The position numbers were made by a program, and so were the translations under genes. Shown here one piece after another: positions 1-64,000 of a stretch of 64,000 nt of DNA. The notes beneath the pieces are model-generated. The model was not told the DNA's origin. It ran no database searches and worked only from the letters and a program-made list of their open reading frames with translations. Numbering within the stretch: position 1 is the first letter of the stretch; every line of letters starts with the position of its first letter. Source of the stretch: Thermodesulfobium sp. 4217-1 (GTDB lineage Bacteria > Thermodesulfobiota > Thermodesulfobiia > Thermodesulfobiales > Thermodesulfobiaceae); NCBI RefSeq assembly GCF_039822205.1, contig NZ_JBAGBW010000001.1, positions 1 through 64,000 of the forward strand, given 5' to 3'.

Positions 1-93
1 CTGCTAAAAGGGCTCTATTGACAAAATAATAAACTTATATAACAATAAACATTGTAATAATTACTGCTAAAAACTAATATTTAGGGGGTAAAA

Positions 94-2256
94 ATGTTCA
101 AAAACATGTCTTTGCAAGCCAAGCTAATTTTAGCTTCCACGCTATCATTCGTAGTTATCGGTCTTTTAGTTATTTGTATAGTATCCTTCCAGATGAACAG
201 CTACAATCAAACTATGATGCAAAAAGTTACTATTCTTTCTGACAGAATGATAGACAAGGATGTAGGCGGAATTGAAAATTATGTAAGAGGCTTAACAAAA
301 GACGTTGCAAATACTCAAAGGATCAAGGCAGATATACAGTCAAACAACATGAATGCCCTATCAACCCTCGTAAATTCATTTTTAGATTTAAAAGAAAATC
401 CAGATTTCTTTTGCATAGTTACCGATCAAACTGGCAAAGTAATATATACCACTCTTGGACAAAATTTTGTTGGAACCGATCTTAGCGCTCAACCCCCGAT
501 AAAGGCAGCTCTGTCAGGAAAGTCGGGAGCAGGCTTTGAAACTGCAAAACTAGTAAAGCTAGCAATAAGGGCTTATGATCCTATTTACGACGACAGCGGA
601 AAACTTATAGGAACAATACACATAGGCAGAAAGATTTCTGACTCTAATCTATTCGTAGACCAGCTAAAAAAAGATACCGGTTCAGATGTAACCTGGTTTC
701 TGGGAGATGAAAGGGTAGCCACTACTTTTGAAGACATTAAAGTAGGCACGAAACAAGAGAGTCAGAAAATAATAGAAGAAGTCTTGAAAAAGGGCGAAAG
801 TCCTATTGTAAAAACTGAACATGGCGGCAAGAGCTACCTTACACGCTTTGGGCCCATTAAGGATACAAGCGGTAATATAATAGGTATGAATTCTACTTCA
901 ATAAACACTGCAGAATACGATAATTATTTTAGAAATATAGTTCTGTCGTTAATTGGCGCAATAATTTTAGTATGTATCGTCTTGATAGGCATTTTCTTCG
1001 CTTTTATAAAGAGATCTATAGCAAAGCCTATCAACTCTCTTACCAAGGGCATAGAGGATCTTTCTACTGGCGACTTTACGCTTAAGCTCCCTGAGATGAA
1101 CAAAGACGAGCTGGGAAGGATAAAGGATGCCACAGAAAAGTTAAGGCTTTATCTGGTAGAGATACTGTCAAAGATAAACGTAATACAAAGCGAAATACAT
1201 TCGTCTAGTAAGGATATGCTGGTATCTTCGAACTCTTCCAAGCTCGCAGCAGGAGAAAGCAAGAAGGCAAGCGAGAATATGGCAGATGCAGCTACCAATC
1301 TGTCTCAGAGCGCTCAGGAAATATCAAATCAGGTTCAGCAGCTTCTGAGTGCAATAGACTCTATCGCATCAGGTTCTGAGTCACTGGCAAAGAGCGCCAC
1401 AAACCTGTCAGAAAAGACAGGCGCAATAGCTGACAGATCTGAGCAGATTGCAACAGATGCAAAGGCAGTAGACGATCTTACCAACAACGTAAATAAGGAC
1501 GCAAGAGAGGGCGCAAAGATAATTCAGGAGACACAAAACACTATGAACGCTATAGTCAATTCTGTAGAGAATCTCTCAAGCGTGATGAACGGCCTCAAAG
1601 AGAGGTCTCTTGAAATAGGCAAGATTGTGGACGTGATATCAGGAATAGCAGAGCAGACAAATCTACTTGCCCTAAACGCAGCAATTGAGGCAGCAAGGGC
1701 TGGAGATGCGGGAAGAGGCTTTGCAGTGGTAGCTGACGAGGTTAGAAAATTAGCTGAAGAGTCACAAAGAGCAGCAGTTGAAATTGGAAATATGATAAAT
1801 CAGACGATAAAAGAGACAGAGAAGGCTGCAAGCTCCATGAACGAAACGAAAGAAGGCGTCCTAAGAGGATCGTCAATGAGCGATAGAACAAGCGAGGCAT
1901 TTAAGAATATATTAAACGCAATAGAGAGACTCTCTGAAAAGATAGATATGACAACACAAAATATAACTACTATTACCAAGGGAGTACAGGAAATTGAAAC
2001 AGAGGTATCAAACCTTGCAGCACTTTCAGAAGAAAACAGCGCATCAAGCGAAGAGATGGCGGCAGCGGCCAAAGAGATATCCACAAACGTAGAAGGAATT
2101 GCAGCTACCAGCGAAGAGATGGCGGCATCCAGCGAAGAGGTGGCGGCATCTGCTCAGGAGAGCGAAACAATGGCAGAGCAAATTGACACCGAAGTAAATA
2201 AGCTGACTGAAAGAGCAAAAGAATTAAAGAGCGAGTTAGACAGGTATAAGTTTTAA
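94..2256 (+). CDS. Methyl-accepting chemotaxis protein with periplasmic Cache-like sensor
   Basis: This is a transmembrane chemoreceptor that should sense a ligand outside the inner membrane and control CheA. The 720 residues show a first membrane helix near 11-31, an extracytoplasmic single-Cache-like domain to about 275 with the typical I/VYTT and [18 protein letters not shown] segments, a second helix near 283-304, a HAMP domain to about 357, and a long cytoplasmic coiled coil. The signalling hairpin tip ([18 protein letters not shown], near 520-540) is canonical. No C-terminal methyltransferase-docking pentapeptide is present. The ATG follows a GGGGG ribosome binding site, and a TTGACA hexamer lies at 18-23. 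The gene stands alone, with no che genes nearby, so its ligand cannot be inferred. The family assignment is firm. Confidence 0.95.
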
Positions 2257-2267
2257 TTAAAGATACT

Positions 2268-2307
2268 ATTGCCACGAGACAAAATACTTGTCTCGTGGCA
2301 ATTTTTT
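2268..2307. terminator. Bidirectional Rho-independent terminator
   Basis: A perfect 13-bp stem (2268-2280 with 2290-2302) surrounds a short loop and is followed by a run of six T on the + strand. It sits between the stop of the chemoreceptor gene and the stop of the leftward small Cys-rich gene, so it can end both converging transcripts. The + strand tract is the better one. Confidence 0.85.
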
Positions 2308-2500
2308 ACTTTGGAACGAATTCCTTACAAGCCTTTCTTGATGGAAGAAAAATTCTGTCATTCTTCATACAAAGTCCCGCATCTGCCCTAGTGCTGCCGT
2401 ATGCAGAGCTCAATACAGTAAAGCCTGGAAAGGTTTTCTCAAATTTCCCAGGATCGTTCATAAAAAAAGAACACTTGGAACAATTTTGCAAACTTTTCAT
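2306..2500 (-). CDS. Small four-cysteine protein coupled to the YeiH-type transporter
   Basis: A 64-residue protein of unknown function. Four cysteines (C7, C10, C44, C58) form a CxxC pair and two separated single cysteines, ending in an ACKEFVPK tail. This resembles the many short bacterial proteins with a probable zinc or Fe-S site, but no named family is claimed. Its ATG overlaps the TAA of the upstream transporter gene by one base (TAATG on the minus strand), which implies translational coupling. Its stop codon abuts a terminator. A longer reading frame upstream exists in the same phase but lies inside the transporter gene, so the internal ATG at 2500 is chosen. Confidence 0.6.
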   Translation of the reverse strand: MKSLQNCSKCSFFMNDPGKFEKTFPGFTVLSSAYGSTRADAGLCMKNDRIFLPSRKACKEFVPK

Positions 2501-3882
2501 TATTTTAAAACGCTCCAGAAACCATAAAACACCTGTGTAGACATAAACCATCCAAGGAACACGTTTACCACAACTCCTATTGAAAATGCAGCAGTGGCAG
2601 CCCATCCAACCGACTTAAGATCCTTGAATCTGGTAGTCAGACCTATGCTTGCAAAACAAAATATAAAGGTCCATGTTCTAAGAGAAGAAATAGGAGCTAT
2701 CAAGTTAGGGTTAACGTTCTTAGCGAACTCTGCAGCCGAATATCCTGATGTAACCAAAGTCATTATGATAGATGCCACAAAAAACCCTATAACGAACTTC
2801 GGAAAGCGCCACCATATCTCCATTGGAGAAGGGGCTACTCCACACTCTTCCTTTTCCCACTTCATACATGCTATAAGTGCAAAAACAAATGACCAGATAC
2901 CTATCCACATATCTCTACCTATAACCTTCATCAAGGTAAAGGCATGTAGAGCCGAAGTTTCATTACCAACCATGTGACCATAGGATACTGCAGCAGCAAA
3001 GCCCGCTGCATCAGCAAACTCCGAAGTTCCAATCCATGCGCCCGCAACACCAGCAGGTAAACCAAGCGCCTTCGATACAAATGGAAGCACGATGATCATT
3101 ATCAATGCAGCTATAACAACCAAAGTGACCGTAGAGTAAAGGTGTTCCTTCTTCGCTCCAACTGCACTAGCTCCAGCCATAGCGGCCGAGACGCCGCATA
3201 TTGCACCGCCCATGCCTAAAATTGTTGCAAATCTCTTGTCGAGCTTAAAATACTTTGTCCCAACAAAAAATATAGTTAAACAGGTTATCACAGAGATTAC
3301 TGTAGCCTGCGTCAACGCAACAGGCCCAGCAGAGACAACAAGCGCGATAGGAAATGTAGCGCCAAGAAGGACTATACCAGTCTTAATATAGTATTCAACC
3401 CTAAAGCCATCGTCCAGCCAACGTGGGATGGGCAAAACGTTTGCAAGGAGAAGACCCAGAACAAGGGCAACTAACGGGGGCTCAAGGTTGAAATATTGTG
3501 CATATTTCCAGCCACCAATAGCAAAAATTATAATAGAAAAGATATAAAGAAGGGTAAAAGATGGTATAAATTTGGAAGGCTTAACCCCCATAATTGCTGT
3601 AGAAATGGTAAAAAAGATCAACCAAAATACATACTGCATAATATACTGAGGAGCGTTTGCTCCAAGGTGTGCAAAGATCTGACCTACATTGTCCCACTTT
3701 AGACCCCCTGGATTAATAGCAATTGCTTTTACAAAAGAACTCCCCGAAGTAAAAGCAAAATATGCAGCCAAAACAACAAAAAGCCCAAGCCAAATAGCCC
3801 ACCAATCTTCTTTTAGGTAAAGATCGGTCCATCTTGATTTTGGCGGAGCACTTTGTACAACATCATCTTTACTGTTTGACAT
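2500..3882 (-). CDS. YeiH/YadS family putative sulfate exporter
   Basis: An integral membrane protein of 460 residues with about ten hydrophobic helices, matching the YeiH (putative sulfate exporter, UPF0324) family. The GMGGAICGVSAAMAGA and TSEFADAAGFAAAV segments and the GATFPIALVVSAGPVALTQA region are typical. The family has been linked to sulfate or sulfonate-derived anion export, but direct evidence is thin. The start is placed at the ATG at 3882 because a GGAGG site lies just upstream; the frame is open 18 codons further. The long soluble N-terminal stretch of about 35 residues before the first helix is unusual. It is followed by a coupled small cysteine protein. A sulfate-related role fits the sulfur metabolism genes at the other end of the window, but this is inference. 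Confidence 0.85.
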   Translation of the reverse strand: MSNSKDDVVQSAPPKSRWTDLYLKEDWWAIWLGLFVVLAAYFAFTSGSSFVKAIAINPGGLKWDNVGQIFAHLGANAPQYIMQYVFWLIFFTISTAIMGVKPSKFIPSFTLLYIFSIIIFAIGGWKYAQYFNLEPPLVALVLGLLLANVLPIPRWLDDGFRVEYYIKTGIVLLGATFPIALVVSAGPVALTQATVISVITCLTIFFVGTKYFKLDKRFATILGMGGAICGVSAAMAGASAVGAKKEHLYSTVTLVVIAALIMIIVLPFVSKALGLPAGVAGAWIGTSEFADAAGFAAAVSYGHMVGNETSALHAFTLMKVIGRDMWIGIWSFVFALIACMKWEKEECGVAPSPMEIWWRFPKFVIGFFVASIIMTLVTSGYSAAEFAKNVNPNLIAPISSLRTWTFIFCFASIGLTTRFKDLKSVGWAATAAFSIGVVVNVFLGWFMSTQVFYGFWSVLK

Positions 3883-4257
3883 GTTGAGACCTCCATCTAG
3901 ATTAAGTAATAATTTAATCGCTGCAACAAAAAACATACAAACCCGATCACTCTAACATCTGCATCTATTCTAAAGCGCATAAAACCAGAATAAATTCTAT
4001 AATCCACCACCTCCTAAATTACAAACATAAGTCAATTAGATGTTTATAATAAGTATATTGTATATCTTATAAAATTGATAAGTCAAATATATTTATATAA
4101 ATATAGTTATATGCCCAATATAGAAATGTAGGCTATTTGTTGAGTTATTTGACCATATATAAAGAAAGTTGATATACTCATAAGAAATTGATATGTACAA
4201 ATCCCAATCTAAAATATAAACTTAAATTAAGACAATCAAAACCAAGGGGTGAACATT
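3883..4257. promoter_or_regulatory. Divergent intergenic region with candidate nadA promoter
   Basis: This AT-rich spacer separates the leftward transporter from the rightward nad operon. On the + strand TTGACC (4149-4154), an 18-base spacer and TATACT (4173-4178) make a good sigma70-type promoter for nadA. On the minus strand an AGGAGG at 4011-4016 is followed almost at once by GTG codons at 4010 and 4007 that open a reading frame of about 36 codons ending just before the transporter ribosome binding site; whether this leader is translated is doubtful because the spacing is too short. I see no riboswitch. Confidence 0.4.
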
Positions 4258-5409
4258 TTGTACGAGAAGATTTCTGTCAATTCTTTAGGCACTAAATGGC
4301 ACGATCTATTTAATAGATACGCAGACGATCTTTATCCTGGGAGATACACTCTGGAGATGTGCAGAGATCTTGCAGATATTTATTCAGAGATAAATGAACT
4401 AAAGAACAAAAAAGATTCTGCAATACTCTCTCACAACTACCTTTATCCTGAGTTTCATGAAATTTCAGATAGCATAGGCGACTCCTTAGGGCTGAGTCTG
4501 TTCGTAAAAGAAAGACAGTGCAAAAGAGTGGATTTTCAGGGAGTTTTTTTTATGGGCTCAAACAGCAAGATTGTAGTAGGAGAAGAAAAAAGACTATTTG
4601 TGCCAGATAGACCAGAGAATTTAGGCTGCTCGCTTGTAGATTCAATCGACATATCGTATATAAAGAGGTGGAAAGAAAAATATGATGGCATCGTAATAAG
4701 CTACATTAATAGCGACATATATACGAAATCTTTAAGTGACTATATATGTACGTCTCGAAATGCTGACATGGTAATTATAAACGCTATAAAGAGATTCAAC
4801 GGGAAAAGGATATTGATACTGCCAGATAGGAATCTGGGAAGGGTAATGAAGGCAAGGGCGATAGACATATTGCAGGGAGAAGGCATAGATGTAGATCCAG
4901 ATATCATAGACGTCTATGACTTGGAAAAATCATATTGCCACGTACATGAGAAAATAGATCTAAACTATATCTTAAAAGCAATAGAAAAGCACCCAGAAAG
5001 CGACTTCTTAATACACCCTGAGTCTAGTTGCAGTTTTGACCTATACAATATGACAAAAAAAGACAAAAACCTTCAAAAGAGGGTTTACATAGTTTCCACC
5101 GAACAGATGATATCATCTGCAAAAAATTCTTCAGCGAAAAACTTTGTCGTGGGCACTGAAAAGGGGATGATATATAGACTTAGGAAAGAGGTTCCAGAAA
5201 AAGGATTTTTGCCAATAGATTTCGCAGAATGCGAATATATGAAAGCGAATACATTTGAGAAACTCCTTGAATCCCTGAAAGATGACAAATATGAAATCCT
5301 AATTTCAGATACAGAAGAAACAGAAATTAAAGAAAATGTCATATACCTGCCTCAGAAAATCGCCGAAAAAGCAAGAATTGCAATAATGAGGATGTTAGAA
5401 ATAAAATGA
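4258..5409 (+). CDS. nadA: Quinolinate synthase A
   Basis: It condenses iminoaspartate with dihydroxyacetone phosphate to quinolinate in de novo NAD synthesis, using an oxygen-sensitive [4Fe-4S] cluster. The three family cysteines are visible in their usual contexts: GCSLVD (C124), CTSRNA (C164) and AECEYMK (C325). Other signatures are LPDRNLGR, CHVHEK and HPESSC. The length, about 383 residues, is slightly above the bacterial norm of 300-350 because of an N-terminal extension. The TTG at 4258 is preferred to the GTG at 4249 because AAGGGGTGA lies eight bases before the TTG and overlaps the GTG. The stop overlaps the nadB start (ATGA), so the three nad genes form one operon. The enzyme is cytoplasmic. 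Confidence 0.93.
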   Translation: MYEKISVNSLGTKWHDLFNRYADDLYPGRYTLEMCRDLADIYSEINELKNKKDSAILSHNYLYPEFHEISDSIGDSLGLSLFVKERQCKRVDFQGVFFMGSNSKIVVGEEKRLFVPDRPENLGCSLVDSIDISYIKRWKEKYDGIVISYINSDIYTKSLSDYICTSRNADMVIINAIKRFNGKRILILPDRNLGRVMKARAIDILQGEGIDVDPDIIDVYDLEKSYCHVHEKIDLNYILKAIEKHPESDFLIHPESSCSFDLYNMTKKDKNLQKRVYIVSTEQMISSAKNSSAKNFVVGTEKGMIYRLRKEVPEKGFLPIDFAECEYMKANTFEKLLESLKDDKYEILISDTEETEIKENVIYLPQKIAEKARIAIMRMLEIK

Positions 5410-6965
5410 GCACAATTGAATGCGAAATTTTAATAATAGGAGCAGGTATTGCAGGCCTTACGTGCGCAATAAAACTGGCAGACAGAGGTAAGAATGTAGT
5501 AGTAATCAATCGCTCAGAGGATCCAGAAGAGTCTAACACCAAATATGCGCAAGGAGGCATAGTTTGGTGGGGAGAAGACGACTCGGTCGAACTAATAGAA
5601 ACAGATATTGAGGAGGCAGGAGACGAGGTTGGAAGAGAAAGCGCTATAAAGATTATCGCAGAAGATGGCCCTGTACTGGTTAAATATCTTTTGATAGACA
5701 GGCTTAGGATAAATTTCGATAAGGACTCGTTTGGCAATCTTCACAAAACACTTGAAGGAGGCCACTCAAAAAATAGAATTATACATGTGGCAGATCAAAC
5801 AGGACTTGCCATACAAAAAGCGCTTTTTCAAGAGGCAAAAAAGCATCCAAATATAAATATACTCTCGTCAACTACCGCCATAGATCTGATAAGCACAACC
5901 CACCATTCAAAAAATAGAGATGCGATATATCAAGGCACAAAAATTCTTGGAGCATACATCCTTGAGAGAGGTTCTAAAAAGATAAGCAAGGTGCTCGCTT
6001 CATATACGATCATCGCAAGTGGCGGAGTTGGAGCGGTTTACGAATACACTACCAACCCTGAAGGCGCCAGAGGCGATGGGATCGTAATGGCAAAAAGAGC
6101 AGGAGCTCACGTAATCAATATGGAATACATTCAATTTCATCCAACAGCCTTTAAGAAAGACAGCTGCAAATCATTTCTCATATCAGAATCTGTTAGAGGA
6201 GAGGGTGCAATACTGTTAAATGATAAAAAGGAAAGGTTTGTAGAGTCTGAGCTCTTGCCCAGGGACGAGCTAACCAGGCTCATATATAAAGAGATGAAAA
6301 AAGGCGGCACAAAAAATGTCTGGCTCTCATGCGAACCAATTATGAAAAGGGGCATAAAGCTCGAAGAGAGATTCCCAAAGATATTTTCTGACTGTCTTGA
6401 ATGCGGGATTGACATAAGAAAAGACCTAATACCAGTAGCGCCAGCATCTCATTACCTGTGCGGCGGCATAAGGGTCGATGAATGGGGAAAAACTAATTTA
6501 GCAAGGCTTTATGCTATAGGAGAGGCATCGTGCACAGGACTTCACGGAGCAAACAGGCTCGCCTCCACCTCTCTTCTGGAAGGTCTTGTCTGGGGGATAA
6601 GATCTGCCGAGAACATCATTGGCAACTTCTCCAAAGAAGATATAGAATCCTTTCAAATATCGGATTGGGACGAAAGATTTATTTTAAAAGAGCCAGACTT
6701 TACACTAATTGACGAATATCTTTCAAAAATAAAAAATATAATGTGGGAAAGAGTAGGCATTGTTCGCTCTGAAACAGAGCTTCTAAAAGCAATGAGGGCT
6801 CTGATGATGCTTTCTGTAGAGATAGTGGAAATGTACAGAACGTCAAAACTTTCTGACGAGCTAATCGGTCTGAGAAATACTATTGAGATAGCAATAGAGA
6901 TCACGTCTTGCGCAAGAAGAAATAGACTGAGCAAAGGAGCGCATTATAGGGAGGACACTTTATGA
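5406..6965 (+). CDS. nadB: L-aspartate oxidase
   Basis: This flavoprotein oxidises L-aspartate to iminoaspartate, the substrate of NadA. The 519 residues start with an FAD-binding dinucleotide fold (IIGAGIAGLTCAIKLADRG) and contain TKYAQGGI, GGVGAVYEYTTNPEGARGDG, the catalytic-loop region EYIQFHPTAF, and the capping RGEGA and SHYLCGGIRVDEWG segments. In an anaerobe fumarate rather than oxygen is the likely acceptor; that is general knowledge of the family. The gene overlaps both nadA and nadC by four bases (ATGA), showing tight coupling. The length and motif set are complete, and there is no sign of damage. Confidence 0.94.
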   Translation: MSTIECEILIIGAGIAGLTCAIKLADRGKNVVVINRSEDPEESNTKYAQGGIVWWGEDDSVELIETDIEEAGDEVGRESAIKIIAEDGPVLVKYLLIDRLRINFDKDSFGNLHKTLEGGHSKNRIIHVADQTGLAIQKALFQEAKKHPNINILSSTTAIDLISTTHHSKNRDAIYQGTKILGAYILERGSKKISKVLASYTIIASGGVGAVYEYTTNPEGARGDGIVMAKRAGAHVINMEYIQFHPTAFKKDSCKSFLISESVRGEGAILLNDKKERFVESELLPRDELTRLIYKEMKKGGTKNVWLSCEPIMKRGIKLEERFPKIFSDCLECGIDIRKDLIPVAPASHYLCGGIRVDEWGKTNLARLYAIGEASCTGLHGANRLASTSLLEGLVWGIRSAENIIGNFSKEDIESFQISDWDERFILKEPDFTLIDEYLSKIKNIMWERVGIVRSETELLKAMRALMMLSVEIVEMYRTSKLSDELIGLRNTIEIAIEITSCARRNRLSKGAHYREDTL

Positions 6966-7813
6966 ACTTCAAGGATGTTCTGAAAGAGAGAATACATCAC
7001 GACTTAGGTTTTGATTTTTATAGAAAAGATGGCTATCCATATTCAAAATTTGAAATAATCTTCAAAGAGAACGCATTGATTGCAGGGACTATATTCATAC
7101 CTACAATTATAAAAATTGTTGAAGAGGGATTTTTTCTTGAAGGTTTCGAGGAGTCTGAAAGTTATAAATTTGACATTATAAAAAGAGATGGAGAGAAGAC
7201 TTCTTCCAGAGAGACCATTATGTACGTATCTGGAAACGCAAACGTACTTTTAAAGGCTGAAAGAACAATTTGTAATATTTTATCTGAACTGTCAGGAATA
7301 GCCACTCACGTAAACGAGGTTCTGTCAGACTCAGACCGAAGCGTATTCTTGCTCGATACAAGAAAAAACGACCCATTGTTTAGGCCAGAGCACAAGTATG
7401 CCATAAATCTTGCAGGAGGAAGAAATCATAGATCTGGTTTTTTTGACGGGATACTTATAAAGGACAACGATATAGCTATATTTGGTTCAATCAAATCTGC
7501 TATTGATAACTCGCTAAAAACATCAAAGCTCTTAACCAAAATCGAGATAGAGGTTGGCAATATTGAAGACCTGAAAGCTGTTTTGTCAGATGGCAGAGTG
7601 GACGCGATATTGTTAGACAATATGTCGGCACAGGAGCTAAAGGTTGCAACCGAGATCATATCCCAATCGAAAAAAAGGTATCTTGTTGAGGCATCAGGAA
7701 TAAAGGAAGAGGATATCAAAGACGTGTCTAAAACAGGAGTAGAATTTATATCTATGTCATCTCTTATTAGAAGGGCAAGATATATAGACATATCAATGAA
7801 AGTCTTAATTTAA
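6962..7813 (+). CDS. nadC: Nicotinate-nucleotide pyrophosphorylase (carboxylating)
   Basis: It converts quinolinate and PRPP to nicotinate mononucleotide, completing the three-step route begun by NadB and NadA. The 283 residues show the type II phosphoribosyltransferase signatures in somewhat diverged form: LDTRKNDPLFRPEHK where most enzymes have DTRKTTPGLR, the GGRNHRSGFFDGILIKDND block, EIEVGNIEDL, ILLDNM and VEASGI. The usual KDNH/KENH is KDND here, a conservative-looking change that should be checked against structure. The start overlaps the nadB stop (ATGA). A possible promoter for the next gene lies in the 61-bp gap that follows. Confidence 0.9.
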   Translation: MNFKDVLKERIHHDLGFDFYRKDGYPYSKFEIIFKENALIAGTIFIPTIIKIVEEGFFLEGFEESESYKFDIIKRDGEKTSSRETIMYVSGNANVLLKAERTICNILSELSGIATHVNEVLSDSDRSVFLLDTRKNDPLFRPEHKYAINLAGGRNHRSGFFDGILIKDNDIAIFGSIKSAIDNSLKTSKLLTKIEIEVGNIEDLKAVLSDGRVDAILLDNMSAQELKVATEIISQSKKRYLVEASGIKEEDIKDVSKTGVEFISMSSLIRRARYIDISMKVLI

Positions 7814-7874
7814 TTTTGATAATCTTAATGTTAAAATATAAATAATTACTAATATAGCTTTAAGGAGGTATTTT

Positions 7875-8441
7875 ATGCCAAAAATTTTAATCTTAACGGG
7901 CGATTGCGCAGAGGACTATGAAGTAAAAGTCCCCCAACAGGCCTTGATGCTCTTGGGCTATGACGTAGAAATTAGCGCCCCAAACAAGAAGGCAGGAGAC
8001 ACGCTTCAGCTTGTAGTGCACGACTTTACAAACCTTGATACCTACATTGAGTTAACAGGCCACAGGATACCAGTGGACATAGCCACAAAGGATGTCAAGG
8101 TAGAAGATTATTTAGGATTGGTAATACCTGGAGGAAGGGCCCCTGAGTACATCAGAAGGTACAGCGAAGTTGTAGAGGTTACAAAAAAATTCTTTAGCTT
8201 GGACAAACCAGTTGCATCTATCTGCCACGGTTCCCAACTATTAGCCGCTTGCGGTGTATTGGCTGGCAGAAAGATTACCAGCTATCCAGCATGTGCTACT
8301 GAATGTATGATTGCAGGCGCCAATTGGGTTGATCAGGACGTAGTGATAGACAAGAATCTTGTAACAGCTCAAGCATGGCCAAACCACCCGCTTTGGCTTA
8401 GAGAATTCGTCAAACTGCTCGGAGCAAAAATAGAAATTTAA
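7875..8441 (+). CDS. DJ-1/PfpI family protein
   Basis: A cytoplasmic 188-residue protein of the DJ-1/PfpI superfamily. The nucleophile-elbow motif ICHGSQLL gives the conserved cysteine (near residue 116) followed by His, and VIPGGRAPEYIR contains the conserved GGR loop. Members act as deglycases, chaperones or proteases of uncertain physiological role. Closest by eye are the clostridial and archaeal PfpI-like proteins of about 190 residues. A strong AAGGAGG precedes the ATG. It is followed by a weak hairpin at 8457-8490. It is probably its own transcription unit after nadC, since the 61-bp gap contains TTGATA and a TATAAA-like hexamer. Confidence 0.88.
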   Translation: MPKILILTGDCAEDYEVKVPQQALMLLGYDVEISAPNKKAGDTLQLVVHDFTNLDTYIELTGHRIPVDIATKDVKVEDYLGLVIPGGRAPEYIRRYSEVVEVTKKFFSLDKPVASICHGSQLLAACGVLAGRKITSYPACATECMIAGANWVDQDVVIDKNLVTAQAWPNHPLWLREFVKLLGAKIEI

Positions 8442-8456
8442 TATGTATCAACACAG

Positions 8457-8490
8457 TAAGAGGGCACAAATTATTTTTTGCGCCCTCTTA
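8457..8490. terminator. Hairpin between converging genes
   Basis: A 9-bp perfect stem (8457-8465 with 8482-8490) lies between the PfpI gene and the leftward ArsR unit. Neither strand has a good T tract after the stem; T residues occur in the loop instead. A terminator role is plausible from position but weakly supported. Confidence 0.45.
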
Positions 8491-8499
8491 TCCATAATT

Positions 8500-8601
8500 T
8501 CATACTAAAAAAGCAAGTGATGGCAATCCATGCCATCTGAAAGGTGGATGTGGCTCAAGTAGTGCAAAAAAGAGACCTAAACCATTCCATAGCCTACCTC
8601 C
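8500..8601 (-). other. Possible micro-ORF or small RNA downstream of arsR
   Basis: Downstream of arsR on the same strand a GGAGG (8597-8601) precedes an ATG at 8590. As read, the frame closes after 11 codons at 8555. The neighbouring frame continues to a stop at 8500-8502 and encodes a compact Pro/His/Trp-rich tail including EPHPPFRWHGLPSLAF. A single-base slip in the run of six T (8566-8571) would join the two into a peptide of about 29 residues. The DNA also contains a GATGGCA...TGCCATC hairpin (8519-8537). It may be a frameshifted or recoded small protein, a structured 3' RNA, or nothing; I do not recognise it. Confidence 0.25.
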
Positions 8602-8650
8602 ACATATTTGATAATTATAATAATTCTAACATATCAAAATTGCAAAACGA

Positions 8651-8980
8651 TTAAATACTTCTTAAATTCTTATACAATTCTTCGTGTCCTTTTGCCTGAT
8701 CGTTCAAGGTCTTCTTTGCATCTATGACAAGATCCATAACTGACGGCAACAGTATTTTATAAAAAACTTTTTGGCCATCTTTTCTGGAATCTATAATGCC
8801 TTGCTTTTTAAGAATCCTAAGGTGCTGGGACAGATTTGACTGCTCTACACCTATCTCTCTTAAGAGCTCGCATACGCACCTTTCTTGTTCACTTAACGTT
8901 AACAATATCTGAATTCTGAGGGGGTGAGCCAAAGTCTTAAAAACTTCAGATATCATTTGGTATGCCAAAACCTTCTTCAT
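8651..8980 (-). CDS. ArsR/SmtB family metal-sensing repressor
   Basis: A 109-residue winged-helix regulator. The N-terminal part has HPLRIQILLTLSEQE followed by RCVCEL (C35, C37), the alpha-3 metal or arsenic thiolate site of ArsR proteins. The recognition helix QSNLSQHLRILKKQGII and the wing RKDGQKVFYKI are canonical. It should bind DNA as a dimer and be released by As(III), Sb(III) or a soft metal. AGGAGG lies just before the ATG. No arsenic or metal efflux gene is adjacent, and the divergent neighbours are a CBS protein and an NRAMP-like transporter, so control of metal uptake is one possibility. The divergent spacer contains a short inverted repeat (AAATTC-TCA-GAATTT, 9051-9065) that could be an operator. 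Confidence 0.88.
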   Translation of the reverse strand: MKKVLAYQMISEVFKTLAHPLRIQILLTLSEQERCVCELLREIGVEQSNLSQHLRILKKQGIIDSRKDGQKVFYKILLPSVMDLVIDAKKTLNDQAKGHEELYKNLRSI

Positions 8981-9148
8981 GCTATCCTCCTAACATAATA
9001 TTCATAGATTTTAAGAAAAAAAATTCCAAATATTTATATTATTATATTATAAATTCTCAGAATTTAGAATAGACTTTACAATGTTTACATAGCAATTTAA
9101 ATCTGTTAAACTTTCAAATGAATATATTTTCTTACGGAGGTGATTTGC

Positions 9149-9295
9149 ATGGATGATATACCAGATTTATGCTGTTTAAAATTCTTTGAATTTGAATTTT
9201 GCAAATCACCAAAATGTAAGGAGGTATATTGTGTCTTATGTGAAACTTATTTCAGAATTTTATCTAAGCACACAGATCAATCAATCTATATTTGA
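9149..9295 (+). CDS. Cysteine-rich micro-ORF overlapping the start of the MgtE-N/CBS gene
   Basis: This 48-codon frame is preceded by a near-perfect ribosome binding site (ACGGAGGTGA, 9134-9143) and begins MDDIPDLCC. Six cysteines occur, the last four as CKSPKCKEVYCVLC, so a metal site is conceivable. It overlaps the next gene's start (9231) by 65 bases in another frame, so ribosomes finishing it pass over the downstream ribosome binding site. It could be a metal-responsive leader peptide for the transporter operon, a real small metalloprotein, or chance. The strong start signal is the main support. Confidence 0.5.
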   Translation: MDDIPDLCCLKFFEFEFCKSPKCKEVYCVLCETYFRILSKHTDQSIYI

Positions 9296-10526
9296 TAAAG
9301 ATAAAAAGAAAGTTGCCAATCTTAGAGATATAGCTATTTGTTGGGACAAAAATATCCCGATTGGAAGAGGCATCAAGTTTTTAAAAGGTTCTAATAAGCT
9401 AATAAACATAAACCACATAAAAGAGTGGACTAAAGATTCAATAATTCTTGATACTACCCTTGAAAAGGCAGCTGACATCGTGGCAAGAGATGAAGACATC
9501 TACATAGTAAAGTGGATACTTGACAAACAGCTCATAAACCTTAAAGGAAAGAAAATAGTCAGGGTAAATGACATAAAAGTTTCTTTTTTTGTCAAGGGTT
9601 TAGAAAAAAAATTGATACTCCTTGCGATCGATATAGGTTTTTCAGGGATTCTAAGAAGACTGGGTATAAATTTTTTAGAAAATAAGGTCAGGCCTCAACT
9701 GATTAGCTGGAGCTATCTTGCTCCAATCAGCAAAAGGACATCGAGTCTGCAGCTATCTACTGAATACAAAGGGCTAAAGGACCTTCACCCTGCTGATATT
9801 GCCGATATTATTGAAGACCTTAGCCAGACAGATAGGGACAAAATAATAGAAAGTCTTGACATAGAAAGCGCTGCAGAGGTATTGGCAGAGGCTGATATTG
9901 AAACTCAGGTAAACGTCATTGACTCTCTTGACGCAGAGAGGGCTGCAGATATCTTGGAAGAGATGCCATCTGATGACGCAGCAGACATTTTGAGCGAGTT
10001 AGATGAAGAGAAATCTCAAGAAATACTCGAACATATGGATCCAGAGGAAGCAAATGAAGTAATAGAACTGATGAACTATGAAGACGAAGACGTAGGATCG
10101 TTGATGACAAAAGACTATATAACCCTTACTGGAGATGAGACTTCAGAAGAGGCACTAAACAAAATTAAAAAAATAGCAGAAGAAGTAGAAACCATCTATG
10201 TTTCATACGTAGTTGACAGCGAGGAAAGACTCATAGGGGTAGTATCTTTAAGAGAGATATTGATCTGTAGGCCAGACGAAAAAATAAAAGATGTTATGCA
10301 AAAAAACATTATAAGTCTTAATCATTTCGATCATCACGACAAAGCTCTTGAAATATTCGCTAAATATAATCTATTTACAATGCCTGTGGTAGATAACGAA
10401 AACAAACTTCTCGGAATGATTACGGTAGATGATGTGCTGAGACTTCTTATGCCCGATAGAAGCGATGCTGACACCTTCTCAAGGTTTGACTCACTGAAAA
10501 AGTTTTTGCGAGAAGGAGGGGAATAA
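9231..10526 (+). CDS. MgtE N-terminal domain plus CBS-pair protein without a channel
   Basis: A soluble regulator-like protein of about 431 residues. After an N-terminal region of about 170 residues that includes a PRC-barrel-like segment, HPADIADIIEDL opens an MgtE N domain made of repeated DAERAADILEEMPSDDAADI-type helices, then two CBS domains follow (SLMTKDYITLT... and VMQKNIISLN...MPVVD). The membrane part of MgtE is absent, so it cannot transport by itself. It lies one base upstream of an NRAMP-type transporter, an arrangement known in other anaerobes, and so probably senses Mg2+ or a nucleotide and gates or regulates that partner. GTG at 9231 is chosen because AAGGAGG (9218-9224) precedes it; the frame is open 15 codons further up. 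Confidence 0.85.
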   Translation: MSYVKLISEFYLSTQINQSIFDKDKKKVANLRDIAICWDKNIPIGRGIKFLKGSNKLININHIKEWTKDSIILDTTLEKAADIVARDEDIYIVKWILDKQLINLKGKKIVRVNDIKVSFFVKGLEKKLILLAIDIGFSGILRRLGINFLENKVRPQLISWSYLAPISKRTSSLQLSTEYKGLKDLHPADIADIIEDLSQTDRDKIIESLDIESAAEVLAEADIETQVNVIDSLDAERAADILEEMPSDDAADILSELDEEKSQEILEHMDPEEANEVIELMNYEDEDVGSLMTKDYITLTGDETSEEALNKIKKIAEEVETIYVSYVVDSEERLIGVVSLREILICRPDEKIKDVMQKNIISLNHFDHHDKALEIFAKYNLFTMPVVDNENKLLGMITVDDVLRLLMPDRSDADTFSRFDSLKKFLREGGE

Positions 10527-10527
10527 G

Positions 10528-11781
10528 ATGGAGAACAAGCTCTCAATTTTTAAAAGAATACTGCTATTTTTAGCCATAATGGGTCCTGGGATAATTACGG
10601 CAAACGTAGACAACGACGCTGGTGGAATAGCTACCTATTCTATAGCTGGTGCTACAACAGGCTATAAGCTTCTCTGGGTATTAATCCCTATGACAATCGC
10701 ACTTATAGTAGTTCAGGAAATGGCTGCAAGAATGGGTGCGGTAACTCGAAAGGGATTAGCGGACCTGATTCGTGAAAACTTTGGCGTAAAAATGACCTTC
10801 TTGATACTCATAGGGATACTAGTAGCCGACTTTGGAAACACCATATCTGAATTTGCAGGCATTGCTGCAAGTATGGAAATCTTTAATATAAGCAAATACA
10901 TTTCAATTCCTATTTGCGCAATATTTGTATGGTGGACGGTTTTAAAAGGCTCGTATAGATTTGTAGAGAGAATATTTTTATTTGCATGTCTTATATATCT
11001 TTGTTATATACCATCTGCCTTTATGGCGAATCCACCTTGGGGAGAGGTTGCCAGAAATATGGTTACGCCTCATATCGAATTTAGCGCCTCGTTCTTATCT
11101 ATACTTATAGGCTTTATAGGAACTACCATTACCCCCTGGATGCAATTCTATATTCAATCTGCTACTGTCGAGAAGGGCCTAACAGAAAAAGAGTACAAGT
11201 ATATAAGGCTAGACGTAATAACAGGAAACATAATGACAAACGTGATAGCCCTTTTCATTGTGGTTAGCTGTGCGGCAACTCTTTTTGTGCACAAGGTAAA
11301 TATAGTTGATGCAAAGGACGCAGCTCTCTCTCTGGCACCTTTTGCGGGAAATTTCGCATCCACACTATTTGCAATAGGACTTTTCAACGCGTCTATTTTT
11401 TCTGCTTGTATACTCCCCCTTGCCACCGCCTATTATGTGTGCGAGGCTATTGGCTTTAATGCAGGACTTGATTTTACTTGGAAAGAGGCGCCAGTTTTCT
11501 ACGCTCTAACCACTTTTTTAATCTTGGTGGGCGCAATTGCAATATTGATACCACACGCTCCCCTAATACCTATAATGTTTTGGTCTCAGGTTATAAATGG
11601 TGTAATACTGCCATTTGTGCTCCTATACATGCTAAAGATCATAAATAACAAAGATATAATGGGCGAATATACAAATTCAAGAACATTTAATATAATCGCA
11701 TGGCTCACAACTATCATCTTAATAGTCTTAACCTTGCTTATGGTAATCACTTCTATCTTCCCAAATTTACTCCCATCGTAA
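10528..11781 (+). CDS. NRAMP-family divalent metal transporter, atypical metal site
   Basis: An inner-membrane protein of 417 residues with eleven or so helices and the NRAMP fold (MGPGIITANVDNDAGG at the start of helix 1, KGLADLIRENFG after helix 2). Two metal-site motifs differ from classical Mn/Fe transporters. The helix-1 DPGN becomes DAGG, keeping the Asp but losing Asn. The helix-6 A-x-x-MPH becomes T-x-x-TPW, losing the soft Met ligand and the His. Such changes are seen in NRAMP-related Mg2+ transporters, so Mg2+ or another hard ion is more likely than Fe2+ or Mn2+; this is inference. It is tightly linked to the upstream MgtE-N/CBS gene, which supports a Mg role. A hairpin follows at 11787. 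Confidence 0.85.
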   Translation: MENKLSIFKRILLFLAIMGPGIITANVDNDAGGIATYSIAGATTGYKLLWVLIPMTIALIVVQEMAARMGAVTRKGLADLIRENFGVKMTFLILIGILVADFGNTISEFAGIAASMEIFNISKYISIPICAIFVWWTVLKGSYRFVERIFLFACLIYLCYIPSAFMANPPWGEVARNMVTPHIEFSASFLSILIGFIGTTITPWMQFYIQSATVEKGLTEKEYKYIRLDVITGNIMTNVIALFIVVSCAATLFVHKVNIVDAKDAALSLAPFAGNFASTLFAIGLFNASIFSACILPLATAYYVCEAIGFNAGLDFTWKEAPVFYALTTFLILVGAIAILIPHAPLIPIMFWSQVINGVILPFVLLYMLKIINNKDIMGEYTNSRTFNIIAWLTTIILIVLTLLMVITSIFPNLLPS

Positions 11782-11786
11782 TTTTA

Positions 11787-11818
11787 TTGCCCAGAGAGAA
11801 TACAAGTTCTCTGGGCAA
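11787..11818. terminator. Hairpin between converging transporter and bioB genes
   Basis: An 11-bp perfect stem (11787-11797 with 11808-11818) lies between the converging stop codons of the NRAMP-like gene and bioB. The T tracts on either side are short and interrupted, but position and stem strength favour a shared terminator. Confidence 0.6.
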
Positions 11819-11829
11819 ATTACATTCAT

Positions 11830-12774
11830 TTAAACTTTAATTAGCTCTAAGTCTCTTATTAGCTCAAGGTCTCTTTCTATCTCTTCTCCTGGTCTGGTAA
11901 GATACCCCCCTATCATCAATGCATTGGCGGCGGAATTTAGCGCTAACTTTTGATATTTTCCAAGAATACTTTCTCGCCCAGCACAAAGCCTGATAGTAGC
12001 AAAGGGCAAAACAATCCTAAATATTGCCAGCGTTTTCAACACATCTGATTTCTCAAGAACTTTAATGCCTCCAAGAGGAGTGCCCTTAATAGGTATCAGA
12101 ACGTTAAATGGCACAGACTTTATACCAAGGTTTTTGAGAGTAATTGCAAATTCTACTCTTTGATCAAAGGTCTCGCCCAAGCCTATGATCCCACCGACAC
12201 ATGGAGTGAGACCTACGCTCTTAACAGCCTCGATAGTCTCAATTCTCTCATCATACGAATGAGTGCTGCATATATTCTCAAAAAAACTCCTTGAAGACTC
12301 GAGGTTGTGGTGATATGTGGTAACTCCCACTTCTTTTAACCTGATTAGATCTCTTTCTTTGACTATCCCCAAAGACGCGCAGAGCCCAATATCCACTTCA
12401 TCTTTAAGTTTCTCAAAAACTGGCAATATTTCATCCATCTCAGCACTTGTAGGGCCTCTCCCACTCGAGACCAGAGAAAACCTCTTGGATCCATAATTTT
12501 TCATCAATCTTGCCTTTGAAACTACATCTTCAACGCTAACTTTTCTAAAGTCCACTCCTGTATTGAAGTGAGAGGATTGAGCACAAAAAGAGCAATTTTC
12601 GGTACAGCTGCCTGTCTTGTAGCTGATAATCGAACAGGCTTCAAAAGATGAAGAATACTTATCCTTTATCTTCCTGGCAATCATAAGCAAACGATCCGTA
12701 TCAAGATTTAAAAGGCCATATATAGCCGATTCGTTTAATCTATTTTCTGGATCAAAGTTCTCTATATCAAACAT
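11830..12774 (-). CDS. bioB: Biotin synthase
   Basis: A radical-SAM enzyme that inserts sulfur into dethiobiotin. The 314 residues contain the SAM-cluster motif CTENCSFC (C57, C61, C64), the YHHNLESSRSF and GIIGLGETFDQRVEFA signatures, and the conserved VPFNVLIPIKGTPL and RLCAGRE segments, whose Arg helps bind the auxiliary [2Fe-2S] cluster. It is complete and of usual length. AAGGAGG precedes the ATG. No other biotin gene is nearby, so the rest of the pathway lies elsewhere or precursor is taken up. The divergent neighbour starts 114 bp away; I see no clear BirA operator in that gap. Confidence 0.93.
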   Translation of the reverse strand: MFDIENFDPENRLNESAIYGLLNLDTDRLLMIARKIKDKYSSSFEACSIISYKTGSCTENCSFCAQSSHFNTGVDFRKVSVEDVVSKARLMKNYGSKRFSLVSSGRGPTSAEMDEILPVFEKLKDEVDIGLCASLGIVKERDLIRLKEVGVTTYHHNLESSRSFFENICSTHSYDERIETIEAVKSVGLTPCVGGIIGLGETFDQRVEFAITLKNLGIKSVPFNVLIPIKGTPLGGIKVLEKSDVLKTLAIFRIVLPFATIRLCAGRESILGKYQKLALNSAANALMIGGYLTRPGEEIERDLELIRDLELIKV

Positions 12775-12888
12775 AGTACCTCCTTGGAATCTCTTCGATA
12801 AACTCTATAAAGCCTATCAGCAAATCTTACACAAACAAATATTTTTTTGTGTTAAAATTAAATTAATTATTGAAAAAGGGGTAAACAC

Positions 12889-13779
12889 TTGGAAAGTTCT
12901 GAAAGCATAAAAAAAATTTATAATTTCAAAGAAATAGATAAGGACAACCTTGAATCCCTGTGCCCTGCTGCAAGACAAAACGCCGATAACTTTTTAGATG
13001 CCCTTTATAGCTTTTTGAGCACGTTTCCTGATTATAACAAATTTCTCGGCAATACTGAAGTCAGAAAAAGACACAGAGAAAGGTTCAAAGCCTGGTTTTT
13101 GGAATTATTCTGTGGCAAATACGACGAAAGCTATATTATAAGAACTCAAAAGATTGGACACGTTCATGCCGATATGGGCCTGCCTACACACTACGTTAGC
13201 GCAACAATGAGCTTTGTAAGATATTTCATTCATCAGACGATTCTTTTGTCCTGTCCAAACGAAGAGGAAAGAATAAACTGTAGAGAATCAGTCGACAAGA
13301 TCTTAGACATAAATCTTGACATACTAACCAGTTCTTATGTAGACGAAAATAAAATTTATATTGCTCGAACAAACATAGAAAGCAAGATAGTTAGAATCAG
13401 CTCAAAGATATCTTATTACTTTGACATTGCCCTTATATTGGCCCTTGTGTTTACAAGCTTTATGATATTTGTCCTGTTTTTATCTGATATTTATAACTTC
13501 ATAAGGAGCACTTCATCATTTGAGAGCAGCGTAATAAATATCCTTGGAGCTATGCTTATAATCTGGACAATTAGAGAGCTTTTAGAAGAAGAGCTAAAAA
13601 GGCTAAAGGGCAAAAAATTTGCCCTCAATATATTTATAAGCCTTGCAATGGCAGCTATGCTCAGAAAAATATTGATATTTTCCTTAGAACCTCACAACTC
13701 TACAGAAGTAATAGTGCTTGGCTTTCTGGTATTGATACTTGGCATAGTGTATTGGCTTATGAACCAGAGCTCCGATTAA
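12889..13779 (+). CDS. Protoglobin domain fused to a PsiE-like membrane domain
   Basis: A two-part membrane protein of 296 residues. Residues 1 to about 165 form a protoglobin/globin-coupled-sensor domain; RTQKIGHVHADMGLP holds the likely proximal haem histidine (H91 or H93). The C-terminal 120 residues have four hydrophobic helices and a conserved WTIRELLEEELKRLKGKK segment resembling PsiE. The expected role is sensing O2, NO or CO and passing a signal to a membrane module of unknown output. The start is TTG at 12889 with AAGGGG eight bases upstream. It converges on and overlaps the next leftward gene by four bases. The protoglobin call is stronger than the PsiE call. Confidence 0.78.
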   Translation: MESSESIKKIYNFKEIDKDNLESLCPAARQNADNFLDALYSFLSTFPDYNKFLGNTEVRKRHRERFKAWFLELFCGKYDESYIIRTQKIGHVHADMGLPTHYVSATMSFVRYFIHQTILLSCPNEEERINCRESVDKILDINLDILTSSYVDENKIYIARTNIESKIVRISSKISYYFDIALILALVFTSFMIFVLFLSDIYNFIRSTSSFESSVINILGAMLIIWTIRELLEEELKRLKGKKFALNIFISLAMAAMLRKILIFSLEPHNSTEVIVLGFLVLILGIVYWLMNQSSD

Positions 13780-14432
13780 AGGCTATTTTTCGACTCGGCA
13801 AACCTCTCGCCCATTTCATAAGCCCTTTGACAGTCTTTTGGAAACTCCTCTGCTCTCCTTTTCGCTTTTGCTTCTACGTTAAACTTTGGCGCCACATATT
13901 TCGAATAAGTGCTAAACTGATAAGTGTCTGTGACATACATAGTTTCTATAGAGCCAAATATTCTTGCAAGCGAAAATTCTGTTCTCTCAAATATCTTCTT
14001 GTAGGAGAGCTCCTCCATCATCTTCTCGTTCACGCCCATAGTATAAATAAATCCAACAGGGATCTTTCTCTTAAAAAGGGTAGAATACTGCTCATCGTAA
14101 ACCAAATATGGAAACGCAAGTCTTTCTATGAAGCATCTCATCTGACCAGTTACATTGGAGAAAAAAATTGGAGAGCCTAAAATAAGAGCGTCTGCCTCTT
14201 CAATTTTTCTTAAAACAGGCTCTAAGTCATCTTTTACTGAACACCTGCCATAGCTCTTGCCATTCTTAAGCTTACAGTTAAAGCAGCTTATGCACCCCTT
14301 GTAACTTAAGTCATAAAGATGAACTATCTCAGCACTCGCACCCTTTGAAAGCGCCCCATCAACAGCCCATTTTAGCAGTGTTCCTGTATTAAAATCCTTT
14401 CTTGGGCTGCCATTCACAGCTATTATGTTCAT
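13776..14432 (-). CDS. Flavodoxin-fold NAD(P)H-dependent oxidoreductase (iron-sulfur flavoprotein type)
   Basis: A 218-residue cytoplasmic protein of the NADPH-dependent FMN reductase/iron-sulfur flavoprotein group. NGSPRKDFNTGTLLKWA at the N terminus binds FMN phosphate, and ADALILGSPIFFSNVTGQM is the second FMN loop. A cysteine-rich insert (KGCISCFNCKLKNGKSYGRC, near 46-65) could carry an Fe-S cluster, as in archaeal Isf-like proteins, although the classical compact Isf spacing is not exactly matched. AAGGAGG precedes the start. The role is probably low-potential electron transfer or detoxification in an anaerobe; the substrate is unknown. Confidence 0.85.
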   Translation of the reverse strand: MNIIAVNGSPRKDFNTGTLLKWAVDGALSKGASAEIVHLYDLSYKGCISCFNCKLKNGKSYGRCSVKDDLEPVLRKIEEADALILGSPIFFSNVTGQMRCFIERLAFPYLVYDEQYSTLFKRKIPVGFIYTMGVNEKMMEELSYKKIFERTEFSLARIFGSIETMYVTDTYQFSTYSKYVAPKFNVEAKAKRRAEEFPKDCQRAYEMGERFAESKNSL

Positions 14433-14654
14433 AACAGGCCTCCTTATTTAATTTATTCTTCTTGTGCTATTTCATTAAAACTCAATTCAAAACAGCATGC
14501 AGATAAATTATATTATAAATCAGAAATTATGCCTGGTGCTTAAAAATCTATAACAAATCGTGAGGGCTAATATTTCTATAAGAAATATTATTATAACCAT
14601 ATTCATATATTGTGATAGAATAATATATATAAAAACATTTAGGAGGAAATTAGA

Positions 14655-15404
14655 TTGGAAGAAATTAAATATAAGATTCATCCAATAGTCTTAGGAAGCA
14701 AAAGTTTTGACAAGAGTATGATGACGTATCAGTTTAACTATGGCAAACCTTTTGTGGTACCTATTTATAGTTGGTATTTAGAAGGTGGCAGCAAAAATAT
14801 TCTAATTGACACAGGCGAGTTTATGCCCCTAAAGTCCAAAGACAGAGTTGATGCCCTGGGGACAAAAATATATAGCTTCGAGGAAGGACTCTCGAAGTAT
14901 AATCTCACCCCAGAAGATATAGACATAGTAATTCACACTCATCTGCATAACGACCACTGTGAAAATGATTCAAAGTGCAAGAACGCAATATTTTACGTTC
15001 ATGAAAACGAGCTAAAACAGATCCATGACCCGCATCCGCTCGACTTTAGATATATGGAAGACTTTATCTTAGATGCCGAGGAAAATAATCGGATCATATC
15101 TCTGAAAGGTGATGCAGATATCCTACCTGGTATAAAGATGATCTACACGCCTGCGCACTCGCCCGGCGGTATGTCTGTACTGGTAAACACTGAAAAAGGC
15201 AAAGTGCTAATAACAGGCTTTTGCGTAATAGACGAGAACTTCAACCCGCCACCAAATGTAATGGGGATGGGAATGGAAGTAATACCTCCAGGGACCCTGA
15301 TAAATTCATACGAAGCATACGATATTTTAGTAAAAGTTAAAGAGATGGCCGACATCATAGTCCCACTGCACGAGCCAATATTTGCAAAAATAGAGACAAT
15401 TTAG
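14655..15404 (+). CDS. Metallo-beta-lactamase-fold hydrolase (AHL lactonase-like)
   Basis: A 249-residue MBL-fold protein most like the N-acyl-homoserine-lactonase subfamily. HTHLHNDHC (H94-H101) supplies the HxHxDH metal motif, TPAHSPGGMSV the next His and PLHEP the last. The position that normally holds the metal-bridging Asp in the segment after VLIT reads GFC, so the second metal site may be altered. The substrate is unknown; quorum-signal hydrolysis should not be assumed. TTG at 14655 follows AGGAGG. A very good terminator follows. A decayed second copy of part of this gene lies at 22087-22168. Confidence 0.82.
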   Translation: MEEIKYKIHPIVLGSKSFDKSMMTYQFNYGKPFVVPIYSWYLEGGSKNILIDTGEFMPLKSKDRVDALGTKIYSFEEGLSKYNLTPEDIDIVIHTHLHNDHCENDSKCKNAIFYVHENELKQIHDPHPLDFRYMEDFILDAEENNRIISLKGDADILPGIKMIYTPAHSPGGMSVLVNTEKGKVLITGFCVIDENFNPPPNVMGMGMEVIPPGTLINSYEAYDILVKVKEMADIIVPLHEPIFAKIETI

Positions 15405-15419
15405 ACACACCTAATCAGT

Positions 15420-15454
15420 AAAGAGCTGGCTTAAAATGCCAGCTCTTTTTTATT
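15420..15454 (+). terminator. Rho-independent terminator of the MBL gene
   Basis: An 11-bp perfect stem (15420-15430 with 15438-15448), a seven-base loop and a T-rich tail make a textbook terminator just after the MBL-fold gene. Confidence 0.9.
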
Positions 15455-15481
15455 TTAGGCAAATTTATAATTATATTTCTT

Positions 15482-15514
15482 CCAAAATTTCTGAGAGACA
15501 TTTAAAATGCAATA
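15482..15514. repeat. Short dispersed repeat, copy 1
   Basis: About 33 bases centred on AAAATTTCTGAGAGACATTT recur with few changes at 20601-20634, on the other side of the autotransporter gene. The rest of the 407-base gap between the MBL gene and the autotransporter holds the promoter and a partial 5' gene copy listed below. Confidence 0.6.
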
Positions 15515-15605
15515 TAGTCCTCAGAATTAAATATATTTGATCCGCGCTATCCCAGCAATGTTCGACAATGATTTAGATTTTTTACATAATATTGATAAAT
15601 TAAAT

Positions 15606-15634
15606 TTGACAATATAATAGCTATATAGTATCTT
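15606..15634 (+). promoter_or_regulatory. Promoter upstream of the autotransporter gene
   Basis: TTGACA (15606-15611), a 17-base spacer and TATCTT (15629-15634) form a sigma70-type promoter. The surrounding bases, ATTAAATTTGACA and ATATAGTATC, are nearly identical to those before the broken toxin gene at 22238, so the two promoters share an origin. Confidence 0.6.
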
Positions 15635-15687
15635 TCATCACAGGGAGGTAATTTAAGGGAGGTACCTCATATAAGACGGCATTAAAA

Positions 15688-15759
15688 TCGGGGGCATATT
15701 CAGGATAATATTAATTTGATTCTTGGGAATGCTAAAAAAATTTTTAGAAAAAATCGCTT
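15688..15759 (+). repeat. Decayed extra copy of the autotransporter gene 5' end
   Basis: Bases 15688-15722 repeat 15829-15863 exactly (35 bases), and 15742-15759 repeat 15883-15900 exactly. The stretch between them has drifted. The copy lacks an open frame and a usable start, so it looks like a dead tandem duplicate of the start region, lying between the promoter and the real start codon and so becoming part of the 5' untranslated leader. Confidence 0.75.
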
Positions 15760-15811
15760 ATTATTCGCTTAATTTAATTTCAGTTTTTCAAAAAACAGGG
15801 AGGAATAGTAT

Positions 15812-17560
15812 ATGGGTCAAAGTTACATTCGGGGGCATATTCAGGATAATATTAATTTGATTCGGGAAGTATTGCAGGAATGTTTTAGAAAAAATCGCTT
15901 TATAATATGTCCAATTTACTTAAAATTCTTCAAAAATGAAGGATGGAATCCTACCCCTATCAGAGATGTTTTTGCAATACCAAAAAACTCCATAAGAAAA
16001 AACATCAGAACATATATAGATTTATTTGCAGTAGGCGTTAAGGAAGAATACCATAAATCAATGCTAAAGTGCTCTAAAAGATGGGTGGAAATAAGTTCGG
16101 TGCTGTGTGGCAGAAGTGTGAAAATTTTGTTTTTCTCCCTTTCATTTCTGGCAGTTGCACAGCTATGGGGGCAGATCCCTGTCAGAGCAGCAAGCCTCAC
16201 CGTTGACACGAGCGTGGGCAACTCCCCTTATAGTATCACTACGAACACTTCATACAACAATGAATCGGTTGGTCTGAGCTTGAACGGCGGAATAATGAAC
16301 CAGGCGGGTTACCTAAATACAGTCTACAATACGCTCAATGTAGGCGCGCAGTACAACGCTCTTGGAGCCTACAACCTCAGCGGGACCGGCAACCTCAATG
16401 TGGTGATAACCACTGTGCCCGCTGCGTGGGAATATATAGGAGTTAGCGGCGGCACGGGGACCTTCAACCAGTCGGGCGGGACCAACAACATGCCAGGCGG
16501 CATACTGTTTGTTGGGTCAGACGTCTTGGGGTCGGGCAAGGGTGGCACGGGTACATACAATCTCAGCGCAGGAACCATTACTTCTACTAGACAGGGAGTG
16601 GGTGGAAACGCTGGGCCGGGGACGGGCGTCGAGGCAATCGGTGACAGCGGGGGAAACGGGACATTCAACCAAACAGGCGGGACCAACAACTGCAATAATG
16701 GCGTATTTGTCGGCTCTGATACCGAGTGGGTGTATAGCGGTTACAAGACCGCGCACACGGGAGGCACGGGGGTGTACAACCTCAGCGGTGCGGACAGCAT
16801 CCTTATAACAAGCGGAGCGATAGCAGGCAATGCTAGGGGTGGAGAAGTAGTAGGCGACGGCGGTGGTATTGGGACATTCAATCAATTTAGCGGGACAAAT
16901 AATGCCACATGGAGCGGCCTGGCTGTCGGGTCAGACGTTTACGGATCGGGCTATGGCGGCGTAGGCGTGTTCAATCTCTATGGGGGGAGCCTCTCTGCTT
17001 CCCCGTTGCCTGAATCCATCACCATTATTCCAGCCATTGGTGGCGAAGTAATTGGCACAACGCGCGGAATCGGAACGTTCAACCAATTTAGCGGGACAAA
17101 TACTGTTGAGGCGGGACTCTTTGTGGGCTCCAACATCAATTACGCCCTACAAAACAACGCGCGCGGGGGTGGCACTGGTACATATAATCTCAGTGGCGGG
17201 ACACTTACTGCTAATGGATACTGGGCATCAGGTTCAACTGTTTTCGCACCTGGCGAAGCCATAGGTGTAGGTGGAGGCACAGGCACGTTCACTCAGACAG
17301 GCGGGACAAATACTGTTGTGGGCGGTCTGGGTGTTGGCATAAATTACTCGGGTACGGGTACGGGAACATACAATCTCAGTGGTGGGACACTTAGTGCCAC
17401 TGGAAATGGAATATCTGGCTCGGCTGACTTCATGCCTGGCGAGTTAATAGGCGATGGAGGAGGCACAGGCACGTTCACTCAGACAGGTGGGACAAATACT
17501 GTTGTGGGCGGGACAAGTACGATCACAGGCGGATTATATATAGGTTCTGATATATTCTGA
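15812..17560 (+). pseudogene. Autotransporter, 5' part: chimeric N terminus, signal peptide and passenger repeats, ending at an in-frame TGA
   Basis: The first 582 codons of a type Va autotransporter. GGGAGG precedes the ATG. Residues 1 to about 35 (NINLIREVLQECFRKNRFI) match the start of the broken toxin at 22288 rather than any autotransporter. A signal peptide follows near residues 100-128 (KILFFSLSFLAVAQLWG, cleavage near VRAAS). The passenger is built from repeats of the pattern GTFNQTGGTNN...GLFVGSD...GTGTYNLSGG, expected to form a beta-helix at the cell surface. G+C is clearly higher here than in neighbouring genes. The TGA at 17558-17560 falls where other repeats have Gly (GSDxxGxGK), so a GGA to TGA change explains it. 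The frame continues unbroken to 20239. The signal peptide may also be reached from an internal ATG near 16061. Confidence 0.8.
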
Positions 17561-20239
17561 AATGGTAAAGCTGGAATCGGAACCTACAACCTCAGCGGAA
17601 CTGGCAATCTACAGGCACTGGGAACAAACGCTGGTTTTTCGTGGGAATATATAGGAGTCAGCGGAGGCACAGGCACGTTCACTCAGACAGGCGGGACAAA
17701 TACCATAACGGGCGGCTCGATGTTTGTCGGATCAGATGTTTTCGTATCGGGTGAAACCTCAACTGGCACATATAATCTCAGCGGAGGCACAATTGTTGTT
17801 ACCAGATTACTCGAAGCTTCCGGAGCTGAGCTAATAGGAGATAGCGCAGGTATAGGTACGTTCAATCAGACAGGCGGGCAAAACCTGGACAACAATGGAG
17901 TATTTATAGGATCTGACGCTGCATGGCGCTATTCTAATAAATTAGTTAAAGGAAGTATAGGCATATACAATCTTAGCGGCGGCATCCTTAACACAGGCGG
18001 AACTGCAGTAGCAGACGTTACTGCAGGAGATGGTGGCGAGGTCGTTGGCGACGCAGGAGGTACAGGGATTTTTAATCAAACAGGCGGGACAAATATAGCC
18101 ACAGATGGCGGCCTGGCTGTCGGGTCAGACATTTACGGGGCAGGTGTAGGCGGCGTAGGCACGTTTAACCTCAGCGGAGGCAGCCTTATTGCTTCCGGAT
18201 TGGTTGGCTCTATCGGCGGCGAAGTCATCGGTACATGTCAAGGAATTGGAACGTTTAATCAGACGGGTGGAACAAATACGGTCCTGGCAGGACTGTTTGT
18301 CGGGTCCCAAGTAACTTATCCTTTGGCTCCAACCAAAAATATCACGCCCGGCACAGGCACATACAATCTCAGCGCAGGTACGCTTACTGCCAGCGGGAAC
18401 GGGACTCCAGGAACCTCGGGTTACATACCCGGCGAGGATATTGGCGATGCAGGGAGCACAGGGACCTTCACTCAGACGGGTGGGACAAATACGGTCACCA
18501 ACGGCCTGCTTGTAGGTACGGACTTATTTGACTCAATTGGCGCGGGCACAGGCACGGGAAAGTACAATCTCAGCGGAGGCGTCTTGCAGGCCGATTTCGA
18601 ATGGGTAGGAGGCTCTAATGCAGGAACTTTCACCCAGACCGGTGGGATCAATATAGTTACCGGCAATAATGCCCAATACGGCATCGAAATGAACAGCGGC
18701 ACTTATCACCTAAACGGTGGAATACTTAGCACAAGCTCCATCGACGGAAACCTTGACAATGAAGGCGGGGTCTTTATGCCATCAAAAGCTGGGTCAATTT
18801 TTACCGGCAATTATATACAGGGCAAAAACTCAGCCTTGCAAATAGGAATAGCCTCGTCTAGCAACTATAACTGGCTCGAAATGTCCAACACTGGGACAGT
18901 TCAGTTCAATGGTGGCACGATAGAACCGGTGCTCCAGGGTGGATTTGTCCCTATCCCTGGCCAAACATTTGATATTATCAAGGACGCACAAAATATAACA
19001 GGCACGCCCACGGTTGCCAATTTCACAGCGACTTTGGTGGGAATAGCAGGAAGTATACCCGACCCAGGAATAACAATCAGCGCAGCTCGAAATTACACTA
19101 ACTCGGTGCTCACTCTGACACAGAATCAACGGCAGGTTGGAAATATGCTGAACGATATTTCCGCAACCACTACAGGAGATATCGGGACTGTTTTGCACAC
19201 TATCGACAGCATACCAACTTCCCAAGCCAATTCAGTTGCCAACGCCTATCAACAGATCTCACCTGATATGGCGGCCTCTTTAGCCAATCTAGGTTTTGCG
19301 GCATCCAACTTCTTCCAACAAGATATCATCGACAGAATCACAAGCGATCGATATGCCAGACTTTCAGGAGAAAATACCGGGTTCTACGGACCTAATGAGA
19401 CAAAAAAGTTAAACGGTTGGAGTTTCTATGCCGATCCACAAGTTTCCTGGGGCTCTCAGGATTCTACAGCAAACGAGACAGGTTATAATTTTTCCATTGT
19501 CGGGCTTACCGTAGGAGCAGATTACAGATTAAGAAAGGACCTGCTTGTCGGCGTAGCCAGTGGATATGCCCATACTTATGCAGGCTTCAACAATAATATG
19601 GGAAATGTGCAAAACGAAACCGTACCAATCATCCTATATGCATCTTACTTCCCAGGCAAATTCTATGCCTTCGGTTCGGCAGGATACACTGTGAACTCTT
19701 TTAACACGAATCGTCAAATCTCTTTTATCAACCGTACAGCATCTGGTTCCACAACAGGCAACATGTTGAATAGCTACGGAGAAGCTGGCTACAATCTGAG
19801 AGTCGGAAACGTTGTAATCACGCCTATGGCCAGCCTCTCATATTCCAGCATCTGGATCAATGGATTTGACGAAACGGGGGCAAACTCGCTCGATCTGCAA
19901 GTTGGTTCACAGCACGCCGAATCGCTTCAATTCAGCCCAGGCGTAAGACTTGATAGCACCGTAAAGTATGGCAAGGCTTTGGTTAAATACCAATTGTATG
20001 CGAACTACGCACACGAGTTCGCCAACGACAGCAGAAACATTAATGCTAGCCTTGCACAGGTTGGAATACCATTCAATTTCCAGTCCCAGCAATTGGGCAG
20101 AGACTTCGGAATAATTGGCGCAAATATCAATGTATATTCAGGAAAGAACTTTTCAGTGCATCTCGATTCCAACACGGAGATTGGACGCAATAATTACAGC
20201 GCGTCAATGGTCGATGCAAAGCTAAGTTTCAAGTTCTAA
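17561..20239 (+). pseudogene. Autotransporter, 3' part: remaining passenger repeats and C-terminal beta-barrel
   Basis: This continues in the same frame after the TGA for 892 codons. The passenger repeats run to about 18,750, then comes a linker (NDISATTTGDIGTVLHTIDS, AYQQISPDMAASLANLGF) and an autotransporter barrel of about 280 residues starting near WSFYADPQVSWGSQ and ending with the typical terminal strand AKLSFKF and a C-terminal Phe. The barrel would insert in the outer membrane through BAM and export the passenger. The barrel looks intact. An internal ATG at 17720 could start a shorter product, but without the signal peptide it could not be secreted. So the gene is functional only if the TGA is an assembly error, is read through, or reverts. 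Confidence 0.8.
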
Positions 20240-20308
20240 AGAGGGCCAACAGAAAATTGATAGACAAGATCAGGAACAGTTGAGCTAATATAAAGAACAA
20301 AATAAATA

Positions 20309-20336
20309 GGCCGAGGAAGGTGAAATATCCTCGGCC
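20309..20336. terminator. Strong GC-rich hairpin after the autotransporter gene
   Basis: A 9-bp stem, GGCCGAGGA with TCCTCGGCC (20309-20317 and 20328-20336), lies 70 bases after the stop codon. The following bases are A-rich rather than T-rich on the + strand, so termination efficiency is uncertain. The rest of the 539-base gap up to 20778 holds only the two dispersed repeats listed here. Confidence 0.5.
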
Positions 20337-20492
20337 GCATTAAATAAAAATCTGAATTAATCAAATAGATAAGAATAAACTTTTAATAACTCTTCTCAAT
20401 ATTTCCAGCCTATCACTTTCAGATCATCCCAATCTTGTAAATTGACAGTGCGCTATAGGACGAGTGAATCATAGGGGGAATTTAAATCCTGA

Positions 20493-20586
20493 ATATGCAA
20501 CAACTATATGTAAAACTAAAAAGTCCATAAAACATTGCTACAAAGGCATTTGTGGGCTTGTTTTATTTTATTTGCTGCAAAAGTCA
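20493..20586. repeat. 94-base dispersed repeat, decayed copy
   Basis: It starts ATATGCAACAACTATATGTA and ends TTTTATTTTATTTGCTGCAA followed by AAGTCA. A 94-base relative at 49078-49171 shares both ends and the central GCATTTGTG/GCCTTTGT region, and there forms a terminator hairpin. In this copy the stem has decayed. It is intergenic and appears non-coding. Confidence 0.65.
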
Positions 20587-20600
20587 GGAGCATGTAACCT

Positions 20601-20634
20601 TCAAAATTTCTGAGAGATATTTAAAAATGCAATA
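20601..20634. repeat. Short dispersed repeat, copy 2
   Basis: Matches 15482-15514 (AAAATTTCTGAGAGA then ATTTAAAAATGCAATA). The two copies bracket the autotransporter gene in the same orientation. Confidence 0.6.
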
Positions 20635-20778
20635 AATCTTTAAATAGCCATTTAATTTGCGATCAAAGTTGGTTTAAAAAACATTGAAAAATGGTGGTAA
20701 TATAAACGAAATACTTTATAGCAAGGTATGACTGAGCAGTTTAAGTTTATTTAATAAACTTTTGGAGGGCGAAAATAG

Positions 20779-20922
20779 GTGAGAAAAAACAAGAAAGCAA
20801 CTTTTGAGAAGATTGCTGGAAACTTAGTAAAGGTAAAATATGGCTTTTCTTATTTTACTTTCAAGGCTAAAAGTAAAATAAAAGAATTTATAATTTACTT
20901 TGGTGAGCAAAATGAATATTAA
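20779..20922 (+). CDS. Small basic protein upstream of the Fic gene
   Basis: A 47-codon frame starting GTG with TTGGAGGG upstream, beginning MRKNKKATFEK and rich in Lys. It ends inside the start of the Fic gene (overlap of 11 bases), so the two are probably translated together. Position suggests an antitoxin or partner, but the [S/T]xxxE[G/N] inhibitory motif of Fic antitoxins is absent, and the Fic protein has its own. I do not recognise the family. Confidence 0.45.
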   Translation: MRKNKKATFEKIAGNLVKVKYGFSYFTFKAKSKIKEFIIYFGEQNEY

Positions 20923-22048
20923 AAATTTCACAGCCGGCGTTTATAAAAAAGGCTATAAATATTCTTATTTTGTACCTGAAAAAATCAACCATACATTCGT
21001 ATGGACAGATGAAACAATTAACGAGCTACTTGAGCAAGCATCTTTAAAACTAGGAGAATTAAACTCTTTTTCACGCTTAGTGCCCGATACAGATATGTTT
21101 ATTATTATGCATGTATTTAAGGAAGCTGTTGTATCAAGTCGCATTGAAGGGACAAAAACAGATATTGAAGAGGCTCTTAATGATGAAAAAGATATAGATC
21201 CAGAAAAGCGCGATGATTGGAAAGAAGTTAATAACTATGTTGTCGCTATGAATAATGTTATAGAAGAGCTAAAAATCCTGCCTCTATCAAATAGGTTAAT
21301 AAAAAATACACATAGAGTTTTATTATCAATTGGCAGAGGCGAACGCAAAACTCCAGGTGAATTTCGGCATTCACAAAACTGGATCGGTGGCACTACATTG
21401 GCCGATGCAGCATTTGTTCCGCCTGCGAACACAGAATTACCAGAATTACTTTTTGATTTTGAAAATTTTCTAAACAACCATGAGATTAGGGTTCCACACT
21501 TAGTAAAAATTGCTATAGCTCATTATCAGTTTGAAACCATACATCCATTTTTGGATGGAAATGGTAGAGTTGGTCGATTATTAATTACACTTTATCTTGT
21601 TGCAAATGGAATACTTGAAAAACCTTTACTGTATCTTTCAAGCTTTTTTGAAAAGAACAAAACTTTGTATTACGATAATTTGACCTTTGTCAGAACAAAA
21701 AACGACCTTGCACAATGGATAAGATATTTTTTGACCGGTATCATTTTAACCGCTAGTAATGCAGTAGAAACATTGCAACAAATAATTCGTTTAAAAGAAG
21801 ATATAGAAAAAAATCGTATTTTAACAATGGGCAAAAGGTCAAAACATGCGATGGATTTTCAGCATAAGCTTTTCAGAAAACCAGTTGTAAATGTAGGAAA
21901 TGTCCAAAAAATGACTGGACTTTCACCAAGAGCAGCGAATAATCTGGTTCAGGTATTTGTTGAAAAGAAAATATTGGTTGAAAAAACTGGATATCAACGA
22001 AATCGAATTTTTGTTTTTGAAGAATACATGAGATTGTTTAAGGAATAA
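20912..22048 (+). CDS. Fic family AMP-transferase, class II with internal inhibitory motif
   Basis: A 378-residue protein that should transfer AMP (or another phosphonucleotide) to a target hydroxyl. The catalytic core HPFLDGNGRVGRL (H211-L223) is complete. Near residue 75, SSRIEG gives the SxxxEG inhibitory motif that keeps class II Fic proteins off until displaced. An N-terminal Fic_N-like region precedes it, and the C terminus has a winged-helix-like segment (KPVVNVGNVQKMTGLSPRAA), as in Fic proteins that regulate their own operon. ATG at 20912 is favoured by GGTGAG a few bases upstream; GTG 20903 and TTG 20900 are in frame. Such genes often travel with toxin-antitoxin and other accessory genes, as here. 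Confidence 0.9.
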   Translation: MNIKNFTAGVYKKGYKYSYFVPEKINHTFVWTDETINELLEQASLKLGELNSFSRLVPDTDMFIIMHVFKEAVVSSRIEGTKTDIEEALNDEKDIDPEKRDDWKEVNNYVVAMNNVIEELKILPLSNRLIKNTHRVLLSIGRGERKTPGEFRHSQNWIGGTTLADAAFVPPANTELPELLFDFENFLNNHEIRVPHLVKIAIAHYQFETIHPFLDGNGRVGRLLITLYLVANGILEKPLLYLSSFFEKNKTLYYDNLTFVRTKNDLAQWIRYFLTGIILTASNAVETLQQIIRLKEDIEKNRILTMGKRSKHAMDFQHKLFRKPVVNVGNVQKMTGLSPRAANNLVQVFVEKKILVEKTGYQRNRIFVFEEYMRLFKE

Positions 22049-22086
22049 ATTTTATTTTAGAGGCAGAAACAAACAATTAAAAGGCT

Positions 22087-22168
22087 GGCTTTTGCGTAAT
22101 ATACGAAAATTTCACCCCCGCCAAATATAATTAGGAATTAGGAATGGAAGTAACGCCTCAAGGCACAG
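22087..22168 (+). pseudogene. Remnant of a second MBL-fold gene copy
   Basis: GGCTTTTGCGTAATA, then CCCGCCAAATATAAT and GGAATGGAAGTAA align with 15217-15296 inside the MBL gene at 14655, over the region encoding TGFCVIDENF to EVIPPG. Insertions have destroyed the frame. Only this fragment remains. It lies upstream of a copy of the autotransporter promoter, in the same order as at 15.2-15.6 kb, which points to a duplicated segment. Confidence 0.7.
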
Positions 22169-22237
22169 AAAATATATAATAAAATATTCTTTGTAAATCA
22201 ATTAAATTTTAAAAATGTATTAATTGATACATTAAAT

Positions 22238-22265
22238 TTGACAAAAAAAATAAATATAGTATCAT
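22238..22265 (+). promoter_or_regulatory. Promoter of the broken toxin and antitoxin unit
   Basis: TTGACA (22238-22243), a 16-base spacer and TATCAT (22260-22265). Sequence around it matches the promoter at 15606. A good ribosome binding site, AGAGGTGA, follows at 22276. A promoter this well kept may now serve the downstream antitoxin gene. Confidence 0.6.
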
Positions 22266-22287
22266 TTTATCATAAAGAGGTGATTCA

Positions 22288-22699
22288 ATGAATCAGCACC
22301 ATAATCAGAGCTTCACTTAAGAGCAGATTGATTTGATTCGAGAAAGGATACAAGATTGTATCAGAGAAGACCGATTTATTGTATCAAAAAATGAAAATAG
22401 ACAAGAAAACAGAGATTTTATAGTTGAATATAACCTAAACACCAAAAAAACAAAAAAAGATTTTGCTTAGCATTAAAACAATAGATTTTTGCCATTCATT
22501 GCAAAATACAAAAGAAGGGTTCGAATGGGAAGTTTTATATGTATTTTGTCCGCAGGTTCAGCTATTTAACTTCGATAGCATAGAAGAAACAATTGACATT
22601 TATATTAAATTTAATGTAATTGAAACTAAAAATAGAAAAATAGTTGTTGTAGTATCGTTTCACAAGCGCAACAAACCGATTGACTATCTTTTCCGATAA
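22288..22699 (+). pseudogene. Broken toxin gene next to a zinc-finger/SocA-type antitoxin
   Basis: An ATG with a good ribosome binding site opens MNQHHNQSFT and then stops at TAA (22318-22320). The same frame continues EQIDLIRERIQDCIREDRFI to a run of A residues near 22450-22458, where a one-base shift moves into the frame that encodes ILLSIKTIDFCHSLQNTKEG and ends FHKRNKPIDYLFR at 22699. Joined, the product would be about 136 residues. Gene order and size match the toxin partner of MqsA/SocA-type antitoxins; the exact toxin family is not certain. Two lesions make it a pseudogene. The C-terminal piece from TTG 22463 is open but lacks a ribosome binding site. Confidence 0.7.
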
Positions 22700-22729
22700 T
22701 CAATCAAAAGATTTAAGAGGAGGTGTGTT

Positions 22730-23728
22730 ATGAATAGAAAAATGACTTTTTGCGAGGAATGCAGAAGAGATGTTAAATATTCGGTAGAAACTGCATTGAT
22801 CAAGGCAAGGCTCAAAGGTAAAGATTATGAATACTCTGGAAAAAGAGCTGTATGCAAAGAATGTAAGAGTGAGATTTATGTAGCTGACATAGAAGACGAA
22901 AATCTTAAGGCACTATATGATTCTTATCGCCAAAAAAACAACATTATTTCGCTGGAAAAAATATTGGAAATTCCTAAAAGATATAATATCGGAAAACGTC
23001 CGCTTTCATTGCTTTTAGGCTGGGGTGAAATGACTTTTTCGAGATATTGCGATGGAGATATGCCCACAAATCAGTATTCAGAAATTCTTCAAAGAATTTA
23101 TGATGACCCTGCGTATTATAAAGAATTATTGGATAAAAATAAAGATAATTTAAGATCATCTCATACATATGAAAAAAGTAAACGAAAGGTGGATGAGCTG
23201 CTTGGAAAGCAAGCAAACTCGGGATCAAAGTTAGATTTGATAATTCAATATATGCTTTATAAATGTGAAGACATAACCCCACTGGCTTTACAAAAAGCTC
23301 TATATTATGTTCAGGGCTTTTATTATGCCTTTGAAAAAAGATTTTGTTTTGACGATGATTGTGAAGCATGGGTTCACGGGCCGGTTTACAGAGATATATA
23401 CAACAAATATTCGTCCTATAAATTTGATCCCATTGAAAGCATTGGAGATTTCGACGAATCGGTTTTTACAACTTCAGAAAAAGCTATATTAGACAGTGTC
23501 ATTAAAAACTTCTGCTGTTATAGCGGAAACACACTGGAAAGGTTTACCCATCTGGAAGAGCCATGGTTACATATCAGAAGTAAATTGCCTGTAGGAATGA
23601 ATTCCAATATTATAATACCCAAAGAATTGATCAGTGGATACTTTATCGCAGTGAAAGAAAAATTTCATATGCTTACCCCTGGAGATATAGAAAAATATTC
23701 AAAGGATATTTTCAAACAAGTAAATTAA
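22730..23728 (+). CDS. Antitoxin-like protein: YgiT-type zinc finger, HTH and SocA/Panacea (DUF4065) domain
   Basis: A 332-residue protein with three parts. Residues 1-50 carry two CxxC pairs (C8/C11 and C42/C45) of the YgiT/MqsA zinc-finger type. A helix-turn-helix region follows (RPLSLLLGWGEMTFSRYCDGD, 86-106). From about 160 a SocA/Panacea-like domain runs with ITPLALQKALYYVQGFYYAF and EAWVHGPVYRDIYNKYS. Proteins of this design act as antitoxins that neutralise diverse toxins and repress their operon. GAGGAGGTG precedes the ATG. It sits 30 bases after the broken toxin, so it is now an orphan antitoxin or is kept for another reason, such as anti-addiction. Confidence 0.85.
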   Translation: MNRKMTFCEECRRDVKYSVETALIKARLKGKDYEYSGKRAVCKECKSEIYVADIEDENLKALYDSYRQKNNIISLEKILEIPKRYNIGKRPLSLLLGWGEMTFSRYCDGDMPTNQYSEILQRIYDDPAYYKELLDKNKDNLRSSHTYEKSKRKVDELLGKQANSGSKLDLIIQYMLYKCEDITPLALQKALYYVQGFYYAFEKRFCFDDDCEAWVHGPVYRDIYNKYSSYKFDPIESIGDFDESVFTTSEKAILDSVIKNFCCYSGNTLERFTHLEEPWLHIRSKLPVGMNSNIIIPKELISGYFIAVKEKFHMLTPGDIEKYSKDIFKQVN

Positions 23729-23731
23729 TCT

Positions 23732-23997
23732 TTATAATATATTTCTTATAAAATTTAAAAGAACTTTTTCTTTCAACCTATCCCTGGGAGTTATGTTATA
23801 GCCTTCTTTATAGTGCTTGATAAAATATTTTTTAAGGATTGATATCTTCGCTTCGTATTTATTCTGCAAATCTTTTGATAATTGAGCATCATCTTTAGAT
23901 TCTAATTTTAGTTCGTCTTTAAGCCTATTAAAAATATTTTTCAATATCATTTCATTAGAATCGTCATTATCAAAATCTGATAGCAGTTCCTGGATAG
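23732..23997 (-). pseudogene. Gene fragment cut off by the IS21 element
   Basis: The leftward frame is open from the IS end (23997) through ELLSDFDNDDSNEMILKNIF to a stop at 23732, giving about 88 residues of a Lys-rich, probably helical C-terminal piece (KYEAKISILKKYFIKHYKEG). It has no start before the element except the internal ATG at 23950 and no recognisable ribosome binding site there. The other half is not present to the right of the element, so the insertion was followed by deletion or rearrangement. I cannot name the family. Confidence 0.55.
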
Positions 23998-24087
23998 TGT
24001 TAATGGTACTATAAATTCCCCAGGTAGGGAGCGTTTAAATTCCCCACAATAAAATATAAAATACCTCCTATGTTAGGAGGTAAAAAT

Positions 24088-25539
24088 ATGAAGGAGATTT
24101 GTATGTACTATTCAGTAAAGAGTATGTTGGACTTAGGCAAGAATATATCTCAAATAGCACGTGACTTGCATTTGGATAGAAAGACCGTAAGAAAGATAAG
24201 GGACAAGATTAAATCAGAAGGAATAAAACCACCTATTATAGAAAGAAAGAGTATTTTAGATGATTATAAAGATTTTTTGCTTAACGGTCTTCAGAACAAA
24301 CTAAGCGCTAGGCTTATGCATCAGAAACTCTTGGAAGAAAGGAATATTTCAATAAGTTATTCTGCTGTAAAAAGATATGTAGCAAAGTTAAAAGGTCCTA
24401 ATTTTCCATATATGCCTGTAATTACACCACCAGGACAAGAGGCGCAGGTGGATTTTGGATATGCAGGATACTTTGAAAAAAATGGAAAGAAGGTTAAGGT
24501 CTGGATATTTTGTATGAAACTCTCATCAAGTAGATACTCTTATTATGAGCTTGTTACTAACCAGAGCGTTTCTGTTTTCATAAAGTGTCATATAAACGCT
24601 TTTGAATTCTTTACAGGAGTTCCCAGAGTAGTCAGTATAGACAACCTAAAATCAGCGGTTCTAAAAACAAGCTTTTATGAGCCATTAATCCAAAAAGAAT
24701 ATGCAGCACTTCTCCAACACTATAATTGCGAACCAATAACCTGCAGACCAAGGACACCAACAGATAAGGGCAAGGTAGAGTCTGGCATTAAGTATGTTAA
24801 AAATAATTTCTTAAAGGGTCTTGACACAAGAGATTATTATGATGCTTCAGAAAAACTAAAATATTGGATTAATAATATCTGCAATACAAGACTTCATGGG
24901 ACAACAAGAAAAATACCTAAAAATGAATTTGAAACAGTAGAAAGAATGCACCTTACAGCTCTGCCTCTTGAAAGATATGAAATTGTTGATATTCAAAAAA
25001 GGACTGTTAACGCTTACTCCCATATATCGTACAAATACAACTACTATTCTGTACCAAGAGAATATATAGGACAGGAGCTTACAATAAAATCAAATGGTTC
25101 TTTGTTAAGAATATATGATAAACACTTAAGAGAAGTTGCAGTCCACTCGATATCTTTATCTCAAGGTGAATTCATAACAAACAAAATTCACAATCCAAAG
25201 TTAGAACACTTTTTATCAAGGCCATATGAATACGAAGAAAAGATGAGAGAAATTGGTAAAGATGCCAAAGATTTTTTCTTCAAATTAAAATCTTTAAAAC
25301 CTAATAGTTATCATAGAATTATCTCTGGCATACTACACCTAAAAGATATATACAGCAATGAAGTTATTAACCAATCTTTAAAAAGAGCAAATCTCTATGG
25401 CATATATAACTATCTATCCATAAAGAAGATAATTCAGGAAGGTATATACAACAATAAAGAGACCAGTGGTATTTGTTTAGCAGGTGGTTTTGCTAATGAC
25501 TTATCAATCTACGATAGGCTTACAAGAGGTCAAGAGTGA
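24088..25539 (+). CDS. istA: IS21 transposase IstA
   Basis: The DDE transposase of the element, about 483 residues. An N-terminal helix-turn-helix (GKNISQIARDLHLDRKTVRKI) binds the ends. The catalytic core shows QVDFGYAGYF (first Asp), VVSIDNLKSAV (second Asp) and PTDKGKVESGIKYVK (Glu). ATG 24088 is preferred over the in-frame ATG at 24070 because AGGAGG lies between them at the right distance. The stop overlaps the istB start. Confidence 0.93.
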   Translation: MKEICMYYSVKSMLDLGKNISQIARDLHLDRKTVRKIRDKIKSEGIKPPIIERKSILDDYKDFLLNGLQNKLSARLMHQKLLEERNISISYSAVKRYVAKLKGPNFPYMPVITPPGQEAQVDFGYAGYFEKNGKKVKVWIFCMKLSSSRYSYYELVTNQSVSVFIKCHINAFEFFTGVPRVVSIDNLKSAVLKTSFYEPLIQKEYAALLQHYNCEPITCRPRTPTDKGKVESGIKYVKNNFLKGLDTRDYYDASEKLKYWINNICNTRLHGTTRKIPKNEFETVERMHLTALPLERYEIVDIQKRTVNAYSHISYKYNYYSVPREYIGQELTIKSNGSLLRIYDKHLREVAVHSISLSQGEFITNKIHNPKLEHFLSRPYEYEEKMREIGKDAKDFFFKLKSLKPNSYHRIISGILHLKDIYSNEVINQSLKRANLYGIYNYLSIKKIIQEGIYNNKETSGICLAGGFANDLSIYDRLTRGQE

Positions 25540-26267
25540 AAGATATAATAAACAAACTATCAAAGCTAAAACTTCAAGGTATAGCAAAATCTATAGAAGC
25601 AAGAAATGCCTTTGCAATTGAATCTAATTTAAGCTATATAGATTTTTTGTCTCTATTAATAGAAGATGAATTTACCAACAGACAGACTAATTCTTATAAA
25701 AAGAGATTTTCAAGTTCAAAGCTTGATCCTAATAAAACACTTTTAGATTACGATTTCCTCTATCAACCAGAACTAAATAGAAAAATGATATTGGATCTAT
25801 CTTCTTGCAATTACATTAAAGAAAAGAAGAACATAGTGTTTATGGGTAATCCAGGAGTAGGAAAAACTCACCTTGCAAATGCTTTAGGCATAGAAGCTAT
25901 AAAGCTTGGATACAAAGTTATTATGATACACACGAGCGATCTTTTAAACAAACTCTTAATTGCAAAAGGAGATGGTACTTATTACAACACTTTAAAAGAT
26001 CTACTCGATGTTCATCTATTAATTATTGACGAAATAGGGTTTAAAAGGATAGATACAAATGCAGTAGATGAGTTCTTTGAAATAATAAGAAGGAGGTATG
26101 AGAATGGCTCAATTATAATAACCACGAATAGACCGTTTGAGGAATGGGCAAATGTATTTGGGGATGCAGTTCTCGCATCTGCTATAGCAGATAGAATCAT
26201 ACACCACTGCTATGTTTTTAAAATAACTGGTAAGAGCTACAGGATGAAGGAGTTGATAAAAAAGTAA
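25536..26267 (+). CDS. istB: IS21 helper ATPase IstB
   Basis: A DnaC-like AAA+ ATPase of 243 residues that assists IstA in target selection. Walker A is MGNPGVGKTHLANALG, Walker B LLIIDEIGF, and sensor/arginine elements IITTNRPFEEW and IADRI follow. GTG 25536 overlaps the istA stop (GTGA), implying coupled translation. The protein is complete. Confidence 0.93.
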   Translation: MKDIINKLSKLKLQGIAKSIEARNAFAIESNLSYIDFLSLLIEDEFTNRQTNSYKKRFSSSKLDPNKTLLDYDFLYQPELNRKMILDLSSCNYIKEKKNIVFMGNPGVGKTHLANALGIEAIKLGYKVIMIHTSDLLNKLLIAKGDGTYYNTLKDLLDVHLLIIDEIGFKRIDTNAVDEFFEIIRRRYENGSIIITTNRPFEEWANVFGDAVLASAIADRIIHHCYVFKITGKSYRMKELIKK

Positions 26268-26364
26268 GTAAGACAAACTGGGGAAAATAAATGCGCCACA
26301 GGTGGGGAATTTAAATTGACTTTAACATCTCTGTAGGAAAAAAGCTCTTCTCTTCGTGGGAAGA

Positions 26365-29300
26365 GTCGCAATCCCTTATTCTTCAGGGAATTCTTCTAAC
26401 TAGGCCGCTTGTTAGAGTTGGAGCCACGTGGGTAAGTCGCAATCCCTTATTCTTCAGGGAATTCTTCTAACCGTGGTTTAAGGAAGAAGACCCATTTAGT
26501 GTAGTGCCCTTTACGTCGCAATCCCTTATTCTTCAGGGAATTCTTCTAACAAAATGTTGTCTTATTTACTACAGGGGGCAATATCCCGTCGCAATCCCTT
26601 ATTCTTCAGGGAATTCTTCTAACTCGACGGTAAAGAGGTTTTAAGCCTGCCATACGTGGGTAGGTCGCAATCCCTTATTCTTCAGGGAATTCTTCTAACA
26701 AGGATAGTAGCACCGGTAAAAATGTTATCCTGTTTACTACCGGGTCGCAATCCCTTATTCTTCAGGGAATTCTTCTAACTAGAAATGATGAGTAAGGGAG
26801 AAAGATTTGTAGTATTCGAGTCGCAATCCCTTATTCTTCAGGGAATTCTTCTAACAAGCTCTACAGGTAAAAACATAATTTTATTCACAACAGGGGGGTC
26901 GCAATCCCTTATTCTTCAGGGAATTCTTCTAACTAAACGGGGAGGTAAACCTATACAGGTTAAACGAAATGTTAGTCGCAATCCCTTATTCTTCAGGGAA
27001 TTCTTCTAACTGGTCCATATAAGGCCAGCTGTCAAGGTTGGAAAATGGACAAGTCGCAATCCCTTATTCTTCAGGGAATTCTTCTAACCAGGGCTTTTAT
27101 TCAAAAAAAATTTATGGGAGGTTTACAGTCGCAATCCCTTATTCTTCAGGGAATTCTTCTAACCCTGGGGTGGCAGTGCCTTTTGTAGGGGCACTGGAAG
27201 CCTTGTCGCAATCCCTTATTCTTCAGGGAATTCTTCTAACTTGGGAGGACCTTCTTAATTTTTGTAGTGTGGAAGGCTATGTACCTTAGTCGCAATCCCT
27301 TATTCTTCAGGGAATTCTTCTAACGAATTTTAAAAAACTTGCCATCGTAATTGATGGCAAAGAAGTCGCAATCCCTTATTCTTCAGGGAATTCTTCTAAC
27401 CAGGACTTTAAAAAAAAAAATATATGGGAGGCAATAAAAAGTCGCAATCCCTTATTCTTCAGGGAATTCTTCTAACTTAAAAATGGACTTAGTGAGTTTG
27501 AAGAAGAGTGTGAGAAAGTCGCAATCCCTTATTCTTCAGGGAATTCTTCTAACTTGACGAATTTGAAAAAGGCAGTGAAAAAGGCCGTATCTCTCTGGTC
27601 GCAATCCCTTATTCTTCAGGGAATTCTTCTAACATTCTCTCACCCATGCAATGAAGGGGGCATTGCATGTCGCAATCCCTTATTCTTCAGGGAATTCTTC
27701 TAACCTAACCATCAGTGCTCCGTATATGATAGGGACGAGTAAAAAGTCGCAATCCCTTATTCTTCAGGGAATTCTTCTAACCTTTTTTGCTTTGCGTTCG
27801 GTATATAAGAAGACACAGCCAGTCGCAATCCCTTATTCTTCAGGGAATTCTTCTAACTTGGTAGAATGTTGGCAGGTTCAAAAAATTTTGAAAAGTCGCA
27901 ATCCCTTATTCTTCAGGGAATTCTTCTAACGGGAGTAGTTTTTATCTTGGGGGAAATTTCCCCAGATCTACAGGTCGCAATCCCTTATTCTTCAGGGAAT
28001 TCTTCTAACCAAAAATCGAAAAAGGGAGGTCAAAAATGTATGCAATTTTTGTCGCAATCCCTTATTCTTCAGGGAATTCTTCTAACGTACTGTGTTGATT
28101 TAAAGAACAGTCCCACTGATAAAGTCGCAATCCCTTATTCTTCAGGGAATTCTTCTAACCGTTGGGACCAAGTGGGTTACCACTTGGTTCAGAGAGGATA
28201 ATGTCGCAATCCCTTATTCTTCAGGGAATTCTTCTAACTGTTACATGCAATTTTTGAAGGTAATGAGGGCCTTATTTATTGTCGCAATCCCTTATTCTTC
28301 AGGGAATTCTTCTAACCTCGTTAGTGTAGGAACCACGTGGGTTACCACGTGGTTCGTCGCAATCCCTTATTCTTCAGGGAATTCTTCTAACTCTACATAA
28401 GGCCAGCAGTAAAGGTAGGAGCCAGGTGGACAAGTCGCAATCCCTTATTCTTCAGGGAATTCTTCTAACGTTCCAGGACCCAGACAGAGTCTGGGTTGAT
28501 GATGCCTGGAAAATAGTCGCAATCCCTTATTCTTCAGGGAATTCTTCTAACGGGACTCGGTTGAGTCCCTGTTCTCAGAATAGATAGAATAGGTCGCAAT
28601 CCCTTATTCTTCAGGGAATTCTTCTAACAGTGGAAGTGGAAAGAATACAATCCTGTTTACCACTGGGGGGTCGCAATCCCTTATTCTTCAGGGAATTCTT
28701 CTAACAGATCAAAAAAGTAAGGTCAAGCACAAGATATCTTGACAAAGTCGCAATCCCTTATTCTTCAGGGAATTCTTCTAACCTTCTATGTCGGTACGAG
28801 GAAGAAGGGGGATGTGCATCACAGTCGCAATCCCTTATTCTTCAGGGAATTCTTCTAACCCCTTTTGAGTTTGAGGTATTTAAAGCTGTAAAGGTTGAGG
28901 TGTCGCAATCCCTTATTCTTCAGGGAATTCTTCTAACAGGTTAAACAATGAAAAACGATGCAAAAGAGATGAAGGAATTGTCGCAATCCCTTATTCTTCA
29001 GGGAATTCTTCTAACTGTGTTCCTTAAAAGTGTTTGGGGCAACCCGTTTGAATGTTGTAGTCGCAATCCCTTATTCTTCAGGGAATTCTTCTAACCAAAT
29101 TCAAAAGAGAAAGAAATGAAAGAAATGGTTATCATGATTGGTCGCAATCCCTTATTCTTCAGGGAATTCTTCTAACATGGGATTTTGCAGGATTTCAATA
29201 CGCCCCAGGTAAGTCGCAATCCCTTATTCTTCAGGGAATTCTTCTAACAGGCCCCATCAGGGGCCTTGGAGTCTATAAGCAAATAGACTCGTCGCAATCC

Positions 29301-30165
29301 CTTATTCTTCAGGGAATTCTTCTAACAGTAAAGGGGGTGGAGTATGAAATTTGCAAGTTAACCCCCGTATAGTCGCAATCCCTTATTCTTCAGGGAATTC
29401 TTCTAACAATAAGAGGGAAGGGGGGATATACCTGGTCTCACAGAGTCGCAATCCCTTATTCTTCAGGGAATTCTTCTAACTTGCTACCAGCCCTGCATTA
29501 CTGCAGGGCCTACCCCCTGTCGCAATCCCTTATTCTTCAGGGAATTCTTCTAACTGTGTAGATTAGTTGATTTTACCGAATTGGTCCCCGTATAGTCGCA
29601 ATCCCTTATTCTTCAGGGAATTCTTCTAACTCAGGCCAGTAGTAAAGATTGATGCCAGGTGGGTTACCATCTGGTCGCAATCCCTTATTCTTCAGGGAAT
29701 TCTTCTAACAGGTTGTAACAACTTGGTTCCTTGAAGAAAATTTATGTCGCAATCCCTTATTCTTCAGGGAATTCTTCTAACAAGCCGTGTTTAGATTTGG
29801 AAATGTATTTTGAGGTTTTCTTTGTCGCAATCCCTTATTCTTCAGGGAATTCTTCTAACCAGGTGGATAACCTGGCTCCAGGACCCAGATAGGTTCTGGG
29901 TGTCGCAATCCCTTATTCTTCAGGGAATTCTTCTAACGGTCAAGTGTGAACGATCTGAATCAGATCGTTAACGATTTTAGTCGCAATCCCTTATTCTTCA
30001 GGGAATTCTTCTAACTGCTGTATGGAGTTTTTGAAGGTCATGAGGGTCGTATTTATTGTCGCAATCCCTTATTCTTCAGGGAATTCTTCTAACCTATGGG
30101 AGGCGTAGTCCATACACTTCCCATAGAAGGTCGCAATCCCTTATTCTTCAGGGAATTCTTCTAAC
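26365..30165 (-). CRISPR. CRISPR array, 50 repeats of 36 bp and 49 spacers
   Basis: I count 50 repeats of 36 bp that appear identical, starting GTCGCAATCCCTTATTC and ending GAATTCTTCTAAC on the + strand, with 49 spacers of 35-46 bases (mean about 41). On the minus strand the repeat ends GGGATTGCGAC, the analogue of the ATTGAAAC 8-base handle, so crRNAs are read leftward from the leader on the right, next to the cas genes. The repeat holds a small TCCCT/AGGGA stem. No degenerate terminal repeat exists at the left (old) end. Many spacers contain perfect hairpins and several fall into related families; see findings. Spacer length and the adjacent csm genes fit type III-A. Confidence 0.98.
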
Positions 30166-30468
30166 TGTACACATCATAAACCTTTATTTATCAATAGTCA
30201 AACATACGAAATCCTCGAAAGGGGTGGGTATGATTTTCTATCATAATTTTCAACAATACCATACCCCAATCTGTAGCTTTATTAAGCCAAAAAATTTTCC
30301 TCGGATAAAAACGAATTTAAGCCATTTTTTAATACTCAATGGGATACCAGTATACAGTTAAAATAATAACGTTATTCAATTGTCAAGGTGCTCTTTTTAT
30401 CTAAATTTTAATATAGCATATTATCTTGTAAAATAACAATATCTTTTTCGAACAATAAACATGATTAT
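30166..30468 (-). promoter_or_regulatory. CRISPR leader with pre-crRNA promoter
   Basis: This 303-base AT-rich stretch lies between the newest repeat and the 3' end of the cas operon. On the minus strand TTGACA (30381-30386) is followed by a TATTTT/TTTTAA-like hexamer 15-17 bases on, placing a start near 30345 and a leader transcript of about 180 bases before the first repeat. The -35 lies in ATTCAATTGTCAAGGT (30374-30389, + strand), which is repeated exactly in the cas6/WYL intergenic region. On the + strand the same block holds TTGTCA with TAAATT 16 bases on, a possible opposing promoter. Confidence 0.6.
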
Positions 30469-31158
30469 TTAAGAAATCCCATCTGAAAAACAGCAAAAAT
30501 TAGAAACAGAACAACATTTACAGGCATATGGATGAATTAGTCCATTAGGTATAAAGGTTTTATTCTCCAAAATATCCTTAACGCTTTCAATTACCATTAA
30601 TGTTTTTTCTTTCATTTCATTTGAAATCTGAGTTTTATAAATAACTACTCTTTTATCAGAAATATAATGCAACTCTACCCTATCTATGTTTGTCAATATA
30701 GAATAAATTGAGGTTTGAATGATATGAGAACTTGTTATATTAGATGGAATTCTAGTGGTAGTTTTAAAGTCTATTATAGAATCCTCAGTAATAGCATCTA
30801 CGATGCCCTGAAACCTTATATTACCAATATCCATACTAAATGCTTCTTCAGAAGAGATTACTTTTAAATCTCTGGCAAATGGTTCGTAAAGCCTAAGCAT
30901 AGCAAACAAATTGTTTTTAATTTTATCCTCTTCAAGCACTGACAAAGTCAATGTCTCTGGATTATAGTATCGGTATTCTTTCCATGAACTTTCTAGGTCA
31001 AAGCTGTTTGTTTTAAAAAATCTTGATAGAGTGAAATGAAATGCTGAACCTGCAACAGTATTAATATTGAATTTTGGTTGAACCTTATCTATATACTTTA
31101 ACCTATATGCATACGAACAGGTTAATAAAAGATTTAAAGACGAAGGACTTAGATTCAT
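30469..31158 (-). CDS. cas4: Cas4-like PD-(D/E)XK nuclease with cysteine cluster
   Basis: A 229-residue RecB/Cas4-family nuclease, the last gene before the leader. SPSSLNLLLTCSYAYRLKYI provides the N-terminal Cys (C14) seen in Fe-S nucleases. GSAFHFTLSRFF holds the active-site His, FQGIVDAI and SIIDFKTTTR the Asp and Asp-x-Lys of the nuclease motif, and IIQTSIYSIL the QxxxY motif. Three or more cysteines at the C terminus (CKCCSVSNFC) complete the probable [4Fe-4S] site. Cas4 proteins trim prespacers and set their orientation and PAM. Type III systems usually lack Cas4, so its place in this adaptation group is notable. It may be closer to AddB-type nucleases than to classical Cas4. Confidence 0.75.
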   Translation of the reverse strand: MNLSPSSLNLLLTCSYAYRLKYIDKVQPKFNINTVAGSAFHFTLSRFFKTNSFDLESSWKEYRYYNPETLTLSVLEEDKIKNNLFAMLRLYEPFARDLKVISSEEAFSMDIGNIRFQGIVDAITEDSIIDFKTTTRIPSNITSSHIIQTSIYSILTNIDRVELHYISDKRVVIYKTQISNEMKEKTLMVIESVKDILENKTFIPNGLIHPYACKCCSVSNFCCFSDGIS

Positions 31159-31184
31159 CTTATCTCCCCCCTGCAGTTTTTATT

Positions 31185-31433
31185 TTAATCCTTATCTATA
31201 CTTGATGGGCACAACTTGTAAGGTTTTACGTTTATAGCATACATGGTGCCAAGGCAATCGTAGAAACAAATTTTGTTAAATGTTGATTGCATTTCTCCTT
31301 CATAAAAACATATAAGCGCAATATTTCCCTTATAGCTAGCATTTGCAGTTTTTAATTGGCTTGAACTTAAGAAAAAAGTAACCAAAAAAAATACAGCCAC
31401 CAACAAAAATATAAATTTAGTGTTGTTTGTCAT
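31185..31433 (-). CDS. Small exported cysteine-containing protein inside the cas operon
   Basis: An 82-residue protein with an N-terminal signal peptide or anchor (FIFLLVAVFFLVTFFLSSS, likely cleavage after TANA). The mature part of about 50 residues contains four cysteines (ICFYEGEM, KICFYDCLG, YKLCPSS), suited to two disulfides. GGAGG precedes the ATG. It sits between cas2 and the cas4-like gene in the same orientation. Small secreted proteins with a C-YDCLG core occur scattered in diderm genomes with no known function as far as I can recall. A role in CRISPR adaptation is hard to reconcile with export, so it may be a passenger. Confidence 0.65.
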   Translation of the reverse strand: MTNNTKFIFLLVAVFFLVTFFLSSSQLKTANASYKGNIALICFYEGEMQSTFNKICFYDCLGTMYAINVKPYKLCPSSIDKD

Positions 31434-31483
31434 TTTTTACCTCCAAAAATTTGATTAGAATTTGAAATGAAAATTTAGGAAAC

Positions 31484-31777
31484 TTACAAGATATCGTATT
31501 CAGAAAGTTCTTGAGGGACACCGTTGCCCAAAACAGAAATTGCAGACTTACAACGCTTACAAAGAAGATATATCCTTACTGAGTCAGTGTCTGGATTAAT
31601 TCTCTTCATTATTTCTTTATTTAATCTAATTAATTCTTTTTCTGTAAGATAACATTCAAACACGCTTTTTTGGACCCTTGTCCCTTTACCCTCCAAAAGC
31701 TTAGCTATCTTATAGCGTTTTTTGTTATCAACCACATCATAAGAAATTACATAGAATGAATAAGAGCTGATATTCAT
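31484..31777 (-). CDS. cas2: CRISPR-associated endoribonuclease/adaptation protein Cas2
   Basis: A 97-residue Cas2. The ferredoxin-like fold begins FYVISYDVVDNKKRYKIAKLL with the conserved Asp, followed by GTRVQKSVFECYLTE. It forms the dimeric core of the Cas1-Cas2 integrase. Its ATG overlaps the cas1 stop (ATGA). A 50-bp gap separates it from the small exported protein gene. Confidence 0.95.
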   Translation of the reverse strand: MNISSYSFYVISYDVVDNKKRYKIAKLLEGKGTRVQKSVFECYLTEKELIRLNKEIMKRINPDTDSVRIYLLCKRCKSAISVLGNGVPQELSEYDIL

Positions 31778-32808
31778 TGTCTTTGGGTAAAGGGTTGATA
31801 AAATTCATTTTTACTTATACACCTTACAAATATCTTACATTGTTCTCTTATCACCTGAAAAAGATTAATATTGTTTCCCAGAGTGCTTATATATTTACTC
31901 TTCTCTAAAAGTTCCTGAAAATATGTTATTGCTTTCTTCACCCCTTCAATGTTTAAATATACCGCCTCAACACTGTATATGTCTTTTCCTGAACTATCTT
32001 CGACATATTCTTCTTTATACCAAAAATCTTCAGAAGAAAAGATGTTTTTATTAATCAGTCTTAATACCAAACCATCAATTAATGCCCTAAATTCTTCCAT
32101 TAGATCCAGAGCCAAAGAGGGTTTTGAATAATCTACAGTATGGAAAAAACCTAAATATGGGTCAAGACCACATTCATACAACGCTGATTCAACCCTTTGA
32201 TATAGCAAAATATACAGAAAACTCAGTAGCGCATTAATAGGGTCAAGGGGCGGCCTTTTATTTCTACCGAAAAATTTGAATTCTTTGTGGATAAATAGAT
32301 TTGATAGGGCATCAAAATAAATTGCTGCTATCTTTCCCTCAATACCTCTAATCTGTTCAATATCGTCTATAAACTCGAGTTTTGTGGCCAAAGATTTTAT
32401 TTTGCTAATACAGTCTTTAACCTTATCATTGCGTCTGTCCCAGTTATATCTTTGAAGAAGATGTCTACAGTTATTTGCCTTGCTAAAGACAATCTTCTTT
32501 GCAAATTCTGTCGCAAAATTTCCATCTAAATATAGCTTGAACTGCATAATTCTAAGCTCAACATTTTTTGGCATCTGACCAATCAGTCTGCCTCTATATA
32601 CTCCTTTAGAAGATAAGAAAACAGTGTCAATGTTATTTTTCAAAATATAGTTTATAGCATGTGGGGTAAAAGATGCGTTTGCCATAACCACAATACTCTC
32701 GATTTGACTGGACACAAAACTTCTTACAAGCTCTGAACCTCTATAAATATCAAACCTATCAGCGTCTTTGTGGATCCTTGTTCCGTGCTCTACAATATAA
32801 AGTATCAA
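31774..32808 (-). CDS. cas1: CRISPR integrase Cas1
   Basis: The metal-dependent integrase that inserts new spacers, 344 residues. The active-site Glu lies in RGIEGKIAAIYFDAL, the His in LGFFHTVDYSKPSLALDLMEEFR, with the acidic residues of DLMEEF completing the site. The N-terminal beta domain carries VEHGTRIHKDADRF. The start is TTG at 32808, overlapping the stop of the upstream primase gene (four bases). That overlap means the primase and Cas1 are made in step. It is complete and typical, not fused to reverse transcriptase. Confidence 0.95.
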   Translation of the reverse strand: MILYIVEHGTRIHKDADRFDIYRGSELVRSFVSSQIESIVVMANASFTPHAINYILKNNIDTVFLSSKGVYRGRLIGQMPKNVELRIMQFKLYLDGNFATEFAKKIVFSKANNCRHLLQRYNWDRRNDKVKDCISKIKSLATKLEFIDDIEQIRGIEGKIAAIYFDALSNLFIHKEFKFFGRNKRPPLDPINALLSFLYILLYQRVESALYECGLDPYLGFFHTVDYSKPSLALDLMEEFRALIDGLVLRLINKNIFSSEDFWYKEEYVEDSSGKDIYSVEAVYLNIEGVKKAITYFQELLEKSKYISTLGNNINLFQVIREQCKIFVRCISKNEFYQPFTQRQ

Positions 32809-34667
32809 TTCTCACTCGAATCTGAAAGTTGCAATTTGTTTTCCTCATCAATAAAGACCTTGTAATTGCCAATCTGTCTTTCTCTCATATCTATTTTTCT
32901 TAGCTCATCGATAACAAAATTTAAAGCTAAGTTATATGCAATTTCTATTTCTTCCTTCTTTTTTGACAGATCAATCAACCTCAAGATAACCGCATCCAAC
33001 TTTGAAAAATTTTCTTTCTTATACAGATGGATCAAAGGGTTTGGGTATGTGGATATTTCTTTCATATTAAAGCATTCCGAACAGTAATTGGATGTAATAT
33101 TTGGGATAAGGTTTTTAATTTTGTTGCAACTCATAGGATTCGAACGAAGAGGCTTTTTAAGATAAAGTCTTGTATCTATCACGCCTGCTTTGTTTAAAAG
33201 TTCATTAACAATAAAATTTCCAAATTTCAAATTGCCAAGCGTAAATGTAATAACCTGTATTTCTGCAACGTCTAAGCCAATCCCGCTAAAAGCTTTATCA
33301 CAAAGGATACCAAGAACAGGGCAGCAACTCCTTAAAATTAGGTACTCTAAATCTTCATCTATTATGAATTCTTTAGGTTCTGAATATTTTGCTTCTGGGG
33401 GAGCTAAAACTTTTACGTCTTCATCCGAAATAACTCTATCAATTTCATTTGCTATTTCTTTTTCAAAATTTTTATTCAGCGATAAGTCCAAGTTGCCTAT
33501 CTGAAAGCTATCTATAAAATTTTTTAGTTTTTCTCTATCGTTTAACTTGACATCCATCAAAAACATAAGCTGATTTTCTGGTTCTGTTCCATCGGGATTT
33601 AAAAACATACTTCTTCTTCCAGATTTTATATGTATCCCTAAAGGTAATTTTACAAGATTTCCAAGCCCGCCACCTTTTACAAACGTTTGCTTTGGGAATA
33701 GCTCTATATTTATTTCCTTGGGTAAGTTACCTAACTTAGAAATTACATAGTTTCCAAATTTTTTCGCTTTGTGAGCCTGAATCCCCTGTTTCAAGAAAAT
33801 CCAAACATGTCGACCCTTGTAACCAGAATCCTCTATATAAGCCAAAATATCTAATGAAGCACAGATATTGTATATCTCCTGCGCAGTGTTTAATAACAAA
33901 GAATCTATTCTTTTTCTTTCGGCTGGTTTCTGAAAATAATCTGCAAGCTTCGACTTCTCAACGTCTATATCAAAAACGATAAAACATACGCTATTGTCAA
34001 TTCTTAGCTGATACGCTCCCACAGTAAGATTGCCTAATATATGATTCTTGGCTACTCCAATAGTAAAGGGTTCACTTATCGGGGAATATCCTTGATCGCC
34101 CTTTGCATTTTTCCACTGGCGGGCATACACCCCTTCTCTTCCTCTAAAAAGCTGCAAAAATTTTAAGATATGTCTGTCTTCTGGATCAAGAATTTCTTTC
34201 TCATCATCTTCTGATACAGCACCATAACTTTTTTCCCTGTCCTTTATGAGAGACTTAAAAATAGGTTCTCCTGTTATGTCTAAAGCTTTTTTATAGACTT
34301 CAATCGCAGCTTGAGTCTTGTCTTGCATTTCGAGAAAAGAGCCATATCTAACATATAGTTCAGATTCATTTGGGAGATTATCTATGGAATCAATATACAA
34401 TTTTTCAGCTTTATCAAGTCTGGAATCTTCTACATAAAGATCAGCCATGGCAAATATTGCCTTCAGATTCTTCTGGTTATCCCTAATTGAGAGTTCTAAT
34501 TCTTTTTCGGCAAGGGGTAATAGCTCAAAGCAAAGCAAGATCTTGTACATCTCAAAATGAAGGTCTGAATCCTTTACCTCCACAAAGGGGGCGCATGAAA
34601 CAATAGCATCATACGCCTCCCTCTCCTTCCCATTAGAAAATAGTTCAACTATCTGTGCAGGTTTCAT
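32805..34667 (-). CDS. CRISPR-associated primase-polymerase with TPR N terminus and PriL-like cysteine region
   Basis: A 620-residue protein. Residues about 40-135 form TPR-like helices. From about 165 an archaeo-eukaryotic primase (AEP) domain follows: FDIDVE (D233, D235) is the hhDhD catalytic motif, SGYKGRHVW (281-289) the SxGxHVW nucleotide motif, IELFPKQ (321-327) the third acidic motif, and GNLVKLPLGIH (336-346) the closing strand. The C-terminal third has cysteines at 448/449, 456, 514, 529 and 532 (SCCPVLGILC; PMSCNKI; YCSEC), spaced like the Fe-S domain of the large primase subunit PriL. Such CAPP enzymes make and extend primers and have been tied to spacer acquisition with Cas1-Cas2. 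It overlaps csm5 by 23 bases and cas1 by 4. The PriL comparison is inference. Confidence 0.8.
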   Translation of the reverse strand: MKPAQIVELFSNGKEREAYDAIVSCAPFVEVKDSDLHFEMYKILLCFELLPLAEKELELSIRDNQKNLKAIFAMADLYVEDSRLDKAEKLYIDSIDNLPNESELYVRYGSFLEMQDKTQAAIEVYKKALDITGEPIFKSLIKDREKSYGAVSEDDEKEILDPEDRHILKFLQLFRGREGVYARQWKNAKGDQGYSPISEPFTIGVAKNHILGNLTVGAYQLRIDNSVCFIVFDIDVEKSKLADYFQKPAERKRIDSLLLNTAQEIYNICASLDILAYIEDSGYKGRHVWIFLKQGIQAHKAKKFGNYVISKLGNLPKEINIELFPKQTFVKGGGLGNLVKLPLGIHIKSGRRSMFLNPDGTEPENQLMFLMDVKLNDREKLKNFIDSFQIGNLDLSLNKNFEKEIANEIDRVISDEDVKVLAPPEAKYSEPKEFIIDEDLEYLILRSCCPVLGILCDKAFSGIGLDVAEIQVITFTLGNLKFGNFIVNELLNKAGVIDTRLYLKKPLRSNPMSCNKIKNLIPNITSNYCSECFNMKEISTYPNPLIHLYKKENFSKLDAVILRLIDLSKKKEEIEIAYNLALNFVIDELRKIDMRERQIGNYKVFIDEENKLQLSDSSEN

Positions 34668-35715
34668 TTTTTTCGGTTAATATCGCATAGCCCAATGGCA
34701 GCATTTTATTTTTTAATTTAACCAAAAATTTTGTCTTGCCAGGCTTTATCTCCTTGCCACAACTCTTAACTGTATAGCTTAAATTTCCACAACCAAACCC
34801 AAGCCTTAGGAGATAACCTTTTTCCTTTTCGATATCTGTAAAAAAACTTTCATCAAAGCCTGGATATACGCGTTTATAGTAATAGCTCTCTTTCTTTAAA
34901 AGGCCCCTATAAAACTCATCTGTTTTTTCGAGTAAACTTTTTAGATTCAAAACTTTTAATTCTTTTTTTAGCCTGGGCATCCCGAAACCTCCACTACCCC
35001 AACGATCTCTTAAATTTGTTTTAATCGAAATAGTTAAAAAATTATTTTTCTCTTTATCCGGGACGATAATCTCTCTTACTATAGGAATTCCATTGCCTTT
35101 TGGGCCTACCCTACTCATCTCTACTACCTTAGTTTTATTTGATACAGAGACATCAGCTATGCTAACAAACTTAAAAGGATCATTTATAGGATTTTTTAAA
35201 TTTCTTTCATCATCTTTTTCTAACATAAGGTTTCTTCCTTGTAAACTGTGATTGTAATCCTCACCACTATATTTCTCCGATAAAAAGTTTAGAAATGCAG
35301 TCCTAATAGCGCCTTTGATCGAGGAGCCTGGAATTATAATGTCGTCCCCTGATCTAAGTGTAAGACCAATTTGCATCTGTGCATCCGGATTAAAATATTT
35401 TTCTGGAAAGCTATTCTTAAGATTATCCTCAATTTCTATGTAGTATATATAATCATCATTATTTATATCAAAGATGTCATTGATATTTTGTGCAATAGTC
35501 TTAATATTTAGTTTTGAAACGTCTTCTTTTATTATTCTTTCCTTCAATCCTCCTCTCTCAAGAAGTTTAAAAAAGCTATCAGATGAAATCCTATAAAGTC
35601 TTTTGTCCTTATAGACATAATCCATTGGATCTATATCCTCTCCAGTACCTATGTGGATAGGAGAAAGGATTTTCAAACTATAAGTCTTGGTTTCAAAAAT
35701 TTCTCTTTTATTCAT
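34645..35715 (-). CDS. csm5: Type III-A RAMP protein Csm5
   Basis: The crRNA 3'-end capping subunit of the Csm complex, 356 residues. LKILSPIHIGTGEDIDPMDY at the N terminus and PGSSIKGAIRTAFLNFLSEKY are Csm5 hallmarks: a RAMP fold with its glycine-rich loop. The C-terminal LRLGFGCG segment is also typical. GAGGTGG precedes the ATG, which lies within the end of csm4 (8-base overlap). Its 3' end overlaps the primase gene, so effector and adaptation genes share one transcript. Confidence 0.88.
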   Translation of the reverse strand: MNKREIFETKTYSLKILSPIHIGTGEDIDPMDYVYKDKRLYRISSDSFFKLLERGGLKERIIKEDVSKLNIKTIAQNINDIFDINNDDYIYYIEIEDNLKNSFPEKYFNPDAQMQIGLTLRSGDDIIIPGSSIKGAIRTAFLNFLSEKYSGEDYNHSLQGRNLMLEKDDERNLKNPINDPFKFVSIADVSVSNKTKVVEMSRVGPKGNGIPIVREIIVPDKEKNNFLTISIKTNLRDRWGSGGFGMPRLKKELKVLNLKSLLEKTDEFYRGLLKKESYYYKRVYPGFDESFFTDIEKEKGYLLRLGFGCGNLSYTVKSCGKEIKPGKTKFLVKLKNKMLPLGYAILTEKNETCTDS

Positions 35716-36649
35716 TTTGCCACCTCACATAAAGGGGAAAAAGCAATGAGCACTCGTGTACAAAATCTATACTGCTATGAATATTGTCCTTCACTTTGCC
35801 ATATGCAATACTTGGCTGGCCATCTTCTTTTAGTATAAAAAGCGAACCAGGCTTAAAGCTTACTGTAGGCCTCTTAAAGGGATTATAACTAATATTATTG
35901 CCAACTTTCCCGAACTTAATATCCACATCATAAAAACACCTTTTAAATTCTGATACTTTCTCAAAACCGTGAGAAAGCGTTACAAAAGAATTAGGATTCT
36001 TTGAATCTGGCAAGTTTGCATCTGAAATATCAAATTCAAATCTACCTCTTCCAACTGATGCATCTGCACCATAACCATTTTCCCCTATAAATTTAAATAT
36101 TTTTTCTATATATGGCTTATCAAAAACTGACTTTACGTATATTACAGGTATAGGTTTTCCCTTAAAATAGCTGCATTCCTTTGAAAAAAGCATCCCCATT
36201 TCGACATTGCCAGTTACTCTGTTTATACTGCAGTGCCACTCATCAAATTTTATAAAATAGTTATCTATACTATCTTGCATACTGTCTTTATTAGAAAAAT
36301 AGGTTTTAAAATTTTCTAAAAATGCATCAAAGCTCTCTTCTAATTTTTCGTATACAGAAATTGGTATATATTTTGCTTTTTTTAGCTTCTTTAGATCAAT
36401 GTCAGATTTAGTTTTATCAAAATCTTTAATAATGCCAGGATGTCTTGGTATAGGAAGATAGCCGTCTGGGAAGGCATCAGAAACTATAATAGGAAAATTA
36501 CCTCTTTTATACTCTGCTAAAAAGTTTTTTAGTTCAGATTCCCCTTTTAGAAATCTAATCGCCCAGCATATATGCCCCCAAATGGTGTCTGATCTTAATG
36601 GAGTCTGAAAAAGCGAGAGCGGTTGAAGGCTTATCTTAAAAAGATTCAT
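35708..36649 (-). CDS. csm4: Type III-A RAMP protein Csm4
   Basis: The subunit that binds the crRNA 5' handle beside Cas10, 313 residues. SLFQTPLRSDTIWGHICWAI at the N terminus is the Csm4 signature, NRVTGNVEMGMLF and GYGADASVGRGRF the middle and glycine-rich loop. The ATG at 36649 is chosen over one 33 bases upstream because GAGAGGTGA precedes it at good distance. It overlaps csm5 by 8 bases. Confidence 0.88.
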   Translation of the reverse strand: MNLFKISLQPLSLFQTPLRSDTIWGHICWAIRFLKGESELKNFLAEYKRGNFPIIVSDAFPDGYLPIPRHPGIIKDFDKTKSDIDLKKLKKAKYIPISVYEKLEESFDAFLENFKTYFSNKDSMQDSIDNYFIKFDEWHCSINRVTGNVEMGMLFSKECSYFKGKPIPVIYVKSVFDKPYIEKIFKFIGENGYGADASVGRGRFEFDISDANLPDSKNPNSFVTLSHGFEKVSEFKRCFYDVDIKFGKVGNNISYNPFKRPTVSFKPGSLFILKEDGQPSIAYGKVKDNIHSSIDFVHECSLLFPLYVRWQNE

Positions 36650-36690
36650 TGATATCACCTCTCTTTGTAAGAAACTTAACAATATTTTAT

Positions 36691-37362
36691 TTATAACCTT
36701 ATTGATTTTAGATCTATTTTTTCCCCATTCTCATCCCTTAGATCTCTAAATTCTATTCTTCCATAACCCCTTGAACCACATCCACCTAAAGAATCATTTT
36801 CTAACAATTTCAGTCCCCTAAGGAGAATTTCCCAATATTTTTCGCCATCTTCTTTAAATTTCCTGAAGCTTAGAGAAAAATCGAACTCTGCCCCCGCAGG
36901 GATTCTCTCTACTGGCCTTGGATGTTCCGCCTTTGCAGTGCATCTGTTTATAACATTTTCGTATTTTATTTCAGTAAACTTGACTATATCTCTATCTTTA
37001 AGCCATTTTTTCGTATCTTCAGTCAAAAATGCGTCTCTAAAAATTGCTCTAGAAACCCTTGGTGAGTTTGAGTCAGCCTCAATTCTATCAGACGCACTAA
37101 CTCCAAATATATTACAAATAGGACAATCAATATCCGTACACGAGTGAGTCTTTCCGTTGTTTATAACTTTACCCTGTTCCCACTCAAGTATAGATCTCAC
37201 CTTGCCCTTAATAGAAGATCCTGGTATATATGGTTCATCGTTGTATGGGTTCCTGATAACTGGATTATCGTTACCCCCTATTTCCACAGAGCCAGTGCTG
37301 GTTCCAACCCTTAAGCCTGTTACACAATAAATTTTTCCTGTCAAACTCTTATATGTTAACAT
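36691..37362 (-). CDS. csm3: Type III-A RAMP protein Csm3, target RNA nuclease
   Basis: The backbone subunit that cuts target RNA every six bases, 223 residues. EIGGNDNPVIRNP holds the catalytic Asp (D32). PGSSIKGKVRSILEW is the glycine-rich RAMP loop, CTDIDCPICNIFG a zinc-binding insert, and RAIFRDAFL the downstream signature. AGGAGGTG precedes the ATG. All key residues are present, so RNA cleavage should be functional. Confidence 0.93.
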   Translation of the reverse strand: MLTYKSLTGKIYCVTGLRVGTSTGSVEIGGNDNPVIRNPYNDEPYIPGSSIKGKVRSILEWEQGKVINNGKTHSCTDIDCPICNIFGVSASDRIEADSNSPRVSRAIFRDAFLTEDTKKWLKDRDIVKFTEIKYENVINRCTAKAEHPRPVERIPAGAEFDFSLSFRKFKEDGEKYWEILLRGLKLLENDSLGGCGSRGYGRIEFRDLRDENGEKIDLKSIRL

Positions 37363-37381
37363 TATTTAGCACCTCCTAAGA

Positions 37382-37912
37382 TTAGTCTTTTGCATAAGCA
37401 TAAAAATATGCATAAATTGCTTCAAATTCCATAGCAAATCTTTTCAATGCTTCGTTAACTTCTTTTTCATTTTTACAAAGAAATATGCCTCTCTCTAATA
37501 TTCCAAGCAAATATTTCTTGGCAGTTTCAGCTATCAAAAAACCGTTGCCTGATTTTCTATTAGCCAAATAAATCACTCGTGCTTGCAATAGCTTTAGCCT
37601 AAATATTATATTGTCAACCTCAATTCTTTCATCAGAGAAAGATTTCTGAAGAACCTCATCTCTTAAACTAATCACCTGATCGTAGAATTTTCTTAGCTGT
37701 GATTTGCCTAAATCTTTGCCACCATCACCTGCCAATTTTCTTGCAAACTCTTCTGATTTTTTCAAAAACTCATCAGGATCTTTATAAGAAAATTCCACAA
37801 AATCATTGTTATCTCTAGCACTTGATTGCTGAAAATTTTGCCTAGAATTTGATTGCTGCCCATTTGGTCTTTGGGCACTTGAAACATTAGGTCTGTTTGG
37901 TTTATAAGGCAT
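37382..37912 (-). CDS. csm2: Type III-A small subunit Csm2
   Basis: A helical small subunit of 176 residues that lines the target-crRNA groove. The KSQLRKFYDQVISLRDEVLQ and ARVIYLANRKSGNG segments are typical. It is longer than most Csm2 because of an N-terminal 35-residue Asn/Gln/Ser-rich, probably disordered tail. GGAGG precedes the ATG, two bases after the cas10 stop. Confidence 0.88.
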   Translation of the reverse strand: MPYKPNRPNVSSAQRPNGQQSNSRQNFQQSSARDNNDFVEFSYKDPDEFLKKSEEFARKLAGDGGKDLGKSQLRKFYDQVISLRDEVLQKSFSDERIEVDNIIFRLKLLQARVIYLANRKSGNGFLIAETAKKYLLGILERGIFLCKNEKEVNEALKRFAMEFEAIYAYFYAYAKD

Positions 37913-37914
37913 TA

Positions 37915-40653
37915 TTATTCTCCTCCTCTCAATTCATACAAAGTTAAAAATGCAGGAATCTTTAAGTTTTTCATATAAAATTGGCCTTCTCCCTTTTCAT
38001 CCAATCCCATTAGAACATTAATATCATCCATTAATTTCTGTTCTACAAGTTCTCTATCCTTTCTATCCTTCACAATATTTCTCTTTATATCTCTTTTTAG
38101 AAGAGGGATATATCTAAACGAAAGAACTTTGGGATTACCAGTAAATTTCACATTGCCATATTTTTCCTCATAACCTTTAGCGTCAAGGAACATAGGTCTG
38201 TAGATATTAAGTAGTCTATACAAAAATGACTTATTGATTAGACCCTTCCCCTCCTTTTCCCCATATTTTGTGCAAAGTTCATAAAGTTTATTCCTATATT
38301 TGAGCAAGTCTTCAAATCCAAATTTATCTGAGGATCTCTTGAAAAGCCTTACCGTATTCTTAAAAATTGTAATATTTCCTTTTACATTACCTTTTTCTCT
38401 TTCATTACTATTAGCTTTGTTCTGAGATTTAAGAAGGGTATCTTCTTCGAAAGTCAGGCGACCAGATTTACTCATCTCAAGAGATTTATCAGCAATTTCC
38501 ACAGCCCTACCGATTGGCAATCGAGGCCTAAACATCTCTATGCTACAAGAAAAGGTTATACAATCTCTCCCAGTAAATTTTTTAAACTCTTTGCTTAGAT
38601 GTAGTGCAAAGTCAGGCAGGACAATCCATGGACCTATAAGGAAAAGATCGTCTCCCCCAGAATACACGGTGTAAATAGCGTTAAACTTTATACCCTCTAC
38701 AACATCTTTTTCAATAATATCCTGAAGAACTTCTGTAAAAAAGTAATTTAGAAACCTTGACACTGTAGCAACCCTTGAGATTGAAAATTTCTCCTTCATG
38801 GAGTCTCTAAAAAGTTTACCCAGATTGTCTACGTCTGCCTTTAAAACACCCAGGTGATCCTCGCCTATTCTTTCAGCTTGGTTTTTTGATGCAAAAAATC
38901 TACTATAAGTAGCTATACACTGAAAGGTAAGCGGACCATTTTTTACATCTTTTCTACTGATCTCGTCTTTATCAGGAACCAATTTGCATTTATCAGTGCA
39001 AAAATAACAAAGCGTTCCATTCTTGGGTTCATCAGAACTGATATCAATAGGGAAATCTTTTCCAAAAGGCAGATGATTGTTTATCCATCTTCTTGCGCCA
39101 ATAATAGGATCATTTTTCCCAACATCAAAGAATCTGTCCACAACAAAAGAGTCATATAGCCTCTCTTTTACTTCTTCTTCTCTTTCTAGTATTTCCAAAC
39201 ATACACCAGATACAATCTCATTATCACAATTTTTGTTATTTATACTGTACAGAACCCAAAATCGATCTTTGGTTAATTTTTGACCAATTTTTTCCATAGC
39301 TTTGCAGATAGAACATTTATCTTCCTCTTCCTTTGGAAAGATACCACATAAATTGCAGACATCATTACTACTTAATTTCTCACGTAAGTTATTTAGAGTT
39401 TCATCTACCAAATTATCTTCACCAAATAGACTGTAAAATTTGTTCGATTTCGCAAGCTGGTTGTTGTATCCTAACTTATTATGGATTCCAAGAAATCCTT
39501 CTTCACCCTCATCTCCCTTTATGGAGAAGTCTTTTACGCCCATCTCAACTGGCTCAGTGAGATTAAGACTAAGTAGTCCCGCAAACCTAGAAAAGAAAAA
39601 TTCATCAAGCTTTCTTCTAATCTCTGATATCTTATCTTTAATAAAAGGCGTATTCGGTAAAAGAATAGAAAATTTTCCTCCCGCATCAAGAAAGATGTTT
39701 GACTGAACTACCTTAAATTCATCTATAATCTTTAAAGAAACAGCTCTTGAGAGAGCTGCAATATAAAACGATCTACCCCTAAGGGTTTTCGTTAGACCCC
39801 TTGGATTTGAACCTTCAACTTTTAAAATAAAATTTTGGATTCCTGAAACATCGCCCTGCAATACAGCAAATGGCTTTGCACTTTTATCTGATTCTAAGCT
39901 GTCCAGATCAGAAATTTTATCTATTTGCTTGTGTTTAAGATACCTATAGTATGCACAGGCTATAGCGCTGGTGGTGCTCAGGTGATCAAACAAAGACACA
40001 TCTTGCTTGTCAAATTGAGTGCTAGAAGGAACTAAAGCTAAATATTTTTCCAAAATAGATAATACCGAAGAAAAGAACAGATTAAAATTGTCTCCAGCTT
40101 CAATCCTTGTAATCTCACCAGTAATCTTTTTTGCCAACTCTTCATACGCAAGCTGTGTTCCTTCTTTATCCAGCTGGTTTTCTTTCTTGAAAAAGACGCT
40201 TTCACGTCCCAACTCCCTTATCTCGTAGAACCCGTCTTCTTGATTAACTTCCTGAGAATTTTCAAATTTTAAGTTATAAAATATTGATCTCATCCTTGAA
40301 TGAGTCCTATTAGACTGATTTGCATCCTCGTCTTCACTTCTTTCAGAGCTCGAAAAATTATCCGCCCTGCTGATAATGGTCGCAAGAAACTTTTCTCTTT
40401 CATCAGAAAGCTGTTTCGGTTTCAAAAGCTTGCTTGCGCCCTCATGATGATGTGATGCTATGTGAGAAAATATGCTTTCATCAACAAACTTTTTGATATT
40501 TTCGCACCTTTTCACCAACTCATCCAAAAATTGTTCAGTAAGTTCTGTATGATTTTTACTGTAACCATCCCTGGTTCTATTTAGCACCTTTCCTATATCA
40601 TGAAATAGCGCTGCAAGAGCCAAAGTTTGGAACTCTTTTTTTAAATCTCCCAA
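37915..40653 (-). CDS. cas10: Type III-A signature protein Cas10/Csm1 with HD and GGDD
   Basis: The large subunit, 912 residues (longer than usual). ALFHDIGKVLNR at the N terminus (H18, D19) is the HD nuclease site for single-stranded DNA. A zinc region follows (VCNLCGIFPKEEEDKCSIC, and a second C-x2-C pair near CYFCTDKC). The second palm has YSGGDDLFLIGPW (near 664) for cyclic oligoadenylate synthesis. So target binding should trigger both DNA cleavage and second messenger, matching the two CARF effectors next door. The start is TTG 40653 after AAGGAGGTGA; an ATG three bases earlier is in another frame. Confidence 0.95.
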   Translation of the reverse strand: MGDLKKEFQTLALAALFHDIGKVLNRTRDGYSKNHTELTEQFLDELVKRCENIKKFVDESIFSHIASHHHEGASKLLKPKQLSDEREKFLATIISRADNFSSSERSEDEDANQSNRTHSRMRSIFYNLKFENSQEVNQEDGFYEIRELGRESVFFKKENQLDKEGTQLAYEELAKKITGEITRIEAGDNFNLFFSSVLSILEKYLALVPSSTQFDKQDVSLFDHLSTTSAIACAYYRYLKHKQIDKISDLDSLESDKSAKPFAVLQGDVSGIQNFILKVEGSNPRGLTKTLRGRSFYIAALSRAVSLKIIDEFKVVQSNIFLDAGGKFSILLPNTPFIKDKISEIRRKLDEFFFSRFAGLLSLNLTEPVEMGVKDFSIKGDEGEEGFLGIHNKLGYNNQLAKSNKFYSLFGEDNLVDETLNNLREKLSSNDVCNLCGIFPKEEEDKCSICKAMEKIGQKLTKDRFWVLYSINNKNCDNEIVSGVCLEILEREEEVKERLYDSFVVDRFFDVGKNDPIIGARRWINNHLPFGKDFPIDISSDEPKNGTLCYFCTDKCKLVPDKDEISRKDVKNGPLTFQCIATYSRFFASKNQAERIGEDHLGVLKADVDNLGKLFRDSMKEKFSISRVATVSRFLNYFFTEVLQDIIEKDVVEGIKFNAIYTVYSGGDDLFLIGPWIVLPDFALHLSKEFKKFTGRDCITFSCSIEMFRPRLPIGRAVEIADKSLEMSKSGRLTFEEDTLLKSQNKANSNEREKGNVKGNITIFKNTVRLFKRSSDKFGFEDLLKYRNKLYELCTKYGEKEGKGLINKSFLYRLLNIYRPMFLDAKGYEEKYGNVKFTGNPKVLSFRYIPLLKRDIKRNIVKDRKDRELVEQKLMDDINVLMGLDEKGEGQFYMKNLKIPAFLTLYELRGGE

Positions 40654-40700
40654 ATCATTTCACCTCCTTAAGATACACTATAAATAATCGAGAAATTGTT

Positions 40701-40729
40701 TTATTATTTATTTATCTCACCCCTTTCAA
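40701..40729 (-). promoter_or_regulatory. Candidate promoter of the cas10-csm operon
   Basis: On the minus strand TTGAAA (40724-40729), a 17-base spacer and TAATAA (40701-40706) face cas10. It lies in the 99-base divergent gap with the CARF gene. It does not carry the 16-bp element found at the leader and cas6, so the effector operon may be controlled separately. Confidence 0.45.
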
Positions 40730-40752
40730 AATGAGTTTGGAGGAATTTCAAA

Positions 40753-42003
40753 ATGCAAAAAGCAAAGGCAATGATAATAACATTAGGTGGAACAATAGAA
40801 CCTGTAATAAAGTCCATCAAGAGCCACAAACCGAAATATATTTCTATTATCGCAAGCCAGGAATCTATAAATCAAATTAGTTCTATATCTCAAGAAATAA
40901 AAAGCCCTAGTACAAAAATTAAAAAATTTATCATTGACGATCACCAATCTATTGAAGAGACTTTTTGTAAGGCAAACGAGGCATACGATTGGATATCTGG
41001 CTATGCAGCTCCCGAAGAAATAGTAGTTGACTTTACTCCTGGCACAAAAGCAATGTCTATAGGACTTTTTTTGGCTATGTCTAATAAAGGAGTGAAGTTT
41101 TGTTATATCGGCGGGAATAAAAGGACAAAAGAAGGAGTTGGCGTAGTCGAAAGCGGCCACGAAGAAATAATAGAAATAAAAAATCCGCTCGAGACTTTCC
41201 AACAAGATAAAATTAATCAATTTGTGGATTTTTTTAATTCCCAGCTCTTTGCGGCAGCAGACAGAGTTCTGGAAGAAATTATAGAAAACACAAACAAAAA
41301 AACTCTTTTCAAGGCTATAAGAGAGATCAACAAAGGCTTTTATTTCTGGGATCTCTTCCGCTACAAAGAAGCTATCAGATGTTTTAGGCCTACAGTAATG
41401 GAAAGAATATTCGAAGAAAAGAAATTTAAAGACCTTTACAACGCTATCGAAAATAACAGAAAGTTTCTCGAAGTGATATCCAGCAGCACAAACAAGTTTA
41501 AAAACTATTCCCTTGAGCTTTTTTCCGATGTATACGAAAATGCACAAAGGAGGGCAAGAGCAGGCCACTTTGACGATGCAGTGCTGAGACTTTATAGGCT
41601 TACCGAGATGATTGCTCAAGAAAGATTGAAAGCCAGATATAGCCAGGACAGCTCCACAGTTAACTTTGACACTCTCAAGATATCTGAAGAAAAAAGATTT
41701 ATTTGGAAGGAGACTTATAGAGGGAAGAAAGGGCTCGGACTTAACGCGATATATGATCTCCTGTATGACTTGAATGACGAGCTTGGGATAGCATTTCAGA
41801 ATAATAAGGAATCTTTTAAAAAAGTTCAAGACTCGAGAAACCTCTCCTTCCTTGCTCACGGCATACAACCTTTAGATGAAAAGACATATACAGAAATAGA
41901 TGGTTTTATTAGAGAAATATTTATATCAGAGCTCAAGATTGGCCTAATAGATGAAAGAGCAGTGTTTCCAAAAATAGATAAAAACATTTTTACAGACATT
42001 TAG
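40753..42003 (+). CDS. CARF-HEPN ribonuclease, TIGR02710-like (Csm6-type effector)
   Basis: A 416-residue ancillary effector. The N-terminal Rossmann-like CARF domain (MIITLGGTIEPVIKSI, VVDFTPGTKAMSIGLFLAM) should bind cyclic oligoadenylate made by Cas10. The C-terminal helical HEPN domain has RNLSFLAH (R362 to H369), an Rx6H variant of the RNase motif. Activation would give non-specific RNA cleavage. GGAGG precedes the ATG. It is transcribed away from cas10 and converges on the next effector gene with a four-base overlap of stops. Confidence 0.85.
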   Translation: MQKAKAMIITLGGTIEPVIKSIKSHKPKYISIIASQESINQISSISQEIKSPSTKIKKFIIDDHQSIEETFCKANEAYDWISGYAAPEEIVVDFTPGTKAMSIGLFLAMSNKGVKFCYIGGNKRTKEGVGVVESGHEEIIEIKNPLETFQQDKINQFVDFFNSQLFAAADRVLEEIIENTNKKTLFKAIREINKGFYFWDLFRYKEAIRCFRPTVMERIFEEKKFKDLYNAIENNRKFLEVISSSTNKFKNYSLELFSDVYENAQRRARAGHFDDAVLRLYRLTEMIAQERLKARYSQDSSTVNFDTLKISEEKRFIWKETYRGKKGLGLNAIYDLLYDLNDELGIAFQNNKESFKKVQDSRNLSFLAHGIQPLDEKTYTEIDGFIREIFISELKIGLIDERAVFPKIDKNIFTDI

Positions 42004-43454
42004 TAAGGATTGTGATCAAATATTACAAAATCTTTTATTACAGGAGATGAATATCTTAGACTCTTTGCTTTTCCATGAAGAGCGTGAGCAATATATAGAT
42101 ACATCCAGACAGGTGCGTTGCCTGTCAAGGTTACGTTTTTACCATCTCCAGCTATTTCTAAAACTTTATCCCTATACTCTTCTATTTCACCAACTTTTGC
42201 AACATTTTCATAAAGCTTGCCAAGATCTATTTCAACAGAACTTTTATTGTTCAAGAAATTTCTTACCTCCTTTATATTTTCTTCAGAGATTGCGACCTCT
42301 ATAAGCTTAATCAAATCTCTGATATCGCTTTCTATACTCTTCTCATCAAGCAAATTCTTGTTATAGCCGCAATGAGCTATCAAATTTCTTAAATTATTCA
42401 CCTTATCAATAGATTTAAAAAATGGATTTTTAATGTCTGTAGTATTGGCCAAATAATTGCAAACATAAGAGATCTTTTCTCTTTTCTCTCTGTCGGTCAA
42501 TTCGTTCTTATCTTCGATAAAAACGTTTACCAATGCCTCTCTTAGTAACAAAATTGATTGTGTCAAAAGGCCATGTTCAAGGCACCAGTGAGCTTTACGA
42601 ATGGTTCCTCTAGCATATACAAAATCAGTAGCTTGTTCATCAGAGATTAAAAATTTATATTCTTCTTTGATCCTTTTAAAAATCTTCTCAAACGGTTTTG
42701 CGAGATAATTTGCCTCTTTTATTAGATCATCCTCTTTTTCTAAATTTTTTAGCAAGTCATCCGTATACTTATTAATATTTATATCCTGAGCCAGGTTTAA
42801 AGAAGACGAAATAGACTCAAAATTGCCCGCTATTGTTTGCAAAATTTTTGGCTTTATAGAACTATTGTTTCTATATGCCCCTGCGTGAATTTTTCTTACA
42901 AAATCTCTTGCATCCTTTGAAAATATTCCAGTTTTAACAAAAAATCCTGAAAAGTTTATCCAGCTTAAGATATCCAGAACTTCTCCAAGGTTAATTATGG
43001 GACTTTTTTCTTTGTCTTTGTCATATAAGCCATAATACAGACCACCCAGGTCGATGCCCCTTATATTTCTCAAAAACTCAATTGTCAAAAAAACATAAAA
43101 TGGTATAAGTCTGTAAGAGTGTGTGATGTCAAAAGAAATTTGATTCATAGATTCTGTACAATCGATAACCTTGTCCCAGATTTCCCACCTTTCATTTTCT
43201 GTAAGCCCTTCTGGAATATCTCTATCCTCTACCTTCACGCATAAATCGTTTGCTTCTTTTTTAAACTGTTCAAAATGTTTATTTCTTGACTCTTTTGTAA
43301 CAAGCAATATAATTTTCTCTATATTAGCAAGATTAGCTATAGCTATAGGGGCATACTTTGTAGAAAATACCTTTTCATCATCGCCATTCATAAAATACTT
43401 TGTAACCTTATAGTCCCCTACACCCAAAAAACTTATTAAAACGTTCCCCACCAT
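42000..43454 (-). CDS. CARF-HEPN ribonuclease of the Csx1/TIGR02221 type
   Basis: A second, unrelated-subfamily effector of 484 residues. The CARF part begins LISFLGVGDYKVTKYF and has DITHSYRLIPFYVFLTIEFL, the nucleotide-binding signature of the Csx1/Csx2 group. The HEPN part has RNLIAHCG (R356, H361), a canonical Rx4H. Two CARF RNases of different type in one locus suggest response to different ring sizes of cyclic oligoadenylate, or redundancy. AGGAG precedes the ATG. The neighbour cas6 lies 35 bases upstream in the same direction. Confidence 0.85.
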   Translation of the reverse strand: MVGNVLISFLGVGDYKVTKYFMNGDDEKVFSTKYAPIAIANLANIEKIILLVTKESRNKHFEQFKKEANDLCVKVEDRDIPEGLTENERWEIWDKVIDCTESMNQISFDITHSYRLIPFYVFLTIEFLRNIRGIDLGGLYYGLYDKDKEKSPIINLGEVLDILSWINFSGFFVKTGIFSKDARDFVRKIHAGAYRNNSSIKPKILQTIAGNFESISSSLNLAQDININKYTDDLLKNLEKEDDLIKEANYLAKPFEKIFKRIKEEYKFLISDEQATDFVYARGTIRKAHWCLEHGLLTQSILLLREALVNVFIEDKNELTDREKREKISYVCNYLANTTDIKNPFFKSIDKVNNLRNLIAHCGYNKNLLDEKSIESDIRDLIKLIEVAISEENIKEVRNFLNNKSSVEIDLGKLYENVAKVGEIEEYRDKVLEIAGDGKNVTLTGNAPVWMYLYIAHALHGKAKSLRYSSPVIKDFVIFDHNPY

Positions 43455-43489
43455 TTATGCACTCCTTAAAAATAGTATTAAATTAAAAT

Positions 43490-44425
43490 TTACAAAATAG
43501 TTAAAAGGTATCTCCCAAATCCAAAACTTGTGTTTCTTCCTATAGAAATCTCTTTTGCGCTGTCAATTAGAGAAATCAAACTGTTAGGCACATTAGAAAA
43601 AGTTATATCACCAACTAATCCCATATGGTTAATTAGTCTCTGTTGCCTACCAGAAAATCTTTTCAAATTTTCTAAATATGTATTATTTTCTAAAATTTTT
43701 ACCTCAAGTGATTCGTTTATGCATTTCTTTATAAAACTTGATTCAAAAGATGGATATCCATAGAAGAACTCAAGCAATGAAACTCTTCTCAACAAATTTC
43801 TTATCAATATATGAAATTGAGGAAGAGAAACTGTTTTTCCTTCAAATCTAAGAGACAAAGGAGACAAGAAATCAATTTTTAATCTTTTAAAACCATTGTT
43901 TTCTGAAGAATATATCCTATCAAGGCTTAACAAAGATGGGTCTTTAGCAAATGAATTAATTGTTTTATGTTCCTGGTCGAATAACTCACCATTTACATCC
44001 CTTACACTAACCACTTCGAATCTTGCCCTATCTTTACCAAGGCCAATTTCTCCTAACTTGATAAACGTATAAACAAAAAATGGTAAATTTTCAATACTGT
44101 CACCCATCAAAACTAACCCAAAATCAAAAAGATCCTCTTTATCAAAAGATGTTTCATAATTTTGAGAAAATATAATAAAGGGGTGGGGGATATATGGATA
44201 TTTAGTCATTTTCATTGCGCCCTGAGGCCTTGGGCTATCAAATATTTTTCTATAAATACAACTCTCATTTAATATGCAATCGCTACAATCCAACGCCTTT
44301 TGAACGCAGGCAATACTTTTGAAAATATTCCCAAATCCCCCTCTTAGCGTTATGCTTTTGTATTTCGGCAGTGATGTAAAATCACGAAGCTTAAGCGTTA
44401 TTTTAAATTTTTTAAATTTTAACAT
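43490..44425 (-). CDS. cas6: CRISPR pre-crRNA endoribonuclease Cas6
   Basis: A 311-residue Cas6 of the large COG5551 type. LRGGFGNIFKSIACV near the N terminus with CxxCxxxxxCIY (CSDCILNESCIY), RQQRLINHMGLVGDITF, and the C-terminal glycine-rich loop GRNTSFGFGRY are diagnostic. It should cut the array transcript within each repeat, leaving the 8-base ATTGCGAC handle. It has its own strong promoter and is followed by the Csx1-type gene. Confidence 0.88.
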   Translation of the reverse strand: MLKFKKFKITLKLRDFTSLPKYKSITLRGGFGNIFKSIACVQKALDCSDCILNESCIYRKIFDSPRPQGAMKMTKYPYIPHPFIIFSQNYETSFDKEDLFDFGLVLMGDSIENLPFFVYTFIKLGEIGLGKDRARFEVVSVRDVNGELFDQEHKTINSFAKDPSLLSLDRIYSSENNGFKRLKIDFLSPLSLRFEGKTVSLPQFHILIRNLLRRVSLLEFFYGYPSFESSFIKKCINESLEVKILENNTYLENLKRFSGRQQRLINHMGLVGDITFSNVPNSLISLIDSAKEISIGRNTSFGFGRYLLTIL

Positions 44426-44472
44426 ATGACATTGTTACCCCCTAATTAAGAAAAAAAATCTTAAATAAGTTA

Positions 44473-44522
44473 ATTTTAGCAGTCTATATTCAATTGTCAA
44501 GGTTCACTTTATATGCTAATTT
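44473..44522. promoter_or_regulatory. Overlapping divergent promoters of cas6 and the WYL regulators
   Basis: On the minus strand TTGACA (44495-44500), 16 bases, TAAAAT (44473-44478) is a strong promoter for cas6. On the + strand TTGTCA (44494-44499), 17 bases, TAATTT (44517-44522) faces the WYL genes. Both -35 boxes lie in ATTCAATTGTCAAGGT (44488-44503), identical to the leader block at 30374-30389, and the similarity extends to GGT-C-CT-TTTAT. One bound protein could control both directions and the array. Confidence 0.6.
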
Positions 44523-44577
44523 AATATTAGATTGTATTAAAAAATTTAAAAGGAAAGATGTTGTATGAGATAAAATT

Positions 44578-45846
44578 ATGCCCAAAGAAGATAAACAAAA
44601 ATTGTTGAAGTTCTTAAAATTGATAAGTTTAGAAATGGGCATTAATTCAAAAGATAACCTTATGAGGGTTTTTGGCTCATTAGGAAGCCTTGAAAGCACG
44701 CTTAGAAAAATCAGAAAAATCAGATTGGAATCGGCAATGTCTCCTTTGATTAGCTTAAAGTCAAAAAAATATCTATATGATTCTGATTCAGTCCTTGATG
44801 AATATTTAGGAATTATACTGTCAGGCCAGATAAAAGAAACAGAGGCAATAAGGTATGCAAAGATAATAGAATTATTAAAAAGAGACAAACTATCCATTGG
44901 TGAGATAACCGATAAGTTAAACGATTCCTTGTGTCAAGACGAAAGCTCTCTTTTAGAGTTAAGAACAATAAGAAATTATCTTAAGATTTTAGTCAGCGAT
45001 GGATTTGTCGAAAAAGTAAAAGACAAAAAATATATAAAATATAAACTAAAAAAGAGCTTGGCACTATTGCCAGAACACTTATTGGTAAAACTTTATCTTT
45101 TTACTGATTTTTTTTCTAATACAGGGCTTTTGGCAACCAGAAGCTTGATATTAAAATATTTTTTAGAGAAGAGACTTGGAACAAATAAGCTAAAAAAAAT
45201 TAAAAATATTATTTGCTACAAGCATTCAAAGCCGCTAAGGGTGTTCGACGATCTAAATGTTCTGTATATCTTAAATTTATTAGAATGCAAAAAAGCCTGT
45301 TCGCTTGAATTAAGTTTATTGCCAAAATCCAAGAATAAACCTTCAGAGAAGGTAACAGTTATGCCTCAATTTTTACTATTTGATTATCAACTTGCAAGAT
45401 GGTATCTGATTACTGATGGTGATACTAAAAGAGTATTGATTGACAGAATTTTTAAGTTCGGAAAAGTTATAAGGGAATCGGATATTTTAGATAGCCATCT
45501 TGAAAAGAGATTAGATAATCTCAAGAAATCCTGGTTAGTTGAAGAAGATGCGAAAGAAAAAGAGATAATAATAAAATTCTATTTCGACAGCAGCAAAAGT
45601 TCAAAAAATTTTATACTAAACAGGGTCAAAAAAGAAGCAATGGATGGTCAAATAGAGATTATCGATAAAAATAGTTTTATTCTTAAGATATTGACAAGAG
45701 AATTAAACGAAATAAAACCATGGATAAGGAGTTTTGGCTCAAGCGCTCAGGTATTAGAACCGCGTTCTCTAAGAAACAGTTTAATTGAGGAGTTCATTGA
45801 CCTAAAGTCTACTTACGAATCAATTATAAGTGAAGGCTCACTATGA
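44578..45846 (+). CDS. WYL-domain transcriptional regulator, first of a tandem pair
   Basis: A 422-residue regulator with helix-turn-helix regions in the N-terminal 165 residues (LSIGEITDKL and TIRNYLKILVSDGFVEKV) and a WYL domain (FLLFDYQLARWYLITDGD, near 263-280) followed by its C-terminal extension EIKPWIRSFGSSAQVLEPRSL. WYL proteins sense nucleotides or nucleic acid ends and regulate CRISPR and other defence loci. The start has no good ribosome binding site; a 16-codon frame (44558-44608) with AAAAGG upstream overlaps it and may supply coupling. Divergent from cas6. Confidence 0.82.
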   Translation: MPKEDKQKLLKFLKLISLEMGINSKDNLMRVFGSLGSLESTLRKIRKIRLESAMSPLISLKSKKYLYDSDSVLDEYLGIILSGQIKETEAIRYAKIIELLKRDKLSIGEITDKLNDSLCQDESSLLELRTIRNYLKILVSDGFVEKVKDKKYIKYKLKKSLALLPEHLLVKLYLFTDFFSNTGLLATRSLILKYFLEKRLGTNKLKKIKNIICYKHSKPLRVFDDLNVLYILNLLECKKACSLELSLLPKSKNKPSEKVTVMPQFLLFDYQLARWYLITDGDTKRVLIDRIFKFGKVIRESDILDSHLEKRLDNLKKSWLVEEDAKEKEIIIKFYFDSSKSSKNFILNRVKKEAMDGQIEIIDKNSFILKILTRELNEIKPWIRSFGSSAQVLEPRSLRNSLIEEFIDLKSTYESIISEGSL

Positions 45847-46634
45847 TATCTAAGATATATAACCTTGAAATATTAAATAAGATAAAAGAGTTTACAAATG
45901 ATGATTTTTGTAATTTAAGCAATGAAGAATTGGAATGGTTAAAATATTTAATTAACACTGATGAGTCAGGCTTTTTCTTTAATGCAGAAGACAGAAAAGA
46001 ATTAAAAACTTTTTTAGCTGACACAAACACATCGAGTCTACCGAAAATAATAATAAAAAATAAACCAGAGAGAAATAGAAAGTCCTGGACTCTTTTAGAG
46101 CCATTGTTCACAGCTATTTTTGAAGAAAAAGACTTAATTCTAAGATTTCAAATTTCTGATTCTGAACAATTTAAGGCAAAATGCTTCCCTTACAAAATAG
46201 AATTTGAATTCTACAGGGATGAATGGTACCTCTTGTGGCTAAATTTGAGCAAAGACAAGAAAAAGATGAAAACCCCATTTGCGTCTATACTTTCATTTGA
46301 AATAATAGATAGAGAAAATGAATTATTCGAAGAAGCAGAAAAAATTTTTCTTGAAGAGTATCATTTTGCCAAATTTAGGGTTGACAAACAATATCTTGAA
46401 GATCTAAAAAGAATACTATTAACGCTTATTGATTTTAAACCAATTCTTGAAAAAGACATTCAAAATAGTCTTATTTTCAAAATAAAATACAAGCCCTCCG
46501 AAGAGGGCTATCTGCTCCAAAAATTCAGACAGCTTGGCAAGAGGGCGATAATATTTGAGCCAAGATTCTTAGTCGAAAAAATGTTGTTTACTTATAGAAA
46601 AAGCTTAGAAAGATATTCAAAGAACCAATCATAG
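45843..46634 (+). CDS. WYL-domain protein, second of the pair
   Basis: A 263-residue partner whose ATG overlaps the upstream stop (ATGA). It has a WYL-type core (FEFYRDEWYLLWLNLSKDKK) and C-terminal extension (FRQLGKRAIIFEPRFLVEKML) but a short N terminus with no clear helix-turn-helix. It probably works with the first protein as a heteromer, as in paired WYL regulators such as PafB/PafC. No gene of known function other than the CRISPR genes is nearby. Confidence 0.78.
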   Translation: MISKIYNLEILNKIKEFTNDDFCNLSNEELEWLKYLINTDESGFFFNAEDRKELKTFLADTNTSSLPKIIIKNKPERNRKSWTLLEPLFTAIFEEKDLILRFQISDSEQFKAKCFPYKIEFEFYRDEWYLLWLNLSKDKKKMKTPFASILSFEIIDRENELFEEAEKIFLEEYHFAKFRVDKQYLEDLKRILLTLIDFKPILEKDIQNSLIFKIKYKPSEEGYLLQKFRQLGKRAIIFEPRFLVEKMLFTYRKSLERYSKNQS

Positions 46635-46652
46635 CTATTTGCAATAAAAGAT

Positions 46653-47282
46653 CTATTTATTTCCCATAAACTGGTCTTTTGACCACTTCCCTTGATAAAC
46701 TACATTTCCATTTTTGTCATAATAGGTACCGTATCCGTCTCTATAAAAATCCACAAAGTCGCCTACATACTTTGCCCCATCAACCCATATATACGTGCCC
46801 TTACCTGTAGCTGAATAGTTGACAAAGTCTCCAGTATATTTATCTCCATTTGCCCAGGTGTAGGTGCCCTTACCTGTAGCTGAGTTATTCGAGAAGTCGC
46901 CTACATACTTGTCGCCATTGGTCCAGGTGACTACTCCCTTGCCAACCTTCATATCGTTTACAAAGTCGCCTACATACTTTGTGCCTTCAGACCAGGTATA
47001 TGTGCCCTTGCCCGACATCTTCCCATCTACCATAGTGCCTTCATACTTATCGCCTGGTTGTCCATCCTCATACCAGATCAATACCCCCTGACCGCTTGCA
47101 TAGCCGTTTGAGTCAGCTCCTCCAGTCCAGCCTGGAATTTGGCCTTCCTCAGGATAGGCATCCCAGACCTTTCCGTTGTTAGTCTGCACATAGACACCCT
47201 TAGCAAAAGACGGAACGCTGAAAATAAATAAGATACTGAAAACGATAGAAAACAAGATACAAAATCTAACTAATTTGCCCAC
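46653..47282 (-). CDS. Exported MORN-repeat protein 1
   Basis: A 209-residue secreted protein. The signal peptide (FCILFSIVFSILFIFSVPSFA) is followed by YVQTNNGKVWDAYPEEG and about six MORN repeats of the form GKGTYTWANGDKYTGDF. It is a shorter paralogue of the gene at 49213. MORN repeats form beta-hairpin sheets; in bacteria the role is mostly unknown and may be surface or lipid binding. GTG 47282 follows GGAGGAGGG. Confidence 0.88.
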   Translation of the reverse strand: MGKLVRFCILFSIVFSILFIFSVPSFAKGVYVQTNNGKVWDAYPEEGQIPGWTGGADSNGYASGQGVLIWYEDGQPGDKYEGTMVDGKMSGKGTYTWSEGTKYVGDFVNDMKVGKGVVTWTNGDKYVGDFSNNSATGKGTYTWANGDKYTGDFVNYSATGKGTYIWVDGAKYVGDFVDFYRDGYGTYYDKNGNVVYQGKWSKDQFMGNK

Positions 47283-47356
47283 TTTACCCTCCTCCTAAGA
47301 TGATTAAACTTAATAAGTTTAATCAATATGTTAGCATAAAAAAAGATATTGTCATA

Positions 47357-47391
47357 ATAAAAAAACCCTCCTTCAGGTGACAGGAGGGTTT
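47357..47391 (-). terminator. Terminator of the TraT-like gene
   Basis: A 10-bp perfect stem (47363-47372 with 47382-47391); on the minus strand it is followed by a run of T, so it ends the transcript of the TraT-like gene before the MORN gene. Confidence 0.85.
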
Positions 47392-47409
47392 GAAAGATTT
47401 TTCTTAGTG

Positions 47410-48147
47410 TTATGGGAGCAGGTTGGCTATTGCGTGAGCCAACTGCTGTCTTAATACTGGTTCTACATCATCAAACTTAAGGTTGGTGCCAGAGGCTTCA
47501 GATACCACTCTGTCTCTATATATAGCCCAATCTTTTACAGAAGCGTTACTCGATGTCTCTGTGGTAGAAGTTCCCTGGGTCACATTGGTAGAAGACTCTG
47601 TCTGGGTACCAGGCTGTCTTTGTTCAAGCTGTATGTCCACAACCATCATATACTTATCAGAATTGTTAGCATTGGCAATGGCAGCTCCAGCAAGAGCACC
47701 AATAATGCCGCCAGCTATCGTGCCTGTATAGCTTCCACCAGAATTAAAGGCTGATCCTATTAAAGCGCCGCCAAAACCGCCAGCCAGGGCGCCAGTCGCA
47801 GTGTAGTCTTTCGTTTCTTTGCCAATATAGAGAACGTTCGACATCAGCATAAAGTTGGCATCGTCTGGGTTGTCAGTTATCTGGTATCCCTCATTCGTCA
47901 ATTCGGTAACTAGCTCTTTCCTAAAATCCAAACCAGTAGCACTTGAAGTGTTTCTCGCGCTTACATACACAATCTTTTTGTCTGGCGAAACAGGCTGCAA
48001 AAATATACTTGAGCTCATCTTAGTGCTCAGCGCTATCTTGCCAGAGGTCAAACCGCTCGAATCAGCATTTGCTATGCCAGCAAAACCGAATGCTGTAAGC
48101 AAAAGCAGGAACAATAAAACATTAAATCTCTTAATAGCAAATTCCAT
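47410..48147 (-). CDS. TraT-like outer-membrane complement-resistance/surface-exclusion protein
   Basis: A 245-residue exported protein. After a signal peptide (FNVLLFLLLLTAFGFAGIANA) come ALSTKMSSSIFLQPVSP, VYVSARNTS and GYQITDNPDDANFMLMSNVLYIG, then glycine-zipper segments (GALAGGFGGALIGS; GTIAGGIIGALAGAA), all TraT-like. The lipobox cysteine of true TraT is missing, so it is probably not a lipoprotein. In plasmids TraT blocks entry exclusion and complement; a free-living anaerobe must use it otherwise. GGAGG precedes the ATG. Confidence 0.82.
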   Translation of the reverse strand: MEFAIKRFNVLLFLLLLTAFGFAGIANADSSGLTSGKIALSTKMSSSIFLQPVSPDKKIVYVSARNTSSATGLDFRKELVTELTNEGYQITDNPDDANFMLMSNVLYIGKETKDYTATGALAGGFGGALIGSAFNSGGSYTGTIAGGIIGALAGAAIANANNSDKYMMVVDIQLEQRQPGTQTESSTNVTQGTSTTETSSNASVKDWAIYRDRVVSEASGTNLKFDDVEPVLRQQLAHAIANLLP

Positions 48148-48224
48148 TTAATTCCTCCAAATTTTCGACCTAAGAACTCATCTTCTTCTAAAAATAATTA
48201 TACAGTCTTAATATTAAGTGTCAA

Positions 48225-48353
48225 TTAATACATTTTAAAGGGGTCTCTCTTAATGGCCTTTATGAGTTCGTTTATACGTTCCACCATACGTTTGTCGTTT
48301 TTTTGCCAATAAAGATAGTCTTCCCATGCATTTGATGAGAAAATAATGTCCAT
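48225..48353 (-). pseudogene. Truncated YoeB-type toxin
   Basis: Starting three bases after the antitoxin stop, MDIIFSSNAWEDYLYWQKND continues to INELIKAIKRDPF and then stops after 42 codons. This matches the first half of YoeB (normally 84-90 residues). The C-terminal half, with the catalytic Arg, His and Tyr, is missing and no continuation is seen in other frames downstream. Confidence 0.75.
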
Positions 48354-48356
48354 TTA

Positions 48357-48608
48357 TTATTCCATCAAGTTATGCTTTTCGCCTTTGTTTTCCAGTAATC
48401 CCTGAGTAGACTCATGCAACCTTGTTGCGTTATTAATGCTTTTTAACAAGTAAGCGGTTTCTTCGTATGAGCGTAAATTCTCTTCAGATATCAAAACGAC
48501 ATTGCCCTTTTTTCTACGAACTATAGTTATTGGCGTATGGTCTGTTGTAACTTTGTCCATTATTTTTGCTAATTTAGATCTGGCTTTAGAATAAAATATT
48601 GTTTCCAT
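48357..48608 (-). CDS. yefM: YefM/Phd-family antitoxin
   Basis: An 83-residue antitoxin. METIFYSKARSKLAKIMDKV and the PITIVRRKKGNVVLISEENL strand are the DNA-binding part; the tail after 52 would wrap the toxin. GAGAGGTGA precedes the ATG. Its partner gene is truncated, so it is an orphan antitoxin. Confidence 0.88.
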   Translation of the reverse strand: METIFYSKARSKLAKIMDKVTTDHTPITIVRRKKGNVVLISEENLRSYEETAYLLKSINNATRLHESTQGLLENKGEKHNLME

Positions 48609-48666
48609 AAACTCACCTCTCTTTTAATAGACTTGTACATATTATTGTACATTTTAAATAATCAAT

Positions 48667-48899
48667 CTATCTTTTACAGTTAGTAATAATTAAAAAGTCC
48701 GTACTTGTTGAAAATACGGGTTTTTTTGATATTCGATTGTGTATAAATTATGTTGTGCTACAAAAATATTTTTTAGGAATTTATTGAACACCCCTTGTCC
48801 TATCTTTTACAGCTAGTAACAATGAAAAAGCCCATACTTGTTAAAAATACGGGATTTTTTGATACTCGATTGCGTATAAATTATGTTATGCTACAAAAA
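48667..48899. repeat. Tandem pair of 100-base repeats with terminator-like hairpins
   Basis: Two 100-base units (48667-48766 and 48800-48899, period 133) are about 88% alike. Each runs CTATCTTTTACAG, GTACTTGTT/CATACTTGTT, AATACGGG with a T run, and TATAAATTATGTT, ending GCTACAAAAA. The CCGTA...TACGG stem plus T run resembles a terminator on the + strand. No gene is visible in the 604-base gap 48609-49212 beyond these and the next repeat; an apparent leftward frame at 48927-49172 runs through the terminator repeat and is rejected. Confidence 0.75.
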
Positions 48900-49077
48900 A
48901 TTTCCACACAGTTTTACAGCAACCAACTAAAACCTACTCTCCTTGAATCTTTCGTGACTAAAATCGTAAGCTTCCAACCTCACAATTAAAATTTCCTGCA
49001 CAAATCGTCCTCGCAAATTGCTAATTCCACAGTTGTAAATTCGGACAGTTTTATTTCTGGAAGTTGCAAAACCCAAA

Positions 49078-49171
49078 ATATGCAACAACTCTATGTAAAA
49101 TAAAAAAGCCCCTAAATGCCTTTGTATTAAGGATTTAGGAGCTTTTTTTATTTTATTTGCTGCAAAAGTCA
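49078..49171. repeat. 94-base dispersed repeat with bidirectional terminator
   Basis: Same ends as 20493-20586. Here an AAAGC-CCTAAAT / ATTTAGG-GCTTT stem (49105-49117 with about 49133-49145) has T runs on both strands, so it can terminate the leftward MORN gene at 49213. Confidence 0.7.
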
Positions 49172-49212
49172 TGATACAGTCTTAGTGCTAAGTGTTAATG
49201 TAAAAAAATTAC

Positions 49213-49974
49213 TTACTTAATAAACTTGTCTTTGGACCAATTGCCCTGCATTATTATAGTTCCATCCTTTGCATAGTATGTGCCATATCCGTCTCTGTAC
49301 CAGTTCACAAAGTTGCCTTCGTAATAAGTTCCATTCGCCCAGGTATATACCCCTTTGCCATTGGCTGCATTATTTGCAAAATCTCCGACATAGCTGTCAC
49401 CGTTTGGCCAGGTAAATGTGCCCTTGCCAGACTCAGCATCGTTCACAAAGTTGCCTTCATACTTGTCACCGTTTGTCCAGGTCAGAGTGCCCTGTCCATT
49501 TCTTTTGTCGTTTTGGAATCCACCGACATATTGCGTGCCGTCTGACCATATCAGAGTGCCCTGTCCCGATCTTGAGTCATCTATAAAGTTCCCAATATAT
49601 TTGTCGCCATTTGCCCAAGTAAGGGTGCCCTGTCCATTTCTAAAATCGTTTGAAAAAGAGCCCACATATTTCGTCCCGTCTGGCCAGGTGAAGGTACCCT
49701 GTCCTGACATCTTGCCTTCCAACATCGTCCCTTCATATCTTTCTACAGGTTTAGAATCCTTATACCACTGCAAAACCCCTTGGCCTGTGGCATAACCATT
49801 GGCGTCCACACTCCCGGACCATTTTGGTGTTTCTTTGTATTCTGGAGATGAATCATAGACCTTTCCATTGTCTGTCTGAACATAGGCGCCTTCTGCAAAG
49901 CTAGGTGTTTTGAAAAAAGATAGTATACCAAGAACAAAAATTGCTAAAACACAAAGCCTGAGAAATCTCTTCAT
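49213..49974 (-). CDS. Exported MORN-repeat protein 2
   Basis: A 253-residue paralogue of the protein at 46653, with signal peptide (LCVLAIFVLGILSFFKTPSFA), the same YVQTDNGKVYDSSPE start of the mature part, and about eight MORN repeats (GQGTLTWANGDKYIGNF). It is longer by two repeats. ATG 49974 is chosen over 49986 because GGAGGA lies between them. It is probably a tandem-type duplicate separated by later insertions of TraT and the toxin-antitoxin remnant. Confidence 0.88.
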   Translation of the reverse strand: MKRFLRLCVLAIFVLGILSFFKTPSFAEGAYVQTDNGKVYDSSPEYKETPKWSGSVDANGYATGQGVLQWYKDSKPVERYEGTMLEGKMSGQGTFTWPDGTKYVGSFSNDFRNGQGTLTWANGDKYIGNFIDDSRSGQGTLIWSDGTQYVGGFQNDKRNGQGTLTWTNGDKYEGNFVNDAESGKGTFTWPNGDSYVGDFANNAANGKGVYTWANGTYYEGNFVNWYRDGYGTYYAKDGTIIMQGNWSKDKFIK

Positions 49975-50138
49975 TTTCTCCTCCATAAATATTTTTTTAT
50001 TAACATATCTACTTTATAAAGTATAAAATATAAACAGGAATAACACAATAATCTTTTCGATTTAACTTTTAGAAATTTACTTTAGTTTATAATATAAATA
50101 AAAAGATTAATCAAATCATTTTGAACCAGGAGAGTAAA

Positions 50139-50858
50139 GTGGATAAGCCCTGTATAGATGAAGGTTGTATAAAAGATAGCCACTCAGAATTATCGCCCAG
50201 CCTGGAAAACTATCTGAGAACTATATTCGACATAGATCAATCAAAAGGCATTGCCAGAGTGAGAGACCTTGCAAAGCAGCTAAAGGTAAAAACCCCCTCT
50301 GTGGTTGCAGCCATCGAATCTCTGAAGAACAAAGACCTGGTAACCCAGGAAAAGTATGGTCACGTAGAACTTACAAATAAAGGTAAAATTCTTGCACAGA
50401 ATCTCTCAAAAAGGAAGAATACGATAGTAAATTTTCTGGTCAGAATTTTAAGGATTGAAGAGAACTTAGCCCAACAAGATGCCTGTCTGTTAGAACATGA
50501 TTTTAGCCAAAGCACCTTTAGAAAAATGGAAAGGATGATTTCTTTTATAGAAATGCTTGAAAAAAATCATCCTGATATCTTCGACGAGTTTAAGAAGTTT
50601 ATTTTTGATTCAGGTGAAAGATATGTAGTACACGAAACCAAGAGCCTGTTTGAGTTACAAGACAATGAAGAGGCCATAGTGGTTCACATAAATCTTGACC
50701 AGATTAGCAAGGAAAAACTGGCAATATTGGATCTGAAAAGGGGTTGTAATATAAAAAGGGTGCAATCCTTTAAAGATATAGTAAATTTTCAGATTGAAGA
50801 TAACTTTATAGCTCTCACATCAAAAGAGTGTAAAAATATTTATTGCAAAACGATATAA
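50139..50858 (+). CDS. DtxR/MntR-family metal-dependent regulator
   Basis: A 239-residue regulator. An N-terminal winged helix (SPSLENYLRTIFDI, ARVRDLAKQLKVKTPSVVAAI, GHVELTNKGKILAQ) is followed by the dimer and metal-binding region (ILRIEENLAQQDACLLEHDFS with Cys, Glu and His in the usual positions) and an FeoA/SH3-like C-terminal domain. It should repress Mn or Fe genes when metal-loaded; the NRAMP-like operon is far away. GTG 50139 follows AGGAG; TTG 50121 is also in frame. Confidence 0.88.
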   Translation: MDKPCIDEGCIKDSHSELSPSLENYLRTIFDIDQSKGIARVRDLAKQLKVKTPSVVAAIESLKNKDLVTQEKYGHVELTNKGKILAQNLSKRKNTIVNFLVRILRIEENLAQQDACLLEHDFSQSTFRKMERMISFIEMLEKNHPDIFDEFKKFIFDSGERYVVHETKSLFELQDNEEAIVVHINLDQISKEKLAILDLKRGCNIKRVQSFKDIVNFQIEDNFIALTSKECKNIYCKTI

Positions 50859-50892
50859 AAAAAGCCGCAAGAATTTACAACCTCTTGCGGCC
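50858..50892 (-). terminator. Terminator of the nuo operon
   Basis: A 9-bp GC-rich stem (50865-50873 with 50884-50892) followed on the minus strand by a run of seven T, just after nuoN. It separates the operon from the convergent DtxR-like gene. Confidence 0.9.
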
Positions 50893-50911
50893 AAAAAGAT
50901 AAAACTAAGTT

Positions 50912-52288
50912 TTAGTGAATAAATATTGAGGGCAAAGTACCCAATACAATTACTATTATAGAAAGGCTAAGAACCAACCCTTTCGTAAAATCGCTTGAAA
51001 CAACTTCTGCCTCTACGGTTGGCTCTTTCATATACATATTCATCACAACCCTTAGATAGTAAAAAGCACTGGTTATGCTCATCAAAACTGCAACAATCAC
51101 CAATGAAGTAAGCCCTCCATTTACAGCTGCCAAAAATAGCTGAAATTTTGCAATAAATCCAACAGTAGGAGGTATCCCTGCAAGAGAGAACATAAATATC
51201 ATCATTATTCCAGCAAGATATGGATATCTTTTTGCAAGACCATTATACGTATTCATATCGTCGCCATTTTTCAACATAAATACTACCCCAAAGGCGCCAA
51301 GATTCATTACCGCATAGGCAACCAAATAGGTTAGAATTGCGTTCAAACCTGCCTGGGTCCCTACAATTATCCCAAGAAGCATATAGCCCACATGAGACAC
51401 TGATGAGAAAGCGAGCATTCTCTTAATATTATTTTGCGAAAGAGCCAAGAGGTTTCCGCCAACCATAGTTAATATTGAAAGGACTATGAATGCTGTTTTT
51501 GGTTCAACCCAAATAGGAATCAAGCTGCCAACAAAAAATCTTCCAAATGCCAATAGGAGAGCTGTTTTCGGAGCTGTAGCAAGAAATGCCGTTATTGGAG
51601 TAGGAGCCCCTTGATAGGTATCGGGAGTCCAGGCATGAAATGGGATTACCGAAGACTTGAAGCTAAAGGTCACAATCACAGCTATAACTCCTGCGATAAA
51701 CATCGGGTCAGACACAACCTTTGCAGTAGATAGAGATTTTGCTATCTCGTAAAAATTCGTAGTGCCAGTTGCGCCATATATTAGCGCTATGCCGTATAGC
51801 AAAATAGCAGTTGCCACTGTTCCCATCAAATAATACTTGAGCCCTGCCTCGCTAGACAACTCATCTCTCCTATAGAAAGAACACAATATATATAGAGACA
51901 AAGATAGAGTTTCCAAGCCCAAATACAGAACAATCAAGTCCCTTGAACCAATCATAAATAGCATTCCGACGACAGAGGTCAATATAAGCGTCAAATATTC
52001 GCCATAGCTGGTATCTGGTATTACAAGATCGTCAATTGAAATCAAGATTACATAAATAGCTATTAGTATTATGATCCAGCTACCCAGAACGTCAAAGGGG
52101 TCCACAGAAAAAGATAAACCAAATCCTCTGCCATAAAGTGAATATTTCCAAACTCCAGTTATCAAAAGTCCCAATATTGCAAAGATCGAAAAAGTCTTCC
52201 TGTTTTTAACAAAGAGAGCAGACAAAAAGATAAATATAGAACAGGCAACCAAGAAAAGCTCAGGAGCAATAATCTTAAATGTCATCAT
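50912..52288 (-). CDS. nuoN: NADH-quinone oxidoreductase subunit N
   Basis: An antiporter-like proton-pumping membrane subunit, 458 residues, about 14 helices. VIPFHAWTPDTYQGAPTPITAFLATAPKTALL and SVSHVGYMLLG are NuoN hallmarks with the conserved Lys and His. The ATG at 52288 overlaps the nuoM stop (ATGA) and has GGGGTGG upstream. It is the last gene of the operon. Confidence 0.93.
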   Translation of the reverse strand: MMTFKIIAPELFLVACSIFIFLSALFVKNRKTFSIFAILGLLITGVWKYSLYGRGFGLSFSVDPFDVLGSWIIILIAIYVILISIDDLVIPDTSYGEYLTLILTSVVGMLFMIGSRDLIVLYLGLETLSLSLYILCSFYRRDELSSEAGLKYYLMGTVATAILLYGIALIYGATGTTNFYEIAKSLSTAKVVSDPMFIAGVIAVIVTFSFKSSVIPFHAWTPDTYQGAPTPITAFLATAPKTALLLAFGRFFVGSLIPIWVEPKTAFIVLSILTMVGGNLLALSQNNIKRMLAFSSVSHVGYMLLGIIVGTQAGLNAILTYLVAYAVMNLGAFGVVFMLKNGDDMNTYNGLAKRYPYLAGIMMIFMFSLAGIPPTVGFIAKFQLFLAAVNGGLTSLVIVAVLMSITSAFYYLRVVMNMYMKEPTVEAEVVSSDFTKGLVLSLSIIVIVLGTLPSIFIH

Positions 52289-53790
52289 CTTATCCACCCC
52301 ACTAAGGGTAAAGTGTGAACCGCCATAGCAGAACTAAACTTCGTAGCAATCAAATTTGACACTGAAGCCTGCATATAGGAAGTGAACACGTCTGGTTGAA
52401 ATCCTATATATAGAACCAATAAGAGAAGGGGTATCAGAGTAATTATCTCTCTTGGGCCCAGGTCATATATCAAATCTTTAATTTTTTCATTTAAGTTTCC
52501 ATACGCTACCCTATAATAAAGCCATATCATATAGGTGGTGCCCAGAAGAACGCCTATGACAGCAAAGGCACCCAGGGGAACATATCTCAGGAATGCGCCG
52601 CAAAGAATCAGAAACTCTCCCATAAAGGAGTTCGTCCCAGGAAGTCCTATTGCAGCAAGGGTAAAGAAGGTATAAAACAAAATAAATATAGGCAAGGTAG
52701 GCTTCAGGCCGCCATAATCAGAAATCTGCCTGGTATGCGTTCTTTCGTATATCATGCCAACCAAACAAAATAGGGCGCCAGTTACGATCCCGTGATTGAT
52801 CATCTGTAAAATTCCGCCAAGCATCCCTATCTGGGTAAGGGTAAACAGCCCCAGAGTTATGAACCCCATATGAGATACCGATGAGTAAGCAATAAGCCTT
52901 TTAAGGTCTGTCTGCTTTAACGTTACAAATGCACCGTATACAATGGCCACCACTGAAAGAACCTGAAGGAGGCCTAAAAATATCATAGTAGCCTCTGGAA
53001 AAAATGGCATAGAAAATCTCAAGAAGCCATAAGCGCCCAGCTTCAGCAAGACCCCAGCAAGTATAACGCTGCCTGCTGTGGGAGCCTCAGTGTGAGCATC
53101 AGGAAGCCAGGTGTGAAGGGGGAACATTGGCACCTTTACCGCAAAAGCAAGGGTAAAGGCAATGAACAAAAATATTTGCATGTTCACTGGCAAATTGAGC
53201 TTTGTTAGCTCAAGAATATTAAAAGTATGACCTCCTGTAAAATACAGCACCAATATAGACACCAGCATCAACACAGAGCCAGCGAATGTAAACAAAACAA
53301 ACTTTATAGACGCATACACCCTATTTGGACCACCCCAGACGCCTATAAGAAGGAACATAGGAACAAGCATAGCTTCCCAAAAAGCGTAGAAAAGTAAAAG
53401 ATCAAGGGACACAAAAACGCCAATCATAGAAGTTTCCATAAGTAGTATCATTATAAAAAATTCTTTTACCTTCTTGTTTATCGCCTTCCATGAAACGCTT
53501 ATGCTTATGACAGTAATGATCGTAGACAGCAGCACAAACAGGACAGAAATGCCATCAACTCCCACCGCATATTGTGCATTTATAAGAGGTATCCATGGAT
53601 GAATCTCCACAAACTGCATAGCATGAGACCCCTTGTCAAACAAGAACCAAAGGGGGAGAGAGATGAAAAAGTCTATCAGCGCCACCACCATCGCAGTTGA
53701 TTTTATGAGCGTTGAGTTTTTCATAAAAAGTATAAGAATAGCGCCGATAACAGGAACTAAAAGAGTAAGAGATAATATTGGATAGTTCAT
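52285..53790 (-). CDS. nuoM: NADH-quinone oxidoreductase subunit M
   Basis: An antiporter-like membrane subunit, 501 residues. GVDGISVLFVLL, the Glu in the FYAFWEAMLVPMFLLIG helix, and HTWLPDAHTEAPTAGSVILAGVLLKLG are typical. The ATG directly follows the stop of the MrpD-like gene upstream. It carries the full set of channel residues. Confidence 0.94.
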   Translation of the reverse strand: MNYPILSLTLLVPVIGAILILFMKNSTLIKSTAMVVALIDFFISLPLWFLFDKGSHAMQFVEIHPWIPLINAQYAVGVDGISVLFVLLSTIITVISISVSWKAINKKVKEFFIMILLMETSMIGVFVSLDLLLFYAFWEAMLVPMFLLIGVWGGPNRVYASIKFVLFTFAGSVLMLVSILVLYFTGGHTFNILELTKLNLPVNMQIFLFIAFTLAFAVKVPMFPLHTWLPDAHTEAPTAGSVILAGVLLKLGAYGFLRFSMPFFPEATMIFLGLLQVLSVVAIVYGAFVTLKQTDLKRLIAYSSVSHMGFITLGLFTLTQIGMLGGILQMINHGIVTGALFCLVGMIYERTHTRQISDYGGLKPTLPIFILFYTFFTLAAIGLPGTNSFMGEFLILCGAFLRYVPLGAFAVIGVLLGTTYMIWLYYRVAYGNLNEKIKDLIYDLGPREIITLIPLLLLVLYIGFQPDVFTSYMQASVSNLIATKFSSAMAVHTLPLVGWIR

Positions 53791-55569
53791 TTAAATCCCC
53801 CCTCTCAACAGTATAATTACGCATGCAAGGATAAGTATGCCTATTACAAATAAGATCATATAATCCTGAAGATTGCCCGTCTGAAGCTTTCTCAAGGATT
53901 TACTCACAGAATATGTCGCTTTTGCGCTGCCATTGACCGTCCCATCAACCACATAGGTATCAACGCCCTTAAAAAACCTTGCAAAAAACATAATAGGATT
54001 TAAAAATAGCCATTCGTATGCAGTATTTACAATCTTGTCTTCAAATACAACAATTACTTTTCTATCAAAACACATAAATAACTGAAGACTTCTTCTATAA
54101 ACCCAATCGAAATCGAGATTTATAGCCCTCATTTCAGGCGGATATATGCCTGAGAGCATCAGCAGGGTAAAAGCAAGGGCAGAGAAACCTAAGAGCTCTA
54201 CCATCTCCATAACGTGATCTGGCGCATAGGGAACATAGTGAACGGGAAATGGCAGTATAGAGTAGAGAGCCCATGGATAAACGCCTATTGCTATGCAAAG
54301 GAATGCAGCTATGCCCATAGCAAGGAGCATGTGAAATGGAGCTTCTTTCGGTCTGAGCCCTGAATCGTGCGAGAAAAATGCAAAAAATGGAATCTTGATG
54401 CCTGAATGGTGGAAGACACCAGCAGATGCAAAAAGTAATATGAACCATACAATAGTAAGACCCTGATGCGCAGATGCTGCGACGATCATAGACTTACTTA
54501 TAAAGCCGCTTGTTAATGGGACACCAGATATGGACGCAGCGCCCACAATACAAAAAGTCAGCGTCCACGGCATAGTCCTAAACAAACCACCCAATTCTGT
54601 AGCTTTTATCTTGCCTGTCTGTTTAAAGACTGCTCCCATAGACATAAAGAGAAGCGCCTTATACAGTATGTGGGCAAACGCATGAGCCACAGTTCCATTT
54701 AGAGAAAGTTCAGTGCCTATCCCTATACCCGTTACCATAAACCCAACCTGGTTGATAAGAGAGTAGGAAAGGACCTTTCTCATATCGTTTTCAATAACAG
54801 CAAAGAATATTGGGAAAGCAGCCATTATAACGCCAACTACTATCAATGCCTCCGTGCCAGGGAAGGCTCTTGCAAGGGTGTAGACTGCAGACTTTGTGGT
54901 GAAAGCACTAAGCACTACCGTGCCAGCATAGCTCGCCTGTGGATATGCATCAGTAAGCCAGGTGTGAAGAAGTGGAAATACAGCATTTATGCCAAACCCA
55001 ATAAGTATGAGCAAAGATGCCAAGTTTGTAAGCCCCAGATAGTTAAAAGCTATTGAGCCCGTTTGATGGAAATGAAGGAGTATCCCGCCGAGCAAAAATA
55101 CGCCTCCAGTAACGTGCATCAAGAGATACCTAAATGAGGCCTTTAGAGATCCCTCTCTGCCGCCTATTGCCACCAAAAACGATGTAGACAGGGCCTTTAG
55201 CTCCCAAAAGAAAAACAAGGAAAAATAATCTCCCGCAAATACCACCCCGAGAGCAGCTGCCTCTGTCAAAAGCGCCGCTACGTGATGACGATAGTCATCG
55301 AGTCCGTAAGCATAAATAGAGTTTAATAAGCTTATAATACAAAATATCAAACCAAAAACGTATGATAGCTGATCAATTCTTATTGGAACAAGATCAAGCC
55401 CTATAAAGTGGATATCGTAAACAAAGCCCTTTGGCAATATAAAAGCGTTTACGAGAGCTAATGCCGGGACAATAATAATCCACCACTTTAGCACCTTTCC
55501 TCTCAGAAAAAGCGCAAAAAATGCCCCAATAAGAAATATCAAAAATGGCGGCATGAAGCTAATCGTCAT
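53791..55569 (-). CDS. MrpD/NuoL-like proton-conducting subunit 2
   Basis: A 592-residue antiporter-like protein, taking the place of NuoL in the operon. It has the Glu of FFFWELKALSTSFLVAIG, FPLLHTWLTDAYPQASYAGTVVLSAFTTKSAVY with the conserved Lys, and HILYKALLFMSMGA. The wording is closer to cation/H+ antiporter subunit D than to NuoL. After the core a C-terminal extension of about 150 residues (YPPEMRAINLDFDWVYRRSL to the end) includes one more membrane helix and may act like the lateral helix of NuoL. GGAGG precedes the ATG. Confidence 0.85.
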   Translation of the reverse strand: MTISFMPPFLIFLIGAFFALFLRGKVLKWWIIIVPALALVNAFILPKGFVYDIHFIGLDLVPIRIDQLSYVFGLIFCIISLLNSIYAYGLDDYRHHVAALLTEAAALGVVFAGDYFSLFFFWELKALSTSFLVAIGGREGSLKASFRYLLMHVTGGVFLLGGILLHFHQTGSIAFNYLGLTNLASLLILIGFGINAVFPLLHTWLTDAYPQASYAGTVVLSAFTTKSAVYTLARAFPGTEALIVVGVIMAAFPIFFAVIENDMRKVLSYSLINQVGFMVTGIGIGTELSLNGTVAHAFAHILYKALLFMSMGAVFKQTGKIKATELGGLFRTMPWTLTFCIVGAASISGVPLTSGFISKSMIVAASAHQGLTIVWFILLFASAGVFHHSGIKIPFFAFFSHDSGLRPKEAPFHMLLAMGIAAFLCIAIGVYPWALYSILPFPVHYVPYAPDHVMEMVELLGFSALAFTLLMLSGIYPPEMRAINLDFDWVYRRSLQLFMCFDRKVIVVFEDKIVNTAYEWLFLNPIMFFARFFKGVDTYVVDGTVNGSAKATYSVSKSLRKLQTGNLQDYMILFVIGILILACVIILLRGGI

Positions 55570-55804
55570 AATAGTCCTCCTTGCGCTTCACAAATGGCCT
55601 TAGAACGAATTTTGCTACAAGAACCAAAACCACACACGCGACAAACCCATAAACAGAAAAAAAGGAGGGAAATTTTTCAAAACCATATTCTGCGCTTCTC
55701 TTTATTACAAGATCCAGCACGGTAACTATGGCCAGAAATGAGAACAATACGATAAGAGTTATCTTCAAGCTATTTGGTTTTTCAAAAAATTTATATGGAT
55801 TCAA
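55559..55804 (-). CDS. Small two-helix membrane protein of the nuo operon
   Basis: An 81-residue protein with two hydrophobic helices (ITLIVLFSFLAIVTVLDLVI and SVYGFVACVVLVLVAKFVL) and a charged tail. The TTG start has AAAGGAGGA upstream. It lies between the two MrpD-like genes and overlaps the second by 11 bases, so it is probably a subunit of the same membrane arm. No named family is claimed. Confidence 0.75.
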   Translation of the reverse strand: MNPYKFFEKPNSLKITLIVLFSFLAIVTVLDLVIKRSAEYGFEKFPSFFSVYGFVACVVLVLVAKFVLRPFVKRKEDYYDD

Positions 55805-55821
55805 CTTTTTTCCTCCTTTCC

Positions 55822-55974
55822 TTAATGGTTTGAAACTATCATATAATTTCCATTTAGCAAGATATACCCAAGGTAAACAAGACCTATCACAAAGGCTATC
55901 GCAAACACAAGAGGATATCCAGGCTTTGGATCGTGTTTTAACTCCATCAAAGGTTCTTCATGATTTTGTTCCAT
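55822..55974 (-). CDS. Small one-helix membrane protein of the nuo operon
   Basis: A 50-residue protein beginning MEQNHEEPLMELKHDPKPG with one helix (PLVFAIAFVIGLVYLGYILL). The ATG at 55974 is favoured because AAGGAGGG sits just before it; an in-frame ATG at 56010 directly after the previous stop has no such site. It probably accompanies the neighbouring antiporter-like subunits. Confidence 0.7.
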   Translation of the reverse strand: MEQNHEEPLMELKHDPKPGYPLVFAIAFVIGLVYLGYILLNGNYMIVSNH

Positions 55975-56010
55975 AAAACCCTCCTTGAATTCAAACTCTT
56001 TATTGGACAT

Positions 56011-57489
56011 TTAGAACCCCGCGAGAACCATACTTGCAAGATGTAAAAATATGCCAGGGAACCAACCTAACAAAATGCTGATTGTAGCCGTTATAAGTAA
56101 TGGCACAGCCATAAAGGGATTTTCTATAATGTTTTTCGTATAGTGATGAGAGTGCGCATCCGCCTTCTCCTTTTCAAAGAATGCCTTATAAGCCACAGGC
56201 AGAAAATATCCAGCGTTCAATACCGTACTGAAAAGGAATATGAACAAGAGAATTGTAGAGTGCATTTCCATAGTACCGTTTAAAAGAAACCACTTCGATA
56301 TAAAGCCGCCAGATGAAGGAATGCCTATCATGCTTAAAGAGCCTATAAAAAACGCAGTCATAGTTATAGGCATTCTCTTGGCAAGACCGCTCAGCTGGCT
56401 AACCTCAGTTTTATGTGAGCAAACTATGATAGAACCAGCGCAGAAGAATAAAGTAATCTTAGCAAAAGCGTGAGTAGTGATATGAAATATGCTGCCCATA
56501 ATAGCGCTTGGTGTCAGCATAAATGCGCCCAATAGAATATAAGAGAGCTGACTTATAGTCGAATACGCAAGTCTTGCCTTCAGGTTGTCTCTCGTAAGAG
56601 CTATGATAGACGCCAGAGTTATAGTAAATGCTGCCATAAAAATTGCCACATCTCTCCCCCAAAGGGTGGTTAGGGTTTGTGCGCCGAATATAAAAAGCGT
56701 AACTCTTAGCACTGTAAATACACCAGTCTTTACGACTGCCACAGCGTGAAGAAGGGCGCTAACGGGAGTGGGAGCTACCATAGCAGCAGGCAGCCAACCG
56801 TGAAGAGGCATAATAGCGCATTTCGCAAAGCCATATATAAACATTAGATATAATATTGAGAGTAAAAATTTCTGGGCAATAGCTGCCTGAGGGAAGATGC
56901 CGCCATAATGAAACTCTAAAGTGCCTGCAAGGTTATAGGTTATAACAATCGCCGCAACCAAAAGAAGCTTAGCTGCTCCCAAAAGATATATAACATATTT
57001 TCTTGAGCCTCTTTTGGACTCATCGTCTGTTCCGTGACCGACTAAGGGATAAGTTGCAAGAGTCAATGCCTCGTAAAAGAGAAACATTGAAAACAAGTTG
57101 GCAGAAAAGGCCACGCCCATTGTGGTTGAAAGAGCTACTGCAAAAAATGAAAAATACCTTGTTTGGTTGAGCTCTTTGTGACCTCGCATATACCCAATAG
57201 AGTAAAAGGTCGTCAAGATCCACAAGAAAGATGCGCCCACAGCGAAAAGAAAGCCTAAGGCGTCAACCCTGAATGAAAAAGAGATTCCAGGCAGGAGTTG
57301 GAATAAAGTAATATGGTAATCTTTCCCCTGTAAAACAGATGGTAAAAGAGATAAAACAAGCAAAAACATTATTACACCAGCTAATACCGACCAAAATTCT
57401 CTTAGATTTCGATTTTTCTCACCACAGTAAAAAATAAAAGGTATTGCAAGTAATGGAGTTAATATAATAATCAGAGGTAAATATTCCAT
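56011..57489 (-). CDS. MrpD/NuoL-like proton-conducting subunit 1
   Basis: A 492-residue antiporter-like protein following nuoK, where nuoL normally lies. It has the FSMFLFYEALTLATYPLVGH helix with Glu, MPLHGWLPAAMVAPTPVSALLHAVAVVKTGVF with the Lys, and HAFAKITLFFCAGSI. It lacks the long C-terminal lateral helix of NuoL. With the other MrpD-like protein, NuoM and NuoN it brings the antiporter-like subunits to four, one more than standard. Confidence 0.85.
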   Translation of the reverse strand: MEYLPLIIILTPLLAIPFIFYCGEKNRNLREFWSVLAGVIMFLLVLSLLPSVLQGKDYHITLFQLLPGISFSFRVDALGFLFAVGASFLWILTTFYSIGYMRGHKELNQTRYFSFFAVALSTTMGVAFSANLFSMFLFYEALTLATYPLVGHGTDDESKRGSRKYVIYLLGAAKLLLVAAIVITYNLAGTLEFHYGGIFPQAAIAQKFLLSILYLMFIYGFAKCAIMPLHGWLPAAMVAPTPVSALLHAVAVVKTGVFTVLRVTLFIFGAQTLTTLWGRDVAIFMAAFTITLASIIALTRDNLKARLAYSTISQLSYILLGAFMLTPSAIMGSIFHITTHAFAKITLFFCAGSIIVCSHKTEVSQLSGLAKRMPITMTAFFIGSLSMIGIPSSGGFISKWFLLNGTMEMHSTILLFIFLFSTVLNAGYFLPVAYKAFFEKEKADAHSHHYTKNIIENPFMAVPLLITATISILLGWFPGIFLHLASMVLAGF

Positions 57490-57492
57490 AAG

Positions 57493-57795
57493 TTAACCTC
57501 TCAAATTCCTAAAAAGATCTATCTTCACGGTCTTCTTCAGTCTATATGCATTTATCAGTAAGGCTAGACCTGTAGCCATACCTGCGCCTGCATTAGCGAT
57601 AATCAAAAGAGCGATAACCTGGCCCATAAAGTCTTGCATGTAATGACTTAAAGAGATCAGGGTTATGTTTACGGCGTTCAGCATAAGTTCTATGCAAAGG
57701 AGCATCATAATAATGCTTCTCCTCGTCATAAAGCCAATCAAACCTATAGCGAAAATAATAGCAGCTAGTATTAGATATGCGTTTAATGGCACCAT
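57493..57795 (-). CDS. nuoK: NADH-quinone oxidoreductase subunit K
   Basis: A 100-residue, three-helix subunit. RRSIIMMLLCIELMLNAVNITLI holds the conserved membrane Glu, and VIALLIIANAGAGMATGLAL the second Glu-to-Asn variant position that is usually Glu (AAAEAA); here Asn replaces it. The ATG directly follows the nuoJ stop. Confidence 0.92.
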   Translation of the reverse strand: MVPLNAYLILAAIIFAIGLIGFMTRRSIIMMLLCIELMLNAVNITLISLSHYMQDFMGQVIALLIIANAGAGMATGLALLINAYRLKKTVKIDLFRNLRG

Positions 57796-58311
57796 TTATT
57801 CATCACTCCTTTTTCCGGCCAATACAATAGCAGCAATCATTGGAACAAACAGCACTACGCCCATAATAATAAGCGGCAAGTTGGCCTCAGAATAGAAAAC
57901 CTGACCCAAAAGCTTTGCATCTGAAAAGGTGTTTACAACATCTATAGAAAACTTGCCAATAGTATTTAGATAAGATGCTTGAAGAGCTAGAGCCAATATG
58001 CCAAAAACGCAAAAAACAAAGAATATCTTGGGAATTGATAAAGAGCTAAGATCGCTAAGATGATCCTCATGTCTTACGTTTAAGAGCATTATTACAAAAA
58101 TCAGCATTACAAGTATCGCTCCGGCATATACTATCATCTGAATCATAGCAAAAAACTCAGCGTTCAAAAAAAGATATATGCCCGAAATGTGAATAAAAAG
58201 AAGAAGAGTCCACAAAACTGCATGAATATAATTCTTTCTAGTCACAACAATAAGAGACAGAACTATAGAGGCTAGGGCAAAATATGAAAAAAATAATATA
58301 GGTATACTCAT
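57796..58311 (-). CDS. nuoJ: NADH-quinone oxidoreductase subunit J
   Basis: A 171-residue, five-helix subunit. FFAMIQMIVYAGAILVMLIFVIM is the diagnostic helix 3 with the pi-bulge region. The ATG overlaps the nuoH stop (ATGA). Complete. Confidence 0.92.
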   Translation of the reverse strand: MSIPILFFSYFALASIVLSLIVVTRKNYIHAVLWTLLLFIHISGIYLFLNAEFFAMIQMIVYAGAILVMLIFVIMLLNVRHEDHLSDLSSLSIPKIFFVFCVFGILALALQASYLNTIGKFSIDVVNTFSDAKLLGQVFYSEANLPLIIMGVVLFVPMIAAIVLAGKRSDE

Positions 58312-59309
58312 GGCATGAACACCTTCTTTATTATCATAATAATAAACAAGTTTGTAAGGCTAAGAGGCAAAAGAAGTTTCCAGCCAATTTTTAGCAGTTG
58401 ATCGAATCTGTATCTTGGAACGGTACCTCTTACCCATATATAGAAAAACATAATTGCATAAACTTTTAGCAAGAACCAGATAATGCCCGGCACTAAGTTT
58501 AAGACGGGTAAAAGATTTGTCAAAAAAGGTGGTAGAGTCCAGCCCCCCAAGAAACAGATGGTGAGCATTGAGGACATAACGTACATTGCTGAATATTCTG
58601 CAAGGAAAAAAAGACCCCATCTAAACCCAGAGTATTCTGTTAAATATCCAGCAACCAATTCTGTCTCAGCCTCAGGGAGATCGAAAGGAGTTCTGTTCGT
58701 CTCAGCTAAGGCGCAAACGAGAAAAACAAAGAAGCCAATAATCTGCGGGAAGATAAACATACCCCAAGGAAGCTTGTCCTGTGCGTATACAATATCAGAG
58801 AGATTGAGCGACCCAGTCATAATCAACACAGCAAGAAGAGCAATGCCCATAGGTATTTCATAACTTATTATTTGTGCGCTAGATCTAAGCGCACCTAAAA
58901 AGGCGTATTTTGAGTTAGACGACCAACCTGCGATAATTATTCCGTATACCCCCAGAGAGCTCATTGCGAGAATAAACAACAGGCCTACGTTAATATTTGC
59001 CAAAACCCATCCTGCAGCAAATGGAAGCACTGAAAAAGATGTCATTACACAGGTTACCACTATTACAGGAGCCGCGGTAAACAAGAATTTGTCAGCTCCG
59101 AATGGAATATTGTCTTCTTTGAAAAATAACTTTACCAGGTCTGCAAATGGCTGAAACAAACCAAGAGGACCCACTTCCGTAGGACCTAGTCTTGCCTGAA
59201 TATGACCTAATATTTTTCTTTCAAAGTAAACTGCATAGGCTACATGCAGCAGCAAAACGCCCAATACTACTGCAACTTCAATAATTAAAATAATAATGCT
59301 TAAAATCAT
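58308..59309 (-). CDS. nuoH: NADH-quinone oxidoreductase subunit H
   Basis: The membrane subunit lining the quinone tunnel, 333 residues. ERKILGHIQARLGPTEVGP, SAQIISYEIPMGIALL, and ETNRTPFDLPEAETELVAGY are invariant-type motifs. GAGGAGG precedes the ATG. Confidence 0.95.
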   Translation of the reverse strand: MILSIIILIIEVAVVLGVLLLHVAYAVYFERKILGHIQARLGPTEVGPLGLFQPFADLVKLFFKEDNIPFGADKFLFTAAPVIVVTCVMTSFSVLPFAAGWVLANINVGLLFILAMSSLGVYGIIIAGWSSNSKYAFLGALRSSAQIISYEIPMGIALLAVLIMTGSLNLSDIVYAQDKLPWGMFIFPQIIGFFVFLVCALAETNRTPFDLPEAETELVAGYLTEYSGFRWGLFFLAEYSAMYVMSSMLTICFLGGWTLPPFLTNLLPVLNLVPGIIWFLLKVYAIMFFYIWVRGTVPRYRFDQLLKIGWKLLLPLSLTNLFIIMIIKKVFMP

Positions 59310-59311
59310 AT

Positions 59312-59848
59312 CTAACCTCCTCTCCTGATTTCAAATTTAGAGAGGCTTTCCACTTTTTTAAGAAGCTTTTCGTGGTCTTCCCAAACCCCTATGCCTTTGA
59401 GTGGATAATCCTTTTTCAAGGGATAACCAACCCAGTTCTCAGGCATAAAAACGCGTTTGAGGTGAGGATGGCCTCTAAATTGTATACCAAACATATCAAA
59501 GCACTCGCATTCGTGCCAATCTGCCCCTTTAAAAATACAGGTTAGGCTATTTACTTCCATATCATCTTCTGGAACCTGAATCTTTACTCTAATTCTGTGC
59601 TTAAAATTAATTGAGTAAAGGTTATAAACTACTTCATATCTAATATCTCTTGATTTAAAATAGTCCACCCCACACAGATCAGCAAGGTGATCGAATTTTA
59701 AACCTTCATGCTCTTTCAAAAAGAGAATTACTTCTGTGTTGTCATCCTTGGGAACGCTGATATTTAGTTGATCGAATTTCACTTCGTCAGACAATATTCT
59801 GTCTTTAAATTCCCCTTTTACTACATCCAAAATTTCTTCTATAGTCAT
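59312..59848 (-). CDS. nuoC: NADH-quinone oxidoreductase subunit C
   Basis: A peripheral-arm subunit, 178 residues. HLADLCGVDYF, WHECECFDMFGIQFRGHP and LKKDYPLKG are typical. It is not fused to NuoD, which is separate. The ATG overlaps the nuoA stop (ATGA). Confidence 0.93.
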   Translation of the reverse strand: MTIEEILDVVKGEFKDRILSDEVKFDQLNISVPKDDNTEVILFLKEHEGLKFDHLADLCGVDYFKSRDIRYEVVYNLYSINFKHRIRVKIQVPEDDMEVNSLTCIFKGADWHECECFDMFGIQFRGHPHLKRVFMPENWVGYPLKKDYPLKGIGVWEDHEKLLKKVESLSKFEIRRGG

Positions 59849-60237
59849 CGCCTCTTCCTCCTGTGATACATATCAAACGCACCCTTTTTCCAATCATAAA
59901 TATAACCAGCAATAAGTATTGCTATGAATATCAAAACGCTAATCATAGCTACAGAAGAAATATTGTCAAAGTTTATCGCCCAAGGATAAAGAAATGCAAT
60001 CTCCACGTCAAATACTACAAACAGCATAGCGATTACATAAAATTTCACAGAAAATCTCTCACCAGTTTCACCCACTGGATCGTTTCCTGATTCATAAGGA
60101 ATCATCGATTCAGAATAGCTTCTTTTTGGTCTTAGAAAGCTTCCAGAAATTAAAATGCCAATTGCAAAAAGAAAAGCAGCAATCATCATAAATACAATTG
60201 GTAAATATCCTGTTGGAACATACGATCCTGGTGTCAT
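59845..60237 (-). CDS. nuoA: NADH-quinone oxidoreductase subunit A
   Basis: A three-helix membrane subunit, 130 residues. SMIPYESGNDPVGETGERFSVKFY and VIAMLFVVFDVEIAFLYPWA are the family hallmarks. It is placed fourth rather than first in the operon. The start overlaps the nuoI stop. Confidence 0.94.
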   Translation of the reverse strand: MTPGSYVPTGYLPIVFMMIAAFLFAIGILISGSFLRPKRSYSESMIPYESGNDPVGETGERFSVKFYVIAMLFVVFDVEIAFLYPWAINFDNISSVAMISVLIFIAILIAGYIYDWKKGAFDMYHRRKRR

Positions 60238-60812
60238 GACGCTATCTCCTCATTTTTTTTCTTAATCTCGATTGGTTTCTCATTTCTTTTTTGAGGTGTG
60301 AGCATTTTTTCTGGCATTCCAGGCGGTCTCCAGAACTTATTAAAATAAGAATCACCTGGGTAATTAGTTAAAAATTCATCCCAATCTGACAATAATTTTT
60401 CTTTTTTAAAAAACAGATCTGACCTTTTGTCCCCAAGATATTCATATTCCTCAGTTAACACTAGAGCGTTTACCGGGCAAACCTCCACGCAATAAGCACA
60501 GTAAATACATCTGGTGGCATCTATAGAATATTCTTTTAATACCCTTGTATTGTTCTCATCCTTGCCAACCTCAATGCTAATGCAATTAGATGGGCATACT
60601 GTCTTACATCTCAGGCACATAATGCATCTCTCTTTAAGCTTCTCGGGGTCTCTTACTAGAGCCTGTCTACCCCTAAAACCTGGAAATGGCTGCCTTTTCA
60701 CATGCGGATAGAGTCTTGTAACAGGCTTTACTAACATGGTCTTAAACGTAACAGAAAGCCCCCTAAACCATTCGATTAACAAAACGTCTCTAATTAATTT
60801 CTGTATCTTCAT
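60234..60812 (-). CDS. nuoI: NADH-quinone oxidoreductase subunit I (ferredoxin-like)
   Basis: A 192-residue subunit with two [4Fe-4S] clusters: CIMCLRCKTVCP and CIYCAYCVEVCP. FPGFRGRQALVRD precedes the first. The clusters pass electrons to NuoB. The start overlaps the nuoD stop (ATGA). Without NuoEFG it may take electrons from ferredoxin directly. Confidence 0.94.
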   Translation of the reverse strand: MKIQKLIRDVLLIEWFRGLSVTFKTMLVKPVTRLYPHVKRQPFPGFRGRQALVRDPEKLKERCIMCLRCKTVCPSNCISIEVGKDENNTRVLKEYSIDATRCIYCAYCVEVCPVNALVLTEEYEYLGDKRSDLFFKKEKLLSDWDEFLTNYPGDSYFNKFWRPPGMPEKMLTPQKRNEKPIEIKKKNEEIAS

Positions 60813-62068
60813 TTATCCGACTCCCCTAAGACGATATCAATAGACCCTATAATAGCAATAATATCTGCCACCATATGGCCGACAGAAAGGGCAGGCATTG
60901 CAGCAATATGAACAAATGAGGGCGTTCTGAGCCTGAGCCTATATGGCTTTCCAGAGCCGTCACTTACAACATAGATGCCAAGCTCTCCCTTAGGCACCTC
61001 TACTGCGCTGTACAAATCACCCGTATTTATCATCTTTCTCTCTTTCGAGAGCGTTATAAAAGCGCTTGCAGCACTCCCAGCTCCCTCAACCTGTCTGGGA
61101 GGGGTAGGAATCACAAAGTCCGGCGCGTCATCTGAAATTATTTCGCCTTCTGGTAGCTGATCTAAGAGCTGTTTTAGCATTTCATTGGACTGCCTTAATT
61201 CTTCCATTCTACAAAGATATCTGTCGTAAACATCGCCATTTTCGCCAAGCGGTACATAAAATTTTACATATGGATATGCGTCATACGGGCAATCTCTTCT
61301 GAGATCATAATCAACCCCTGATCCTCTAAGGCAAGGGCCTGTCAGCCCCCAGCTAAGAGCATCTTCACCTGAAATCTGTGCAATATCGATAGTTCTTTCC
61401 ATCCATATTGGATTCTTAGTCAGAAGAGTTTCGTATTCTTGTACCCTTGAAGGAAATTCTTTTGTAAAATCTCTTAGACCCTGAACGAATTCAGGACTAA
61501 TGTCACACCTAACTCCGCCAATCCTTGCAAAATTTGTTAGAAGCCTTGCTCCAACAGTCATCTCAAATAGATCTAAGAGCCATTCCCTTTCTCTAAAACA
61601 ATAGGTAAAAATCGTCATAGCTCCTATATCGAGTGCATGGGTAGCAAGCCAAAGTAGGTGGCTGGAAATTCTTGCCATTTCACAAAATATGGTTCTTATA
61701 AATTTCGCTCTTATTGGAGCTTCTATACCAAACAATTTCTCGATTGCAATAGCATAAGCAGTGTTATTTGCAGGGCTAGATATGTAGTCAAGCCTATCTG
61801 TAAGAGGAAGAGCCTGAGCATAGGTCTTGCTCTCCATTAACTTTTCAATCCCTCTGTGCAGATATCCTATATGAGGTTCCATACCGACTATTTCTTCGCC
61901 GTCCAGTCTGAGTACCAATCTTAGCACGCCGTGAGTTGCAGGGTGCTGAGGACCCATATTAAGGATCATCTCTTTTGTTTCCAGATTTTCTTCAACCTCT
62001 GGAAGTATGCAAACGTTCTGGGTAGTTAAGATTTGTTCTTTGATTTCCTTTACCTCCATGCTCCCCAT
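60809..62068 (-). CDS. nuoD: NADH-quinone oxidoreductase subunit D
   Basis: The 49-kDa-type subunit at the quinone site, 419 residues. [32 protein letters not shown], and [20 protein letters not shown] are diagnostic. The ATG at 62068 lies inside the end of nuoB (19-base overlap) with AAGGAAGG upstream; ATG 62059 is an alternative. Confidence 0.94.
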
Positions 62069-62586
62069 ACCAAACCTTCCTTTTTTATTTTCTGTTGGAG
62101 ATACAAAAGAGCATGCAGTAGTGCCTCTGGTCTTGGTGGACAGCCTGGAAGATAGACGTCCACAGGAACGATTTGATCTACGCCCTGTAAAACCGAATAC
62201 GTGTTAAAAACTCCGCCGCTGTTTGCACAACTGCCCATTGATATCACATATCTTGGCTGTGGCATCTGATCGTAAACCCTTCTTAAAACAGGAGCCATTT
62301 TCAATGTTACCGTTCCAGCAACAATCATAAGATCGGCCTGCCTAGGAGATGCTCTAAAAAGAATTCCAAACCTATCAAGATCGTTGTGTGGGGCTCCCAC
62401 AGCCATCATCTCAATTGCACAACATGCAAGGCCAAACGTCATTGGCCATAGCGACGATACCCTTCCCCAGTTGACTACCCAATTTATAGCCTTGTCAATT
62501 GGGGATACAATAACATTTGCTTCTGGAATAGCTTTAACTCCATCAGCAATTTCTATTTCTCTGTCCTTCACCCCGTTTTCGTTCAT
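62050..62586 (-). CDS. nuoB: NADH-quinone oxidoreductase subunit B
   Basis: A 178-residue subunit carrying cluster N2. [11 protein letters not shown] (adjacent cysteines), [10 protein letters not shown] and [16 protein letters not shown] supply the four ligands. It is the first nuo gene here; a 90-base gap with GGAGG separates it from the ferredoxin gene upstream. Confidence 0.94.
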
Positions 62587-62676
62587 ATCGACCTCCTTGA
62601 CAGTTACTAAAATTAATATCTGCAGATAACCTTAAGTAATAAAAGCTTTAAAATATTAATATTTAATATATTATCA

Positions 62677-63183
62677 CTATTTTTTCAAAGGAGATATGTC
62701 CTTTGCAAACTTTTCTCGCTTAACTTGAGAAGCCTCGCTCGGAGAAATAAATTTCAATGCACCGGTAGTGCAACCTGTAACACATGCAGGCTGCAACCCT
62801 TGATCGATTCTGTCCATGCAATAATCGCATTTCATCACCTTACCCTTTTCTGAATTCCATTGAGGCACACCCCAGGGACACGCGGTAATACAATTCTTAC
62901 ATCCAATACAAAGATCTTCTTTTACATATACAATACCATCTTTTGATCTTTTTATCATCGCCCCAGTGGGACAGGCGTACACGCACCATGGCTTTTCACA
63001 GTGAAAGCAGGGCATAAACACAAAGTGCATCCTTGGGACTCCCTTTACCACCTGGGGACCCGTAGGCACTATCCTGCAAAGCTTGGCGCCTTCTGGAGCG
63101 TTATTTTTGGTCTTGCAATGAAGCTCGCAAGCATAACATCCTATACACCTTTTCTGATCTTGAAATATATAATATTTTCCCAC
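62677..63183 (-). CDS. Four-cluster ferredoxin subunit of a molybdopterin oxidoreductase (PhsB/PsrB-like)
   Basis: A 168-residue electron-transfer protein of the DmsB/PhsB/PsrB group with four cysteine clusters: CIGCYACELHC, CFHCEKPWCVYAC, CIGCKNCITACPWG and CDYCMDRIDQGLQPACVTGC. It carries electrons between the catalytic molybdenum subunit encoded just upstream and a membrane partner. No membrane anchor gene (PhsC/NrfD) follows; nuoB comes next. The complex may therefore feed or be fed by the nuo complex or soluble carriers. GGAG lies a few bases before the start. Confidence 0.9.
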   Translation of the reverse strand: MGKYYIFQDQKRCIGCYACELHCKTKNNAPEGAKLCRIVPTGPQVVKGVPRMHFVFMPCFHCEKPWCVYACPTGAMIKRSKDGIVYVKEDLCIGCKNCITACPWGVPQWNSEKGKVMKCDYCMDRIDQGLQPACVTGCTTGALKFISPSEASQVKREKFAKDISPLKK

Positions 63184-63240
63184 ATTACTCCTCCAAAATT
63201 TTTTTATATAACAAAAAACTTATATTTTTTGCTCACAAAA

Positions 63241-64000
63241 TCATTTAATCTTCTTAATAGAAACTGTACATTCTGTATATGGACAGTTGCCACCAATTGC
63301 GACCTTAGCAAGCCCTTTTTGGAGTCTAATATCAGACGCGCCCCTGCCATACGATCTGGTTCTGAGAGGTACATCATCCCCAAATCCATGAAGCATAAAA
63401 GCTACGTCTGGGTGTATATATTTTGTCAATTTTGATTTAATATGCTGCTTTTCTCCCTCATTTTCTACTTCAAGCAGATCGCCTTCCTTTATGCCAAGCT
63501 CGTTTGCCCTATCTTCATGTATATATATATGATTTTCACTAACGTATTCATTCAGCAATTTGTTGTTTGAAGTGGTTCTCCCTTGGGTATGGAGCGCACA
63601 TTTACTAGTGACTAATCTAAATCTGCCAGGTTTTAATTCTATCGGCTTTTCATAAGGAATAAATGAAGGGACTCCAACGTCCTCTAACTTTTTGGAGATA
63701 AATTCTATCTTACCAGAAGGGGTTTTAAACTTTAGGCCATCAACCCTATCCCACATTATAGGCTTATCTACCAGATCTATATAGCCCTTTTCATTAAAAT
63801 CTTCCAAACTGTAACCAGTTCCATCAAGCTGCCAGGCGATAAGCTCTTCAATATTGTTATATGGAAAATATTGACCCACTCCAAGCCTATTCGCAAGCTC
63901 TTTAAATATCCACGACCTTGGCCTGGTGTCAAATCTTCTTTGAACAGCAGCCTGCCTAAGGATATAGCCTGGCTTAGAGCCGTTTCGAGCTATCACATGA
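63241..64000 (-). CDS. Molybdopterin oxidoreductase (PhsA/PsrA-like), C-terminal part, 5' end beyond the window
   Basis: The frame is open to the window edge, so only about 253 C-terminal residues are seen. LKFKTPSGKIEFISKKL, HTQGRTTSNNKLLNEYVSEN and the molybdopterin-dinucleotide-binding segment IHEDRANELGIKEGDLLEVENEGE are typical; HGFGDDVPLRTRSYGRGASD precedes the end. It resembles thiosulfate or polysulfide reductase catalytic subunits. Substrate and active-site ligand (Cys, Ser or SeCys) lie outside the window. Confidence 0.85.
   Translation of the reverse strand, partial: HVIARNGSKPGYILRQAAVQRRFDTRPRSWIFKELANRLGVGQYFPYNNIEELIAWQLDGTGYSLEDFNEKGYIDLVDKPIMWDRVDGLKFKTPSGKIEFISKKLEDVGVPSFIPYEKPIELKPGRFRLVTSKCALHTQGRTTSNNKLLNEYVSENHIYIHEDRANELGIKEGDLLEVENEGEKQHIKSKLTKYIHPDVAFMLHGFGDDVPLRTRSYGRGASDIRLQKGLAKVAIGGNCPYTECTVSIKKIK

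Follow-up and report, generated by a model that had tools for sequence, protein, structure and literature searches.

Type III-A CRISPR systems of the Marinitoga piezophila type combine a Cas10-Csm effector and Cas1-Cas2 with a CAPP of type A1, whose TPR and AEP domains belong to the adaptation module; the CAPPs that have been assayed use RNA templates poorly (PMC8211822). Type III systems containing a reverse transcriptase are suspected of recording RNA parasites, and their spacers are without RNA-virus match (PMC5513706). Here, we analysed a type III locus on a 64,000-nt stretch of DNA from Thermodesulfobium sp. 4217-1 (hereafter the window). The host genome has a size of 2.0 Mb and encodes dsrA, and the stretches that we read have a G+C content of 0.30-0.37. 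Three sister species were among the genomes searched; beyond these, the genomes searched are related to the host no closer than by belonging to the same domain. The locus comprises the following features:

26365-30165, minus strand: CRISPR array of 50 identical 36-nt repeats and 49 spacers of 35-48 nt
30166-30325, minus strand: leader, conserved next to the host's second array (contig C29) and next to the array of a sister species
30469-31158, minus strand: PD-(D/E)XK nuclease, Cas4-like, below the NCBIfam cut-off
31484-31777, minus strand: cas2
31774-32808, minus strand: cas1
32805-34667, minus strand: CAPP type A1 primase-polymerase (TPR and AEP), no RT domain found
34645-35715, minus strand: csm5
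35708-36682, minus strand: csm4
36691-37362, minus strand: csm3
37382-37912, minus strand: csm2
37915-40653, minus strand: cas10/csm1
40753-42003, plus strand: CARF-HEPN protein (Csx1-like)
42000-43454, minus strand: CARF-HEPN protein with a Csx3-like C-terminus
43490-44425, minus strand: Cas6-like protein, weak match below cut-off

The CRISPR system itself is of a known kind. It has cas10/csm1 together with csm2-csm5, as required for type III-A, and TPR and AEP domains adjoin cas1-cas2, as in CAPPs (NF040561, above cut-off). The nearest solved relatives of this CAPP are PDB 7nqd and 7nqf, which match across the AEP domain, and a contig scan with the CAPP as query returned a sister MAG as the sole match. 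The Cas10-Csm effector, Cas1-Cas2 and the TPR and AEP domains of the adaptation module are shared with the Marinitoga piezophila type, from which the locus differs in that the window spacers are dominated by one hairpin-rich, sense-only coding source (PMC8211822). Likewise, it has in common with RT-Cas1 systems, which take up spacers from RNA, the type III affiliation, spacers unmatched in DNA virus collections and a possible RNA source; in contrast to those systems (PMC5513706), no reverse transcriptase is fused or adjacent to cas1, and a search of all four genus genomes for RVT_1 gave no match.

Several neighbours of these genes were also recorded. The protein at 42000-43454 joins a signal-activated RNase and a possible ring nuclease in a single chain, and an 82-aa ORF without family match (31185-31433) lies between the Cas4-like gene and cas2. 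On the left side, an IS21-type transposase pair (Mu-like integrase and IstB, 24070-26267) abuts the old end of the array. The window further encodes a Panacea (SocA-like) antitoxin domain with an MqsA-like stretch (22730-23728) and an autotransporter protein of 839 aa with a beta-domain (17720-20239).

The right flank of the array was assigned as leader because the sequence recurs in conserved form next to other arrays of the genus. On the minus strand, the window repeat ends in ATTGCGAC, an end that it shares with a type III repeat from Thermus; 26 Thermus plasmid records contain the latter repeat. Given the leader on the right and this repeat end, the array is most likely transcribed from right to left, yielding crRNAs complementary to the plus-strand spacer sequence. 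Considering this polarity and the nearly exclusive sense orientation of the spacers described below, the crRNAs would be complementary to the transcript and thus antisense to the message of the source, as targeting by type III-A complexes needs.

An earlier note on this DNA had claimed that the window spacers are enriched in perfect inverted repeats, and had proposed dinucleotide shuffling as a test. The enrichment survives this test. Requiring loops of at least 3 nt, we found perfect stems of at least 7 bp in 12 of the 49 spacers, compared with 1.16 expected from dinucleotide-preserving shuffles (highest of 300 shuffles, 4). For stems of at least 6, 8 and 9 bp, the counts were 18, 9 and 3 of 49, compared with 4.8, 0.24-0.30 and 0.06 expected, respectively. 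The earlier count of at least 14 spacers with 7-11 bp stems was slightly too high, since two of the stems (27950-27963 and 27877-27892) need loops shorter than 3 nt to attain 7 bp; the hairpin at 29949-29969 exists, but its stem measures 9 bp with a 3-nt loop instead of 10 bp. RNA folding of six example window spacers gave z values from -3.0 to -5.6. An Rfam search of the window array returned no match.

The same excess was observed in the other arrays of the genus. The second array of the host genome on contig C29 contains 91 spacers (L033:1-6987); of two sister species, one carries an array with 93 spacers, 92 of them distinct, and the other an array with 51. We pooled 283 spacers from these four arrays, named w (window), c (C29), a and b (sister species). 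Stems of at least 8 bp occurred in 28 of the 283 spacers (9.9%; 2.4 expected), namely in 9 window spacers (0.30 expected) and in 6, 7 and 6 spacers of the other three arrays (0.90, 0.59 and 0.35 expected). The 92 repeats of the C29 array differ slightly from the window repeat; the array addresses the same two target genes and has at least four instances of the shared hairpin site. It adjoins a 1089-aa ORF with an HKD/SNF2-type helicase (L033:7819-11088, C3a139 model) followed by a DUF4391 protein, which together resemble another defence or DNA-processing module. In the sister species G003, one orphan copy of the exact repeat (L031:8480-8514) is likely the remnant of a lost array; this genome has no match for cas10 or CAPP.

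Natural DNA does not account for the hairpin excess. In random spacer-length pieces from the rest of the window, 8-bp stems occurred in 1.2%, compared with 18% of the window spacers, and pieces of genus DNA in general gave 0.5-1.2%. The corresponding rates were 0.7% for MS2, 3.0% for Qbeta, 0.9% for phiX174 and 2.0% for M13. An origin of the hairpins by chance or base composition is contradicted by both the shuffles and these natural sequence controls, and we consider it ruled out for practical purposes. None of 45 type III spacers of Thermus thermophilus contained a stem of at least 8 bp, and 2 of 63 spacers adjoining other cas10 loci did, a weak excess in a small control set. One unrelated type III array (L071:30-2003), whose minus-strand repeat end ATTACGAC resembles that of the window repeat, has stems of at least 7 bp in 3 of 26 spacers; a source like that of the window array may exist for it as well.

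To a large part, the spacers share a coding source. Many plus-strand spacer translations are diverged versions of the same peptides: among the 283 spacers, 115 pairs were homologous at a score of at least 35, compared with 0 in shuffles. From these we derived two composites of the source peptides, which are stitched from different variants and are not real sequences. The first reads MLYAVFEGKDGLIYIRPVVRVGARWVTTWFMEDDPDRVWVDDAWKILQASSIDDLQDCLANTPRDIDLVEDYTPV followed by a stop, and the second MKEFKKLTVLIDGQEVLSLPYSGKESSTGKNVILFTTGGNVPVVVNNEIVNEFRGPIVGLGVYEVLN with the alternative middle EFEVFKALKIEILDSLVKDFNTPQ. Together they represent two short ORFs of about 525 nt, to which 22 of the 49 spacers in the window array and 42 of the 91 on C29 map in sense (0.4 and 1.0 expected from shuffles). 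Judged from sequence, two short coding stretches thus account, in diverged variants, for about half of the spacers in both host arrays. Substitutions between homologous spacers numbered 218, 139 and 523 at codon positions 1, 2 and 3, a bias which indicates real genes under purifying selection. Shine-Dalgarno-like motifs were found 58 times in sense and 4 times in antisense orientation. Antisense matches to the composites were mostly palindromes; the true exception is spacer c84 (L033, near 6384-6418), a clear antisense match to the second target gene, the other mapped spacers being sense.

If sampling were even, the element would measure about 1.1 kb. The true size may exceed about 1 kb, through hot spots of sampling or because several elements are involved, as overlaps were much rarer among the unassigned spacers (11 pairs versus 102). 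Among the 70 unassigned spacers, 23 contain Shine-Dalgarno-like motifs in sense and 2 in antisense, which argues that part of the remainder probably comes from an untranslated stretch upstream of each gene. The following window spacers illustrate the hairpins and their relation to the two genes:

Spacer 26, 28317-28355, plus strand: LVSVGTTWVTTWF; 11-bp W hairpin at 28330-28355
Spacer 24, 28160-28202, plus strand: VGTKWVTTWFREDN; W hairpin site with A-U replacing C-G
Spacer 43, 29631-29673, plus strand: RPVVKIDARWVTI; W hairpin site with G-C
Spacer 46, 29860-29901, plus strand: RWITWLQDPDRFW; two hairpins
Spacer 28, 28470-28515, plus strand: FQDPDRVWVDDAWKI; nested hairpins
Spacer 5, 26700-26743, plus strand: KDSSTGKNVILFTT; second gene of the source, site common to spacers 3, 7 and 30
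Spacer 13, 27325-27364, plus strand: NFKKLAIVIDGKE; second gene, hairpin covaries with spacer 45 of the C29 array
Spacer 38, 29249-29290, plus strand: GPIRGLGVYKQID; second gene, two hairpins
Spacer 25, 28239-28280, plus strand: LHAIFEGNEGLIY; start of the first gene, of which spacer 48 (30016-30057) carries the same stretch from another variant

Hairpins recur at the same codons across variants. The W hairpin follows the pattern CCAnGTGG, loop, CCACnTGG, and its variable pair is A-U in w24 and c7, C-G in w26, c15, c69 and c76, G-C in w43, w46 and c73, and G.U in c18. In the SLYSES hairpin, a G-C pair is replaced by A-U between two species (a26, b40), and further compensatory pairs were found in a35/a47, w13/c45, c5/c64, c12/c86 and c72/c91. 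Over all homologous pairs, 34 of 52 double changes at stem pairs stayed Watson-Crick, compared with 30 of 150 with slid partners. These compensatory changes are what an RNA-structured source should leave. The five-sequence W alignment alone provides a modest control, as 15 of 500 shuffles reached its covariation score, and the covariation argument rests for this reason on the whole ensemble.

Single changes in stems distinguish the strands. We counted 33 G.U against 8 A.C mismatches, and 22 against 2 in stems of at least 7 bp; compared with the composition-based expectation, this asymmetry has p values of 0.006 and 0.0009, although the counts are not independent. G.U is thus tolerated and A.C is not, on a single strand, as expected for structure selected in the sense-strand RNA and unlike a DNA hairpin. 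The mean folding z was only slightly stronger for sense than for antisense (-0.97 versus -0.81, p 0.04), and one-mismatch stems inside single spacers were too few for telling RNA from DNA. Of the earlier proposal that the system samples palindromic targets such as terminators or the hairpin repeats of one element, the single hairpin-rich family is borne out. Terminators and a repeated element were rejected, since many hairpins lie inside ORFs at homologous codons and are structures within coding RNA, kept by compensatory changes.

The hairpin excess is caused by the target and not by the adaptation machinery. The note had alternatively suggested that adaptation prefers or creates hairpins, and a Cas1-Cas2 complex with CAPP could do so, for example by self-priming, given that a primase-polymerase is present and that some stems end exactly at spacer edges. 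However, stems reach the 5' edge of spacers about as frequently as the 3' edge, so self-priming from one end is not indicated. Nineteen spacers touch the W hairpin, of which 9 contain it whole and 10 cut it, with 7.6 whole hairpins expected at random. Moreover, homologous hairpins with compensatory substitutions are shared between spacers that were acquired independently from different variants and even in different species, which means that the source already had them. Together, these observations make a hairpin-preferring adaptation highly improbable. An early impression that variants have exact spacer boundaries in common was dropped, as spacer starts were without significant clustering (9 coincident starts versus 6.9 expected, and 7 versus 4.2).

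The recorded parasite is undescribed in all collections searched. Neither an IMG/VR search nor searches of GenBank phages and plasmids with the composites found the source, and the degenerate W pattern gave 11 matches in IMG/VR, 0 of them with homologous context. Pfam and PHROGs searches with the composites returned no match. Among the spacer translations, read by eye and with about half of the spacers unassigned, no RdRp motif was recognised, and among spacer-derived sequences no levivirus or other RNA-virus hallmark protein. Because the source sequence was not found, its strand, size and genome type are deduced from the spacers alone. The diversity of the targeted protein family and its typical bacterial Shine-Dalgarno signals would be expected if the spacers came from a chromosomal gene family of the host or its community, for self-targeting or gene regulation. 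Against 386 genomes including the host and the sister species, however, the composites matched nothing outside the arrays themselves, which leaves such an origin with hardly any probability.

On balance, we favour by a little the view that the spacers sample, at random and from the sense strand, a hairpin-packed, variable element family whose hairpins are kept by selection. A small or very narrowly sampled, extremely variable family would have attacked the genus repeatedly. Its coding RNA would be packed with short selected hairpins, which would explain why a 41-nt spacer often holds one, and crRNAs antisense to its message would serve the type III-A complex.

An undescribed RNA replicon is the most likely source, at roughly even chances, given the sense-strand RNA structure within coding sequence, the strong divergence, the apparently small size and the lack of the element in DNA collections. 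An RNA source would have to be copied into DNA without a recognisable reverse transcriptase, for which the CAPP or a host polymerase are candidates. More tentatively, the replicon could measure about 1 kb to a few kb, carry at least two tiny structured genes and be acquired from RNA via the CAPP module without RT; we consider this version somewhat doubtful, because no RVT_1 match was obtained and RNA is a poor template for the CAPPs that have been assayed.

Somewhat doubtful in our view, but still a serious candidate, is a virus or plasmid of this genus with a DNA genome, double-stranded or small single-stranded, in which a few short genes are strongly expressed as highly structured mRNAs. Spacers would then be taken from DNA via the DNA-dependent CAPP, and selection for mRNA-binding crRNAs would leave mostly sense spacers, a course of events that we hold to be just as doubtful. 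The absence of RVT_1 from the four genomes of the genus, the DNA dependence of CAPPs (PMC8211822) and the true antisense spacer c84 are in line with this origin, and transcript targeting by type III systems alone yields sense selection. It is less compatible with half of the 140 spacers of the window and C29 arrays falling on about 525 nt, with a hairpin density far above that of phiX174 and M13, and with the lack of a homologue in viral, phage or plasmid DNA collections; pervasive selected mRNA structure would also be unusual.

Returning to an RNA replicon, known RNA elements resemble the proposed source in part. Obelisks are characterised by a circular RNA of about 1 kb, a rod-like fold and the Oblin-1 protein. 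Hot-spring Obelisk-like replicons are small, highly structured RNAs of thermophilic, acidic habitats, and no CRISPR spacers matching them are known (PMC13096302). The described RNA is an unbranched 867-nt rod with one ORF of 213 aa, whereas our source, compared by description, would have hairpins that form locally and two or more short ORFs (PMC13096302). The hot-spring riboviruses HsRV and HsPV, described without matching spacers, are RNA viruses that infect thermoacidophilic bacteria and have Shine-Dalgarno motifs ahead of their genes, as in the source when compared by description (PMC10847044); in contrast to them, no RdRp motif was recognised among the spacers of the window system. Leviviricetes (MS2, Qbeta) are positive-strand RNAs with hairpins inside coding sequence, like the proposed source, but MS2 and Qbeta show perfect 8-bp stems 3 to 14 times less often than the spacers do.

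Many spacers of type III systems lack an identified origin. In this case, the genes, strand, variability and RNA structure of the recorded element become visible from the spacers alone, whose hairpins and W and G signatures can serve for probing metatranscriptomes from warm and acidic habitats with sulfate reduction. This makes directly testable whether type III systems without RT record RNA parasites. If so, the CAPP or a host polymerase would act as a reverse transcriptase in CRISPR adaptation, and the replicon may be an RNA virus or viroid-like element infecting Thermodesulfobium-like bacteria.
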